Positions 1-35,834 of a stretch of 35,834 nt of DNA are shown one piece after another. The notes below the pieces were generated by a model. It saw nothing but the letters and a program-made list of their open reading frames with translations, was not told the DNA's origin and searched no databases. The DNA is from a virus. A program made the translations under genes and the position numbers. Location: positions 1-35,834 of the IMG/VR virus record IMGVR_UViG_3300044858_000951; one strand, given 5' to 3'. Positions within the stretch are counted from its first letter, which is position 1, and each line of letters opens with the position of its first letter.

Positions 1-1
1 T

Positions 2-127
2 TACAGGAGGGGATCAGGAGAAAGAGTTACAGTCTGTGATGACTGTAGTGATGAGTACCAAAAGAAAATGAAAGGGGAGAATCGGTGTTTTATAGCAGAG
101 GCTATGCAACGATCAAAATATGTCTGA
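2..127 (+). CDS. Partial small phage protein (C-terminal part, cut by window start)
   Basis: This is the reading frame that finishes the small gene seen complete at 34815-35009. It has the same C-terminal half, with a CDDC cysteine pair and the ending RSKYV. Only the last 41 residues are present because the window begins inside the gene. The next gene starts inside its last codons with an 8-nt overlap. Function unknown; the cysteines could bind a metal. Confidence 0.8.
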   Translation, partial: YRRGSGERVTVCDDCSDEYQKKMKGENRCFIAEAMQRSKYV

Positions 128-287
128 GCCAGTATCTAAAGCAGTAATGACAGTAACAGAGGTTGCTCCATTTCGGTTTGCTATCGAGATTGAGGGATCA
201 GATTTATCTTTAGAAGTTTCACAAATTATGGTAAAGTTTCTGAATGACTGCTTAACGCAGATTCATGCGGATCAAAAAATCCATTGA
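120..287 (+). CDS. Small conserved early protein, 55 aa
   Basis: The ATG at 120 lies within the end of the previous gene. The frame gives a 55-residue acidic protein beginning MSEPVSKAVMTVTEVAPFRF. The second copy at 35002-35169 keeps the frame intact despite several substitutions (for example Thr to Gln near residue 46), which supports real coding. Its stop is 10 nt before the exonuclease start, so it is co-translated with the recombination genes. There is no recognisable domain and the function is unknown. Confidence 0.7.
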   Translation: MSEPVSKAVMTVTEVAPFRFAIEIEGSDLSLEVSQIMVKFLNDCLTQIHADQKIH

Positions 288-297
288 AAGGGATTGT

Positions 298-906
298 ATG
301 GAACAAAAAACAGAAGAATGGTTTGCTGCCAGACTAGGCAAAGTTACCGCTAGTCGGGTCGCAGATGTTTTAGCCAAGATTAAGTCTGGCGAGTCGGCAA
401 GTCGTAAAAACTACAAGATGGAGTTAGTCGTTCAGCGATTGACCGGCAAAGCAGGGGAGTCGTTTACTAACGCTGCAATGGAATGGGGTACAGAGCAAGA
501 GCCATTCGCTAGGATGGCATACGAGGCTCATACAGGCACTTTTGTAAAGGAGGATGGGTTCGTAGACCATCCCACGATAGAAGGCTTTGGATGCTCTCCT
601 GATGGCATTGTAGGGGAAGGTCTTATTGAGATTAAATGTCCGAATACAGCCAACCATATCGAGACAGTCTTGGAGAACAAAGCTCCAAGTAAATATATCC
701 CACAGATGCAATGTCAGATGGCTTGTACAGGCGCGAAATGGTGCGACTTTGTATCATTCGATCCTAGAGTGCCAGAGGACTTGCAGTTGTTTGTAGTACG
801 AGTCGAGAGGGATCAGGAGTATATCGACTCAATGGAAGTAGAAGTAAAGCAGTTTTTAAGCGAGGTCTTAGACCTATTTAACCAACTAAAAGCGAGGCAG
901 AAATGA
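298..906 (+). CDS. YqaJ/lambda-exonuclease-type recombination nuclease
   Basis: A 202-aa protein of the YqaJ viral recombinase family (PD-(D/E)XK fold). Such enzymes resect double-stranded DNA ends 5' to 3' to leave 3' tails for an annealing protein. Visible are the N-terminal RTEEWFAARLGK-like motif (here KTEEW), an acidic EWGTEQEP segment at 62-69, SPDG with catalytic Asp102, and IEIK with Glu111 and Lys113, followed by a YIPQMQCQM helix. I chose ATG 298 because GAAAGGG lies just upstream and the protein then starts at the family motif. An ATG at 265 has no ribosome site. The partner annealing protein is at 33472-34005, upstream across the genome junction. Confidence 0.92.
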   Translation: MEQKTEEWFAARLGKVTASRVADVLAKIKSGESASRKNYKMELVVQRLTGKAGESFTNAAMEWGTEQEPFARMAYEAHTGTFVKEDGFVDHPTIEGFGCSPDGIVGEGLIEIKCPNTANHIETVLENKAPSKYIPQMQCQMACTGAKWCDFVSFDPRVPEDLQLFVVRVERDQEYIDSMEVEVKQFLSEVLDLFNQLKARQK

Positions 907-1157
907 CCTATGAGATGAAAGATGGCAGTTTTAGTCTATTTAAGAACGACAAAAAGCTCACAGAGAAACACCCTGATTACAAGGGTTCTATTAAGATTAA
1001 CGGAGTTGAGCATTGGTTTGATGCCTGGCTAAAGGAAGGCAAAAAAGGGAAGTTCTTATCGGGTCGTATTGGTGATCCGAAACAGAAAGGCTTTACTCCC
1101 AAGGGCGATGATGAGTTGCCTAAGAGTAGTGGTATTGAAGATGACATTCCTTTTTGA
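903..1157 (+). CDS. Small protein with SSB-like acidic C-terminal tail
   Basis: An 84-aa protein overlapping the exonuclease stop by 4 nt (ATGA). The body (about residues 8-58) is a compact beta-rich domain with KNDKKLTEKHPDYKG and WFDAWLKEGKKGKFLSGRIG. The last residues are GIEDDIPF, which matches the acidic DDIPF tip by which bacterial SSB recruits partner proteins. Placed directly after the exonuclease, it may be a small ssDNA-binding or SSB-mimic factor of the recombination cassette. The family is common in phages but, as far as I know, uncharacterised. The DNA-binding role is inference; the tail match is visible. Confidence 0.8.
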   Translation: MTYEMKDGSFSLFKNDKKLTEKHPDYKGSIKINGVEHWFDAWLKEGKKGKFLSGRIGDPKQKGFTPKGDDELPKSSGIEDDIPF

Positions 1158-1166
1158 AGAGAAACC

Positions 1167-1304
1167 ATGAAAAAGATAACTGTTGGAGTATTAACATATT
1201 TGTTAATAATGGGAAGTGCATATGCTTGTCAGACCACTACAATTATTAGTGGTGATAAGATTATAGTTTGTACTGTTTGTGGTTCTATAATTAGCTGTAT
1301 GTAA
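1167..1304 (+). CDS. Small secreted cysteine-rich protein, 45 aa
   Basis: ATG 1167 begins a 45-aa frame starting MKKITVGVLTYLLIMGSAYA, a classic signal peptide: two Lys, a hydrophobic core and an AYA signal peptidase I site. The predicted mature part is only 25 residues, with four cysteines (CQTT, CTVCG, SCM) that could form disulfides or bind metal in the periplasm. It follows the SSB-tail gene by 9 nt and is probably the same operon. I recall similar tiny CQTT/CTVCG proteins in environmental phage genomes but no function. A lipoprotein is less likely, since the residues before Cys21 do not form a good lipobox. Confidence 0.6.
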   Translation: MKKITVGVLTYLLIMGSAYACQTTTIISGDKIIVCTVCGSIISCM

Positions 1305-1307
1305 CCC

Positions 1308-1381
1308 CCGATGAGATCGGCATTAGTAGCGCAATGCTACACCCTTTCAAGGAGTGCCACCCCCCTACCGATCAGGGTGGC
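1308..1381 (+). other. Three consecutive hairpins in an mRNA leader
   Basis: Three perfect stems follow one another: CCGAT/ATCGG (1308-1320, loop GAG), GTAGC/GCTAC (1326-1340) and GCCACCC/GGGTGGC (1356-1381, 12-nt loop). Between the second and third lies AAGGAG at 1349-1354. No T-run follows, so these are not good intrinsic terminators. They fill the gap between the secreted-protein gene and the nuclease-like gene starting at 1393 and may shape its translation. Confidence 0.55.
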
Positions 1382-1392
1382 TTAGATACTGT

Positions 1393-1812
1393 ATGACCTT
1401 CCAAAACGACCTACAGAGGGGTTTGGAGATAGAGGAAAGGGTCTTGGCTATCCTACGCAAGAAATACCCTTCTGCGAGCCTTATAAACGCTTTTAAAGGG
1501 TACGATATTTGGATACCTGAGATAGATAAGGCAGTCGAGGTCAAATACGACCCAATGAGCCAAGAGACAGGGAATATTGTTGTAGAGATTGAGATGTACG
1601 ATAAACCCTCTGGACTCATGGCTACACAAGCAGATTATTGGGTTTTCTACGATGGGGAGATGTTTGTAATCATGCCTGTCAAACACATCTTTAAATGTAT
1701 ATTTGATTGCAAGCTACAGTATGTGGAGTTTGTTGGAAAAGGAGATACCAGATCCAAGAAGGCATTTTTAGTAAATAAAAACACCTTGTTTAAGTACGGA
1801 AAGATTCTATGA
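1393..1812 (+). CDS. PD-(D/E)XK nuclease-like protein
   Basis: A 139-aa protein from ATG 1393. An extension back to a GTG at 1354 would translate a hairpin into PPPYRSG and is unlikely. It contains GYDIWIP followed by AVEVKYD, the D...ExK pattern of PD-(D/E)XK nucleases, and then EIEMYDKPSG and ADYWVFY, typical of phage resolvase or restriction-like small nucleases. It is the last gene of the early plus-strand operon and ends 6 nt inside the convergent lysozyme gene. A Holliday-junction or replication-intermediate nuclease role fits its position, but the exact substrate is unknown. Confidence 0.65.
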   Translation: MTFQNDLQRGLEIEERVLAILRKKYPSASLINAFKGYDIWIPEIDKAVEVKYDPMSQETGNIVVEIEMYDKPSGLMATQADYWVFYDGEMFVIMPVKHIFKCIFDCKLQYVEFVGKGDTRSKKAFLVNKNTLFKYGKIL

Positions 1813-2280
1813 GAGGTACAAAGCCATTTCGTCTTTGCGCCTGTTTGTAAGTCCTTTTAATTCCTTACCACCGGCTTTATTCCACTTTAGAAACTCCTCG
1901 GCAGCAGAATCAAACTCACCCCTATTGTGTTTCATCCGAAGGGTAGAATTTTGGAGATTACCGAGTCCAACATTGAAGGCGAAAGACACAAGTGCGCCAA
2001 ACCGACCAGCAGTAAGCCCACTAGGACATAATCGTTGTACTCCGCTTTCAAACCGCGCCAAATCTTTAGCAAGAATTTCATCTACTTCTCCCATCGTTAA
2101 GACTCGATCCCATCCGCTAGGAATGGGCAGAGCCTTTCGTTCTGCTAGTGGTACTCTAGCATGGTTAGGATCTATGACATGACCAACACCAACAGTCCAA
2201 AGTAGTGCAGGGCATTGGTAAGGCTTTTGTTTAACACCCTCGTGGTGCTTAATCATCTCAATAACTTTATGGTCAATCAT
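1807..2280 (-). CDS. Endolysin, GH24 lysozyme (T4/P1 Lyz type)
   Basis: A 157-aa glycoside hydrolase family 24 muramidase that cuts the MurNAc-GlcNAc bond of peptidoglycan. The catalytic signature is visible: Glu14 in KHHEG, Cys23 in YQCPA where T4 lysozyme has Asp20, and Thr29 in LLWTVGVGH. The E-C-T triad is the P1 Lyz variant. The C-terminal half has the usual ALVSFAFNVG helix. There is no signal or SAR sequence at the N-terminus, so it should need the adjacent holin for release. The start overlaps the holin stop by 4 nt. It is the last gene of the late operon. Confidence 0.95.
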   Translation of the reverse strand: MIDHKVIEMIKHHEGVKQKPYQCPALLWTVGVGHVIDPNHARVPLAERKALPIPSGWDRVLTMGEVDEILAKDLARFESGVQRLCPSGLTAGRFGALVSFAFNVGLGNLQNSTLRMKHNRGEFDSAAEEFLKWNKAGGKELKGLTNRRKDEMALYLS

Positions 2281-2762
2281 TTCTTAGCAAAGGCTTGCGT
2301 ACCGAACCAAAAAGCAATAATAGAGGCTAGGATCTGCATCTCGTCTGCATCAAACACCAAAGGGATAGCCTCGGCAAACGCTGCACCGCTAGACCAAGCC
2401 CACCAGATAGAGGCAATATCTACAATGATTAGTAGTAAAACGAATAGGTAGGTAACAACAGGGCGAACAGAGGCTCGTAGGTTGATGATCCATTGGCTTG
2501 CACCCTTACCGATTTCTATATCGTGTTGGTACATGGCTGTTCGTTCTTGTGCTTGGGTCTGCATTTGGACTTGGTCTGTGCGTATCTCTTCGACTCTAGC
2601 CTGTGCTGCGTAACCTCTTTCTAGCATTTGGAGTTCTCTCTCCGTTTGCATACGAGCTAGTTCTAGTTCGTGAGACTTATCGGACTTGTCTTGAAAGAAG
2701 TCTAAGAGTTTAGGTAGTCCACCCATAAGGAAGGACAAAGCTGTAGAGATGAGTGTAAACAT
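2277..2762 (-). CDS. Holin, GTA/3TM-type
   Basis: A 161-aa membrane protein. Hydrophobic segments lie at about 3-20, 101-123 and 142-157, separated by a charged helical region (28-85). The segment RASVRPVVTYLF and the ending IIAFWFGTQAFAKK match the three-transmembrane holin family (GTA_holin_3TM). It would form inner-membrane lesions that release the lysozyme encoded immediately downstream with an ATGA-type overlap. Family assignment is by motif memory; membrane topology is read from the sequence. Confidence 0.8.
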   Translation of the reverse strand: MFTLISTALSFLMGGLPKLLDFFQDKSDKSHELELARMQTERELQMLERGYAAQARVEEIRTDQVQMQTQAQERTAMYQHDIEIGKGASQWIINLRASVRPVVTYLFVLLLIIVDIASIWWAWSSGAAFAEAIPLVFDADEMQILASIIAFWFGTQAFAKK

Positions 2763-2765
2763 TAT

Positions 2766-3218
2766 TTACCCTTTATGACCCCAAGTAAGATACCAGGCAA
2801 CGATTGCAGCCAACGCATAGCACATATACATAACTCTACGCACTTCTGCCAAATCTTTTCTAAATTCATTTTCAATTTCTTTCTCCTGTTTTTCAATCTT
2901 TGCTTTAATAGTTTCTACTTCTGACCATCTTTTTTGACCATGATGTTTTACAAAGTCTTTCTTGACCTGTTCTTCTTTTATTCTGATTTCTTCTTGTTTT
3001 TGCCATTGCATCATGGCGCGTTTGAAATACTGCTCTTTTAGGACTTCTGCTTCTCTTATTTGCCTTCTGCGTTCTAAGGCTTTTTGTTGTGCTACCGAGG
3101 CTGCTTCTTTTTGGACATCCTCGATAGATGATCCGATAGCCTTGCCTGCCTCTTTGCCTGTCTTTACGCTTTCGCTAAATGACTTTGCACCCTCTAAAAA
3201 CCCAAATTGATCGGACAT
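2766..3218 (-). CDS. Coiled-coil protein with C-terminal membrane anchor
   Basis: A 150-aa protein dominated by a long charged helix (about 35-128, rich in Lys, Glu and Gln), ending in one hydrophobic segment (129-146) and a short basic tail. It sits 3 nt upstream of the holin gene in the lysis cluster. A tail-anchored coiled coil could be a spanin-like or antiholin-like factor, but classical i-spanins have the membrane segment at the N-terminus and no lipoprotein partner is visible. I do not recognise the family. Confidence 0.7.
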   Translation of the reverse strand: MSDQFGFLEGAKSFSESVKTGKEAGKAIGSSIEDVQKEAASVAQQKALERRRQIREAEVLKEQYFKRAMMQWQKQEEIRIKEEQVKKDFVKHHGQKRWSEVETIKAKIEKQEKEIENEFRKDLAEVRRVMYMCYALAAIVAWYLTWGHKG

Positions 3219-3229
3219 AGTTCATAGGC

Positions 3230-3397
3230 TTAATTTAATTTCAAAACAAGAGCAAGTAGAATAGCGATAATAAATCCAGCAGAACCTATTAGGATCTGCT
3301 CTAAGCGTTTTAACCTAGCATTGATACCTGTATAGCGTTCAGCACAGACAGCCTCGTGAGCAGACAATGCTGCCTCGTTTTTATCTATTGTTGTCAT
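3230..3397 (-). CDS. Small membrane protein of lysis cluster, 55 aa
   Basis: A 55-aa frame starting MTTIDKNEAALSAHEAVCAE. It has a helical N-terminal half and one hydrophobic segment (about 36-53, ILIGSAGFIIAILLALVL). Its ATG shares the last base of the preceding stop (TAATG), so it is translationally coupled. The shape resembles hemolysin XhlA-like or accessory holin proteins found next to phage lysis genes. Function inferred only from size, topology and position. Confidence 0.65.
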   Translation of the reverse strand: MTTIDKNEAALSAHEAVCAERYTGINARLKRLEQILIGSAGFIIAILLALVLKLN

Positions 3398-3570
3398 TAT
3401 TTAGCTTTCAATGCATCAATCTGCTCTTGCAGTTTAGCAATCTGTTCTTCTTTGGTAGGTTGATTAGCAAGCCATTCTGCGTACTGTGCTTGTGCTTGTG
3501 ATACTTCCGCAGCAGTTAAATCAATAACTTTACGCTCACCAGTAATCACATCAATTTGAATTCTATTCAT
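3397..3570 (-). CDS. Small tail-fibre-associated protein, 57 aa
   Basis: A 57-aa frame, MNRIQIDVITGERKVIDLTA onward, immediately downstream of the fibre gene. The N-terminal half reads like the short proteins that often follow tail-fibre genes (XkdW or fibre-assembly type, with an ITGE...LT pattern), and the C-terminal half is a short coiled coil (KEEQIAKLQEQIDALKAK). It overlaps the next gene by one base. A fibre chaperone role is inference from position. Confidence 0.6.
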   Translation of the reverse strand: MNRIQIDVITGERKVIDLTAAEVSQAQAQYAEWLANQPTKEEQIAKLQEQIDALKAK

Positions 3571-3573
3571 GAT

Positions 3574-4605
3574 TTATTCGTACAAGATGTTTATTGAGCC
3601 AGCATCAAAAGTATCTGTGCCGTTTACTGTGGTAACTCGAACAGCAGTTAATGCCGCACCAAGAGGTACAGAGCCACCACCAAGTTGACCACCATTTGTA
3701 CTAGAATTACCACCCATGACTGCCATGTAAGACCAAGTGTTTCCAGTAACATTGGTAATTACGCAACTACCGCCATAAGTTGTAACTCCACCTGCTGTAT
3801 GATTTTGACCAATTACAAAACCGCCAGTATCAGTAGCACCGCCTAAACCACCTGTTGAAAAAGTAACACCAAAAGTAACATATCCTGATGTGGTGTAGGT
3901 TGTTGAGCCTGTTCCTAATTGAATACGAATTGTTGAGCTACCACTAAGACTTACAGCGTCAAACATCACAGTAATACGCTTAACCCAACTAGGAATAGAT
4001 GTAAAGTCTATTGAAGTTCCGCTAGTAGATGCTACGACAGTACCGCTAGTTAAAGGGTAAGCACCTGCAACAGATGTCCAAGTAGTTCCATTAGAAGTTA
4101 ATACATTTCCTGATGTGCTTGGAGCAACTAAATTACCAGATAATGCAGATGAGCCATTTCCTAAAATAACACTATTTGATGTAATAGAAGAAGCACCTGT
4201 ACCACCATCGGCTACTGCTAAATCGGTAATACCACTAATAGATCCACCAGTAATAGTTGCACCAGAACTAGAAAAAGTATTAGCTGTTAGGCTTCCAGAA
4301 ACTACTGTTGCTCCGCTAAAGGTTGTTGCGCCTGTAGAAGACAATGTAGAAAATGCACCTGCTGCTGTAGTTGTGCCACCGATAGCAGAATTATTGATGG
4401 TAGCACCAGTAATCGTTCCACCTGTGATCTTAGGTGCAGTCATGGTATATGTGCCATCCCGAATACCATCTCCAGCATCTCGGATCTGCGCCATCATATC
4501 GCGCATAGTATCGTTTACTGCTGATGGCAACATTCCCTCTGGCGCACCATCTGGAGGTGCTGCTGTGTTATTAGCAGGGGTTAGAGAATACTTTGTATAT
4601 GCCAT
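3574..4605 (-). CDS. Tail fibre protein
   Basis: A 343-aa protein. The N-terminal 50 residues (MAYTKYSLTPANNTAAPPDG, then MLPSAVNDTMRDMMAQIRD) look like the conserved virion-attachment segment of many environmental phage fibres. Residues about 58-140 are low-complexity Gly/Thr/Ser beta repeats (ITGGTITGATI type) that likely form a trimeric shaft. The C-terminal 160 residues are a distinct beta-rich domain, probably the receptor-binding tip. It shares the ITGGTI shaft element with the larger fibre at 12867-15155. Long antisense frames here reflect codon bias. Confidence 0.85.
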   Translation of the reverse strand: MAYTKYSLTPANNTAAPPDGAPEGMLPSAVNDTMRDMMAQIRDAGDGIRDGTYTMTAPKITGGTITGATINNSAIGGTTTAAGAFSTLSSTGATTFSGATVVSGSLTANTFSSSGATITGGSISGITDLAVADGGTGASSITSNSVILGNGSSALSGNLVAPSTSGNVLTSNGTTWTSVAGAYPLTSGTVVASTSGTSIDFTSIPSWVKRITVMFDAVSLSGSSTIRIQLGTGSTTYTTSGYVTFGVTFSTGGLGGATDTGGFVIGQNHTAGGVTTYGGSCVITNVTGNTWSYMAVMGGNSSTNGGQLGGGSVPLGAALTAVRVTTVNGTDTFDAGSINILYE

Positions 4606-4617
4606 GATTTTCCTTAA

Positions 4618-6489
4618 TTACTCTGTTATTCCAAATGCAGCACCATAACCAAGGTTTAGTGCTTTCCGTTGTAATTCTTTACTAATTGGTTCTATGTTTG
4701 TTGTAGATGCTTTAGACATCAATCGTGCTGCTAACTTGGGGTCTAACATAGAATCAACAAGCAATTCTCTGATTTGGTCATCTGTACCATTGTAGAGCCA
4801 ATTGAGAGGTGCTACCACCTTATTTGCTGCTGCCGGTACTTCTCCGAACATCTGTTTTCCGATGATTCCACCGATAACATTAGCTGTAGAAAGATTCTTA
4901 AATGTATCTGATCCTGGCACTCTGCCTGATTTATTTAGAACACCAGAATCTAAGTCTCTACCAACTCGTTCTAGGATTTTTACTTGCATCTGAGACATGT
5001 CTGTTTCTTTTGCTGCTGCTCGGATAGCATTAACAAATTTAGGTTGAGAAATCATAAACTGACCAACATTAATTGGATCAGGAATTGTAGAAAGAACCTT
5101 ACCTCTAAAGCCTTGGGCTGCTTCCACTTTCTCAATATTTTTGCTTCTCTGAGCATAGACTTTTAGATAGTCTTTATATCCAGGTGCTGACGAGTCAAGT
5201 ACATCATCTACAGCTTTAATAACGCTTTCTAATTGTCCTTTTGCTAGGCTGTATGCAGAACCTTCTCTATCTAAAAGACCTTGTGCTGCTGCTCGTAGAT
5301 CCTTGCGAACCTCATAAAGAGAGCCAACTGTATCTGCTCTGTTTACAGAGTTTTTGGCAAAGTTCATAGCATTGATAACTGTAGATCGCTTACCAACATC
5401 AGAAGCCAAAATGTCATCAATCTGTTTATTAACTACTAATGAGATAGCCGACTGTATTTGTTGTGGTGTTTGTGTCGATGCAGCAAACGCTGCCTCTCGC
5501 ATTGGTGCAGTAGCAGTCTCTCGATTAGCAACAGCAATATTAACGGCATCTTGGTCTTTAGCTAATCTGTCAATAATAGCCATTCTTGCTTTATTAGCTT
5601 CGGATGCTTGTGCAGCAAACTTGCCTGTAACATCTAATGCGCGAATAGGAGTTTCTGCTGATATTAAGCCTACATCTCTACTTGCTTGTGCTGTGGTTGG
5701 TGTGTATCCAGGCACTTGTGGTTGGAACTCTTGCATACGAGTAATAGCAGTTTCTGGTTGATTTGCTAACTGTCGTAATACATTGCCTGTAATTACTTCT
5801 CTGCCTGCCTCTGTAAATGGGCGAACAGTCTCTCTAACTGCTCTGCCTGCTGCTGGAATGGCTATAGTTGCTGTGCCAGGTGCGACCATACCGCCAAGCA
5901 TTGCTAAACCAAATTGACCGCCTGCACCAACATCTGCATATTCTCTACCAGCAGCCGATGCACCAGCACCACCCACCGCAGCACTTGTTTGTAAAGGTAA
6001 ATTCTCAGTAAAAAACTTTTGTACAGCAGATGGCTGTGTTAAAGCTGTTTTACCGGCTTGGTATGCTCTCTGAACTAATGCAGCAGGAGCAGCAACACCC
6101 GATACAGCAGAAGTAATATCTTGTATTACTTTCTCGCCCCTAGTCTCTGCTTCTGGCAATCCGACTTGTGTCATGCCTCTTTGTAAAACTTGGCTAGGCA
6201 TTTGTAATCTAGGAATCTCTGTTCCTGTTACTTTGCCTACACCACCTGTAATAAGGTTAATAAGTGTATTAAGGGCATCACCAGCTAATACAGGAAGTCC
6301 TGCTGCACCTGTAGTAGCAGCCCTAGCAGTCAATCCTAATTGCCGACCAATATCTCTACTTAATTGATTTTGGTCTTGCCCACCCAAAGACTCAGCAATT
6401 AACTTTTGAGCCTGTTCTGGTGTAGTTCCTTCTGGAACTTCAAATCGACCTATTCTGCCATCAGGCATTTCATATCGAGCTATTGGCAT
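4618..6489 (-). CDS. Putative internal virion / DNA-ejection protein, 623 aa
   Basis: A large protein with an N-terminal MPIARYEMPDGRIGRFEVPE segment ending in TPEQAQKLI, a compact motif seen at the start of several phage virion proteins. It is followed by Ala/Gly-rich amphipathic helices (about 60-220) and a long helical region (about 230-600). No catalytic motif is visible. It lies between fibre and tail genes, overlaps the stop-start of the 409-aa gene by one base, and forms a block with three other Ala/Gln-rich proteins. By analogy with T7 gp14-gp16 and P22 ejection proteins it may be packed inside the capsid and injected. This is inferred from composition and order. Confidence 0.65.
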   Translation of the reverse strand: MPIARYEMPDGRIGRFEVPEGTTPEQAQKLIAESLGGQDQNQLSRDIGRQLGLTARAATTGAAGLPVLAGDALNTLINLITGGVGKVTGTEIPRLQMPSQVLQRGMTQVGLPEAETRGEKVIQDITSAVSGVAAPAALVQRAYQAGKTALTQPSAVQKFFTENLPLQTSAAVGGAGASAAGREYADVGAGGQFGLAMLGGMVAPGTATIAIPAAGRAVRETVRPFTEAGREVITGNVLRQLANQPETAITRMQEFQPQVPGYTPTTAQASRDVGLISAETPIRALDVTGKFAAQASEANKARMAIIDRLAKDQDAVNIAVANRETATAPMREAAFAASTQTPQQIQSAISLVVNKQIDDILASDVGKRSTVINAMNFAKNSVNRADTVGSLYEVRKDLRAAAQGLLDREGSAYSLAKGQLESVIKAVDDVLDSSAPGYKDYLKVYAQRSKNIEKVEAAQGFRGKVLSTIPDPINVGQFMISQPKFVNAIRAAAKETDMSQMQVKILERVGRDLDSGVLNKSGRVPGSDTFKNLSTANVIGGIIGKQMFGEVPAAANKVVAPLNWLYNGTDDQIRELLVDSMLDPKLAARLMSKASTTNIEPISKELQRKALNLGYGAAFGITE

Positions 6490-7718
6490 TATTCAAATCC
6501 TAAAAATTTAACACCTCTTGCAGATGGGATACCTAAATCTTTTGATTTTGGAACTTTATTAACTTTTTCGTAAAAATCTTTAGGCAATACTGCGCCAAGT
6601 TTTGCATCGTATTCTTGAACTGCTGTAAGGTTAAACTCGTTCTTTTTATATAGATTTCTAGAAAAATCAGCAATTTTCTCTGCTCTTTCAGCAAACCTAG
6701 TATTAGCATCAGCCATCAATGCTCGACCAGACTCTGAATTAGCAAGACTTGGAACTGCATTAATATATGCTTCAAATTCTATATTAGATGTTGCACCAGA
6801 TCCAGGAGGTCTAACTTTAACAGCAGTTTGAACTACTAAAGATTTAGCCAAATCGTTTGCTGTTACTGTGTCTGTATTTAATCCTAAAGTTTTTGCAGTA
6901 TCGGCTGTTAATTGAACTAACTTACCACCGCCTTTGCCTTTTAACAGTTCATTAATCTGTGTTGCAGATGTGGCAAATTGTCTTGCAGATACAGCTTGGT
7001 TAGTTAAGTTTTCTACTACACCTTTATCAATCTCTGCCAAGTTCTTTTCTGTTGGCATAACTTGAACTAATGGTTTTTTACCAATTTCCTCAAACTGTTG
7101 GAATGACATATTCTCAGGAATTAATTTCATCTGCTTTGCAGTAACAAACTCATCAATTTTTCCTGGCAACTTTGTCTGTTTTGTAGTTAATTCTGCATAC
7201 TTAGCAGGGTCAACTTGAGCCAAATATTGAAGTGCTGCTGTGTTTGCTAGTGTTGGATCTACAGTTCTTGGCAGATTTGCTCTTAATGCAGCTACTGTTT
7301 CTTCATCAGCCATGCCACCACCAAACCTAGGTTCAGATAGCATACCCAATTGAGAGTCTGCACCAGTAGCCATAGGAATATTCTGTGGTCTTTCTGCTGC
7401 TTTAAGCATCTTTTGATATTGTTCTTGGGCTTGTTGCTTACGCTTGTACTCACCCAATTGATTACCAATCAACATCTGCTTTAGCGTTCTGTCAAACGAT
7501 TGGTTATAGCCTTCCATGCCTGCGCCTAATGCGCTACCAAATAACTGTCCTGTGCTAATAGGTTGTCTTGTTTGTCCAGACTGTGCCAGTAAAGCAATAG
7601 CAGAATTTAACAAGGCTTGTTGTCCTGCGTTGGACTGAATACGCTGTTGCTCGGCAGGACTAAGAATTTGCGAATAGTCTTGTTGCTGACCGAATAAGGT
7701 AGATAGATCAATTGCCAT
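6489..7718 (-). CDS. Putative internal virion protein, 409 aa
   Basis: A Gln/Ala-rich, largely helical protein. The start (MAIDLSTLFGQQQDYSQILS, then AEQQRIQSN) leads to a Gly-rich patch near residues 55-75 and a Lys/Gln coiled-coil (about 85-110). The C-terminal half is more globular (KVRPPGSGATSNIEFEAYI region). It abuts the 623-aa protein and the Ala-rich 221-aa protein, suggesting a shared ejection role. No enzymatic motif is seen. Confidence 0.65.
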   Translation of the reverse strand: MAIDLSTLFGQQQDYSQILSPAEQQRIQSNAGQQALLNSAIALLAQSGQTRQPISTGQLFGSALGAGMEGYNQSFDRTLKQMLIGNQLGEYKRKQQAQEQYQKMLKAAERPQNIPMATGADSQLGMLSEPRFGGGMADEETVAALRANLPRTVDPTLANTAALQYLAQVDPAKYAELTTKQTKLPGKIDEFVTAKQMKLIPENMSFQQFEEIGKKPLVQVMPTEKNLAEIDKGVVENLTNQAVSARQFATSATQINELLKGKGGGKLVQLTADTAKTLGLNTDTVTANDLAKSLVVQTAVKVRPPGSGATSNIEFEAYINAVPSLANSESGRALMADANTRFAERAEKIADFSRNLYKKNEFNLTAVQEYDAKLGAVLPKDFYEKVNKVPKSKDLGIPSARGVKFLGFE

Positions 7719-7721
7719 ATT

Positions 7722-8387
7722 TTATCCTAGTAAAGAATTTGGATTTCTTGCTCTCTGTAGAGCTAATAAGTTGTATAAACCTGTGTAATCAACTGCGCCT
7801 TGAGGCATTTGTTGTCTACCGCCCATCTGCATTTGTGGATAGGCTTGTGCTTGTTGTTGTTGACCACCACCTAATAAACCACTAGCAGATCTAATTCCTT
7901 GAATAGCTTGCATTGGTGATATTTTTGTAGGAGCAGATGCTGCTGCACTAGCAATCTCAGCATCTATTAAAGCCATTTCTGTAGGCAATGTGGTTGCAGG
8001 AACGACATTACCGCCAGGAGTTAACATTGCTTCTGTAGAGTAATCAAATATTGGTGCGCCACTAGCTGTTGCGCCAACTGTTCCACCAAGTGTTGCTGTT
8101 CCTATTGGCAATCCTGTATTTGCTGCACCGACCATACCTGCTGTAGTTGCACCTTCTGCTAATGCTGCTGCTTCTAATGCTGCTGCTGCTTCGGCTGCTG
8201 ATGCTGCTCCAGTTGCTACTGCGCCTTCTGCTAATGCTGGTGCTAAATATGGTGCTGCAACTGCTGCAACAACAAGTGGTGCAACAATCTCCATGTTGTA
8301 CCCAGTAGCTTTATCTAAATCTGCTAATCCTTGTCCTATGGGCTGTACAACAGCTTTTTCAACTTGTTCTACGACTCCGCCACACAT
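7722..8387 (-). CDS. Ala-rich putative membrane-active internal virion protein
   Basis: A 221-aa protein starting MCGGVVEQVEK. Residues about 33-110 are an Ala/Val/Gly-rich stretch able to insert in membranes, and a Gln-rich segment (QQQQAQAYPQMQ) lies near 175-195. T7 gp14-like ejection proteins also begin Met-Cys and are small and Ala-rich, so it may be the channel-forming member of the ejection set. The similarity is compositional only. Confidence 0.6.
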   Translation of the reverse strand: MCGGVVEQVEKAVVQPIGQGLADLDKATGYNMEIVAPLVVAAVAAPYLAPALAEGAVATGAASAAEAAAALEAAALAEGATTAGMVGAANTGLPIGTATLGGTVGATASGAPIFDYSTEAMLTPGGNVVPATTLPTEMALIDAEIASAAASAPTKISPMQAIQGIRSASGLLGGGQQQQAQAYPQMQMGGRQQMPQGAVDYTGLYNLLALQRARNPNSLLG

Positions 8388-8389
8388 AA

Positions 8390-8773
8390 TTAATCCTTTA
8401 AGTGTTTGACTGTATTAAAGCCAACAGTTTTATAACCTAGTCTCTCATAAAACTGTCTGGTTTTATCCATATCTACTGCTGTTGTTTGTCCTAAATGCAG
8501 ATCATCTGCACCCATATCTTTTGCCCATGTTTCTAGTGATTTTACTAGTTTAAGTGCCACTCTACTACCTCTATACTCAGGTAAAACAAAGAACCCTAGA
8601 TCACTTACTCTTTTACGATTACTAAAGAAATACTCATGGGCTAGACCAGATATAAACCCAACAATTCTGTTGTGTTCTATTGCGATAAATCCGACTGCAT
8701 TAGGATTCTTAAATAAATGTAGAATCTTGTGCTTTTCTGGTGTTGCGTAAGCAAACTCTGCCTCGGCTACCAT
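8390..8773 (-). CDS. GNAT-family N-acetyltransferase (true start probably upstream)
   Basis: From ATG 8773 this gives 127 aa. It shows FIAIEHNRIVGFISG (beta2-beta3), VSDLGFFVLPEYRGSRVALKLV (beta4 and the acetyl-CoA loop; R/Q-x-x-G-x-G/A is seen as YRGSRVA) and the C-terminal DMDKTRQFYERLGYKTVGF, all typical of GNAT enzymes using acetyl-CoA. The frame stays open upstream with residues reading LTLHRLEEFFELVTK, the usual first strand and helix of the fold, but no ATG, GTG or TTG precedes them. Translation may begin at ATT 8839, CTG 8833 or ATA 8827, overlapping the upstream stop. The substrate is unknown; it sits inside the virion-protein block. Confidence 0.85.
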   Translation of the reverse strand: MVAEAEFAYATPEKHKILHLFKNPNAVGFIAIEHNRIVGFISGLAHEYFFSNRKRVSDLGFFVLPEYRGSRVALKLVKSLETWAKDMGADDLHLGQTTAVDMDKTRQFYERLGYKTVGFNTVKHLKD

Positions 8774-8829
8774 TTTAGTAACCAGTTCAAAAAACTCCTC
8801 TAAACGATGTAGGGTTAGTTTTTCTATTA

Positions 8830-9744
8830 TCAGAAGAATCCACCACCTAATAATCCACCAAGTGCTGCACCGCCTAATGCACCATAAGTACCACCGATTT
8901 GTGGGAACGCTTGACCTAGTGCGTAACCGCCTAGACCGCCTGCTATACCACCGCCAAGAACTCCTGCACCACGATTCTGATAGGTAGGCGCAGTAGTTGT
9001 TTGTGTTCCATAGCTTCCTAATGGAGTGCCATATACCGATGATAGATACCCTTGGAGTTGCTGATAGGGTAACTGTTGTCCGAACTGATAACGAGCCAAT
9101 TGCTCTTGTAGAGGTTGTGCAGAGATTGCCTCTTGTTGCGCGCCCACTTGAGCCAATGTCTGCGATGGGAGGAACTGTTGACCATAAAACTGTGGTGCTA
9201 GACCAGCTAACTGAGCTTGTTGCAATTGAGCCTGTTGTTGCAGTCCTCGTTCTTGTTGATACTGTGTGCCTGCGATATTGGATGTAATATCCCCTAGAGA
9301 CCGCCCATAAGCCTCTGTAGCAGTTCCTAATGCTCTTTCCATAGCACCGCTACCCAAACGACCAGAACGGCTGTAAAGGCTCGAAATGCCTGGCAATACG
9401 GATTGGCTAAACTGTTGGGTTAGTGGGCGAGTAGCTGCCTCCATCATCGCTTGTTGATAAGGATTTGCATTTAAGAATCCACCAGCAGCAGTCTGTCCGA
9501 CTTGACCTAAAGATGATGTATAAGCCTGTTGAGCCTGTTGTAGAACAGGAGACTGTTGGCGAGCAATAGCTTCCTGTTGGGCAATAGCCTCAGTAGTCGC
9601 AGCAGATGGGCTTACATAGGTCTGACCAGGAAAGAACTCTGGTTGCTGACCTGTAAGAAACAGACTCTGCGCCCTCTGCAAACCTTGGGTAAGGTATGGG
9701 AGTAACGCTGGATCAATTGACGATGTGCTTGTGGTTGTTGCCAT
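8830..9744 (-). CDS. Gln/Gly-rich virion-associated protein, 304 aa
   Basis: It starts MATTTSTSSIDPALLPYLTQ, followed by a conserved FFPGQTYVSPS motif and long Gln/Ala-rich helical regions (about 50-230). The C-terminus (260-304) is a glycine-zipper-like stretch (GGGIAGGLGGYALG, then GALGGAALGGLLGGG), which could span a membrane. This build is common in environmental short-tailed phages between tail and ejection genes. A membrane-penetrating ejection role is plausible. No catalytic residues are visible. Confidence 0.65.
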   Translation of the reverse strand: MATTTSTSSIDPALLPYLTQGLQRAQSLFLTGQQPEFFPGQTYVSPSAATTEAIAQQEAIARQQSPVLQQAQQAYTSSLGQVGQTAAGGFLNANPYQQAMMEAATRPLTQQFSQSVLPGISSLYSRSGRLGSGAMERALGTATEAYGRSLGDITSNIAGTQYQQERGLQQQAQLQQAQLAGLAPQFYGQQFLPSQTLAQVGAQQEAISAQPLQEQLARYQFGQQLPYQQLQGYLSSVYGTPLGSYGTQTTTAPTYQNRGAGVLGGGIAGGLGGYALGQAFPQIGGTYGALGGAALGGLLGGGFF

Positions 9745-9748
9745 AGTT

Positions 9749-10546
9749 TTATCCTACGATGATGTATTTATGAGTCATGCCAGATACTGTATTAGCTGGA
9801 TGGCTAATAGTGGCACTTCCGTTGGTTACTGCTGATATATAAGGCATTGTAAAAAGATTACTGGTATAGCCATTTGATGATAGATAACTCATTGTGGCTA
9901 TGATGCTAGGTGTTGCTGGTCTAGTAGGTGAAGTATCTGTACCAAAATGCTCAATCGTTACACCAATATCAGATGGTCTCCAAGCTAACTCTACATAATC
10001 GTTTTTCTCTAAACCAATAAAAAAGTTTAATGAGCCAATCATATGACTTGGAATGCCTGCACTTTTTCTTTGTGAGATACCAAATTTACTGTTTGATGCT
10101 GCTACATTAGTACCATTTTTTCTAAACCATACATCTACAAACTCAGGATCATTAACTGTGCTTTTAAACTGCACACTAAACTGAATGTTGTAGAGTCCAG
10201 AGTAACCTGCTGTTAGTTTCGTACTAGTTACTAGACTTGCACCTAAAGCATAGTCTGTAGTGCTAAACGACATAATATTGGCTGCTGTAGTTGTTGTCGC
10301 AGCTTGGTCTGTATCGTCTTGTACAGCTAAATAAGGGTAATACGATGTAGCTGATACATCGTCTGTAGCCATCAACAGAATGACAGAATCTACACCAATA
10401 CGAGCATCTGTAATTGTTGTAGTAGATGCACCGCCTGTTGCTAGAGTTACCGACCCTGTATTGTTAGTCTTGCCATTCATAATCCCATTGACTACCTCGG
10501 CTACTCCACGAGGATCGCTACCAAATGGGGGTAATGCTCTAAACAT
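9749..10546 (-). CDS. Structural tail protein with jelly-roll-like domain
   Basis: A 265-aa protein. It begins MFRALPPFGSDPRGVAEVVN and reads as beta strands throughout, with the middle part (about 95-200, SGLYNIQFSVQFKST, then VDVWFRKNG, then IGLEKNDYVELAW) resembling TNF/C1q-like jelly rolls in phage baseplate or fibre proteins. Its start overlaps the stop of the beta-propeller protein by one base. It is probably a tail or fibre-attachment component; the exact role is unknown. Confidence 0.65.
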   Translation of the reverse strand: MFRALPPFGSDPRGVAEVVNGIMNGKTNNTGSVTLATGGASTTTITDARIGVDSVILLMATDDVSATSYYPYLAVQDDTDQAATTTTAANIMSFSTTDYALGASLVTSTKLTAGYSGLYNIQFSVQFKSTVNDPEFVDVWFRKNGTNVAASNSKFGISQRKSAGIPSHMIGSLNFFIGLEKNDYVELAWRPSDIGVTIEHFGTDTSPTRPATPSIIATMSYLSSNGYTSNLFTMPYISAVTNGSATISHPANTVSGMTHKYIIVG

Positions 10547-11985
10547 TATCTAGTTCCTAGAGGGCTTAAATCGATGTCCATTCCGACTGCTGATGTCCAA
10601 CTACCTGTAGGGGTTAATTGTAGACGATGATAGCGACCAATACCACGCACAGACACTCTATTTTCGGCATCTGCTGCTGATTGAGATCCAAATACTGTGG
10701 ACTCTGTTAAAAGCCTACGAGATAGCAAAGCCACGCTTCCAGATCCATCATCTACGATAGGTTTAACCATTGTGATAGAGGATGTAGATCCTGGCACTTC
10801 TATATCACCTGTTTCTAGGTACGCTGTAGCGTTAGCACCTGAAAAGGTAACAATCTTTGCACCATCCACACCGGCTAACTGTAATCTGCCACCAAGCCAA
10901 ACACGACTATCAAAACTAGTAAGGATTGTTTCTAATGTTCCGTATGTATCCATACCTTCTAATGTAACCGCAGGTGTAGAAGTTGATGCGATTCTATCTA
11001 CAGTAGTTGTTCCGCTAGTCCAACGCTGAGTCTGATAGTTGTAGATTAACAAACTATCAGGTGTTGCTGAACTATTAGAGGCATATGCCCAAATAATCAA
11101 CTTCTTTGTTGGATCTACCGCAGCAGACATAAGGTATAAAGTACCTTCATCTACATTATCAAAGAAAAATCTGTTTACTTTTTCGTTACCAATTGGAACT
11201 ACATTTTGTCCATCGCAAGCATAGAAGCCATCATCACCTAAGAAGAAGGATGTTCCACCATACTGAATAATGGAGTTAGCCTCATAACATCCTAAGTTAC
11301 GACTAATGTTGTCGAATTGGAATACCAATGGGCTACCAACATAAGACATCCTATGGATAGAACGATCCATAAAGACTAGACCATATTCACCACCTGTAAC
11401 ACCGACTACAGAGCCACCATCAGGAATATCTTGAAAATCTGCTTGGGTCGTAGCGGAAGCTGTCCAACTAGACTCATCTCCCAATGCTGACCATTGAACC
11501 CTGTTTGGATAACTAGACTGATAGCCCGATACTACAAAGTCTCGCACTACAGTTACATATCGCGCCTCTGGTGCATCTGCTGCTAGATTTGCAAACAAAG
11601 AAGAACTATTTAAATTAAATCCCTGTAATCTATCGAATCCGTTAGCTGCAACAATGACATTACCAAATTGCGTAAACTTCCATCGTTGATCTGTAGGTGT
11701 CGTATAGTTGCCAGATTTTGATACATTGTCTAAAGACAAATCCGCAGAATCTAACTTAAATAACTTTGTAGAGCCACCAGCAAATACTAATGTAGCACCT
11801 ACAGTTGTTTTTCCTGCAACTACATTGTTTAAGTTTTCGGATGCGGATGCAGAATAATCTACAACAGTAGGAATAGCACCATAGCCAACTAATTTGGAGT
11901 AAACATTCTCTGCTCTCCTTAGACCATTAGTAATGCCTGGCTGATCTGGTGTCCATTCTCCGAATGTTATTCTGCTGATTGCCAT
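10546..11985 (-). CDS. Beta-propeller tail hub protein (P22 gp10-like stabilisation protein)
   Basis: A 479-aa protein with repeated strand patterns: FAGGSTKLFKLD, KFTQFGNVIVAANG, VVRDFVVSGY, VQWSALGDESSW, GVTGGEYGLVFMDRSIHRM, FLGDDGFYACDGQNVVPIG, KKLIIWAYAS and LLIYNYQTQRW. These are hallmarks of the packaged-DNA stabilisation/hub proteins of P22-like and related podoviruses, which form the tail nozzle. It overlaps its neighbours by one base on both sides, indicating a tightly coupled tail module. The family is assigned from blade-like motifs. Confidence 0.75.
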   Translation of the reverse strand: MAISRITFGEWTPDQPGITNGLRRAENVYSKLVGYGAIPTVVDYSASASENLNNVVAGKTTVGATLVFAGGSTKLFKLDSADLSLDNVSKSGNYTTPTDQRWKFTQFGNVIVAANGFDRLQGFNLNSSSLFANLAADAPEARYVTVVRDFVVSGYQSSYPNRVQWSALGDESSWTASATTQADFQDIPDGGSVVGVTGGEYGLVFMDRSIHRMSYVGSPLVFQFDNISRNLGCYEANSIIQYGGTSFFLGDDGFYACDGQNVVPIGNEKVNRFFFDNVDEGTLYLMSAAVDPTKKLIIWAYASNSSATPDSLLIYNYQTQRWTSGTTTVDRIASTSTPAVTLEGMDTYGTLETILTSFDSRVWLGGRLQLAGVDGAKIVTFSGANATAYLETGDIEVPGSTSSITMVKPIVDDGSGSVALLSRRLLTESTVFGSQSAADAENRVSVRGIGRYHRLQLTPTGSWTSAVGMDIDLSPLGTR

Positions 11986-12590
11986 TAATTATTTACCCAT
12001 GAATTATTACTACCAGAACTTGTAGTCCAAGTAGTCGATGTTGGTGTTGTTCCTGTCCAAGGCTCTGAGCCTTCCGATGATACTGTCCAAACTGTCGTAC
12101 TAGGTGCTATACCTGTCCAAGCCTCTGTTCCTGCTGTCTCGCCTGTCCAATTATCGCCTAATATTCTGCCCAGGCAACTTACTGTAGAAGTGTTAGAAAC
12201 AGAACCTAAAGCAGAAAATACTGCGTTTGCATAACACGCTATGTTAGCCAATGCGTTAACACTAGCGTTGCCAGAAAAGTCTACATTACCAAGTGTACTA
12301 ACTGTCGTTACACATAGAATTTCACAGCTTGCTAGTCTTTGTCTAATTGCATTTGCTGTTATTGTTGCACTAGCAGATATAGAACCACTAAAGTCTCTTA
12401 TTCTGATACAACTTGAGTTTACTGAAACTGTACTAGTAATACTAGCATCAGCAAGCCGAAGTCTAATCGCGCTACTAACTACAGAACAAACACCATCTAT
12501 AGATGCGCTTGCCTCTGTAGGGGTTACATCACCTACACAATATCCTGTATCCCAATATCCATATACGACATATTGGTCTGCAAAAGCCAT
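11985..12590 (-). CDS. Repetitive beta-rich tail protein with Trp repeats
   Basis: A 201-aa protein with two repeat types. Residues about 25-140 carry alternating Ser/Thr/Val strands with recurring RLRLADASI, IRIRDFSGSI and RQRLASCEI units of about 23-26 residues. Residues about 147-201 carry repeated tryptophans (NWTG, AWTG, VWT, PWTG, TWT, SWV) about ten residues apart. Eight cysteines are spread through the first part. It lies between the propeller protein and a small tail protein and is likely a structural decoration or fibre-linked protein. I do not recognise a named family. Confidence 0.6.
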   Translation of the reverse strand: MAFADQYVVYGYWDTGYCVGDVTPTEASASIDGVCSVVSSAIRLRLADASITSTVSVNSSCIRIRDFSGSISASATITANAIRQRLASCEILCVTTVSTLGNVDFSGNASVNALANIACYANAVFSALGSVSNTSTVSCLGRILGDNWTGETAGTEAWTGIAPSTTVWTVSSEGSEPWTGTTPTSTTWTTSSGSNNSWVNN

Positions 12591-12856
12591 CAGCAGTCCT
12601 CTGCGCCTTCGTAATCACTAAAAGTCTTTAGAACCTCATATATGGCTGGGATTAAGTCGCCCTTTAAATCTTCCATATTGATATAGTGTGCGTTTTCTTT
12701 GACTGTAGCCATGTTGCCATGCCTTGCCGACTCATCGTAATGAATAGCGACTTGGACTTGGATTTGGTCTTTAGTGCCAAAGAAGTTAGTAATTCTAGCG
12801 TAGGCTTGTGGGGCTGGTACGCCAAATTGGGTTTGAACAGCGAGCTTAAGTGCCAT
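12590..12856 (-). CDS. Small conserved tail-region protein, 88 aa
   Basis: An 88-aa mixed alpha/beta protein (MALKLAVQTQFGVPAPQAYA, then VQVAIHYDESARHG). The pattern resembles the small proteins that sit between fibre and tail genes in environmental podoviruses. It overlaps the next gene by one base and follows the large fibre by 10 nt. Function unknown; a structural minor component or fibre chaperone are both possible. Confidence 0.6.
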   Translation of the reverse strand: MALKLAVQTQFGVPAPQAYARITNFFGTKDQIQVQVAIHYDESARHGNMATVKENAHYINMEDLKGDLIPAIYEVLKTFSDYEGAEDC

Positions 12857-12866
12857 TTAATTCTCC

Positions 12867-15155
12867 TTAAAAAGTTACTTCTGTCGTTTCTACCTTGCAG
12901 ACTGTTCGTATAGTCGTACTAGCCTGTCCAGTAAAGGTAATGCGTAATCCACCATTTGTAGTGTCTGCCGTAGCCGCTATAGCCCATGTTGCCGCACCTG
13001 CGTCTTGTGCTAGTAAAGTCGTAGTAACTAAACCTACAATCGTTGTGGAAGCCGCATTAGCACCACGCTTGATAGCACCTTCTAGTTTCCATGCAGATGT
13101 ATTGCCACCGCCTGTTACATTAGAAATAACAGTAGCTTTAAATAAATAGGCAGAGTTGTTAGGTAGTATTACTTGGTTTGTTGTTCCTGCGGCAGTACCA
13201 TCGCAAGTTAAAGCTGTTGCTGTTGCATCTGTAGTTTGTTTTCCAACAATAAGCATTGCGGATTGAGATACACCACCACTACCTGTTATTGCACCATTTT
13301 GTGCAGGAAATACTAAATATCCAGTAATAGAACGAGTATTTCCATATCGACCACCAACAACAGTTCCCATGCCTGAGTTTGCTGTATTTTGATAGCCACC
13401 TACAACTGTTGCTCCTGTAGTGTTAGCTACATTAATAACACCACCACCAACAACAGAGCCAGTACCTGAAGATGTATTAGATTGACCGCCACAAAGAACT
13501 GATGTAATGCCACTTGCCGTATTTGCTTGTGCGGAAGTTCCATCAAATCCCCCACCGCCAATAAATGAACCAATACCGCTTGCTGTGTTATTTCTACCCC
13601 CTACTACAGCAGAATAATCCCCACTAGCCACATTCCTATTAGCCGCAGTTCCAGCATCGCCTCCGCCTAGAATTGCACTATATGCCCCTGTAGCTTGGTT
13701 ATTACCACCGCCTACTACTACTCCATGAGGAGTAAAGAAAGATAGAGTGCTTGTAGATGAACCTGATGCGTTTTGGGAAAGGGTAAGGCTTGTTCCTGAT
13801 ATGGCGGCTACATAGGTATGAGGAGAAGCATTGATGCTTGTGCCAGTAATTAATTGACCGACCTTAATATTTGCGTTTGAGCCTGACAATGTAACCGCAG
13901 TAGTACCGTTCATAGTACCGCTTTGGGTGGTTACTGCTGAACCTGATGTTCCTGCGTTAGTAAAACCACCGCCAATAAAATTTAAATAACCTGCGGCAGT
14001 ATTAGAACGACCACTAACAACAGCAGCAGAGTAGTTGCTTGCCGTATTACTTTCGCCAGAACCTACAAAAGAATATGACCCGCTAGATGTATTTGTGTTG
14101 CCACCAGCAATAACAGAACCAAACCCTGATGAAGTATTATTATTGCCACCAGAGGCAGTTGCATAAGTTGAAGTTGCTCTATTGTTTCCGCCACCACCTA
14201 CTGTGGATTGTGACCCACTAGCTACTTGAGCGGCATTGTTTCTTGTAGTCTGCCAATCAACAGCATTAGCACCCCTAGCATTACCACCTGCTGTAGTAGA
14301 GTCTGTTTGTTGGGCTTGTAATGCGCCTGTTCCTGCTGGTTGTACAAATAAAGCACCATTAGACTCTAGTCCAATAGTAGATACTCCACTAAAGGATAGG
14401 GTAGGAGTTCCGTAGACTGCGGCTGAAGTAGTAGGGATGTAGGTGTTGGCAGATGAAGCAAATTCTAATTGTGCCCCCCACAATAATACAGTTGTGGCAA
14501 GCGAATTGCTTTCACCACGCACAGAAGTGCCGCTTGATATAATAAAAAATCTAGCGTCTGTTGCTGTTAAGCTAGTTGTTGTTGCAATGCAACGATACCA
14601 TCCATTACCAAAATTAACGATTGAGGCTGTAACAGAAGCATTACTACCTACAGTTCCTCCAGATAAGTCAAAATTGGCGAATGGAGTTCCATCTGCACCA
14701 AAAGCAATTTGAATAAAATTGTTTGTTCCAGCTTTTGCAAAAACAGATGCAGTTCTAGTTTGTCCAGCAGGCGTTGTGGCAGAACTTGCTGGCTGTATAA
14801 TGTGCGCCCCTGATGTTCCATCAGAAGTAAGTGTTAATGCAGTTAATGTGCTATCAGGAGCTACAGCAGAGTTTATTGAAGCAGATGCTCGTGTTGCTGT
14901 CCAATTAGATGCAAACTGACTTTGCAACAATAAATTCTGCCCAGTACCATTTAACCTAGCTGTCTGTCCTGTAATCGTAGTAGCGTTTACAGTAGATGGG
15001 GTAGTAGCACCTATAGTAGTGCCATTGATTGTGCCACCTGTGATGTCAGCAGCAGTCTTTTCTACCTTATCTGTATTAAGATTGGTAAAGTTAGCATCTA
15101 CCTCTACATGGGTAAGCGGAGAGCCTTTACCGGCTCTGGTAACAATAGTAGACAT
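12867..15155 (-). CDS. Large tail fibre with YadA-like (Hep/Hag) beta-roll repeats
   Basis: A 762-aa modular fibre. Residues 1-65 are an attachment and shaft segment with ITGGTINGTTIG. About 72-248 form a jelly-roll, lectin-like module (LLLQSQFASNWT ... NGWYRCIATTTSLT ... LLWGAQLEF ... YIPTT). Residues 310-405 and 478-605 are Hep/Hag repeats of about 14-16 residues with the pattern N-T-x-S-G-x-x-S-x-V-x-G-G, as in YadA adhesin heads. These are split by a 405-477 insert (VGQLITGTSI ... GTSLTLSQNASG). Residues 620-762 form a distinct C-terminal domain. It is presumably trimeric and involved in host binding. Confidence 0.82.
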   Translation of the reverse strand: MSTIVTRAGKGSPLTHVEVDANFTNLNTDKVEKTAADITGGTINGTTIGATTPSTVNATTITGQTARLNGTGQNLLLQSQFASNWTATRASASINSAVAPDSTLTALTLTSDGTSGAHIIQPASSATTPAGQTRTASVFAKAGTNNFIQIAFGADGTPFANFDLSGGTVGSNASVTASIVNFGNGWYRCIATTTSLTATDARFFIISSGTSVRGESNSLATTVLLWGAQLEFASSANTYIPTTSAAVYGTPTLSFSGVSTIGLESNGALFVQPAGTGALQAQQTDSTTAGGNARGANAVDWQTTRNNAAQVASGSQSTVGGGGNNRATSTYATASGGNNNTSSGFGSVIAGGNTNTSSGSYSFVGSGESNTASNYSAAVVSGRSNTAAGYLNFIGGGFTNAGTSGSAVTTQSGTMNGTTAVTLSGSNANIKVGQLITGTSINASPHTYVAAISGTSLTLSQNASGSSTSTLSFFTPHGVVVGGGNNQATGAYSAILGGGDAGTAANRNVASGDYSAVVGGRNNTASGIGSFIGGGGFDGTSAQANTASGITSVLCGGQSNTSSGTGSVVGGGVINVANTTGATVVGGYQNTANSGMGTVVGGRYGNTRSITGYLVFPAQNGAITGSGGVSQSAMLIVGKQTTDATATALTCDGTAAGTTNQVILPNNSAYLFKATVISNVTGGGNTSAWKLEGAIKRGANAASTTIVGLVTTTLLAQDAGAATWAIAATADTTNGGLRITFTGQASTTIRTVCKVETTEVTF

Positions 15156-15156
15156 A

Positions 15157-15543
15157 TTAAGCTAAGGTAACAGATAGATTACCGATTGCGATCTTAAATA
15201 CATCTCCTGTTTCTATTGTTTTAGAACTGTCTAGTGCAGTATGGTAGTACAGATTACCGCTTGTGCTTGCATCCAATATTCCAATATGGCTTACTGTTCC
15301 CCAAGTCGATGTGCATTGTGGAAACTCTACTGCAGCAGAGTTTGTAGATACACCATTGCTCGGCGCACCAAAAGTTACTGATTGGCGAGCATACGATCCA
15401 CCACTTACCTCTGTGCCTGTACCAGCATCTGTTGGGTCTGCTGTATAAAGACCAACATAGACTACAGAAGGGGAGGTAAAAGTTGTTGCTCGTAGAGTTG
15501 CATTGATTAGTGCGTTCTCTAGGTAGTTTGACATTTCAGCCAT
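15157..15543 (-). CDS. Phage tail-fibre-like small protein, 128 aa
   Basis: A 128-aa protein with YVGLYTADPTDAGTGTEVSG and YARQSVTFGAPSNG, followed by WGTVSHIGILDAST and LYYHTAL. This is the pattern of a widespread phage tail/fibre protein family whose members often lie beside fibre genes. It is separated from the 762-aa fibre by 1 nt. It probably sits at the tail tip or joins fibre to tail. Family recognition is by motif, with no enzymatic role. Confidence 0.7.
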   Translation of the reverse strand: MAEMSNYLENALINATLRATTFTSPSVVYVGLYTADPTDAGTGTEVSGGSYARQSVTFGAPSNGVSTNSAAVEFPQCTSTWGTVSHIGILDASTSGNLYYHTALDSSKTIETGDVFKIAIGNLSVTLA

Positions 15544-15552
15544 AGTATTTCC

Positions 15553-16173
15553 TTATCGTGAGGTTACGCGCATTTGTAATGGAACACCCGAATACTCGCT
15601 ATTTTGGTCTGCATCGGATATGTTTTTAATTGCTCTGTCGTACAGGGTTGCCCATGTCTGACTTCTTGCATCGTTAATAAGATACGGCTCTGCTTCTAAA
15701 AGCGAGGCATAGAGGAGAGCATCTGGATAGTTAGCAAGAAATACATTGCTTGCATTACCAGTAGACAATACAGTAGGTTTAGCATAGTAGAGGATCTCCA
15801 ATGTATATGCTGTATCTGGCTTTGGTGCTAACTCAAACTCGCTTGCCAGGATTGTGTAATAAATTGGTTTGCCACTCTCGTCTGCCGGAGCATCCCTAGT
15901 AAACAGACTAGGAGACATATAGGTAATAGGGTATCTTGGGTTGCCTTGGATATGCAAATCCCGAATCTCTAAAAAGTCTGTCGGTAACGCTACTTTGCCA
16001 TCACCACTTACTGTTAATGCTGTAGCTGACTCTAACATCTGTCGAGTGCGTAGGTCTCTTGCCATGCGTAGCTCTGCAAAGCTAATAAAGTCGGGGATAA
16101 CCGATGTTAAGTCTGATCGACCTAAGTAGTTAGCCACCGATGCTTTGAGATCGGTAAAGTTTGTATAAGCCAT
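15553..16173 (-). CDS. Head-tail adaptor protein (P22 gp4 / T7 gp11-like)
   Basis: A 206-aa protein beginning MAYTNFTDLKASVANYLGRS, with DFISFAELRMARDLRTRQM, VALPTDFLEIRDLHI and a C-terminal LYASLLEAEPYL helix. This is the layout of podovirus adaptor/tubular proteins that bind below the portal and start the tail. It is the first structural gene after the glycosyltransferase insert and precedes the tail genes, which fits an adaptor. The assignment rests on motifs and gene order. Confidence 0.75.
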   Translation of the reverse strand: MAYTNFTDLKASVANYLGRSDLTSVIPDFISFAELRMARDLRTRQMLESATALTVSGDGKVALPTDFLEIRDLHIQGNPRYPITYMSPSLFTRDAPADESGKPIYYTILASEFELAPKPDTAYTLEILYYAKPTVLSTGNASNVFLANYPDALLYASLLEAEPYLINDARSQTWATLYDRAIKNISDADQNSEYSGVPLQMRVTSR

Positions 16174-16181
16174 AATCTCTC

Positions 16182-16820
16182 TTACTCTTTTGGTATTTCG
16201 ATGTTATCCCAGCCATAGACATACTGCCCGATGTGCCGGATGCCTTTCGATAGATCGTGATCTACCCAAGTATCAAATCCTGCGTCTTTTGCCTTAATGC
16301 AGAAGTAAATATCCTCACCTAGTATTTTGTTGTTACCAAGTTGCTCAAAATAGAAATAAGGTTCTTCCATTGCCTTAAACACTTTGGTTTTAACCAACAT
16401 TACTCCGCAGCCAATGCCATCAGCTTTACTGATTCCTGACATTGCGTTGGAATAAATAGGAAACCAATCGACAGACCCATCCACTTCGCTTATTTTGAAG
16501 TTTTTGGCTGTCGGTTTGACAGGCTCAGATCGTGTTGTCGCATTGACTCCGATAATATCCTTATCGTGTGCCATGAGGATCTTGAGTGTGTCCTTTGGAA
16601 ACCGCATATCAGCATCTACAAATAACAGATAATCTGCTTTTATTTCTAGTGCTGTCTTAACTAAACTATTGCGCTGGTCAAATATTAGCGTTCCAGCACT
16701 CGTAAACAGGTCTATATCGTGTTTTGTGGTCTTAATGGTATACGCACACATTGCCACCAAATCAAACGCTGTAGCGACCTCCATTTGCCCTCTAGCGGGA
16801 ATACAAATAGCGATTCTCAT
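16182..16820 (-). CDS. GT-A-fold glycosyltransferase
   Basis: A 212-aa enzyme with an N-terminal nucleotide-binding strand (MRIAICIPARG), FDQRNSLVKTALE at about 48-60 and the metal-binding DxD in YLLFVDADMRFP (Asp69 and Asp71). A later EDIYFCIKAKDAG segment fits the acceptor-side acidic motif of GT2-like enzymes. It should transfer a sugar from a nucleotide donor; donor and acceptor are unknown. Its start overlaps the 113-aa gene by 4 nt. It is located among virion genes, with GT11 nearby, suggesting that a late structure is glycosylated. Confidence 0.85.
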   Translation of the reverse strand: MRIAICIPARGQMEVATAFDLVAMCAYTIKTTKHDIDLFTSAGTLIFDQRNSLVKTALEIKADYLLFVDADMRFPKDTLKILMAHDKDIIGVNATTRSEPVKPTAKNFKISEVDGSVDWFPIYSNAMSGISKADGIGCGVMLVKTKVFKAMEEPYFYFEQLGNNKILGEDIYFCIKAKDAGFDTWVDHDLSKGIRHIGQYVYGWDNIEIPKE

Positions 16821-17158
16821 ACCTCACCCCCTCTAGTTCTAAACACCCTGTTATCGGGGTCATTTAGCCATTTCTTGAGGGCTTTAGGGTCTTGGATATG
16901 AAAGCCACGCATAATGCCTTTAGCGTTCAGATCATTAATAATTGCTAGGGGTAACTCTGCTATCTTGTTCTTTGGGTCAAATACTTCGCCTGACCATCCT
17001 GTTTTGCCAGGATTGTTGTTGTACTGCGCTTTTGTATGCTCTGCAAAATCCGTTAAATCGGTTTGGGAGTGGATAACAATCCCACCATCGCCATCCGATA
17101 ATACTGTACGAATCTCACCATCTACAGTTTCTAAGTATTTCTTCACAGTTTGATCCAC
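16817..17158 (-). CDS. Conserved phage protein of unknown function, 113 aa
   Basis: A 113-aa protein with an ILS-DGDGGIVIHSQTDL core and a C-terminal GFHIQDPKALKKWLNDPDNR segment followed by VFRTRGGEV. I recall the ending in podovirus proteins encoded between capsid and tail genes, which suggests a virion or head-completion link, but I cannot name the role. It is sandwiched between two glycosyltransferases, overlapping GT11 by 16 nt and the GT-A gene by 4 nt, so the three are probably coupled. Confidence 0.65.
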   Translation of the reverse strand: MDQTVKKYLETVDGEIRTVLSDGDGGIVIHSQTDLTDFAEHTKAQYNNNPGKTGWSGEVFDPKNKIAELPLAIINDLNAKGIMRGFHIQDPKALKKWLNDPDNRVFRTRGGEV

Positions 17159-17841
17159 CTTTCAGGAATAATGTCGCTATCGTCTAGCCCATTGGTGAAC
17201 CACTTTTTTGGTGCTACTACTTTGTTTCCTTTAGCAAGCCAAGCACCCCACCATCCATACGAGCTATTCGCTATGATATGGTTTTTAAAGGAAGAAAGCA
17301 ACGCTAAATCTTGCACAGGATTGTTACAAGGCATGACCATATCAGCCCATTCTAGGTTCTCTGCACACCACTCAGGGTCATCTGAGAAAACCACAAAAAC
17401 GCTGTTAGGGAAGTTCTTTCTAGCTTCCCTATAGTAAGCCTCATCCAACTGTACGAAAACATCTGGTAGGCTCAAATAATCGCCCCTACGGACTGTTACT
17501 GCCACCATGTTCTCGTCTATCTCTGCCTTGGGTAGATAAAACTCCTTGCGGATCTCATCTTCTACACAATCAAAGTATTTCTCTGTCTGCCAGTAGCCCA
17601 CCATCATTCCTGACTTGGTGATCTCTTGGTAACTATGTTGTTTTTCCTTTATTGACTCCGCAAAATTATCTGTTACATGAAACGATATAGGGAAAACACC
17701 TAGTTCATACTGTCTATTTTTGTTTACTTCATAAAATGTTGTGTTCAACTCTAGGGTTTCCCCTAATGTCTTAGCAACTGCGTATCCTGCTGCGTATTGG
17801 AACATCTGGTTGCCCAGACCTCCCATAATGTAAACGATCAT
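17143..17841 (-). CDS. GT11 alpha-1,2-fucosyltransferase-like enzyme
   Basis: A 232-aa member of glycosyltransferase family 11, which transfers L-fucose from GDP-fucose. The diagnostic motifs are present: GGLGNQMFQYAAGYAVA at 7-23, VRRGDY at 117-122 (the HxRRxDY motif, with Thr116 in place of His), FSDDPEW at 152-158 and NSSYGWWGAWLA at 193-203. At about 230 aa it is shorter than typical bacterial members (about 290). The start codon sits directly after the post-capsid terminator with no ribosome site. With the GDP-mannose 4,6-dehydratase at 30962-32209 it points to a fucose-type pathway. Specificity is inferred. Confidence 0.9.
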   Translation of the reverse strand: MIVYIMGGLGNQMFQYAAGYAVAKTLGETLELNTTFYEVNKNRQYELGVFPISFHVTDNFAESIKEKQHSYQEITKSGMMVGYWQTEKYFDCVEDEIRKEFYLPKAEIDENMVAVTVRRGDYLSLPDVFVQLDEAYYREARKNFPNSVFVVFSDDPEWCAENLEWADMVMPCNNPVQDLALLSSFKNHIIANSSYGWWGAWLAKGNKVVAPKKWFTNGLDDSDIIPERWIKL

Positions 17842-17843
17842 AG

Positions 17844-17871
17844 AAAAGAGGGTAGATTTTGTCTACCCTCT
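17844..17871 (-). terminator. Strong intrinsic terminator after the major capsid gene
   Basis: A perfect 10-bp stem AGAGGGTAGA/TCTACCCTCT (17847-17856 with 17862-17871) with a 5-nt loop is followed on the minus strand by a T-run (complement of 17844-17847, then TCT). It lies 24 nt after the capsid stop and 3 nt before the GT11 start. It would limit expression of downstream late genes relative to the capsid, like the T7 terminator after gene 10, or serve as an RNA stabiliser. Confidence 0.85.
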
Positions 17872-17895
17872 ATTCTACTTATTATCTACTTAATA

Positions 17896-18846
17896 TCAAG
17901 CAGATAAGTCAAATGCGCCACCATGAGCAGCTTCGTTGCGAACTTCCAAGGTCAATTCAGCCAAGATTTGCTTCTTGTCAGCATCGCCAACTTTAGCAAT
18001 ATCATTGGTCTGGAATGGTCGGAGGTACGCTAATGCTGCATACTCAGGATCGAGTACGAGGGCATCACGAGTACGCATAAAGCGGTTAGGAACAATCTGC
18101 AATACACCAAAGTCGGATTGATATAAATCAGCACCGGCTAGGATGGTTGCTTGACCATTCGTAGGTACTTGATAGCGTTGTGCAGCCAAGCCAGTAAAGC
18201 CTGATACTGTCTGCTTGAGAGCAGGCGATACCATCAATACGGAAGGCGTACCACCACTAACGAATACCTTGCTGATAACATCCTTGAGGATGGTCTCAGT
18301 AAAGGTACGAGTTGTACCATCGGTACGGACTGATACACCAATTGTGGTTGGGTCTACACCAGCAGTTGTGCCAGCAGACTTGTTGGTGTTTGTCTTGATG
18401 TAAGACAACAACGAACTCATCTTACGAGCTACAGAGCCAGATGTACCTGCTGCTTGAGCTTGGTTAGCGGTAATGATTGTCTCAATATCACGCTTAATTT
18501 CAGCAGAAGCCTTTGCCAACTGGTAAGCCATCTCAGACTTACGACCAGCAAGGTCAGAAGCCAAGAGAGTACCAGAAACCATAACAGTCTTACCAACGAT
18601 CTGTGTAAGGTTGCCAAGGCGTGTGGTTGGGGTGATTGTTGCCTCAGAAGCACTTGCACCTTCAACTAATGCGTTGGAAGTGGTAGCTGCTGCGAGGGCA
18701 TCAGTCTGCCATTCGTGGTTAACGGAAGTCGCTTTGGTTTTGCCAATAGATGACATGATTGGGGTGTCGGTAGGGCTGATGTCATAAATAACATCGGTTA
18801 AGTCCTCACGCGCACCAATAGCGGTATAGCGATCATATGCTGCCAT
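17896..18846 (-). CDS. Major capsid protein, SU10/phiEco32 family
   Basis: A 316-aa protein starting MAAYDRYTAIGAREDLTDVI, with YDISPTDTPIMSSIGKTKA, an N-arm to E-loop region NHEWQTDALAAA and LAKASAEIKRDIE in the spine helix. This is the signature of the SU10 major head protein family (formerly DUF5309), an HK97-fold capsid protein of phiEco32-like and many environmental podoviruses. It follows the scaffold gene by 12 nt and is followed by a strong terminator, as expected for the most abundant late product. Confidence 0.9.
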   Translation of the reverse strand: MAAYDRYTAIGAREDLTDVIYDISPTDTPIMSSIGKTKATSVNHEWQTDALAAATTSNALVEGASASEATITPTTRLGNLTQIVGKTVMVSGTLLASDLAGRKSEMAYQLAKASAEIKRDIETIITANQAQAAGTSGSVARKMSSLLSYIKTNTNKSAGTTAGVDPTTIGVSVRTDGTTRTFTETILKDVISKVFVSGGTPSVLMVSPALKQTVSGFTGLAAQRYQVPTNGQATILAGADLYQSDFGVLQIVPNRFMRTRDALVLDPEYAALAYLRPFQTNDIAKVGDADKKQILAELTLEVRNEAAHGGAFDLSA

Positions 18847-18858
18847 GATTAAATTCCT

Positions 18859-19815
18859 TTATAAAAATCGTTCAAATAAACGAACTGCATCCTTTTTATT
18901 GCCAGATTGGCGTAATGCAGCTCTTTCTTTTTTTAATGCTTCATTATCAGAACTCTGCGGATTAGAAGTTCCTGGTCGAATAGTCTTAGGAGCAGTAGCT
19001 ACTTTCTTAGAAGTAACACCCTTGTTTGCCATCAACTTATCGTACTGTGCTGCTTTATAGAGGGCTAGTACAGCGCGACTATCGTAAACCTGAGACAACT
19101 CTTGATCTGAGAATCCTTGAGCCTTTGCATAATTGCGAATGTCTCTACGGATTACTTCGGCTTTCACATCATCCTTAAACTCTGGGATAGCCTCTACAAG
19201 TTTTGCCTGTTCTGCTTGGATATGCTTTTGCAACTGTGCTTGTTGGTGGGACTGCTGTTCTTGTTGAACTCGCTGTCTTTCCATCTGCACCGCTTGCAAC
19301 TGCTTATCTCGTTCCATCTTCTCTCCCATTGCAACTGCGTAAGCAATCGGATCTTCTGCCTTGAGTGATGCTAGGTCTTGGCTTTGATCTTGTTGCTGTA
19401 ACAATTGTTCAATGACTTGGAGTCGTTGGGCATAGGTTTCTCTGGTCTTTGCTGCTTCATCAATCTTTACTCGATCAGCCTCTACAGCCTTTCGTTGTTC
19501 CGCTAAAGATTGAGTTTTCTTCTGATAATCGGCAGTCCTACTGTAACCATTCAAAAGTTCATCAAGGCTAACTTCCACTTCTTCACCAGAGACTTTAACT
19601 CGGTATTTGGGGAGTTCCTCTACTTCTTCTTCTTGGCTTTCAGCTTCTTCTGCACTTACATCTTGCTCCTCGGACTCGGCAGAATACTCTGCCTCACTAG
19701 GTTCTGGTTGGGCTTGCGCCTCCTCCGCTTGTGGTTCAAGAAAAGACATAAATGCATTAGCTGCACCTGATACAGAATTGTCTACACTCCCTTGTGGGTT
19801 GGTGTTTTCACTCAT
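18859..19815 (-). CDS. Capsid scaffolding protein
   Basis: A 318-aa protein with an acidic N-terminal half (AEYSAESEEQDVSAEEAES, then QEEEVEELPKYRVK), a long Gln/Glu/Lys coiled coil (about 100-215) and a basic C-terminus (KKERAALRQSGNKKDAVRLF). Position between portal and capsid, composition and length fit a scaffold that directs procapsid assembly and leaves before packaging. The YRVKVSGEEVEVSLDELLNG motif near 75-95 is also common in such proteins. Confidence 0.85.
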   Translation of the reverse strand: MSENTNPQGSVDNSVSGAANAFMSFLEPQAEEAQAQPEPSEAEYSAESEEQDVSAEEAESQEEEVEELPKYRVKVSGEEVEVSLDELLNGYSRTADYQKKTQSLAEQRKAVEADRVKIDEAAKTRETYAQRLQVIEQLLQQQDQSQDLASLKAEDPIAYAVAMGEKMERDKQLQAVQMERQRVQQEQQSHQQAQLQKHIQAEQAKLVEAIPEFKDDVKAEVIRRDIRNYAKAQGFSDQELSQVYDSRAVLALYKAAQYDKLMANKGVTSKKVATAPKTIRPGTSNPQSSDNEALKKERAALRQSGNKKDAVRLFERFL

Positions 19816-19833
19816 TTTCGACCTCTATGGTTG

Positions 19834-20064
19834 TTAAAAAACCTTTACACGCTTCTTTTCAATTTCGCCATTGTGTGCGATTGATTGAATAGATGCTTCA
19901 AATTCTTCTAGTGCCTTTAGTTTGACTAAGGCTTTTTCTCTACCTTCTACATCATGCTCGGCAGAACTAAAGATATACGACTTGAATGAGTCTTTCTGAG
20001 CCTGTAATAGCTCTTGGAAAAACTCATCACCTAATAATGTTTTAGCTCTATCTACTTTGTTCAT
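19834..20064 (-). CDS. Small portal-proximal protein, 76 aa
   Basis: A 76-aa helical protein (MNKVDRAKTLLGDEFFQELL, then KDSFKSYIFSSAEHDVEGRE). It starts within the last codons of the portal gene (4-nt overlap) and precedes the scaffold. Small proteins of this type are common between portal and scaffold in podovirus relatives, but their role is not established. No domain recognised. Confidence 0.65.
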   Translation of the reverse strand: MNKVDRAKTLLGDEFFQELLQAQKDSFKSYIFSSAEHDVEGREKALVKLKALEEFEASIQSIAHNGEIEKKRVKVF

Positions 20065-22073
20065 CCAGGTATCCTGACATCTCCGCTAATTTTAGCCCCG
20101 ATTTGTGCTGCCTTCAATTGGGCTTCTGCTTGGAACTCTGCTGTCTTGAGTTCTAGGTTAGCTGCTGCCTTCTCTCTTTCGAGTTGGATAGAGGCTGCTG
20201 CTTTTGCTTTAGCGATTTCGATGTCGTTAATTGCTTTGGCTCTGTCTGTTTCGATCTGTGCCTGTGCCTGTTGCATCATCATATCTAACGCAGGGTTAGG
20301 TTGCTGTTGCTGTGGCTGTGGCTGAGACAACTGTTGGTCTAGCTCTGGTGGAATCTCTTTGAAAAACTCCATTGAGTCTTTGTACCCTGCTGCCTCGATA
20401 AACTTACCAAGTGTGTTGCGATACTGACCTACGCTTACTAACGGATTAGCAAAGCCTTGTGTTGTCAGAATCTGCTCTTGCTTTTGCATAACCATTGCTG
20501 CCATTGCCATCTTCTGATCTTGGCTACCTGTACCTAGACCGACATTGACTGTTACATCGTAGTTGTTCTTCCACTCTCTAGGGTCAATAGAGACATACTT
20601 GCCTCGTAAACGAATAACCCTTGGCTTGTCCTGATACTTTAGGATCAAGTGGAAAATACCTGCAAATAAGTCTTTTACACCTGTATCGGCAAAGATTCTA
20701 GCAATCATCTCTATACGACCAGAGCCTGCTTGTTGCATTGCTGCAATCGCTGTAGCTGTGGTATTTTGTAGAATGTTAGGATCTATACCTTGGCTTGTAG
20801 AAGTAACACCTGAACGCTTCTGCAATACTTGATCCATGTAATCAAGCATTGGGAACGACTGTGATGCTGTTGCCGGTACAGATAATGGTTGAACCGCGCC
20901 CTGAGACTTAATCCGAACTACACCGCCAGGCGATGAGGTTAGTAGGTCATCTAGGTTTACTTGTCCATCTAGGGCTGTAACCCTAGGCATATTGGTTAGG
21001 TACAGGTTATCTAAAATCTGACGAGTAATCGTAGACTTGATAAGCTGTATGTCCATTGCTCTATCAGCTAGACTCTGACCAAAAAACTTGTGTGGCATAG
21101 GAATCGGGCAGATGCTTGCAAAAGGAATATGATCTGTTTCCTCGTTGTCAATAATCTGATCGCCTGCATAAACTACCTTACGGAGTTCTGCAATCCCATC
21201 ACCATCAAAGTCGGTACGAATATAGCACTCGAACAACTCTACTTCTTGCATCGTAAAGTCTAGGCTTTGTGTCTCGTCTGGCATCTCGCCTGCGCTGTAC
21301 CTAGCCACTCGTTCAGGAGTATAAGTAAGGTCGTTGTACGCTGGCATCTTGTCCACTTTGTCTTGTGGATAGCCCATAGCGATTAAGTCTGATCGTGTCT
21401 TGACTGTGCGATGTGCGACAAATTTAGCGTTCTTGATGCTCTTATCGCGCTTGGCGATTAAGAACTCCTCTGGTGGCACATTCTCTACACAGACCTTGCC
21501 GACTTCTTTTTTCTTCTTGATGACTACATTATAAGAAAGGATAGGCATACCCATTGGGTCTATGCCTACTTCCTCGGTCTCTTGGCTGATTAACTCCATT
21601 TCACCATCAGCAAACAGAAGTGTTAGTTCTTCTGCGTTTAAACCTTTGTATTCTTCTTTAGTAGGATCTTCGCTATCCTCCCACCAATACTTAACGATTC
21701 CATTCTTCTGTAGAAGTGCATCCTTCATCCAGTTATGCATGAGGATAACACCATCGTTATCGTTAAAGAACACATAGTTCGTAAGTTCGGTAGCTTGCTT
21801 GGCAAACTCCTCGTCTCCTGGCATCCTAGGCTCGAACCGACCTAATTCGTCTGATCCAGCAAAGATACGCATTAACTGAGGTAAAGCACCATCTACAACC
21901 TCGGCTACTTCGCCTGTTACGATCTTAGAACGACCATCTATCTCGTTGCCATACTCGTAACGATTGTAGTAGTTGATCGCCTTTGTGCGTTGCTCTACTG
22001 TTTCGGTCTCTACATAGCCGATAGCATCGTCTATCTCTGCTTCGAGAATGACCTTTAGTTTCTGTTCATCCAT
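20061..22073 (-). CDS. Portal protein (P22-like, large)
   Basis: A 670-aa protein with the features of large podovirus portals: an N-terminal YYNRYEYGNEIDGRSKIVTG segment, WMKDALLQKNGIVKYWWED, VPPEEFLIAKRDKSIKNAKF, GQSLADRAMDIQLIKS and a clip region SGVTSTSQGIDPNILQ. The C-terminal 120 residues are a Gln/Ala/Lys-rich coiled-coil barrel (about 580-660). It forms the dodecameric DNA channel and binds terminase. It lies directly after the large terminase gene without a gap, as usual. Confidence 0.92.
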   Translation of the reverse strand: MDEQKLKVILEAEIDDAIGYVETETVEQRTKAINYYNRYEYGNEIDGRSKIVTGEVAEVVDGALPQLMRIFAGSDELGRFEPRMPGDEEFAKQATELTNYVFFNDNDGVILMHNWMKDALLQKNGIVKYWWEDSEDPTKEEYKGLNAEELTLLFADGEMELISQETEEVGIDPMGMPILSYNVVIKKKKEVGKVCVENVPPEEFLIAKRDKSIKNAKFVAHRTVKTRSDLIAMGYPQDKVDKMPAYNDLTYTPERVARYSAGEMPDETQSLDFTMQEVELFECYIRTDFDGDGIAELRKVVYAGDQIIDNEETDHIPFASICPIPMPHKFFGQSLADRAMDIQLIKSTITRQILDNLYLTNMPRVTALDGQVNLDDLLTSSPGGVVRIKSQGAVQPLSVPATASQSFPMLDYMDQVLQKRSGVTSTSQGIDPNILQNTTATAIAAMQQAGSGRIEMIARIFADTGVKDLFAGIFHLILKYQDKPRVIRLRGKYVSIDPREWKNNYDVTVNVGLGTGSQDQKMAMAAMVMQKQEQILTTQGFANPLVSVGQYRNTLGKFIEAAGYKDSMEFFKEIPPELDQQLSQPQPQQQQPNPALDMMMQQAQAQIETDRAKAINDIEIAKAKAAASIQLEREKAAANLELKTAEFQAEAQLKAAQIGAKISGDVRIPG

Positions 22074-23360
22074 TTATACGATCCATGAAGTTTTTACTGT
22101 TATCGGTTGCGACCAAGTAGTGTTTTGTTCCATTCCTAAAGCTAAATAACGAAAGCTGTCGCTGCCATGACTTGCCCAATCGTGCATTGGCTTGTCAAAA
22201 AAGACATTACGCTTTTCATCATAATCGCGCCTATAGTTCCTAAGACAGTCTAGCCCTTGCTTTACCTGTGGCATATTGAACCAACATCTCGGTAAGAGTC
22301 TACGGACTGCCTGAATACCATCATCTACAGAAAGTCTTGGCAGAACCCGAACATCTAGTCCAGCTTCTCTCAACACTTCCAATCTGCTCTTGCCTGTGCC
22401 TAGTTCTCTTACTTCTACATCGTGTGGTAGGAGTTGCTCTGCTTTCTCCCACTTGTTATCTTTTAGCCAGTTAACATACCAATCGAGTCCTTGACCATGA
22501 TTCTCTACATAGTCTAGTAGTCTTACTTCTTGTCCTGTTGCTTGTGCCACCCACAACGCTGTGCTATCACCCATGCCCAAATCCCAAGCCACATAAGTTC
22601 TACAGAGATCATCTCTCGTAATGTCGCAAAGCCTACCTTTTTCTTCGAGGTCGTTGATGAGTTTGCCATAGTAACTTCCCTCTACTGCTGCGTTAAAACT
22701 ACACTCGAACTCTTGGTTGTACTTATCGTCTCCCATTTCTTTTCTGGCAGACCATAACTCTTGTTCATCTAGTAGCTTTGTTTCGCTTGCCTTGAACTGT
22801 AGTGCTGCCCATCCTTCTTCTTTGCCTGCTCTGTCGAACAAGTCCTTGAAGTGGTTGTTTCCCTTCGGTGTGCCGATAAACAGACACGACCCTTTTCTGT
22901 CTGCAAGAGCCGGTCTAATGATCTCGTTCCATATTTTAGGATTCTGATCGCCAATTTCGTCTAGCACTACAGCATCGAAGTATTGCCCGCGCAAGGAGTC
23001 TGGGTTATCAGAGCCATAAAGCTGGATTCTCCTTCCGTAAAAATCTACTCTTAATTCCGCTATATTGGCTGTTGCATCCAATGGTCTACAGAAGTTTGTA
23101 AGGTAATCCCAAGCTACTCTCTTTGCTTGACTATATGTCGGTGCGATATACGCATACCGAGGGTTTGGCTTGTCGTTCTCCATCGCTGCTTTGATTAGCG
23201 CGTTTAGAGCCTGTACTGTCTTACCCATACGCCTATGTGCCACTACCACTACAAAACGATTGTTCTCCATCGCCTCATGGATCTGTAACTGTGGTTCTCT
23301 TGGCTTGTAAGGGATAACGACTCGTTTTACCTCATCGTCTGCGTACTCTACTTCTCCCAA
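22074..23360 (-). CDS. terL: Terminase large subunit
   Basis: A 428-aa DNA-packaging ATPase and nuclease. The adenine-binding YKPREPQLQ lies at 18-25, Walker A AHRRMGKT at 41-48, Walker B VVLDE at 131-135 and the coupling motif FIGTPKG at 161-167. The RNase H-like nuclease has VAWDLGMGD (Asp260 and Asp265) and HDWASHGSDSFRY (Asp401). No ATG precedes the Q-motif. TTG 23360, inside the end of the small subunit gene (13-nt overlap), is the most likely start. Confidence 0.95.
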   Translation of the reverse strand: MGEVEYADDEVKRVVIPYKPREPQLQIHEAMENNRFVVVVAHRRMGKTVQALNALIKAAMENDKPNPRYAYIAPTYSQAKRVAWDYLTNFCRPLDATANIAELRVDFYGRRIQLYGSDNPDSLRGQYFDAVVLDEIGDQNPKIWNEIIRPALADRKGSCLFIGTPKGNNHFKDLFDRAGKEEGWAALQFKASETKLLDEQELWSARKEMGDDKYNQEFECSFNAAVEGSYYGKLINDLEEKGRLCDITRDDLCRTYVAWDLGMGDSTALWVAQATGQEVRLLDYVENHGQGLDWYVNWLKDNKWEKAEQLLPHDVEVRELGTGKSRLEVLREAGLDVRVLPRLSVDDGIQAVRRLLPRCWFNMPQVKQGLDCLRNYRRDYDEKRNVFFDKPMHDWASHGSDSFRYLALGMEQNTTWSQPITVKTSWIV

Positions 23361-23653
23361 GCGACCACCATCTTAAAGATGCCACCTTCTGTATTGCTTA
23401 GTTCGGTAGTGTTAACAGGCTTACCATCTATCCTGTCCATGACTTCCTTGATTGCCCAAGGCTCTCCGGCTTCTGCTGACTTGACTAACTTCTCGGTAAT
23501 GTTCCTAAGTTTCTTTCGATCCTCTTGTACTAGGGCTACTCTTAGTGCATCGTAAAAGAGCTTTCCCTTCTTACCATTCTGATTGCCTGTAGGTGCGCCA
23601 CCTTTATTAGTTGGCTCAACTTGTAGATTATTGTTTTCTGTAGAGTTTTCCAT
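23348..23653 (-). CDS. Putative terminase small subunit
   Basis: A 101-aa basic protein with GGAPTGNQNGKKGKLFYDAL, a motif common in small packaging or DNA-binding proteins, and KLVKSAEAGEPWAIKEVMDR with IDGKPV. It lies directly upstream of and overlapping terL, the usual place for the DNA-recognition subunit. A purine-rich AGGGAA lies just before the ATG. A classic HTH is not obvious, so the packaging role rests on position and the motif. Confidence 0.7.
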   Translation of the reverse strand: MENSTENNNLQVEPTNKGGAPTGNQNGKKGKLFYDALRVALVQEDRKKLRNITEKLVKSAEAGEPWAIKEVMDRIDGKPVNTTELSNTEGGIFKMVVAWEK

Positions 23654-23713
23654 TCCATTCCCTATGGGTTGATGGTTGATGATGTTGCTATTCTACAACA
23701 TATTTACACATTA

Positions 23714-24109
23714 CTACTCTGCATTAAAAATCATGTTTTCGTACATCTGCTTTGTAATTCCTAGAGAATCTGGATTTGCACCATAGTCTCGCATGAAATA
23801 CTCTTTCCAAGCAGTTGGATGATCTAATGCTTTTAGCATCTCTCCTGTATTTGTAGAAGATGCCCAATGGTATCTATTTTGATCGTATGGGTCTCTCTCA
23901 GGAACAATGCCACTTAACCATGCTTTTCTGTAATCGTAATCAGAAGTGTTTAGGTCTGGTTCTTCTTTGTACTCTTTTACAAATTCTTTAAACCAATCTG
24001 TATTTCTAATCCAATTCTGGAAACCTTGCTCATCAAATCCTGATGGCACATTCAACAAACCACTTGTAGGCTGTTGTTGAGGCATAAGTAAGTCTAATAG
24101 TCCTGGCAT
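23714..24109 (-). CDS. Conserved phage protein of unknown function, 131 aa
   Basis: A 131-aa protein with a short Gln/Pro-rich N-terminus (MPGLLDLLMPQQQPTSGLLN) and a conserved core DYRKAWLSGIVPERDPYDQN and RYHWASSTNTGEML. The W/Y/H-rich core is recurrent in phage genomes near terminase genes but without assigned function. It follows the 95-aa gene by 3 nt. A 60-nt gap separates it from the small terminase and contains a TTCTACA motif (23691-23697). Confidence 0.65.
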   Translation of the reverse strand: MPGLLDLLMPQQQPTSGLLNVPSGFDEQGFQNWIRNTDWFKEFVKEYKEEPDLNTSDYDYRKAWLSGIVPERDPYDQNRYHWASSTNTGEMLKALDHPTAWKEYFMRDYGANPDSLGITKQMYENMIFNAE

Positions 24110-24112
24110 ATA

Positions 24113-24400
24113 TCACCACTTAACTTTGTCAGCCCAATACGCTGCACTCATTTTGCCTTTAGCAATGTTGCTTGCATGACGAGCCTTGAATGATTTTTGT
24201 CTTGCTTTGCCTGCCTCGGTCTTAGGATTAGCTCCTGCACCGCTTACACCTTGCTGACCAAATCGTATGGTCTTTACCTTATCGCCTTCTTTTGCGACTA
24301 CGACATGGCTTTTAGTAGGGTGATTTGGTGTTCTTTTAGGCTTGTTATAACCTGCGACACCGATTCTTTCTAATACTCCGGCAGCCTCTCGGATTTTCAC
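24113..24400 (-). CDS. Conserved basic phage protein, 95 aa
   Basis: It starts at GTG 24400, which overlaps the preceding TGA (GTGA). The C-terminal part reads KARQKSFKARHASNIAKGKM, then SAAYWADKVKW, a basic motif I recognise from many phage proteins encoded upstream of terminase. The N-terminal half contains HVVVAKEGDKVKTIRFGQQG, two strands. A nucleic-acid binding role is plausible from charge alone; function unknown. Confidence 0.7.
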   Translation of the reverse strand: MKIREAAGVLERIGVAGYNKPKRTPNHPTKSHVVVAKEGDKVKTIRFGQQGVSGAGANPKTEAGKARQKSFKARHASNIAKGKMSAAYWADKVKW

Positions 24401-24552
24401 TTCTTGACTCGCATTGACTTACCAGCTTCCGACATAGCGATAGCGATGGCTTGCTTGGGGTTTTTTACGACCTTACCGCCCTTGCCAGAATGTAGCTTTC
24501 CTTCTTTGTACTCGCCCATTACTTTGCCAATCTTTTTCTGAGCCTTAGACAT
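24397..24552 (-). CDS. DUF6496-like small basic protein, 51 aa
   Basis: A 51-aa frame MSKAQKKIGKVMGEYKEGKL, HSGKGGKVVKNPKQAIAIAM, SEAGKSMRVKK. The KVM-x-E-[YF]-KEGKLHSG and KQAIAIAxSEAG patterns match the small DUF6496 family found in phages and bacteria. Its ATG lies 8 nt inside the end of the GT7 gene and its TGA overlaps the next GTG, so it is translationally coupled on both sides. Function unknown. Confidence 0.75.
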   Translation of the reverse strand: MSKAQKKIGKVMGEYKEGKLHSGKGGKVVKNPKQAIAIAMSEAGKSMRVKK

Positions 24553-25276
24553 TTTCATATAGATCCTCTAGGTTATATTTGCACCACAATAAAGGTGCTT
24601 GCTCTCCGTCTGCCATGCCTCTTGCGATATGCTGTTGTATGGAAACGACAGTAGCGCCTAGTGTACTGAGTCCATCTACCATATCAGGGTAAACCCTATG
24701 CTTAAATCGTTCTGCGTTTGCCTTGCTTGCCTCGGACTCTCCGTTGGCATCGTAGCCGTTAGAATCGTGATCTAGGGCGATAAAAGTACCATCCTTGTAC
24801 CCTAGGGGTATCCCGACTGATTCGAGCCTCTTAGCAAGGTCTGTGTCCTCGTAACCCCATCCCCAATAAGTATTGGAGTATCCGTTACAGGCTTCAAAAT
24901 GCCACTTACGCATGACTGCAACTGCTGCTAATCCGTAGCGTTGCGCGCATACTGCTCTGTCTGTGCCATGCCCTACTGGTCGTTTATCCATGCCATACCA
25001 GACTATTCGGCTTGGTAGGTTAGGTTCGGTGTAGTCTGCCCACATTGGTAGGTAATCTACATCGTGAAAACACACATAATCGATCATGCCTGCACAAGCT
25101 GCATAAGCATGATTGACTATTGCGCCTCGGTTAAAAGGTAGATCATCGTCTTGTTCGGCTAGAACAAACAAGGGTTCTATGTCGGTATTTCTACGAAAGA
25201 ATGAGACTGTATGAGGTAGCATCTTTTTTAGATGCTCCTCTCTGTTTCGGTAGGGGATTATTATACCTAATCTCAA
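24545..25276 (-). CDS. GT7 beta-1,4-galactosyltransferase-like enzyme
   Basis: A 243-aa GT-A fold enzyme with the ordered motifs of glycosyltransferase family 7 (B4GalT-type): IPYRNREEHL at 7-16, FNRG at 48-51, the metal-binding DVDYLP at 72-77 and WGWGYEDTDLAKRL at 138-151, the acceptor and N-acetylglucosamine pocket. Family members transfer Gal or GalNAc from UDP donors, typically to GlcNAc. It is encoded among late genes just upstream of the packaging block, overlapping both neighbours. Donor and acceptor here are inferred; the fold and motifs are clear. Confidence 0.88.
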   Translation of the reverse strand: MRLGIIIPYRNREEHLKKMLPHTVSFFRRNTDIEPLFVLAEQDDDLPFNRGAIVNHAYAACAGMIDYVCFHDVDYLPMWADYTEPNLPSRIVWYGMDKRPVGHGTDRAVCAQRYGLAAVAVMRKWHFEACNGYSNTYWGWGYEDTDLAKRLESVGIPLGYKDGTFIALDHDSNGYDANGESEASKANAERFKHRVYPDMVDGLSTLGATVVSIQQHIARGMADGEQAPLLWCKYNLEDLYENV

Positions 25277-25431
25277 GATTTCTTTTTGTAAGGTTTAGCA
25301 GTTTTAGCTGCTTGTTTAAAAGCCTTGGCTGTTGGTGCGCCTGCTGTTCCTGGCTTACGCATCTTCTCGCCTGATCCTTCGGCAATGCGTTTTCTCTTTG
25401 CTGCGATATTGCTGTAGAGACCCTGTTTCAT
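25273..25431 (-). CDS. Small basic phage protein, 52 aa
   Basis: The ATG at 25431 has an excellent ribosome site (GGAGGAAGA just upstream) and gives MKQGLYSNIAAKRKRIAEGS, then GEKMRKPGTAGAPTAKAFKQ. A longer frame to 25476 would begin with an unlikely RRRR stretch. The KxGLYxNIxAKRxRIAxGSGExMRKPG pattern is widespread in phages just upstream of terminase genes. It is highly basic and may bind nucleic acid. It overlaps GT7 by 4 nt. Confidence 0.75.
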   Translation of the reverse strand: MKQGLYSNIAAKRKRIAEGSGEKMRKPGTAGAPTAKAFKQAAKTAKPYKKKS

Positions 25432-25796
25432 TCTTCCTCCTCGTATTCTTCTTCTTCTGCACCCATAGCTTCCCAAGCCATACAGCCTCGTTCACCTTTG
25501 CAGACAAAATCGAATATAGCACAATGACCCATATCTTTGGGAACACCGCATTTAGTCATTTCTTCGCCTGTTTCGTAGTATTCGCAGGCTTTACATTTAC
25601 CTTCGCCATCCTTACGATCACCATATTCGGCTGTAAGAACTGCTTTTTTCATGTTGCCTTTGTTTATATCGGCATCCATTGTAGAGAGTGGGCAAGATTC
25701 GGTATCGGACTCTAATAGACCACCCTCAGACTTCTCAGCCATCTTTGGCTCTTTGCCTAGTAGACCGATCATTATTGACATACCTTTTTCTTTCAT
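25428..25796 (-). CDS. Cysteine-rich late protein, 122 aa
   Basis: Residues about 68-106 carry the pattern C-x-A-C-x-Y-Y-x-T-G, then C-G-V, H-C, V-C and G-C-M-A-W: seven cysteines and a histidine that could bind metal or an iron-sulfur cluster. The C-terminus is a Glu run (AEEEEYEEEE). The start is uncertain: ATG 25796, 25781 or 25772, the last having AAAGG ten nt upstream. It is the first gene after the late terminator, in the leader region controlled by the Q-like system. Confidence 0.65.
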   Translation of the reverse strand: MKEKGMSIMIGLLGKEPKMAEKSEGGLLESDTESCPLSTMDADINKGNMKKAVLTAEYGDRKDGEGKCKACEYYETGEEMTKCGVPKDMGHCAIFDFVCKGERGCMAWEAMGAEEEEYEEEE

Positions 25797-25799
25797 ATC

Positions 25800-25868
25800 G
25801 CACCCAAAAAAAAGCCCTATTGCTAGGGCTGTAAAGAAGAATCACTAAATTTTGGGTGCAATGACCCA
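25800..25868 (-). promoter_or_regulatory. Alternative-pairing leader element around the late terminator
   Basis: GCACCCAAAA (25800-25809) and TTTTGGGTGC (25850-25859) are a perfect 10-bp inverted repeat enclosing the terminator hairpin. The inner arm can instead form TGGGT/ACCCA with 25864-25868 (6-nt loop). On the minus-strand transcript the two pairings exclude each other. The outer pairing also covers the GGGTG just before ATG 25796 and part of the U-run. An attenuation or translation-control role is inference. Confidence 0.5.
25806..25830 (-). terminator. Intrinsic terminator upstream of late genes (tR'-like)
   Basis: On the minus strand, AGCCCTA/TAGGGCT (25824-25830 with 25813-25819, 4-nt loop) is followed by seven T. 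It lies between the Q-like regulator gene and the first late gene on the same strand. Transcripts from the nearby promoter should stop here unless antitermination occurs. This is the lambda tR' arrangement. Confidence 0.85.
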
Positions 25869-25873
25869 AGCAA

Positions 25874-25902
25874 ATTATAAAACATTTTTAGGCTTTCTAC
25901 AA
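25874..25902 (-). promoter_or_regulatory. Candidate late promoter (PR'-like)
   Basis: On the minus strand there is a perfect TATAAT (25879-25874) preceded by TTGTAG (25902-25897) at 17-bp spacing, giving a predicted start near 25867. It lies in the 127-bp gap after the Q-like gene and about 37 nt before the terminator hairpin. The -35 overlaps a TTCTACA motif of the type clustered at the repressor operator region. Confidence 0.55.
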
Positions 25903-25923
25903 TGAAAACAAATAAATCGTTCA

Positions 25924-26373
25924 TTAATCCCATTGTTGTAGATTTCGAAAATCCCATTCTCGGTTGTCTTTTTCTCCTGACACCTTGAGCATATCCGCAT
26001 AGTCCTTAGATTTGGCTTTCTTGTCGAGTTGGTCTTGAAGTCGCTTTTTTGCATTGGTTAAATCTGTCTCTAGCCTAGTTGTTGATTTTCTTAGGTGGTG
26101 GGCTAGTTGATTCTGACTAGCATATGGATGGCTCACATAACGAGCTTTTAATACTTTTCTGAGTTCTTGGGGTAAACCCTTAATTGCCTGTTCTATTATT
26201 TCTCCATCTTGATGGTCTGGCTCGTAGTGTGGTTCTTCTGGTGCGTAAAGATTGCCGAGTTCTGGTATGTAGTTTTTCTCAAACGATCTACAAGTTGAGT
26301 CAGGTTGAGGTACTACAGTTCCCCAAGAAACATACCAAGCCCAATTTCTAAGACGATCTTCTAGACCCATCAA
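25924..26373 (-). CDS. Q-like antitermination / sigma-70 region 4-like regulator
   Basis: A 149-aa protein. The N-terminus EDRLRNWAWYVSWGTVVPQP, then CRSFEKNY, and the middle IIEQAIKGLPQELRKVLKAR, YVSHPYASQNQLAHHLRKST, look like the NWA...C-S-E-Y and sigma-region-4-like HTH layout of phage Q-type antiterminators and related late regulators. A basic coiled coil follows (108-130). It sits immediately upstream of a promoter and terminator that precede the whole late operon, exactly where lambda Q acts. Family match is moderate; context is strong. A plain HTH repressor or activator is the alternative. Confidence 0.6.
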   Translation of the reverse strand: MMGLEDRLRNWAWYVSWGTVVPQPDSTCRSFEKNYIPELGNLYAPEEPHYEPDHQDGEIIEQAIKGLPQELRKVLKARYVSHPYASQNQLAHHLRKSTTRLETDLTNAKKRLQDQLDKKAKSKDYADMLKVSGEKDNREWDFRNLQQWD

Positions 26374-26453
26374 TAATCCTTAATTATATGATTGTATAAT
26401 TGTAATCAAAATTTCTGTATTATTTCAATATCTTAACTACTTGTAGAGATAAA
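26374..26453. promoter_or_regulatory. AT-rich divergent promoter region
   Basis: This 80-bp gap separates the minus-strand Q-like gene from the plus-strand phosphoesterase gene. It contains TATAAT on both strands (26395-26400 plus; complement of 26383-26388 minus, with a TTGATT 15 bp upstream), a TATTAT at 26418-26423 and a TTGTAGAGA half-site (26441-26449) next to the plus-strand start. Divergent promoters are likely, but I cannot fix the exact boxes. Confidence 0.45.
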
Positions 26454-27476
26454 ATGAAAAACCAATTTGGGTTTTACCTGACAGACCAACAGTTTGCAGA
26501 TAAATGGAAAGAGTTTCCTAGTCCGATGTTAATGGCTAAAGAAATTAAAATGACCCCTAGAGCCGTTCAGAATAGAAGAAGATCTGTAGAAATAAGACTA
26601 GGGATTAAATTAGAAACAGAAATCAATCTTAGAGACGAACACAATAAAAAACAAAAAGAAGAACGATTAGCCAGGCTTAAAGCAAAAAACGAAAACAGAA
26701 TAGAACAAGCACCAATCTCAGTTAGAAGGGGAACAGCACTTGATAAAGGTCGTATTATTGTTTTTAGCGATGCCCATTTTTATCCTGATGACACTACTAC
26801 AGCTTATAAGGCTTTGCTTAAATTTATTGAGTATTTTAAGCCAACGATTATTGTTAATAATGGCGATTCCTTTGATGGTGGTTCTATTAGTCGGTTTCCT
26901 CGTATCGGTTGGGATAAAAAACCTACTGTCCAAGAAGAACTCGAAGCCAACAAGCTCTACTTAGGCGAGATAGAAAAGATACGACCAGCAGGATGTAGGC
27001 TTATTTGGTGTCTTGGTAATCACGATGCGCGATTTGAGACTATGCTTGCTGCACAGGCTAGTCAGTTTGAGGGTGTAGAAGGATTCCAACTAAAAGACCA
27101 CTTCCCTCTATGGGAGGGGTGCTGGTCGTTTTGGGTTAATGACGATACTGTAATTAAACACAGATTTAAGGGTGGCAGATACGCAGGCTATAACAACGCT
27201 GTAGCAGCACAAACTAATATCATCACAGGTCATACCCATGTATTAGCTTGTCAGCCAATTACAGGCTATTCTAAGACGATTTGGGGGGTACAGACAGGCA
27301 CACTAGCAGAACCCAATAATATGCAGTTTGCAGACTATACAGAGGATTCTCCTAAAGACTGGCGGTCTGGCTTTGTTATGCTGTCTTGGGAACGAGGCAA
27401 GATGCTTATGCCGGAGATGATCCAAGTCTGTGGTGAGGATGAGGTGGAGTTCCGAGGAGAGATACTAAAAGTATGA
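26454..27476 (+). CDS. Calcineurin-like metallophosphoesterase with N-terminal HTH
   Basis: A 340-aa protein. Residues about 10-50 include an HTH-like MAKEIKMTPRAVQNRRRSVE, and 60-85 are a basic coiled linker. The metallophosphoesterase domain has all its motifs: FSDAHF (Asp106, His108), NGDSFD (136-141), GNHDAR (188-193) and TGHTH (258-262), binding two metals for phosphodiester hydrolysis. It could act on DNA, RNA or nucleotides; HTH plus phosphatase suggests a nucleic-acid substrate. Its stop overlaps the next gene by 4 nt. Confidence 0.88.
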   Translation: MKNQFGFYLTDQQFADKWKEFPSPMLMAKEIKMTPRAVQNRRRSVEIRLGIKLETEINLRDEHNKKQKEERLARLKAKNENRIEQAPISVRRGTALDKGRIIVFSDAHFYPDDTTTAYKALLKFIEYFKPTIIVNNGDSFDGGSISRFPRIGWDKKPTVQEELEANKLYLGEIEKIRPAGCRLIWCLGNHDARFETMLAAQASQFEGVEGFQLKDHFPLWEGCWSFWVNDDTVIKHRFKGGRYAGYNNAVAAQTNIITGHTHVLACQPITGYSKTIWGVQTGTLAEPNNMQFADYTEDSPKDWRSGFVMLSWERGKMLMPEMIQVCGEDEVEFRGEILKV

Positions 27477-27829
27477 AGTTAACCTCCACTATCCTAAAGA
27501 ATATCTACAATATGCTTGTGGTGTGTGAGCCTTTTGATAAGTGGGATATGCCTCTTGCAGAGCAGATAAAGTTTATTGTGGATTACGATCCAGACACCAT
27601 GGGAACTTACTTGTACGATGATGGTGCAGACAAGTATGAACACATAATCACAATATCAGCAGCTAGAAATGGCTTTATAGAAACCTGTATCCGTACAATG
27701 GCACATGAAGCCATCCACGCTAGTAGGTGGAATACTTCTACTTGTGCCTGGACAAAGCACGATAAGACTTTTAGATACAGAGCTAAGTTAGTAGCAGAGT
27801 CTTTAGGGTTTGATCCCTTAGAGCTTTGA
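27473..27829 (+). CDS. SprT-like zinc metallopeptidase domain protein
   Basis: A 118-aa protein with MAHEAIHASRW (HExxH at 78-82, with Glu79 as base) and a third ligand His96 in WTKHDKTFRYRAK, the SprT-like layout of a short zincin. Such domains in Spartan/SprT relatives cleave proteins bound to DNA. It overlaps the phosphoesterase by 4 nt (ATGA), so the two are probably co-produced. Its end overlaps the convergent YbcO-like gene by 12 nt. The substrate is unknown. Confidence 0.72.
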   Translation: MKLTSTILKNIYNMLVVCEPFDKWDMPLAEQIKFIVDYDPDTMGTYLYDDGADKYEHIITISAARNGFIETCIRTMAHEAIHASRWNTSTCAWTKHDKTFRYRAKLVAESLGFDPLEL

Positions 27830-28114
27830 ATTAACTACAACAAGTCCTCGTTCAAAAAGTTCACCAATGGTTGCTCGGTGCGCCTGTTCCCACATCTCAA
27901 TCCTTGCGACTTTTGTAAGTGTGCTAGATGTATCGGCTTCCGCATGGCAGCGAAAACAGAGGCTTGCAATGCGAAAATCGGATGCCTTAAGTCCACGACC
28001 TTTGCCATCTCGTAACTGGTTGGAATGTGCAGCCACGACAGTTCCATCTTCTATCCCACAATGTTGACATGGTAATAGTCTAGCAATTTCTAGGAGTTTT
28101 TTGTTTCTATACAT
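27818..28114 (-). CDS. YbcO/DUF1364-like HNH nuclease
   Basis: A 98-aa protein with PCQHCGIEDGTVVAAHSNQL (Cys16, Cys19, His30), GKGRGLKASDFRIASLCFRC and HAEAD (Cys53, Cys56, His57), followed by an alpha-helical tail WEQAHRATIGELFERGLV. This is the zinc-bound HNH fold of lambdoid YbcO/DUF1364 proteins, thought to be recombination-linked nucleases. It is the last gene of the minus-strand accessory block and overlaps the 46-aa gene at its start. Confidence 0.85.
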   Translation of the reverse strand: MYRNKKLLEIARLLPCQHCGIEDGTVVAAHSNQLRDGKGRGLKASDFRIASLCFRCHAEADTSSTLTKVARIEMWEQAHRATIGELFERGLVVVNSKL

Positions 28115-28230
28115 TTTCTAAGGTATTCGTTTTCTTCTCTTGTTTTCTTTAACAACTGAGATAAATGGTGTGCTGTTTTTAGCATCTCTTTATACCTATT
28201 TAGGTATAAATTGTAGTTTGTAGAGTCCAC
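28090..28230 (-). CDS. Small coiled-coil protein, 46 aa (GTG start)
   Basis: A GTG at 28230 shares its first base with the stop of the 27-aa gene, giving MDSTNYNLYLNRYKEMLKTA, then HHLSQLLKKTREENEYLRKC. It is a Leu/Lys/Glu helix typical of a small coiled coil. It overlaps the start of the nuclease gene by 25 nt. It may be a coupling ORF rather than a functional protein; no family recognised. Confidence 0.45.
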   Translation of the reverse strand: MDSTNYNLYLNRYKEMLKTAHHLSQLLKKTREENEYLRKCIETKNS

Positions 28231-28313
28231 TATTTTGTACCAATCTTTATAGAAATGTATACTATGAGAAACACAATTAATGCCCAGATGTAGACAAAGT
28301 TGCTATCTAGCAT
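28230..28313 (-). CDS. Tiny single-pass membrane protein, 27 aa
   Basis: ATG 28313 inside the end of the 111-aa gene gives MLDSNFVYIWALIVFLIVYI, then SIKIGTK. A hydrophobic helix (about 7-22) ends in a basic tail, so an inner-membrane peptide is likely if translated. There is 11-nt overlap upstream and 1-nt overlap downstream. It is too short for recognition and is supported by overlap architecture only. Confidence 0.4.
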   Translation of the reverse strand: MLDSNFVYIWALIVFLIVYISIKIGTK

Positions 28314-28638
28314 GATTATCTACAGATCGGTTAGTAGCCTCTAGACTGCGCCATATCTCAACTTTGAGTTGTGCAGCAGTCAGCATCCATTTGATCTTTT
28401 CCTCGCACTCCACAGCCTCTTTTAAGCCCTCTAGCAAGCCAATATACTCTGGGTCTGCATACGCATCTACTTCTGCTGCTGCGACAGACTTAGCCGATGA
28501 TTTAGACATAAGGATACTGCGCTTAGATTTTAGGAAGTTCTCTAGGTAGATTCTGTTTGCCTTGGCTTTAGCAAAATCTCCTGAATACTTCATTATGTAC
28601 TCTACTGCTTTTGTTGGATCTATATCCATTTTCCCCAT
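28303..28638 (-). CDS. Conserved phage helical protein, 111 aa
   Basis: A 111-aa helical protein: YIMKYSGDFAKAKANRIYLE, NFLKSKRSILM, AYADPEYIGLLEGLKEAVEC, EEKIKWMLTAAQLKVEIWRS. Charged helices around an AKAxAxRxYLExFxKSK motif recur in phage accessory regions next to replication genes. A ribosome site AAGGGAGA precedes the ATG. A role in replication or DNA binding is suggested only by context. Confidence 0.7.
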   Translation of the reverse strand: MGKMDIDPTKAVEYIMKYSGDFAKAKANRIYLENFLKSKRSILMSKSSAKSVAAAEVDAYADPEYIGLLEGLKEAVECEEKIKWMLTAAQLKVEIWRSLEATNRSVDNHAR

Positions 28639-28823
28639 TCTCCCTTGTTACCTTTTTGCCATTGATCTGCAAATAGATTTAGTAATTGGCTATCGATTTG
28701 GTGTTTCGATAGATATTCCCTAAACTTCTGCAAACCCCAAGCTGCTCTCCACTTACAGAGTTGCCGTACTGCCGATCTTTGCCGAAAGTCTGGCTCTGAA
28801 CTGGGCAAAAGATTCTCCTGCAT
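28620..28823 (-). CDS. Small phage protein next to replication gene, about 60-67 aa
   Basis: The real-looking core is RQLCKWRAAWGLQKFREYLS, KHQIDSQLLNLFADQWQKGN, GEWGKW. From ATG 28823 it is 67 aa and overlaps the end of the upstream gene by 71 nt. TTG 28808, with AGGAGA five nt upstream, is a better-placed start and gives 62 aa. Its end overlaps the next gene by 19 nt. Function unknown. Confidence 0.6.
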   Translation of the reverse strand: MQENLLPSSEPDFRQRSAVRQLCKWRAAWGLQKFREYLSKHQIDSQLLNLFADQWQKGNKGEWGKWI

Positions 28824-29133
28824 ATGGGTTTAATCCTAACTCTCTGCCTTTGGCTAAAGTAAGTTCATCGCTTGCATACCAAGGTAAAGGAGGTCTTTTA
28901 TTCTCTTTCTGCTCGATAACAAGCTCATCCTCAAATCTTTCCTGATTTAACCAGGTAGATGCATGAGGAATAAACTCCCAATCAGTTCCTTTTGCTGACC
29001 AATACTTACGATGCTCTACTATTGCCTCTAGCGCCTTTTGTTGGTTGTCTAGACTTAGTTTTTCCCACGATCTTTTTGCTGTTAGCTTTCCGACTTTTTT
29101 TGGATATTGCGACCAAAAGTTCTCGAATTTCAT
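28753..29133 (-). CDS. Phage replication-initiation-like protein
   Basis: A 126-aa protein starting MKFENFWSQYPKKVGKLTAK, then WEKLSLDNQQKALEAI and FIPHASTWLNQERFEDEL. The F-W-x-x-YPKK-x-K...A-x-x-x-W and FIP-x-x-TWL patterns are typical of the C-terminal region of phage replisome organisers and helicase-recruiting proteins. It has a strong ribosome site (AAAGGGAAAAGGGAAA before ATG). With no polymerase or helicase gene in the window, it may be the factor that draws the host replisome. The role is inference from the motif. Confidence 0.65.
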   Translation of the reverse strand: MKFENFWSQYPKKVGKLTAKRSWEKLSLDNQQKALEAIVEHRKYWSAKGTDWEFIPHASTWLNQERFEDELVIEQKENKRPPLPWYASDELTLAKGRELGLNPYAGESFAQFRARLSAKIGSTATL

Positions 29134-29287
29134 TTTCCCTTTTCCCTTTCATGTTTTCTATTGCCTTCACCAACATACTTTCTAAACCATGTTGCAACAA
29201 CATCTTATGACCCTGACTATCAAATACTACCTCTACATTAGCAGAGCCATCTATGTTTTCTCTAATCCGTTTGATCTGTATCAGCAT
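29006..29287 (-). CDS. Small phage protein with out-of-frame basic tail, 93 aa
   Basis: The first half (IDGSANVEVVFDSQGHKMLL, then QHGLESMLVKAIENMKGK) looks like a folded small phage domain. The last 42 residues (ISKKSRKANSKKIVGKTKSR, then QPTKGARGNSRAS) are Lys/Arg/Ser-rich and are read in another frame over the first 128 nt of the replication gene. The tail may be a frameshift-extended end or a true basic tail. Its start overlaps the 88-aa gene by 26 nt. Confidence 0.55.
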   Translation of the reverse strand: MLIQIKRIRENIDGSANVEVVFDSQGHKMLLQHGLESMLVKAIENMKGKRENEIRELLVAISKKSRKANSKKIVGKTKSRQPTKGARGNSRAS

Positions 29288-29528
29288 CCATCCACACCTT
29301 TATGTTTTGATTAAAGTCTGCTTTCATAAGAACTGGCTTATTTAAGCAATCTAGCATTTTATACAAAGTCTGTTTTACTTCTTCTTTATCTTCTCCCATC
29401 ACACCAACACCTCTTGCTGTGTACAGATAAGGCTCATGGTTCTTGTCGTAAAAAACCTCGCACACCTCGACCCAAGGTTCTCCATCGTTCTCGTCTGAAA
29501 AGTCTACCACTCTATGATTCCAATGCAT
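29262..29528 (-). CDS. Conserved phage hypothetical protein, 88 aa
   Basis: An 88-aa protein: MHWNHRVVDFSDENDGEPWV, EVCEVFYDKNHEPYLYTARG, VGVMGEDKEEVKQTLYKMLD, CLNKPVLMKADF. WNHRVV at the start, followed by E-V-x-Y-D and a K-x-x-L-x-x-M-L-x-x-L-x-K-P-V-L helix, is a recurring small phage family of unknown function. One-base overlap with the membrane protein gene upstream. Confidence 0.7.
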   Translation of the reverse strand: MHWNHRVVDFSDENDGEPWVEVCEVFYDKNHEPYLYTARGVGVMGEDKEEVKQTLYKMLDCLNKPVLMKADFNQNIKVWMDADTDQTD

Positions 29529-29674
29529 TATTTACTCGCCAAGATGTAAAGACCAACATTACTAAACGCATATCCTGTATATACAACTGCCATAGGCATA
29601 TTCCCTTTTAGGGCTTGTTCACACCCAATATAGGCATAGATTAAGCCGGTAACAATAATAAGCCAAGCACTCAC
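29528..29674 (-). CDS. Small two-helix membrane protein, 48 aa (GTG start)
   Basis: From GTG 29674: VSAWLIIVTGLIYAYIGCEQ, ALKGNMPMAVVYTGYAFSNV, GLYILASK. Two hydrophobic helices (about 3-19 and 27-46) with a short charged loop suggest an inner-membrane protein. The GTG overlaps the upstream TGA (GTGA). A TTG at 29716 would add 14 basic residues but has no ribosome site. Function unknown. Confidence 0.55.
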   Translation of the reverse strand: MSAWLIIVTGLIYAYIGCEQALKGNMPMAVVYTGYAFSNVGLYILASK

Positions 29675-29736
29675 TTTTTCTTTCTTAGCTCTATGTGCTT
29701 TTGTAGAATATACCAAAACTTTGATTTGATAATCAT
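29671..29736 (-). CDS. Leader peptide-like micro-ORF, 21 aa
   Basis: ATG 29736 has AAAGGG six nt upstream and gives MIIKSKFWYILQKHIELRKK K, ending in a TGA that overlaps the GTG of the next gene. Length and coupling suggest a translated leader that controls the membrane protein. Protein function unlikely; supported by ribosome site and overlap only. Confidence 0.4.
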   Translation of the reverse strand: MIIKSKFWYILQKHIELRKKK

Positions 29737-29793
29737 TTTTTCCCTTTTGTGCATAAAACTTTAATAATCTTATACGAGTTCTACAAATAAGTC

Positions 29794-30453
29794 CTAAGTA
29801 TTTTCCCTAATAAAGTGAAAGCACCCACAGGCATAAGGTAGGTCTAACTCTTGTATAAGACTAACACTTGGCTTTTCTCCGTTGTTCGGAATAAGGTAAA
29901 ACTCTTGGCACTTAAACTCTGGGAACAGAGATGCGATATAAACAGGGCTATAGATCCTATGCGCGTTAAATTCCACACATGGGATACCTACCGGCACAAC
30001 AAAGAACAAATGCTTTCCTGCGCTTTTCTTGAGGTTTTGGATGGCTTTTAGATCGCCTGTATTGTCTAGCTGATCTCCGTATCTCCCAAGACCAATATGT
30101 TCTACAACATGGCAACAAGAAAGAGACTCTACAGGGTCTAGGTTTTCTACACTAATGTCTATTCTGCCTACTAACAAATTTGGTACTTGTAGGTCTGGTT
30201 TGCGATAGTCAAAGAACTTAGTAGGAATAGTTGCAACTAGAGTAGTGCAAAGATGTAGTGATGAACTAATGTCGTAATGGATCTTGGGGTTTACTTCGTT
30301 TATCTTTCTAACTGCCCAGGCAACATGGTAAACATAGTGTTCATCAAACCCATGTCCATTATCGTCTCCTAGACAGGGAAAGGCATTACAAGCAAAACGA
30401 TCCTCTTTCTCTAGGAATTGTAGAGCTTGTTCTCTGTATGTTTGTTCATCCAT
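29794..30453 (-). CDS. DUF268-like protein, possible sugar/glycan methyltransferase
   Basis: A 219-aa protein: HYVYHVAWAVRKINEVNPKI, HYDISSSLHLCTTLVATIPT, LSCCHVVEHIGLGRYGDQLD, GDLKAIQNLKKSAGKHLFFV, VPVGIPCVEFNAHRIYSPVY. The H-V-V-E-H-x-G-L-G-R-Y-G-D...VPVG...FNAHRIY pattern matches DUF268, an SAM-methyltransferase-like fold often found in surface-polysaccharide loci. In this phage it lies near the GDP-sugar enzyme, so a role in glycan modification is plausible. Catalysis is not proven; family recognition is by motif. Confidence 0.75.
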   Translation of the reverse strand: MDEQTYREQALQFLEKEDRFACNAFPCLGDDNGHGFDEHYVYHVAWAVRKINEVNPKIHYDISSSLHLCTTLVATIPTKFFDYRKPDLQVPNLLVGRIDISVENLDPVESLSCCHVVEHIGLGRYGDQLDNTGDLKAIQNLKKSAGKHLFFVVPVGIPCVEFNAHRIYSPVYIASLFPEFKCQEFYLIPNNGEKPSVSLIQELDLPYACGCFHFIRENT

Positions 30454-30811
30454 AATGATCCATATTTAATACATTAATTACCTTTAGGTAATGTTTATGT
30501 TACAAAATACAACTTGTATATAAATGTTAGTTTTCTATACATTTTGTTACAACATATATATATTTTGTATATATTTAGACAATACTCTACTTTAGGTGAT
30601 ATGCCTTATCAACCTGATCCATCTGTTACCAGACTAATCCTTCCTAAGATAATGTTCAATCATTTGTAGACTTATATATCACCCTTGATCTACAAATTTG
30701 TGCAGTACCCATTTAAGTCTGCGAGGCTTGCCATCCTAGTAGTGAGCCTATCTTTTCTTCCACGCTGCCGATATAAGCACTTAATTTCGCTTGGAGTGCG
30801 AGCAGAAATAG

Positions 30812-30837
30812 AAAAACCCCTTTAGGTTGCTCTAAGG
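30812..30837 (-). terminator. Intrinsic terminator downstream of GDP-mannose dehydratase gene
   Basis: On the minus strand CCTTAG (30837-30832) pairs with CTAAAGG (30825-30819, one bulged A) and is followed by GGTTTTTC, with five T from the complement of 30812-30816. It lies 125 nt after the dehydratase stop and would end that transcript. An alternative AACC/GGTT stem also precedes the T-run. Confidence 0.6.
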
Positions 30838-30934
30838 TGATGTTGCTTAATAAATGGCTCTAAATCATTTACTAAACACTCAGAACAACCCAAAAGGGTC
30901 TTGTGTATAGAGCCACTTACCAAACAGACATCAC
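30837..30934. ncRNA. Candidate structured RNA: three nested stems
   Basis: GTGATGT/ACATCAC (30837-30843 with 30928-30934) encloses TGGCTCTA/TAGAGCCA (30855-30862 with 30908-30915), which encloses ACCC/GGGT (30888-30899, loop AAAA). All three stems are perfect, separated by internal loops of 11-12 nt and larger. It lies in the 3' region of the dehydratase transcript just before the terminator. It could be a 3'-UTR-derived small RNA or RNA-stabilising structure; strand is not certain. Confidence 0.45.
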
Positions 30935-30961
30935 TCTGCTAATGTAATTATAAATCAAAAA

Positions 30962-32209
30962 TTACTTGTAATCATCCGATGGATCAAATTCTTTAGAATT
31001 TAACCCTATTAGGATACTGTTTTTTTTAATCTTAAAAGTGTGCATCTCGCCAGGATTAACTGTGTAAATTTTGCCTATTTCCATGTTTACAGGCTCTTTA
31101 TTTTGTATGGTAAGGGTAGCTTCACCACAAGACAATAAAAAGCGTTCTGTCTTGATTTTATGATAGTGCTTGCCAAGAATACAATCCTCTTTTACTTCTA
31201 GCATTTTTGCTTCTGGAAAGCTGGTTAATCTGCGCCTGTTGTCCTCATGCACAGGGTTTAATTTTTGCATTTCAGCATCTACCATAATAGCCACCAAGTC
31301 TTTAAATTTAGTTTTTGATTCGTATCCTAATATTTCTTTACTTTTTGTTGCATCGCCACACAATAAATCTACCTCTGCTGGTCGTGTTAAACTTTTATCA
31401 AAATCTACATAATCCTCCCAGTTGGTAATGCCAACATGGGCAAATGATAGTTCCACCCATTCTTTAACTGAATGAGTTTCTCCTGTAGCAATGACAAAAT
31501 CATCTGGGGCTGGATGTTGCATGATGCGCCAAATCCATTCCACATATTCTTTTGCATATCCCCAATCCCTTTTAGCATCTAAGTTTCCAAGAACTAATTT
31601 ATCTCGTTGTCCTAAAGCAATTTCTGCAACTGCTTTACATACCTTGCGAGATAAAAATGCCTCACCCCTTCTTGGGCTTTCGTGGTTAAACAAAATGCCA
31701 CAATAAACTTTCATGTTATAGGCTTCTCGCCAAATCCTTGCCATTTCAAACGCAGCTACTTTAGAAGCTCCATAAGGTGATCTTGGGTAAAACTTGGTTG
31801 TTTCTTTTTGTGGTGTTTCTTGCACCTTACCAAACATTTCACTAGAACAGGCTTGATAAATCTTGCAATCTAACCCCAATGCTTTTACAGTTTCCATAAT
31901 TCTTAAAAGCCCATTGGCATTGATGTCTTGGGTTGTTTCTGGATGGTCGTAAGAATCACGAACTTGAGACATTGCAGCTAAGTTGTAGATTTCATCTGGT
32001 TTTACTTTTTCAATAATACGAAAGATGCTTGTGCCATCAGTCATATCGCCTGTATGCAAAGTAATTTGACCTAATGTATTTTTAATATTTGATAAGTTTG
32101 GTTGGCTAATTCTACGAATCATGCCATGCACTTCATAGCCTTTACTTAACAAAAGTTCTGTTAAATACGAGCCATCTTGACCAGAAATGCCTGTAATAAA
32201 TGCTTTCAT
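30962..32209 (-). CDS. GDP-mannose 4,6-dehydratase fused to a C-terminal cupin domain
   Basis: A 415-aa bifunctional-looking enzyme. Residues 1-318 are GDP-mannose 4,6-dehydratase (SDR fold): GISGQDG at 7-13 binds NADP, SSE at 122-124 and YGASK with Tyr146 and Lys150 are catalytic, and ESPRRG and RDWGYAKEYV bind the GDP-sugar. The reaction makes GDP-4-keto-6-deoxymannose, the precursor of GDP-fucose, GDP-rhamnose and perosamine. Residues about 325-412 are a cupin with HYH (348-350), a downstream Glu and GEMHTF (His390), like sugar keto-isomerases. The usual enzyme lacks this domain. GDP-fucose synthase is not in the window. Confidence 0.9.
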   Translation of the reverse strand: MKAFITGISGQDGSYLTELLLSKGYEVHGMIRRISQPNLSNIKNTLGQITLHTGDMTDGTSIFRIIEKVKPDEIYNLAAMSQVRDSYDHPETTQDINANGLLRIMETVKALGLDCKIYQACSSEMFGKVQETPQKETTKFYPRSPYGASKVAAFEMARIWREAYNMKVYCGILFNHESPRRGEAFLSRKVCKAVAEIALGQRDKLVLGNLDAKRDWGYAKEYVEWIWRIMQHPAPDDFVIATGETHSVKEWVELSFAHVGITNWEDYVDFDKSLTRPAEVDLLCGDATKSKEILGYESKTKFKDLVAIMVDAEMQKLNPVHEDNRRRLTSFPEAKMLEVKEDCILGKHYHKIKTERFLLSCGEATLTIQNKEPVNMEIGKIYTVNPGEMHTFKIKKNSILIGLNSKEFDPSDDYK

Positions 32210-32218
32210 TTGTTTTCC

Positions 32219-32530
32219 TTAAAATTCAAATTCTTTGTAATCATATCTTCCATTAGGTTTCTTAAACCAGCCGATAACAATAATTCTCCACCCAGACCTA
32301 ATAAGCTCAGGGAGATATTCGCTTTCTTGGATCTTCTTAATTCTGGATGACATATTACTTTTGGATGTCATTTGTATGCCTAAAGACTCTCCGTTTCCAA
32401 TAGCCACCATGTCTAAGATGCCAAACATATCTTTTTTTCGTTTTGTAAAAGAGTTGTAGGATTCGACCACTTCGCATTTATACCCCTGAGACTCGTATAG
32501 AGCCTTTGTACGCTGATTGTAGTTAGGCAA
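32219..32530 (-). CDS. PD-(D/E)XK-like small nuclease family protein
   Basis: A 103-aa protein with KDMFGILDMVAIGNGESLGI and QMTSKSNMSSRIKKIQESEY. G-x-x-D...g-x-Q-x-T matches the Holliday-resolvase/VRR-like fold seen in many phages, with Gln at the position of the usual catalytic Glu. The C-terminal RIIVIGWFKKPNGRYD strand completes the fold. It overlaps the HTH gene upstream by 8 nt and precedes the dehydratase by 9 nt. Activity is uncertain because the Glu is replaced. Confidence 0.6.
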   Translation of the reverse strand: MPNYNQRTKALYESQGYKCEVVESYNSFTKRKKDMFGILDMVAIGNGESLGIQMTSKSNMSSRIKKIQESEYLPELIRSGWRIIVIGWFKKPNGRYDYKEFEF

Positions 32531-32720
32531 GATCTTCTTCTGTTATCTTGCCAAACGAGGCTTCTATGATGGCTTCGTGGTGTTTCTTGGGGATGCTGTT
32601 CCGCATTGACCAGGCATAGACAGTTACATACTTCATACCAAGGTGATGCGCGATGTCCTTATATGTGCCAAAGACTTCTAATAATTTGTCAAAGTGTTGT
32701 TTTTTTGCAACAGTATTCAT
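32523..32720 (-). CDS. Cro/YdaS-like HTH transcriptional repressor
   Basis: A 65-aa protein: MNTVAKKQHFDKLLEVFGTY, KDIAHHLGMKYVTVYAWSMR, NSIPKKHHEAIIEASFGKIT. It has an HTH with KDIAHHLG (helix 2) and YVTVYAWSMRNSIP (recognition helix and turn), typical of YdaS/Cro proteins. AAGGAGAT precedes its start. It is divergent from the early operon across a 154-bp region packed with TCTACA/TGTAGA sites, which it probably binds. Confidence 0.8.
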   Translation of the reverse strand: MNTVAKKQHFDKLLEVFGTYKDIAHHLGMKYVTVYAWSMRNSIPKKHHEAIIEASFGKITEEDLA

Positions 32721-32730
32721 GTTATCTCCT

Positions 32731-32836
32731 TTTGTAGAACATTGATTCTACACCCAAAATAGGTAAATGTAGATATTAGGGTATATCCCTAGTAAATATT
32801 CTACAAATCTCTACAAATATCTGTATAGTTCTACAT
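32731..32836. promoter_or_regulatory. Operator cluster: six TCTACA/TGTAGA half-sites
   Basis: TGTAGAA (32733-32739) faces TTCTACA (32746-32752) across 6 bp, next to TGTAGA (32768-32773), an interrupted palindrome TAGGG-TATAT-CCCTA (32777-32791), and TCTACA at 32800, 32810 and 32830. The last three are spaced 10 and 20 bp apart, on one helix face. A possible plus-strand -10, TATAGT (32824-32829), lies among them. They separate the divergent repressor and early operon. Confidence 0.7.
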
Positions 32837-32852
32837 AAGCGATGTCGCTTAT
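32835..32852 (+). other. 5'-UTR hairpin of the early operon
   Basis: ATAAGCGA (32835-32842) and TCGCTTAT (32845-32852) are perfect inverted arms around TG, giving a 6-7 bp hairpin in the early mRNA leader. It ends 9 nt before the AAGGGAA ribosome site of the 32875 gene and partly overlaps the last TTCTACA half-site. It may stabilise the mRNA 5' end or serve as an operator. Confidence 0.55.
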
Positions 32853-32874
32853 TTCTTTGAAAGGGAATTTAAAA

Positions 32875-33072
32875 ATGAAAACACCAACTTTTTTTGTAAA
32901 AGCTACTTATGCCAGCAAAACTAGTGCTGATGCAGATGCACTAAAGCAAGGTTTAAATCCTGATGATTGTGTATTTCATTGTGAAGGCGGTATGTTTGGC
33001 TATGAAATTCGCATTTACGATGACTGGAAACAATGGCAACCAAATTTATATTTATCTGAGGTAACACTATGA
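32875..33072 (+). CDS. First early-operon gene, small unknown protein, 65 aa
   Basis: ATG 32875 is preceded by AAGGGAA and gives MKTPTFFVKATYASKTSADA, DALKQGLNPDDCVFHCEGGM, FGYEIRIYDDWKQWQPN. A start at 32842 lies in the hairpin and is unlikely. It looks like a compact alpha/beta domain with two cysteines. First gene of the early plus-strand operon; function unknown. Confidence 0.65.
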   Translation: MKTPTFFVKATYASKTSADADALKQGLNPDDCVFHCEGGMFGYEIRIYDDWKQWQPNLYLSEVTL

Positions 33073-33182
33073 AAGACTACAAAGGCGAATGGAAAGATAT
33101 ATTTTGGGGTGCTGTGGCAGCTATCCTTATGCTTGCACCAGCGATGGTTGTGTATGTTTGGAAAACAGGGGGTGTGTCGTGA
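33069..33182 (+). CDS. Tiny membrane protein, 37 aa
   Basis: ATG 33069 overlaps the previous stop (ATGA) and gives MKDYKGEWKDIFWGAVAAIL, MLAPAMVVYVWKTGGVS, with one hydrophobic segment (12-31). Its TGA overlaps the next GTG. Such tiny inner-membrane proteins are common among early phage genes, but none is identified here. Confidence 0.55.
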   Translation: MKDYKGEWKDIFWGAVAAILMLAPAMVVYVWKTGGVS

Positions 33183-33472
33183 GTAAATATGATAGTTGGT
33201 TAGAAGAACCATACCGGCAAATGGCGCAAGCTGATGACCATCAGGAATATGTATGGACTACCTATATGAAGCCAGGTAAGCCATGTGATCCTATGGACTT
33301 GGATAACTTCCAAGAGTATCTTGCAGATGCAACTGCGGATTATGCTGGTGCTGAGAAGTGGGAGAATCTGCGAGAGTATGCAGATAAAGGTGAATGGGAA
33401 AAGTTTGGTCGGGCTATTTATTTTCTAGTCCACGACCATATTGAAAACAAATTGATTGCAGAGGAAGAATAA
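33179..33472 (+). CDS. Early protein of unknown function, 97 aa (GTG start)
   Basis: GTG 33179 overlaps the previous TGA and gives VSKYDSWLEEPYRQMAQADD, HQEYVWTTYMKPGKPCDPMD, LENLREYADKG and a final EEE. The acidic helical composition is typical of small phage early proteins. A longer frame to 33089 would run through the preceding gene in another frame and is not credible. One-base overlap with the annealing protein (TAATG). Function unknown. Confidence 0.65.
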   Translation: MSKYDSWLEEPYRQMAQADDHQEYVWTTYMKPGKPCDPMDLDNFQEYLADATADYAGAEKWENLREYADKGEWEKFGRAIYFLVHDHIENKLIAEEE

Positions 33473-34005
33473 TGTCTAAATATTTAGAACTTAGAAATGT
33501 AGATGTATCGGATAAGATCGAGAAGAAGAATGGTTTGTCTTATCTGTCTTGGGCATGGGCTGTAGACACATTGCTACAACACGATCCACAGGCTACTTGG
33601 TCTTATGGTCAGCCTGTATTGTTTGGTGAGACTGTAATGGTGTTCTGCACAGTTAATGCGTTTGGTAAGTCGATGACAGCACAGTTGCCGGTCATGGATT
33701 ATCGCAACAAGGCAGTACCGAACCCCGATGCATTTGCCGTAAATACTGCTATGCAAAGGGCTTTGACAAAAGCAATCGCACTCCATGGATTGGGACTTTC
33801 ACTTTATGTCGGTGAGGATTTGTGGGATGATATAGAGGTGGATTCTACAAAGTTTGTAGAAAAGATATTAGGTTCTCAGGACATCCCAGAACTCAAGGTG
33901 AACTTTGCCCAAGCGTTTAAGGAAGTGTCTAAGGACAAAGAAGCGATGAAGAAGGTAAACGATGCCAAAGAAAAGCGGAAGGCAGAACTGAGTGAAACTA
34001 GCTGA
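33472..34005 (+). CDS. Single-strand annealing protein, DUF1071/Sak3-like
   Basis: A 177-aa protein. NGLSYLSWAWAVDTLLQHDP (20-39), then VPNPDAFAVNTAMQRALTKAIA, LHGLGLSLYVGEDL, is the hallmark of DUF1071 annealing proteins (RecT/Sak-like role), which coat and pair the 3' tails made by the exonuclease. The C-terminus is Lys/Glu-rich. The nuclease partner lies downstream at 35180 (or 298 across the junction), separated by seven small genes. A perfect palindrome sits within the gene at 33843-33861. Confidence 0.88.
   Translation: MSKYLELRNVDVSDKIEKKNGLSYLSWAWAVDTLLQHDPQATWSYGQPVLFGETVMVFCTVNAFGKSMTAQLPVMDYRNKAVPNPDAFAVNTAMQRALTKAIALHGLGLSLYVGEDLWDDIEVDSTKFVEKILGSQDIPELKVNFAQAFKEVSKDKEAMKKVNDAKEKRKAELSETS
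33843..33861. promoter_or_regulatory. 19-bp perfect palindrome inside the annealing-protein gene
   Basis: TTCTACAAA and TTTGTAGAA flank a central G, giving a 19-bp palindrome with 9-bp arms. The arms contain the same TTCTACA/TGTAGAA half-sites as the repressor-proximal operator cluster (32733-32836). It could be an intragenic operator. In mRNA it can form only a short hairpin. Functional role is inference. Confidence 0.55.
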
Positions 34006-34189
34006 TGTGCAGCCAGACAATGTGTGCTTCGAGTGCGGTAAGGCTTGGGGTACACATCCACTAAAGAGTTCGGAGAACCACAGATCATGGATCGACCTAT
34101 GCGATGTATGTTTAAAGCTCACAGCCGTAGTAGATGTTTCGGAATATGGTTATATAAAGGAAGGATGGGATGGAGAAAAAGTGGTGTAG
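33992..34189 (+). CDS. Small zinc-finger-like early protein, 65 aa (GTG start)
   Basis: GTG 33992 gives MKLADVQPDNVCFECGKAWG, THPLKSSENHRSWIDLCDVC, LKLTAVVDVSEYGYIKEGWD. Two CxxC pairs (VCFECG and LCDVC) separated by about 22 residues suggest a zinc-ribbon domain for nucleic-acid or protein contact. 14-nt overlap with the annealing protein gene. No family recognised. Confidence 0.7.
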   Translation: MKLADVQPDNVCFECGKAWGTHPLKSSENHRSWIDLCDVCLKLTAVVDVSEYGYIKEGWDGEKVV

Positions 34190-34322
34190 TTCTTGTCAGG
34201 CTGATAGACCAAAAGCTGGTTTTAAGTTGGTAGCAGCAGGAAATAGGGTTCGACCAGTTATGAGATGGAAATGCGAACATTGTTTAAAACGAGAAGCGGA
34301 GAGAAAATATGCAAGAAAATGA
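34170..34322 (+). CDS. Small zinc-ribbon protein, 50 aa
   Basis: ATG 34170 with AAGGAAGG upstream gives MEKKWCSSCQADRPKAGFKL, VAAGNRVRPVMRWKCEHCLK, REAERKYARK. CxxC (Cys6, Cys9) and CxxC (Cys35, Cys38) form a probable zinc finger with basic flanks, suited to nucleic-acid binding. It overlaps both neighbouring genes. Confidence 0.65.
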   Translation: MEKKWCSSCQADRPKAGFKLVAAGNRVRPVMRWKCEHCLKREAERKYARK

Positions 34323-34518
34323 TTTTATTTACACACCAAGCTCTACAGATATTACAATTCGGTGGCGCAAGATTTATGGCTATGTACCGGCAAGCGAACA
34401 AGCTAAGTACCAAAAGAAATGGGCAGAGTTTCGCGCATTGTCGGCAAGGACTTTAGAGAATGTAAATGTGCCAGAGATACCAGGAGTTGTGCAATGGAAA
34501 AAGTGGCAAAAATCCTAG
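34309..34518 (+). CDS. Conserved small early phage protein, 69 aa
   Basis: A 69-aa protein: MQENDFIYTPSSTDITIRWR, KIYGYVPASEQAKYQKKWAE, FRALSARTLENVNVPEIPGV. ITIRWRKIYGYVPASEQ is a motif I have seen in small environmental phage proteins of unknown function. It overlaps the upstream zinc-ribbon gene by 14 nt and the downstream membrane-protein gene by 25 nt. Confidence 0.65.
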   Translation: MQENDFIYTPSSTDITIRWRKIYGYVPASEQAKYQKKWAEFRALSARTLENVNVPEIPGVVQWKKWQKS

Positions 34519-34610
34519 TAGAGATAGGTGTTTACATTTTGTTACCTTTTGCGATAATAAAGGTGTCTTGGGAATTGGCAACTTCTTGGATTGAGGAATT
34601 AATAAAATGA
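34494..34610 (+). CDS. Tiny membrane protein, 38 aa
   Basis: ATG 34494 has AGGAG eight nt upstream and gives MEKVAKILVEIGVYILLPFA, IIKVSWELATSWIEELIK, with one hydrophobic segment (7-23). The alternative upstream ATG at 34419 gives a non-hydrophobic extension out of line with the ribosome site. The stop overlaps the next ATG (ATGA). Function unknown. Confidence 0.6.
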   Translation: MEKVAKILVEIGVYILLPFAIIKVSWELATSWIEELIK

Positions 34611-34831
34611 GAAACAAGCATTGTATGGAGGCTTTCTATAGAACCCTAAAGGAAGTAGATATTCCTACAGGGCAGTCTATGATCTGCGAGCATTTCTTTG
34701 CAGCAGGTTGGGATGCAGCCATTGATGCCTTGTCTCTCGCATATCAGAGGCAGTTTGAAAATGATGGAGTTGATACACAGCTTATTCGCAGAGACCCCCA
34801 AGAACCTCCAGCCGATGACGATAAAGAATGA
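34607..34831 (+). CDS. Small early protein, 74 aa
   Basis: A 74-aa protein: MRNKHCMEAFYRTLKEVDIP, TGQSMICEHFFAAGWDAAID, ALSLAYQRQFENDGVD, with a C-terminal acidic tail DDDKE. The F-F-x-A-G-W-x-A-A pattern is common in short phage proteins of unknown role. 4-nt overlap upstream and 17-nt overlap downstream. Confidence 0.65.
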   Translation: MRNKHCMEAFYRTLKEVDIPTGQSMICEHFFAAGWDAAIDALSLAYQRQFENDGVDTQLIRRDPQEPPADDDKE

Positions 34832-35009
34832 TTGGTATCCTGTATGCTTTCATTCCAAATCAGATTATAGAAAATGGCAGTATTACAGGAGGGGATCAGG
34901 AGAGAGAGTTACAGTCTGTGATGACTGTAGTGATGAGTACCAAAAGAAAATGAAAGGGGAGAATCGGTGTTTTATAGCAGAGGCTATGCAACGATCAAAA
35001 TATGTCTGA
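34815..35009 (+). CDS. Small cysteine-containing early protein, 64 aa
   Basis: ATG 34815 gives MTIKNDWYPVCFHSKSDYRK, WQYYRRGSGERVTVCDDCSD, EYQKKMKGENRCFIAEAMQR. One Cys near the start, a CDDC pair and a later Cys could form a small zinc site. The gene is the complete version of the fragment at 2-127; the right repeat begins inside it at 34883. It precedes the 55-aa and exonuclease genes. Confidence 0.7.
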   Translation: MTIKNDWYPVCFHSKSDYRKWQYYRRGSGERVTVCDDCSDEYQKKMKGENRCFIAEAMQRSKYV

Positions 35010-35169
35010 ACCAGTATCTCAAGCAGTAATGACAGTAACCGAGGTTGCTCCCTTTCAATTTGCTATCGAGATTGAGGGATCAGATTTATCGTTAGAAGTT
35101 TCACAGATTATGGTAAAGTTTCTGAATGACTGCTTACAGCAGATTCATGCGGATCAAAAAATCCATTGA
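35002..35169 (+). CDS. Small conserved early protein, second copy, 55 aa
   Basis: Same 55-aa frame as 120-287, differing at a few residues (Lys7 to Gln and Arg20 to Gln among them). The intact frame in both alleles shows it is a real gene. It overlaps the preceding gene by 8 nt and lies just upstream of the exonuclease. Function unknown. Confidence 0.7.
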   Translation: MSEPVSQAVMTVTEVAPFQFAIEIEGSDLSLEVSQIMVKFLNDCLQQIHADQKIH

Positions 35170-35179
35170 AAGGGATTGT

Positions 35180-35788
35180 ATGGAACAAAGAACAGAAGAA
35201 TGGTTTGCTGCCAGATTAGGCAAAGTTACTGCTAGTCGGGTCGCAGATGTTTTAGCCAAGATTAAGTCTGGCGAATCAGCAAGTCGTAAGAACTACAAGA
35301 TGGAATTAGTGGTTCAGCGATTGACCAACAAGGTAGGGGAGTCGTTTACTAACGCTGCGATGGAATGGGGTACAGAGCAAGAGCCATTCGCTAGGATGGC
35401 ATACGAGGCTCATACAGGCACTTTTGTAAAGGAGGATGGGTTCGTAGATCACCCCACGATAGAAGGCTTTGGATGCTCTCCTGATGGCATTGTAGGGGAA
35501 GGTCTTATCGAGATTAAGTGTCCGAATACCGCTAACCATATTGAGACAGTCTTGGAGAATAAAGCTCCAAGTAAATACATCCCACAGATGCAATGCCAGA
35601 TGGCTTGTACAGGCGCGAAATGGTGCGACTTTGTATCATTCGATCCTAGAGTGCCAGAGGACTTGCAACTGTTTGTAGTACGAGTCGAGAGGGATCAGGA
35701 GTATATCGACTCGATGGAAGTAGAAGTAAAGCAGTTTTTAAGCGAGGTCTTAGACCTATTTAACCAACTAAAAGCGAGGCAGAAATGA
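35180..35788 (+). CDS. YqaJ/lambda-exonuclease-type nuclease, second copy
   Basis: Second allele of the exonuclease at 298-906, with all catalytic residues kept (SPDG, IEIK). The few amino-acid changes include the more family-like MEQRTEEW start and LTNKVGES replacing LTGKAGES. Upstream, the longer frame from 35126 is open here but broken by a TAA in the left copy, which supports the internal start at 35180. Confidence 0.9.
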   Translation: MEQRTEEWFAARLGKVTASRVADVLAKIKSGESASRKNYKMELVVQRLTNKVGESFTNAAMEWGTEQEPFARMAYEAHTGTFVKEDGFVDHPTIEGFGCSPDGIVGEGLIEIKCPNTANHIETVLENKAPSKYIPQMQCQMACTGAKWCDFVSFDPRVPEDLQLFVVRVERDQEYIDSMEVEVKQFLSEVLDLFNQLKARQK

Positions 35789-35834
35789 CCTATGAAATGA
35801 AAGATGGCAGCTTTAGTCTATTTAAGAACGACAA
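35785..35834 (+). CDS. SSB-tail protein, second copy (cut by window end)
   Basis: The first 16 residues (MTYEMKDGSFSLFKND) of the gene complete at 903-1157, cut by the end of the window. It overlaps the exonuclease stop in the same way as the left copy. Confidence 0.8.
   Translation, partial: MTYEMKDGSFSLFKND

Follow-up and report, generated by a model that had tools for sequence, protein, structure and literature searches.

A probable Q-like module for late antitermination, with a regulator of a new family, in an uncultured freshwater phage

Organization of the late control region

The window, that is, the whole stretch of DNA analyzed here, is the IMG/VR record IMGVR_UViG_3300044858_000951 of an uncultured freshwater phage, with a length of 35,834 nt. 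Table 1 collects the features of its late control region and late operon. All parts of the module lie on the minus strand, in the order regulator gene, promoter, 37-nt leader, terminator and late operon. The original prediction had placed a TTGTAG-17-TATAAT promoter after the regulator, then a leader of about 37 nt, a 7-bp terminator with seven T, and the entire late operon on the strand of the regulator, and we find each of these elements at those positions. It had also given the regulator 149 aa. That reading frame exists (25924-26373, with a TTG start), but the ATG at 26370 is the more likely start, and it leads to the 148-aa protein that we call P0001. Comparisons are with 88 further loci with the regulator in public viral contigs, which makes 89 including the window.

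Table 1. Positions of the features of the late control region and the late operon in the window.
Feature	Position	Strand	Remarks
Candidate promoter of the regulator itself	26399..26428	-	TTGAAA-18-TACAAT
Late regulator P0001, 148 aa	25924..26370	-	phrog_19609 E 1.3e-5; TIGR02937 E 1.4e-6; model and Foldseek; alternative start TTG 26373
59-aa ORF, CxxC...CxxC	25875..26054	-	+1 frame of regulator 3' end; stop codon inside late -10
-35 element TTGTAG	25897..25902	-	3/6 to consensus
Spacer A-tract, candidate equivalent of a Q-binding element	25885..25889	-	A4+ in 20/21 upstream contexts
-10 element TATAAT	25874..25879	-	kept with start region in 86/89 loci
Start-region inverted repeat TTGGGTCATTGCACCCAA	25852..25869	-	GGG-N8-CCC frame in all classes; pairing partly kept
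CAAAAT, candidate -10-like pause element in the initially transcribed region	25849..25854	-	[CT]A[AG]AAT in most variants
Intrinsic terminator AGCCCTAGCAATAGGGCT and seven T	25806..25830	-	stem kept, loop changing in 47/85 relatives
First late gene, 122 aa	25428..25796	-	no family match; ATG at 25796
Late operon, 24 kb	1807..25796	-	one strand
Terminase	22074-23360	-	late operon
Portal, SU10-type	20061-22073	-	late operon
Scaffold	18859-19815	-	late operon
Major head protein	17896-18846	-	late operon
Endolysin	1807-2280	-	operon end

The regulator gene lies directly upstream of the late operon. Metallophosphoesterase and SprT-like genes (26454-27829, plus strand) diverge from it, and therefore the regulator begins its own transcription unit.

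The regulator protein

P0001 is laid out as an N-terminal helix (residues 3-16), a conserved loop (17-52) and a sigma-region-4-like domain (53-120). Over residues 53-115, its sequence matches the sigma-70 ECF superfamily (TIGR02937) in region 4, and sigma profiles match P0001 only via their C-terminal region 4. A sigma profile search found no region 2 in P0001, which distinguishes it from the sigma factors of phiEco32-type phages, with their regions 2 and 4; lacking region 2, P0001 therefore cannot replace sigma at the -10 element.

The AlphaFold model is confident only for residues of about 53-120, and in the best Foldseek hits this part fits sigma region 4 with deviations of 1.3-1.5 A. In this structural search, the top matches are consistently sigma region 4, with E-values no better than 0.04. 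The N-terminal part of the model, where the helix and the very conserved loop lie, is unreliable (pLDDT about 35). A second AlphaFold model built on a deeper alignment was worse (pLDDT 50.6, pTM 0.23), and it was left aside. P0001 has a sigma-region-4-like HTH of the kind found in Q-like antiterminators, its fold class and its reading of a promoter being predicted from sequence and model.

The description of P0001 as a Q-like regulator stands for this domain, which is as in 21Q, but by sequence the protein belongs to no known Q family. Neither P0001 nor its relatives match the Pfam Q families PF06530 (21Q), PF03589 (lambda Q) or PF06323 (Q82), and a search for PF06530 across the record was negative. 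Comparing the P0001 family with the Q21 and QuuD groups using HHalign results in E-values of 0.04-0.3 and a probability of about 1%, versus 97.7% for QuuD against Q21. The Pfam and profile-profile comparisons do not support P0001 as a direct member of the known Q families. (A viral scan with E. coli QuuD reported identical copies only and was useless as a source for a profile.)

The late promoter and the start region

The spacer between TTGTAG and TATAAT is 17 nt long, and transcripts would start at about 25867. A standard promoter scan does not list this TTGTAG/TATAAT promoter, in which TTGTAG has 3/6 matches to TTGACA. The pattern TTG-N20-TATAAT is found once in the window versus 0.56 expected by chance, and elsewhere in the window the late-promoter motif does not recur above chance. 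Taken alone, the promoter is weak evidence.

What settles that the promoter is real is the conservation of the -10 element and the start region, together with that of the A-tract. Both the -10 and the start region are present, in 41 distinct variants, in 86 of the 89 loci, and the three missing loci (L063, L075 and L080) have sequences that end before the promoter region. An A-tract is present between the -35 and the -10 in 20 of 21 upstream contexts, versus a background of 10.6%; these contexts are not all independent, and hence we attach no probability to the comparison. The -35 element is somewhat above background (a mean of 3.29 vs. 2.52 matches in the 21 contexts), and poor, with 2/6 matches, in the contexts of several relatives. 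The CAAAAT element, at about +14 to +19, is conserved in most variants.

The start-region hairpin has one clear double change (T-A to C-G), yet it is broken in several classes, and for that reason we dropped it as a proven RNA structure. TATAAT as such is strongly depleted across the window, with 11 occurrences found vs. 32 expected.

The terminator and the leader

The terminator stem (25830-25813) has 7 bp, 4 of them G-C, and a GCAA-type loop, followed by seven T ending at 25806; the energy of the hairpin is -10.6 kcal/mol. It is the sole hit with at least 7 pairs, 4 G-C and 7/8 T on either strand of the window, versus a mean of 0.15 in shuffled sequences. Because it is the only strong terminator in the window against that expectation, we do not attribute it to chance.

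A terminator in this location could merely end the mRNA of the regulator operon, including any inserted genes, with the late promoter being constitutive or controlled in some other way. The regulator has a candidate promoter of its own whose transcript would meet the terminator, and whatever the architecture, even with inserts, the terminator sits between the regulator and the late genes. On the other hand, the terminator is downstream of the conserved late promoter, so that late transcripts would be stopped too, and the same order is found in the distant Burkholderiales relatives. We regard this explanation as very unlikely.

The whole leader folds better than shuffled sequences (z -4.06), and in the fold the ribosome-binding site is paired. 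This would be expected of an RNA switch that controls the first late gene by leader folding, with no polymerase-loading protein, and in which GCACCCAAAA has two alternative partners, the 5' GGGT and TTTTGGGTGC, the latter containing the ribosome-binding site. The relatives, however, lose the GGGTGC pairing: it is broken in L025 and L047, and those without a terminator use other ribosome-binding sites (GAGG, AAGG) and have no such pairing. We reject the switch, to which we give hardly any probability. An Rfam search reported nothing.

Variation among the freshwater relatives

Many of the relatives have one or two extra genes between the regulator and the late operon, and in those cases the promoter-leader block stays beside the first late gene. 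Otherwise near-identical phages (L002-L081) differ by the presence or absence of one or two genes after the regulator, and the promoter-leader block travels with the late operon.

The terminator is the variable part. Out of 85 leaders, 47 have a separate terminator, 6 have a run of T7-8 straight after the start-region hairpin (L074, L077, L150, L154, L155 and L158), and 32 have neither, so that the intrinsic terminator present between late promoter and late genes in the window is missing from 32/85 relatives. The T7-8 arrangement would place a terminator as close as about 25 nt to the start. No T-tailed terminator is found up to +3 kb from the terminator-less leaders, with some contigs ending earlier. 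On the tree of the regulator gene, the terminator label needs 7 changes in total; for the terminator state, well-supported branches force 4 or more of these. A close kin of the window, L002, does not have the terminator, and L040 (with terminator) and L041 (without) have an identical regulator protein. Because those 32 freshwater relatives are without a terminator, antitermination is not the only credible mechanism here.

The 59-aa ORF, which the original prediction missed, overlaps the 3' end of the regulator gene. Its ATG is conserved in 89/89 relatives and its four cysteines in 87/87 intact copies, and dN/dS is 0.15 over the conserved C-terminal codons. The regulator residue at the ATG of the ORF varies (N, Y, H), while the ATG stays. 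The C4 motif is zinc-ribbon-like. In loci without inserts, part of the conservation in the -35 region may be the coding constraint of this ORF; the promoter also persists where other genes have replaced the sequence of the ORF. P0001 and the 59-aa four-cysteine protein could jointly form a split Q system, acting on promoter-proximal pausing as much as on termination, and the terminator would therefore be free to be gained and lost among relatives. We consider such a split system quite unlikely.

Homologous regulators in Burkholderiales

Regulators homologous to P0001 are found in the Burkholderia phages Magia and IPK, and in prophages of Burkholderia, Paraburkholderia and Caballeronia. P0001 and the regulator of L076 match phrog_19609 with E-values of 1.3e-5 and 2.4e-6 respectively, and the freshwater and Burkholderiales families find each other in HHalign with an E-value of 2.7e-7 and a probability of 93. 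A genome scan with the freshwater regulator did not report any relative.

A single small ORF separates the regulator from the preceding RusA gene in both Magia and L255, and in L255 a metallopeptidase and the terminase come after the regulator. The place between RusA and terminase is the position of Q in lambdoid phages.

The cis-anatomy is the same. A TTGTAA-17-TAT[AG][AG]T promoter is present at the 3' end of the gene in 24 of 24 distinct Burkholderiales loci, with the stop codon of the regulator (TGA, TAA or TAG) inside the -10. A strong terminator is found in 22/26 loci; of the remaining four, two are truncated by the end of a contig or record, and the other two show decay. The stems are GCCGCC, GCCCGC or GCCCCG with matching complements, which are compensatory changes; this statement rests on stems read directly, as the automatic pair count recovered only 2/26. 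The phrog_19609 proteins of Magia, IPK and the Burkholderiales prophages are thus true homologs with the same gene-promoter-terminator anatomy, but their systems differ in that the promoter overlaps the regulator gene itself, there is no four-cysteine ORF, and the structured leader is longer, in addition to having other hosts and virion genes. This anatomy is the strongest argument for a Q-like module as opposed to a coincidence in one contig.

Between promoter and terminator, the leaders of L252-L275 also have two conserved features, a hairpin (CTTCCC...GGGAGG) and a stretch around GATTACCGATTCCGCC, which are possibly a pause or an RNA element.

The regulator could instead be an activator, or a surrogate of sigma region 4, which binds the spacer or the -35 and recruits or opens RNA polymerase, while the terminator only damps leakage. 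The fold of P0001 fits such a role, as does the weak -35 (3/6 in the window, and even 2/6 in several relatives); in the relatives without a terminator, control of initiation would have to suffice, and L040 and L041 combine one regulator protein with both kinds of leader. On the other hand, 21Q too combines a sigma-region-4 fold with an N-terminal segment, and the Burkholderiales homologs keep before the first late gene a near-consensus promoter and a strong terminator in which stem changes are compensated. Activation at the promoter is in our view unlikely, but it stays a serious rival because some leaders do not have a terminator.

Comparison with known antiterminators

Compact Q-PR'-tR' modules are already known, for instance in ST64T and HK639. 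New here are the Q-like role of this regulator family, the connection that it makes between freshwater phages and prophages of Burkholderiales, the variability of the terminator, and the four-cysteine ORF that overlaps the regulator.

The order regulator, promoter, terminator and late operon is that of lambda Q, PR' and tR'. The A-tract of the window sits where we take the spacer of lambda PR' to have its A-run. Lambda Q matches PF03589 and phrog_127, unlike P0001; the leader in the window is much shorter than that of lambda; and the zinc motif, which in lambda Q is an insert within the chain, is in the window a separate overlapping ORF.

The 21Q family (phage 21, ST64T, HK639) is similar in other respects. 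21Q consists of sigma region 4 and an N-terminal helix, with ring-forming loops, and the ring is located in the RNA exit channel (PMC6606751). P0001 likewise has its sigma-region-4 fold after an N-terminal segment, as 21Q does (PMC6606751), and its gene is just before the late operon; ST64T has the same compact layout, with the promoter over the 3' end of Q and the terminator close behind. The differences are that 21Q and P0001 have no significant sequence or profile similarity, that the 21Q spacer has TGAGCA direct repeats where the window family has an A-tract, and that some relatives of the window are missing the terminator, unlike the 21Q systems. The known Q families also lack mutual sequence similarity (PMC7171158). 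Q-like antiterminators have in common an architecture and not a sequence, so new families are recognizable by anatomy only.

Two other regulators can be likened to P0001 by description, as precedents for a binding element in the spacer combined with an early terminator. AlpA of Pseudomonas aeruginosa has a C-terminal HTH and a binding element in the spacer between -10 and -35, with an intrinsic terminator from +54, 54 nt after the start (PMC7969949, PMC9371919); it differs in being a chromosomal lysis regulator. GafZ, of the Caulobacter gene transfer agent, is an antiterminator with a sigma-factor-like HTH and a binding element between -10 and -35, and it raises expression also without its terminator (PMC11150451); it differs in that it acts with GafY and IHF, and in that the terminator comes after the first gene. 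Because GafZ acts both with and without its terminator, effects on the promoter and on termination can occur together.

The phiEco32-like phages likewise have late control by a phage sigma-like protein, and a related portal family. The original prediction had called the module a mosaic in contrast with phiEco32. That contrast is weak and adds little, because the portal family is widespread, being common to many phages; the nearest matches are from uncultured spring-water, Methylophilales and Pelagibacter phages.

A model for late control

Putting the comparisons together, it is likely that late transcription in the window is under a Q-like antitermination module whose regulator represents a new family. 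The arrangement resembles the Q switch of lambda, and it probably works like it too. The proposal that the module follows the Q-PR'-tR' logic is well supported by the 21Q-like layout and by the Burkholderiales homologs; the main doubt comes from the 32 freshwater relatives with terminator-less leaders.

The reading best supported by our analysis is that the module would work like Q of phages 21, 82 and lambda, as follows. From a promoter of the host sigma-70 type at the 3' end of the regulator region, transcription would proceed as far as the terminator and give a leader RNA of about 60 nt. Once the regulator has accumulated, its sigma-region-4-like domain would recognize the promoter spacer with its A-tract, and the protein would load on RNA polymerase halted close to the start, the -10-like CAAAAT being the probable site. 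By narrowing the RNA exit channel, the conserved N-terminal segment would then keep the terminator hairpin from forming, and RNA polymerase would read the 24-kb late operon.

An unnamed phage protein family, present in uncultured freshwater phages and Burkholderiales prophages, is in this way tied to a Q-like cis-module. The natural leaders with and without a terminator, even for one identical regulator, allow a direct test of whether such factors need a terminator or whether their action is mainly on a promoter-proximal pause.

Other observations in the window

The two ends of the window (1-952 and 34883-35834) repeat each other with 95.9% identity, and a gene for a RecE-like exonuclease is present at each (265-906; 35126-35788). 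The record probably represents a closing, complete genome, about 34.9 kb long and assembled from close strains, or else it has two diverged copies. Finally, the protein encoded on the minus strand at 30962-32209 resembles GDP-mannose 4,6-dehydratase and weakly matches a cupin at its C-terminus, apparently as a fusion for sugar modification.
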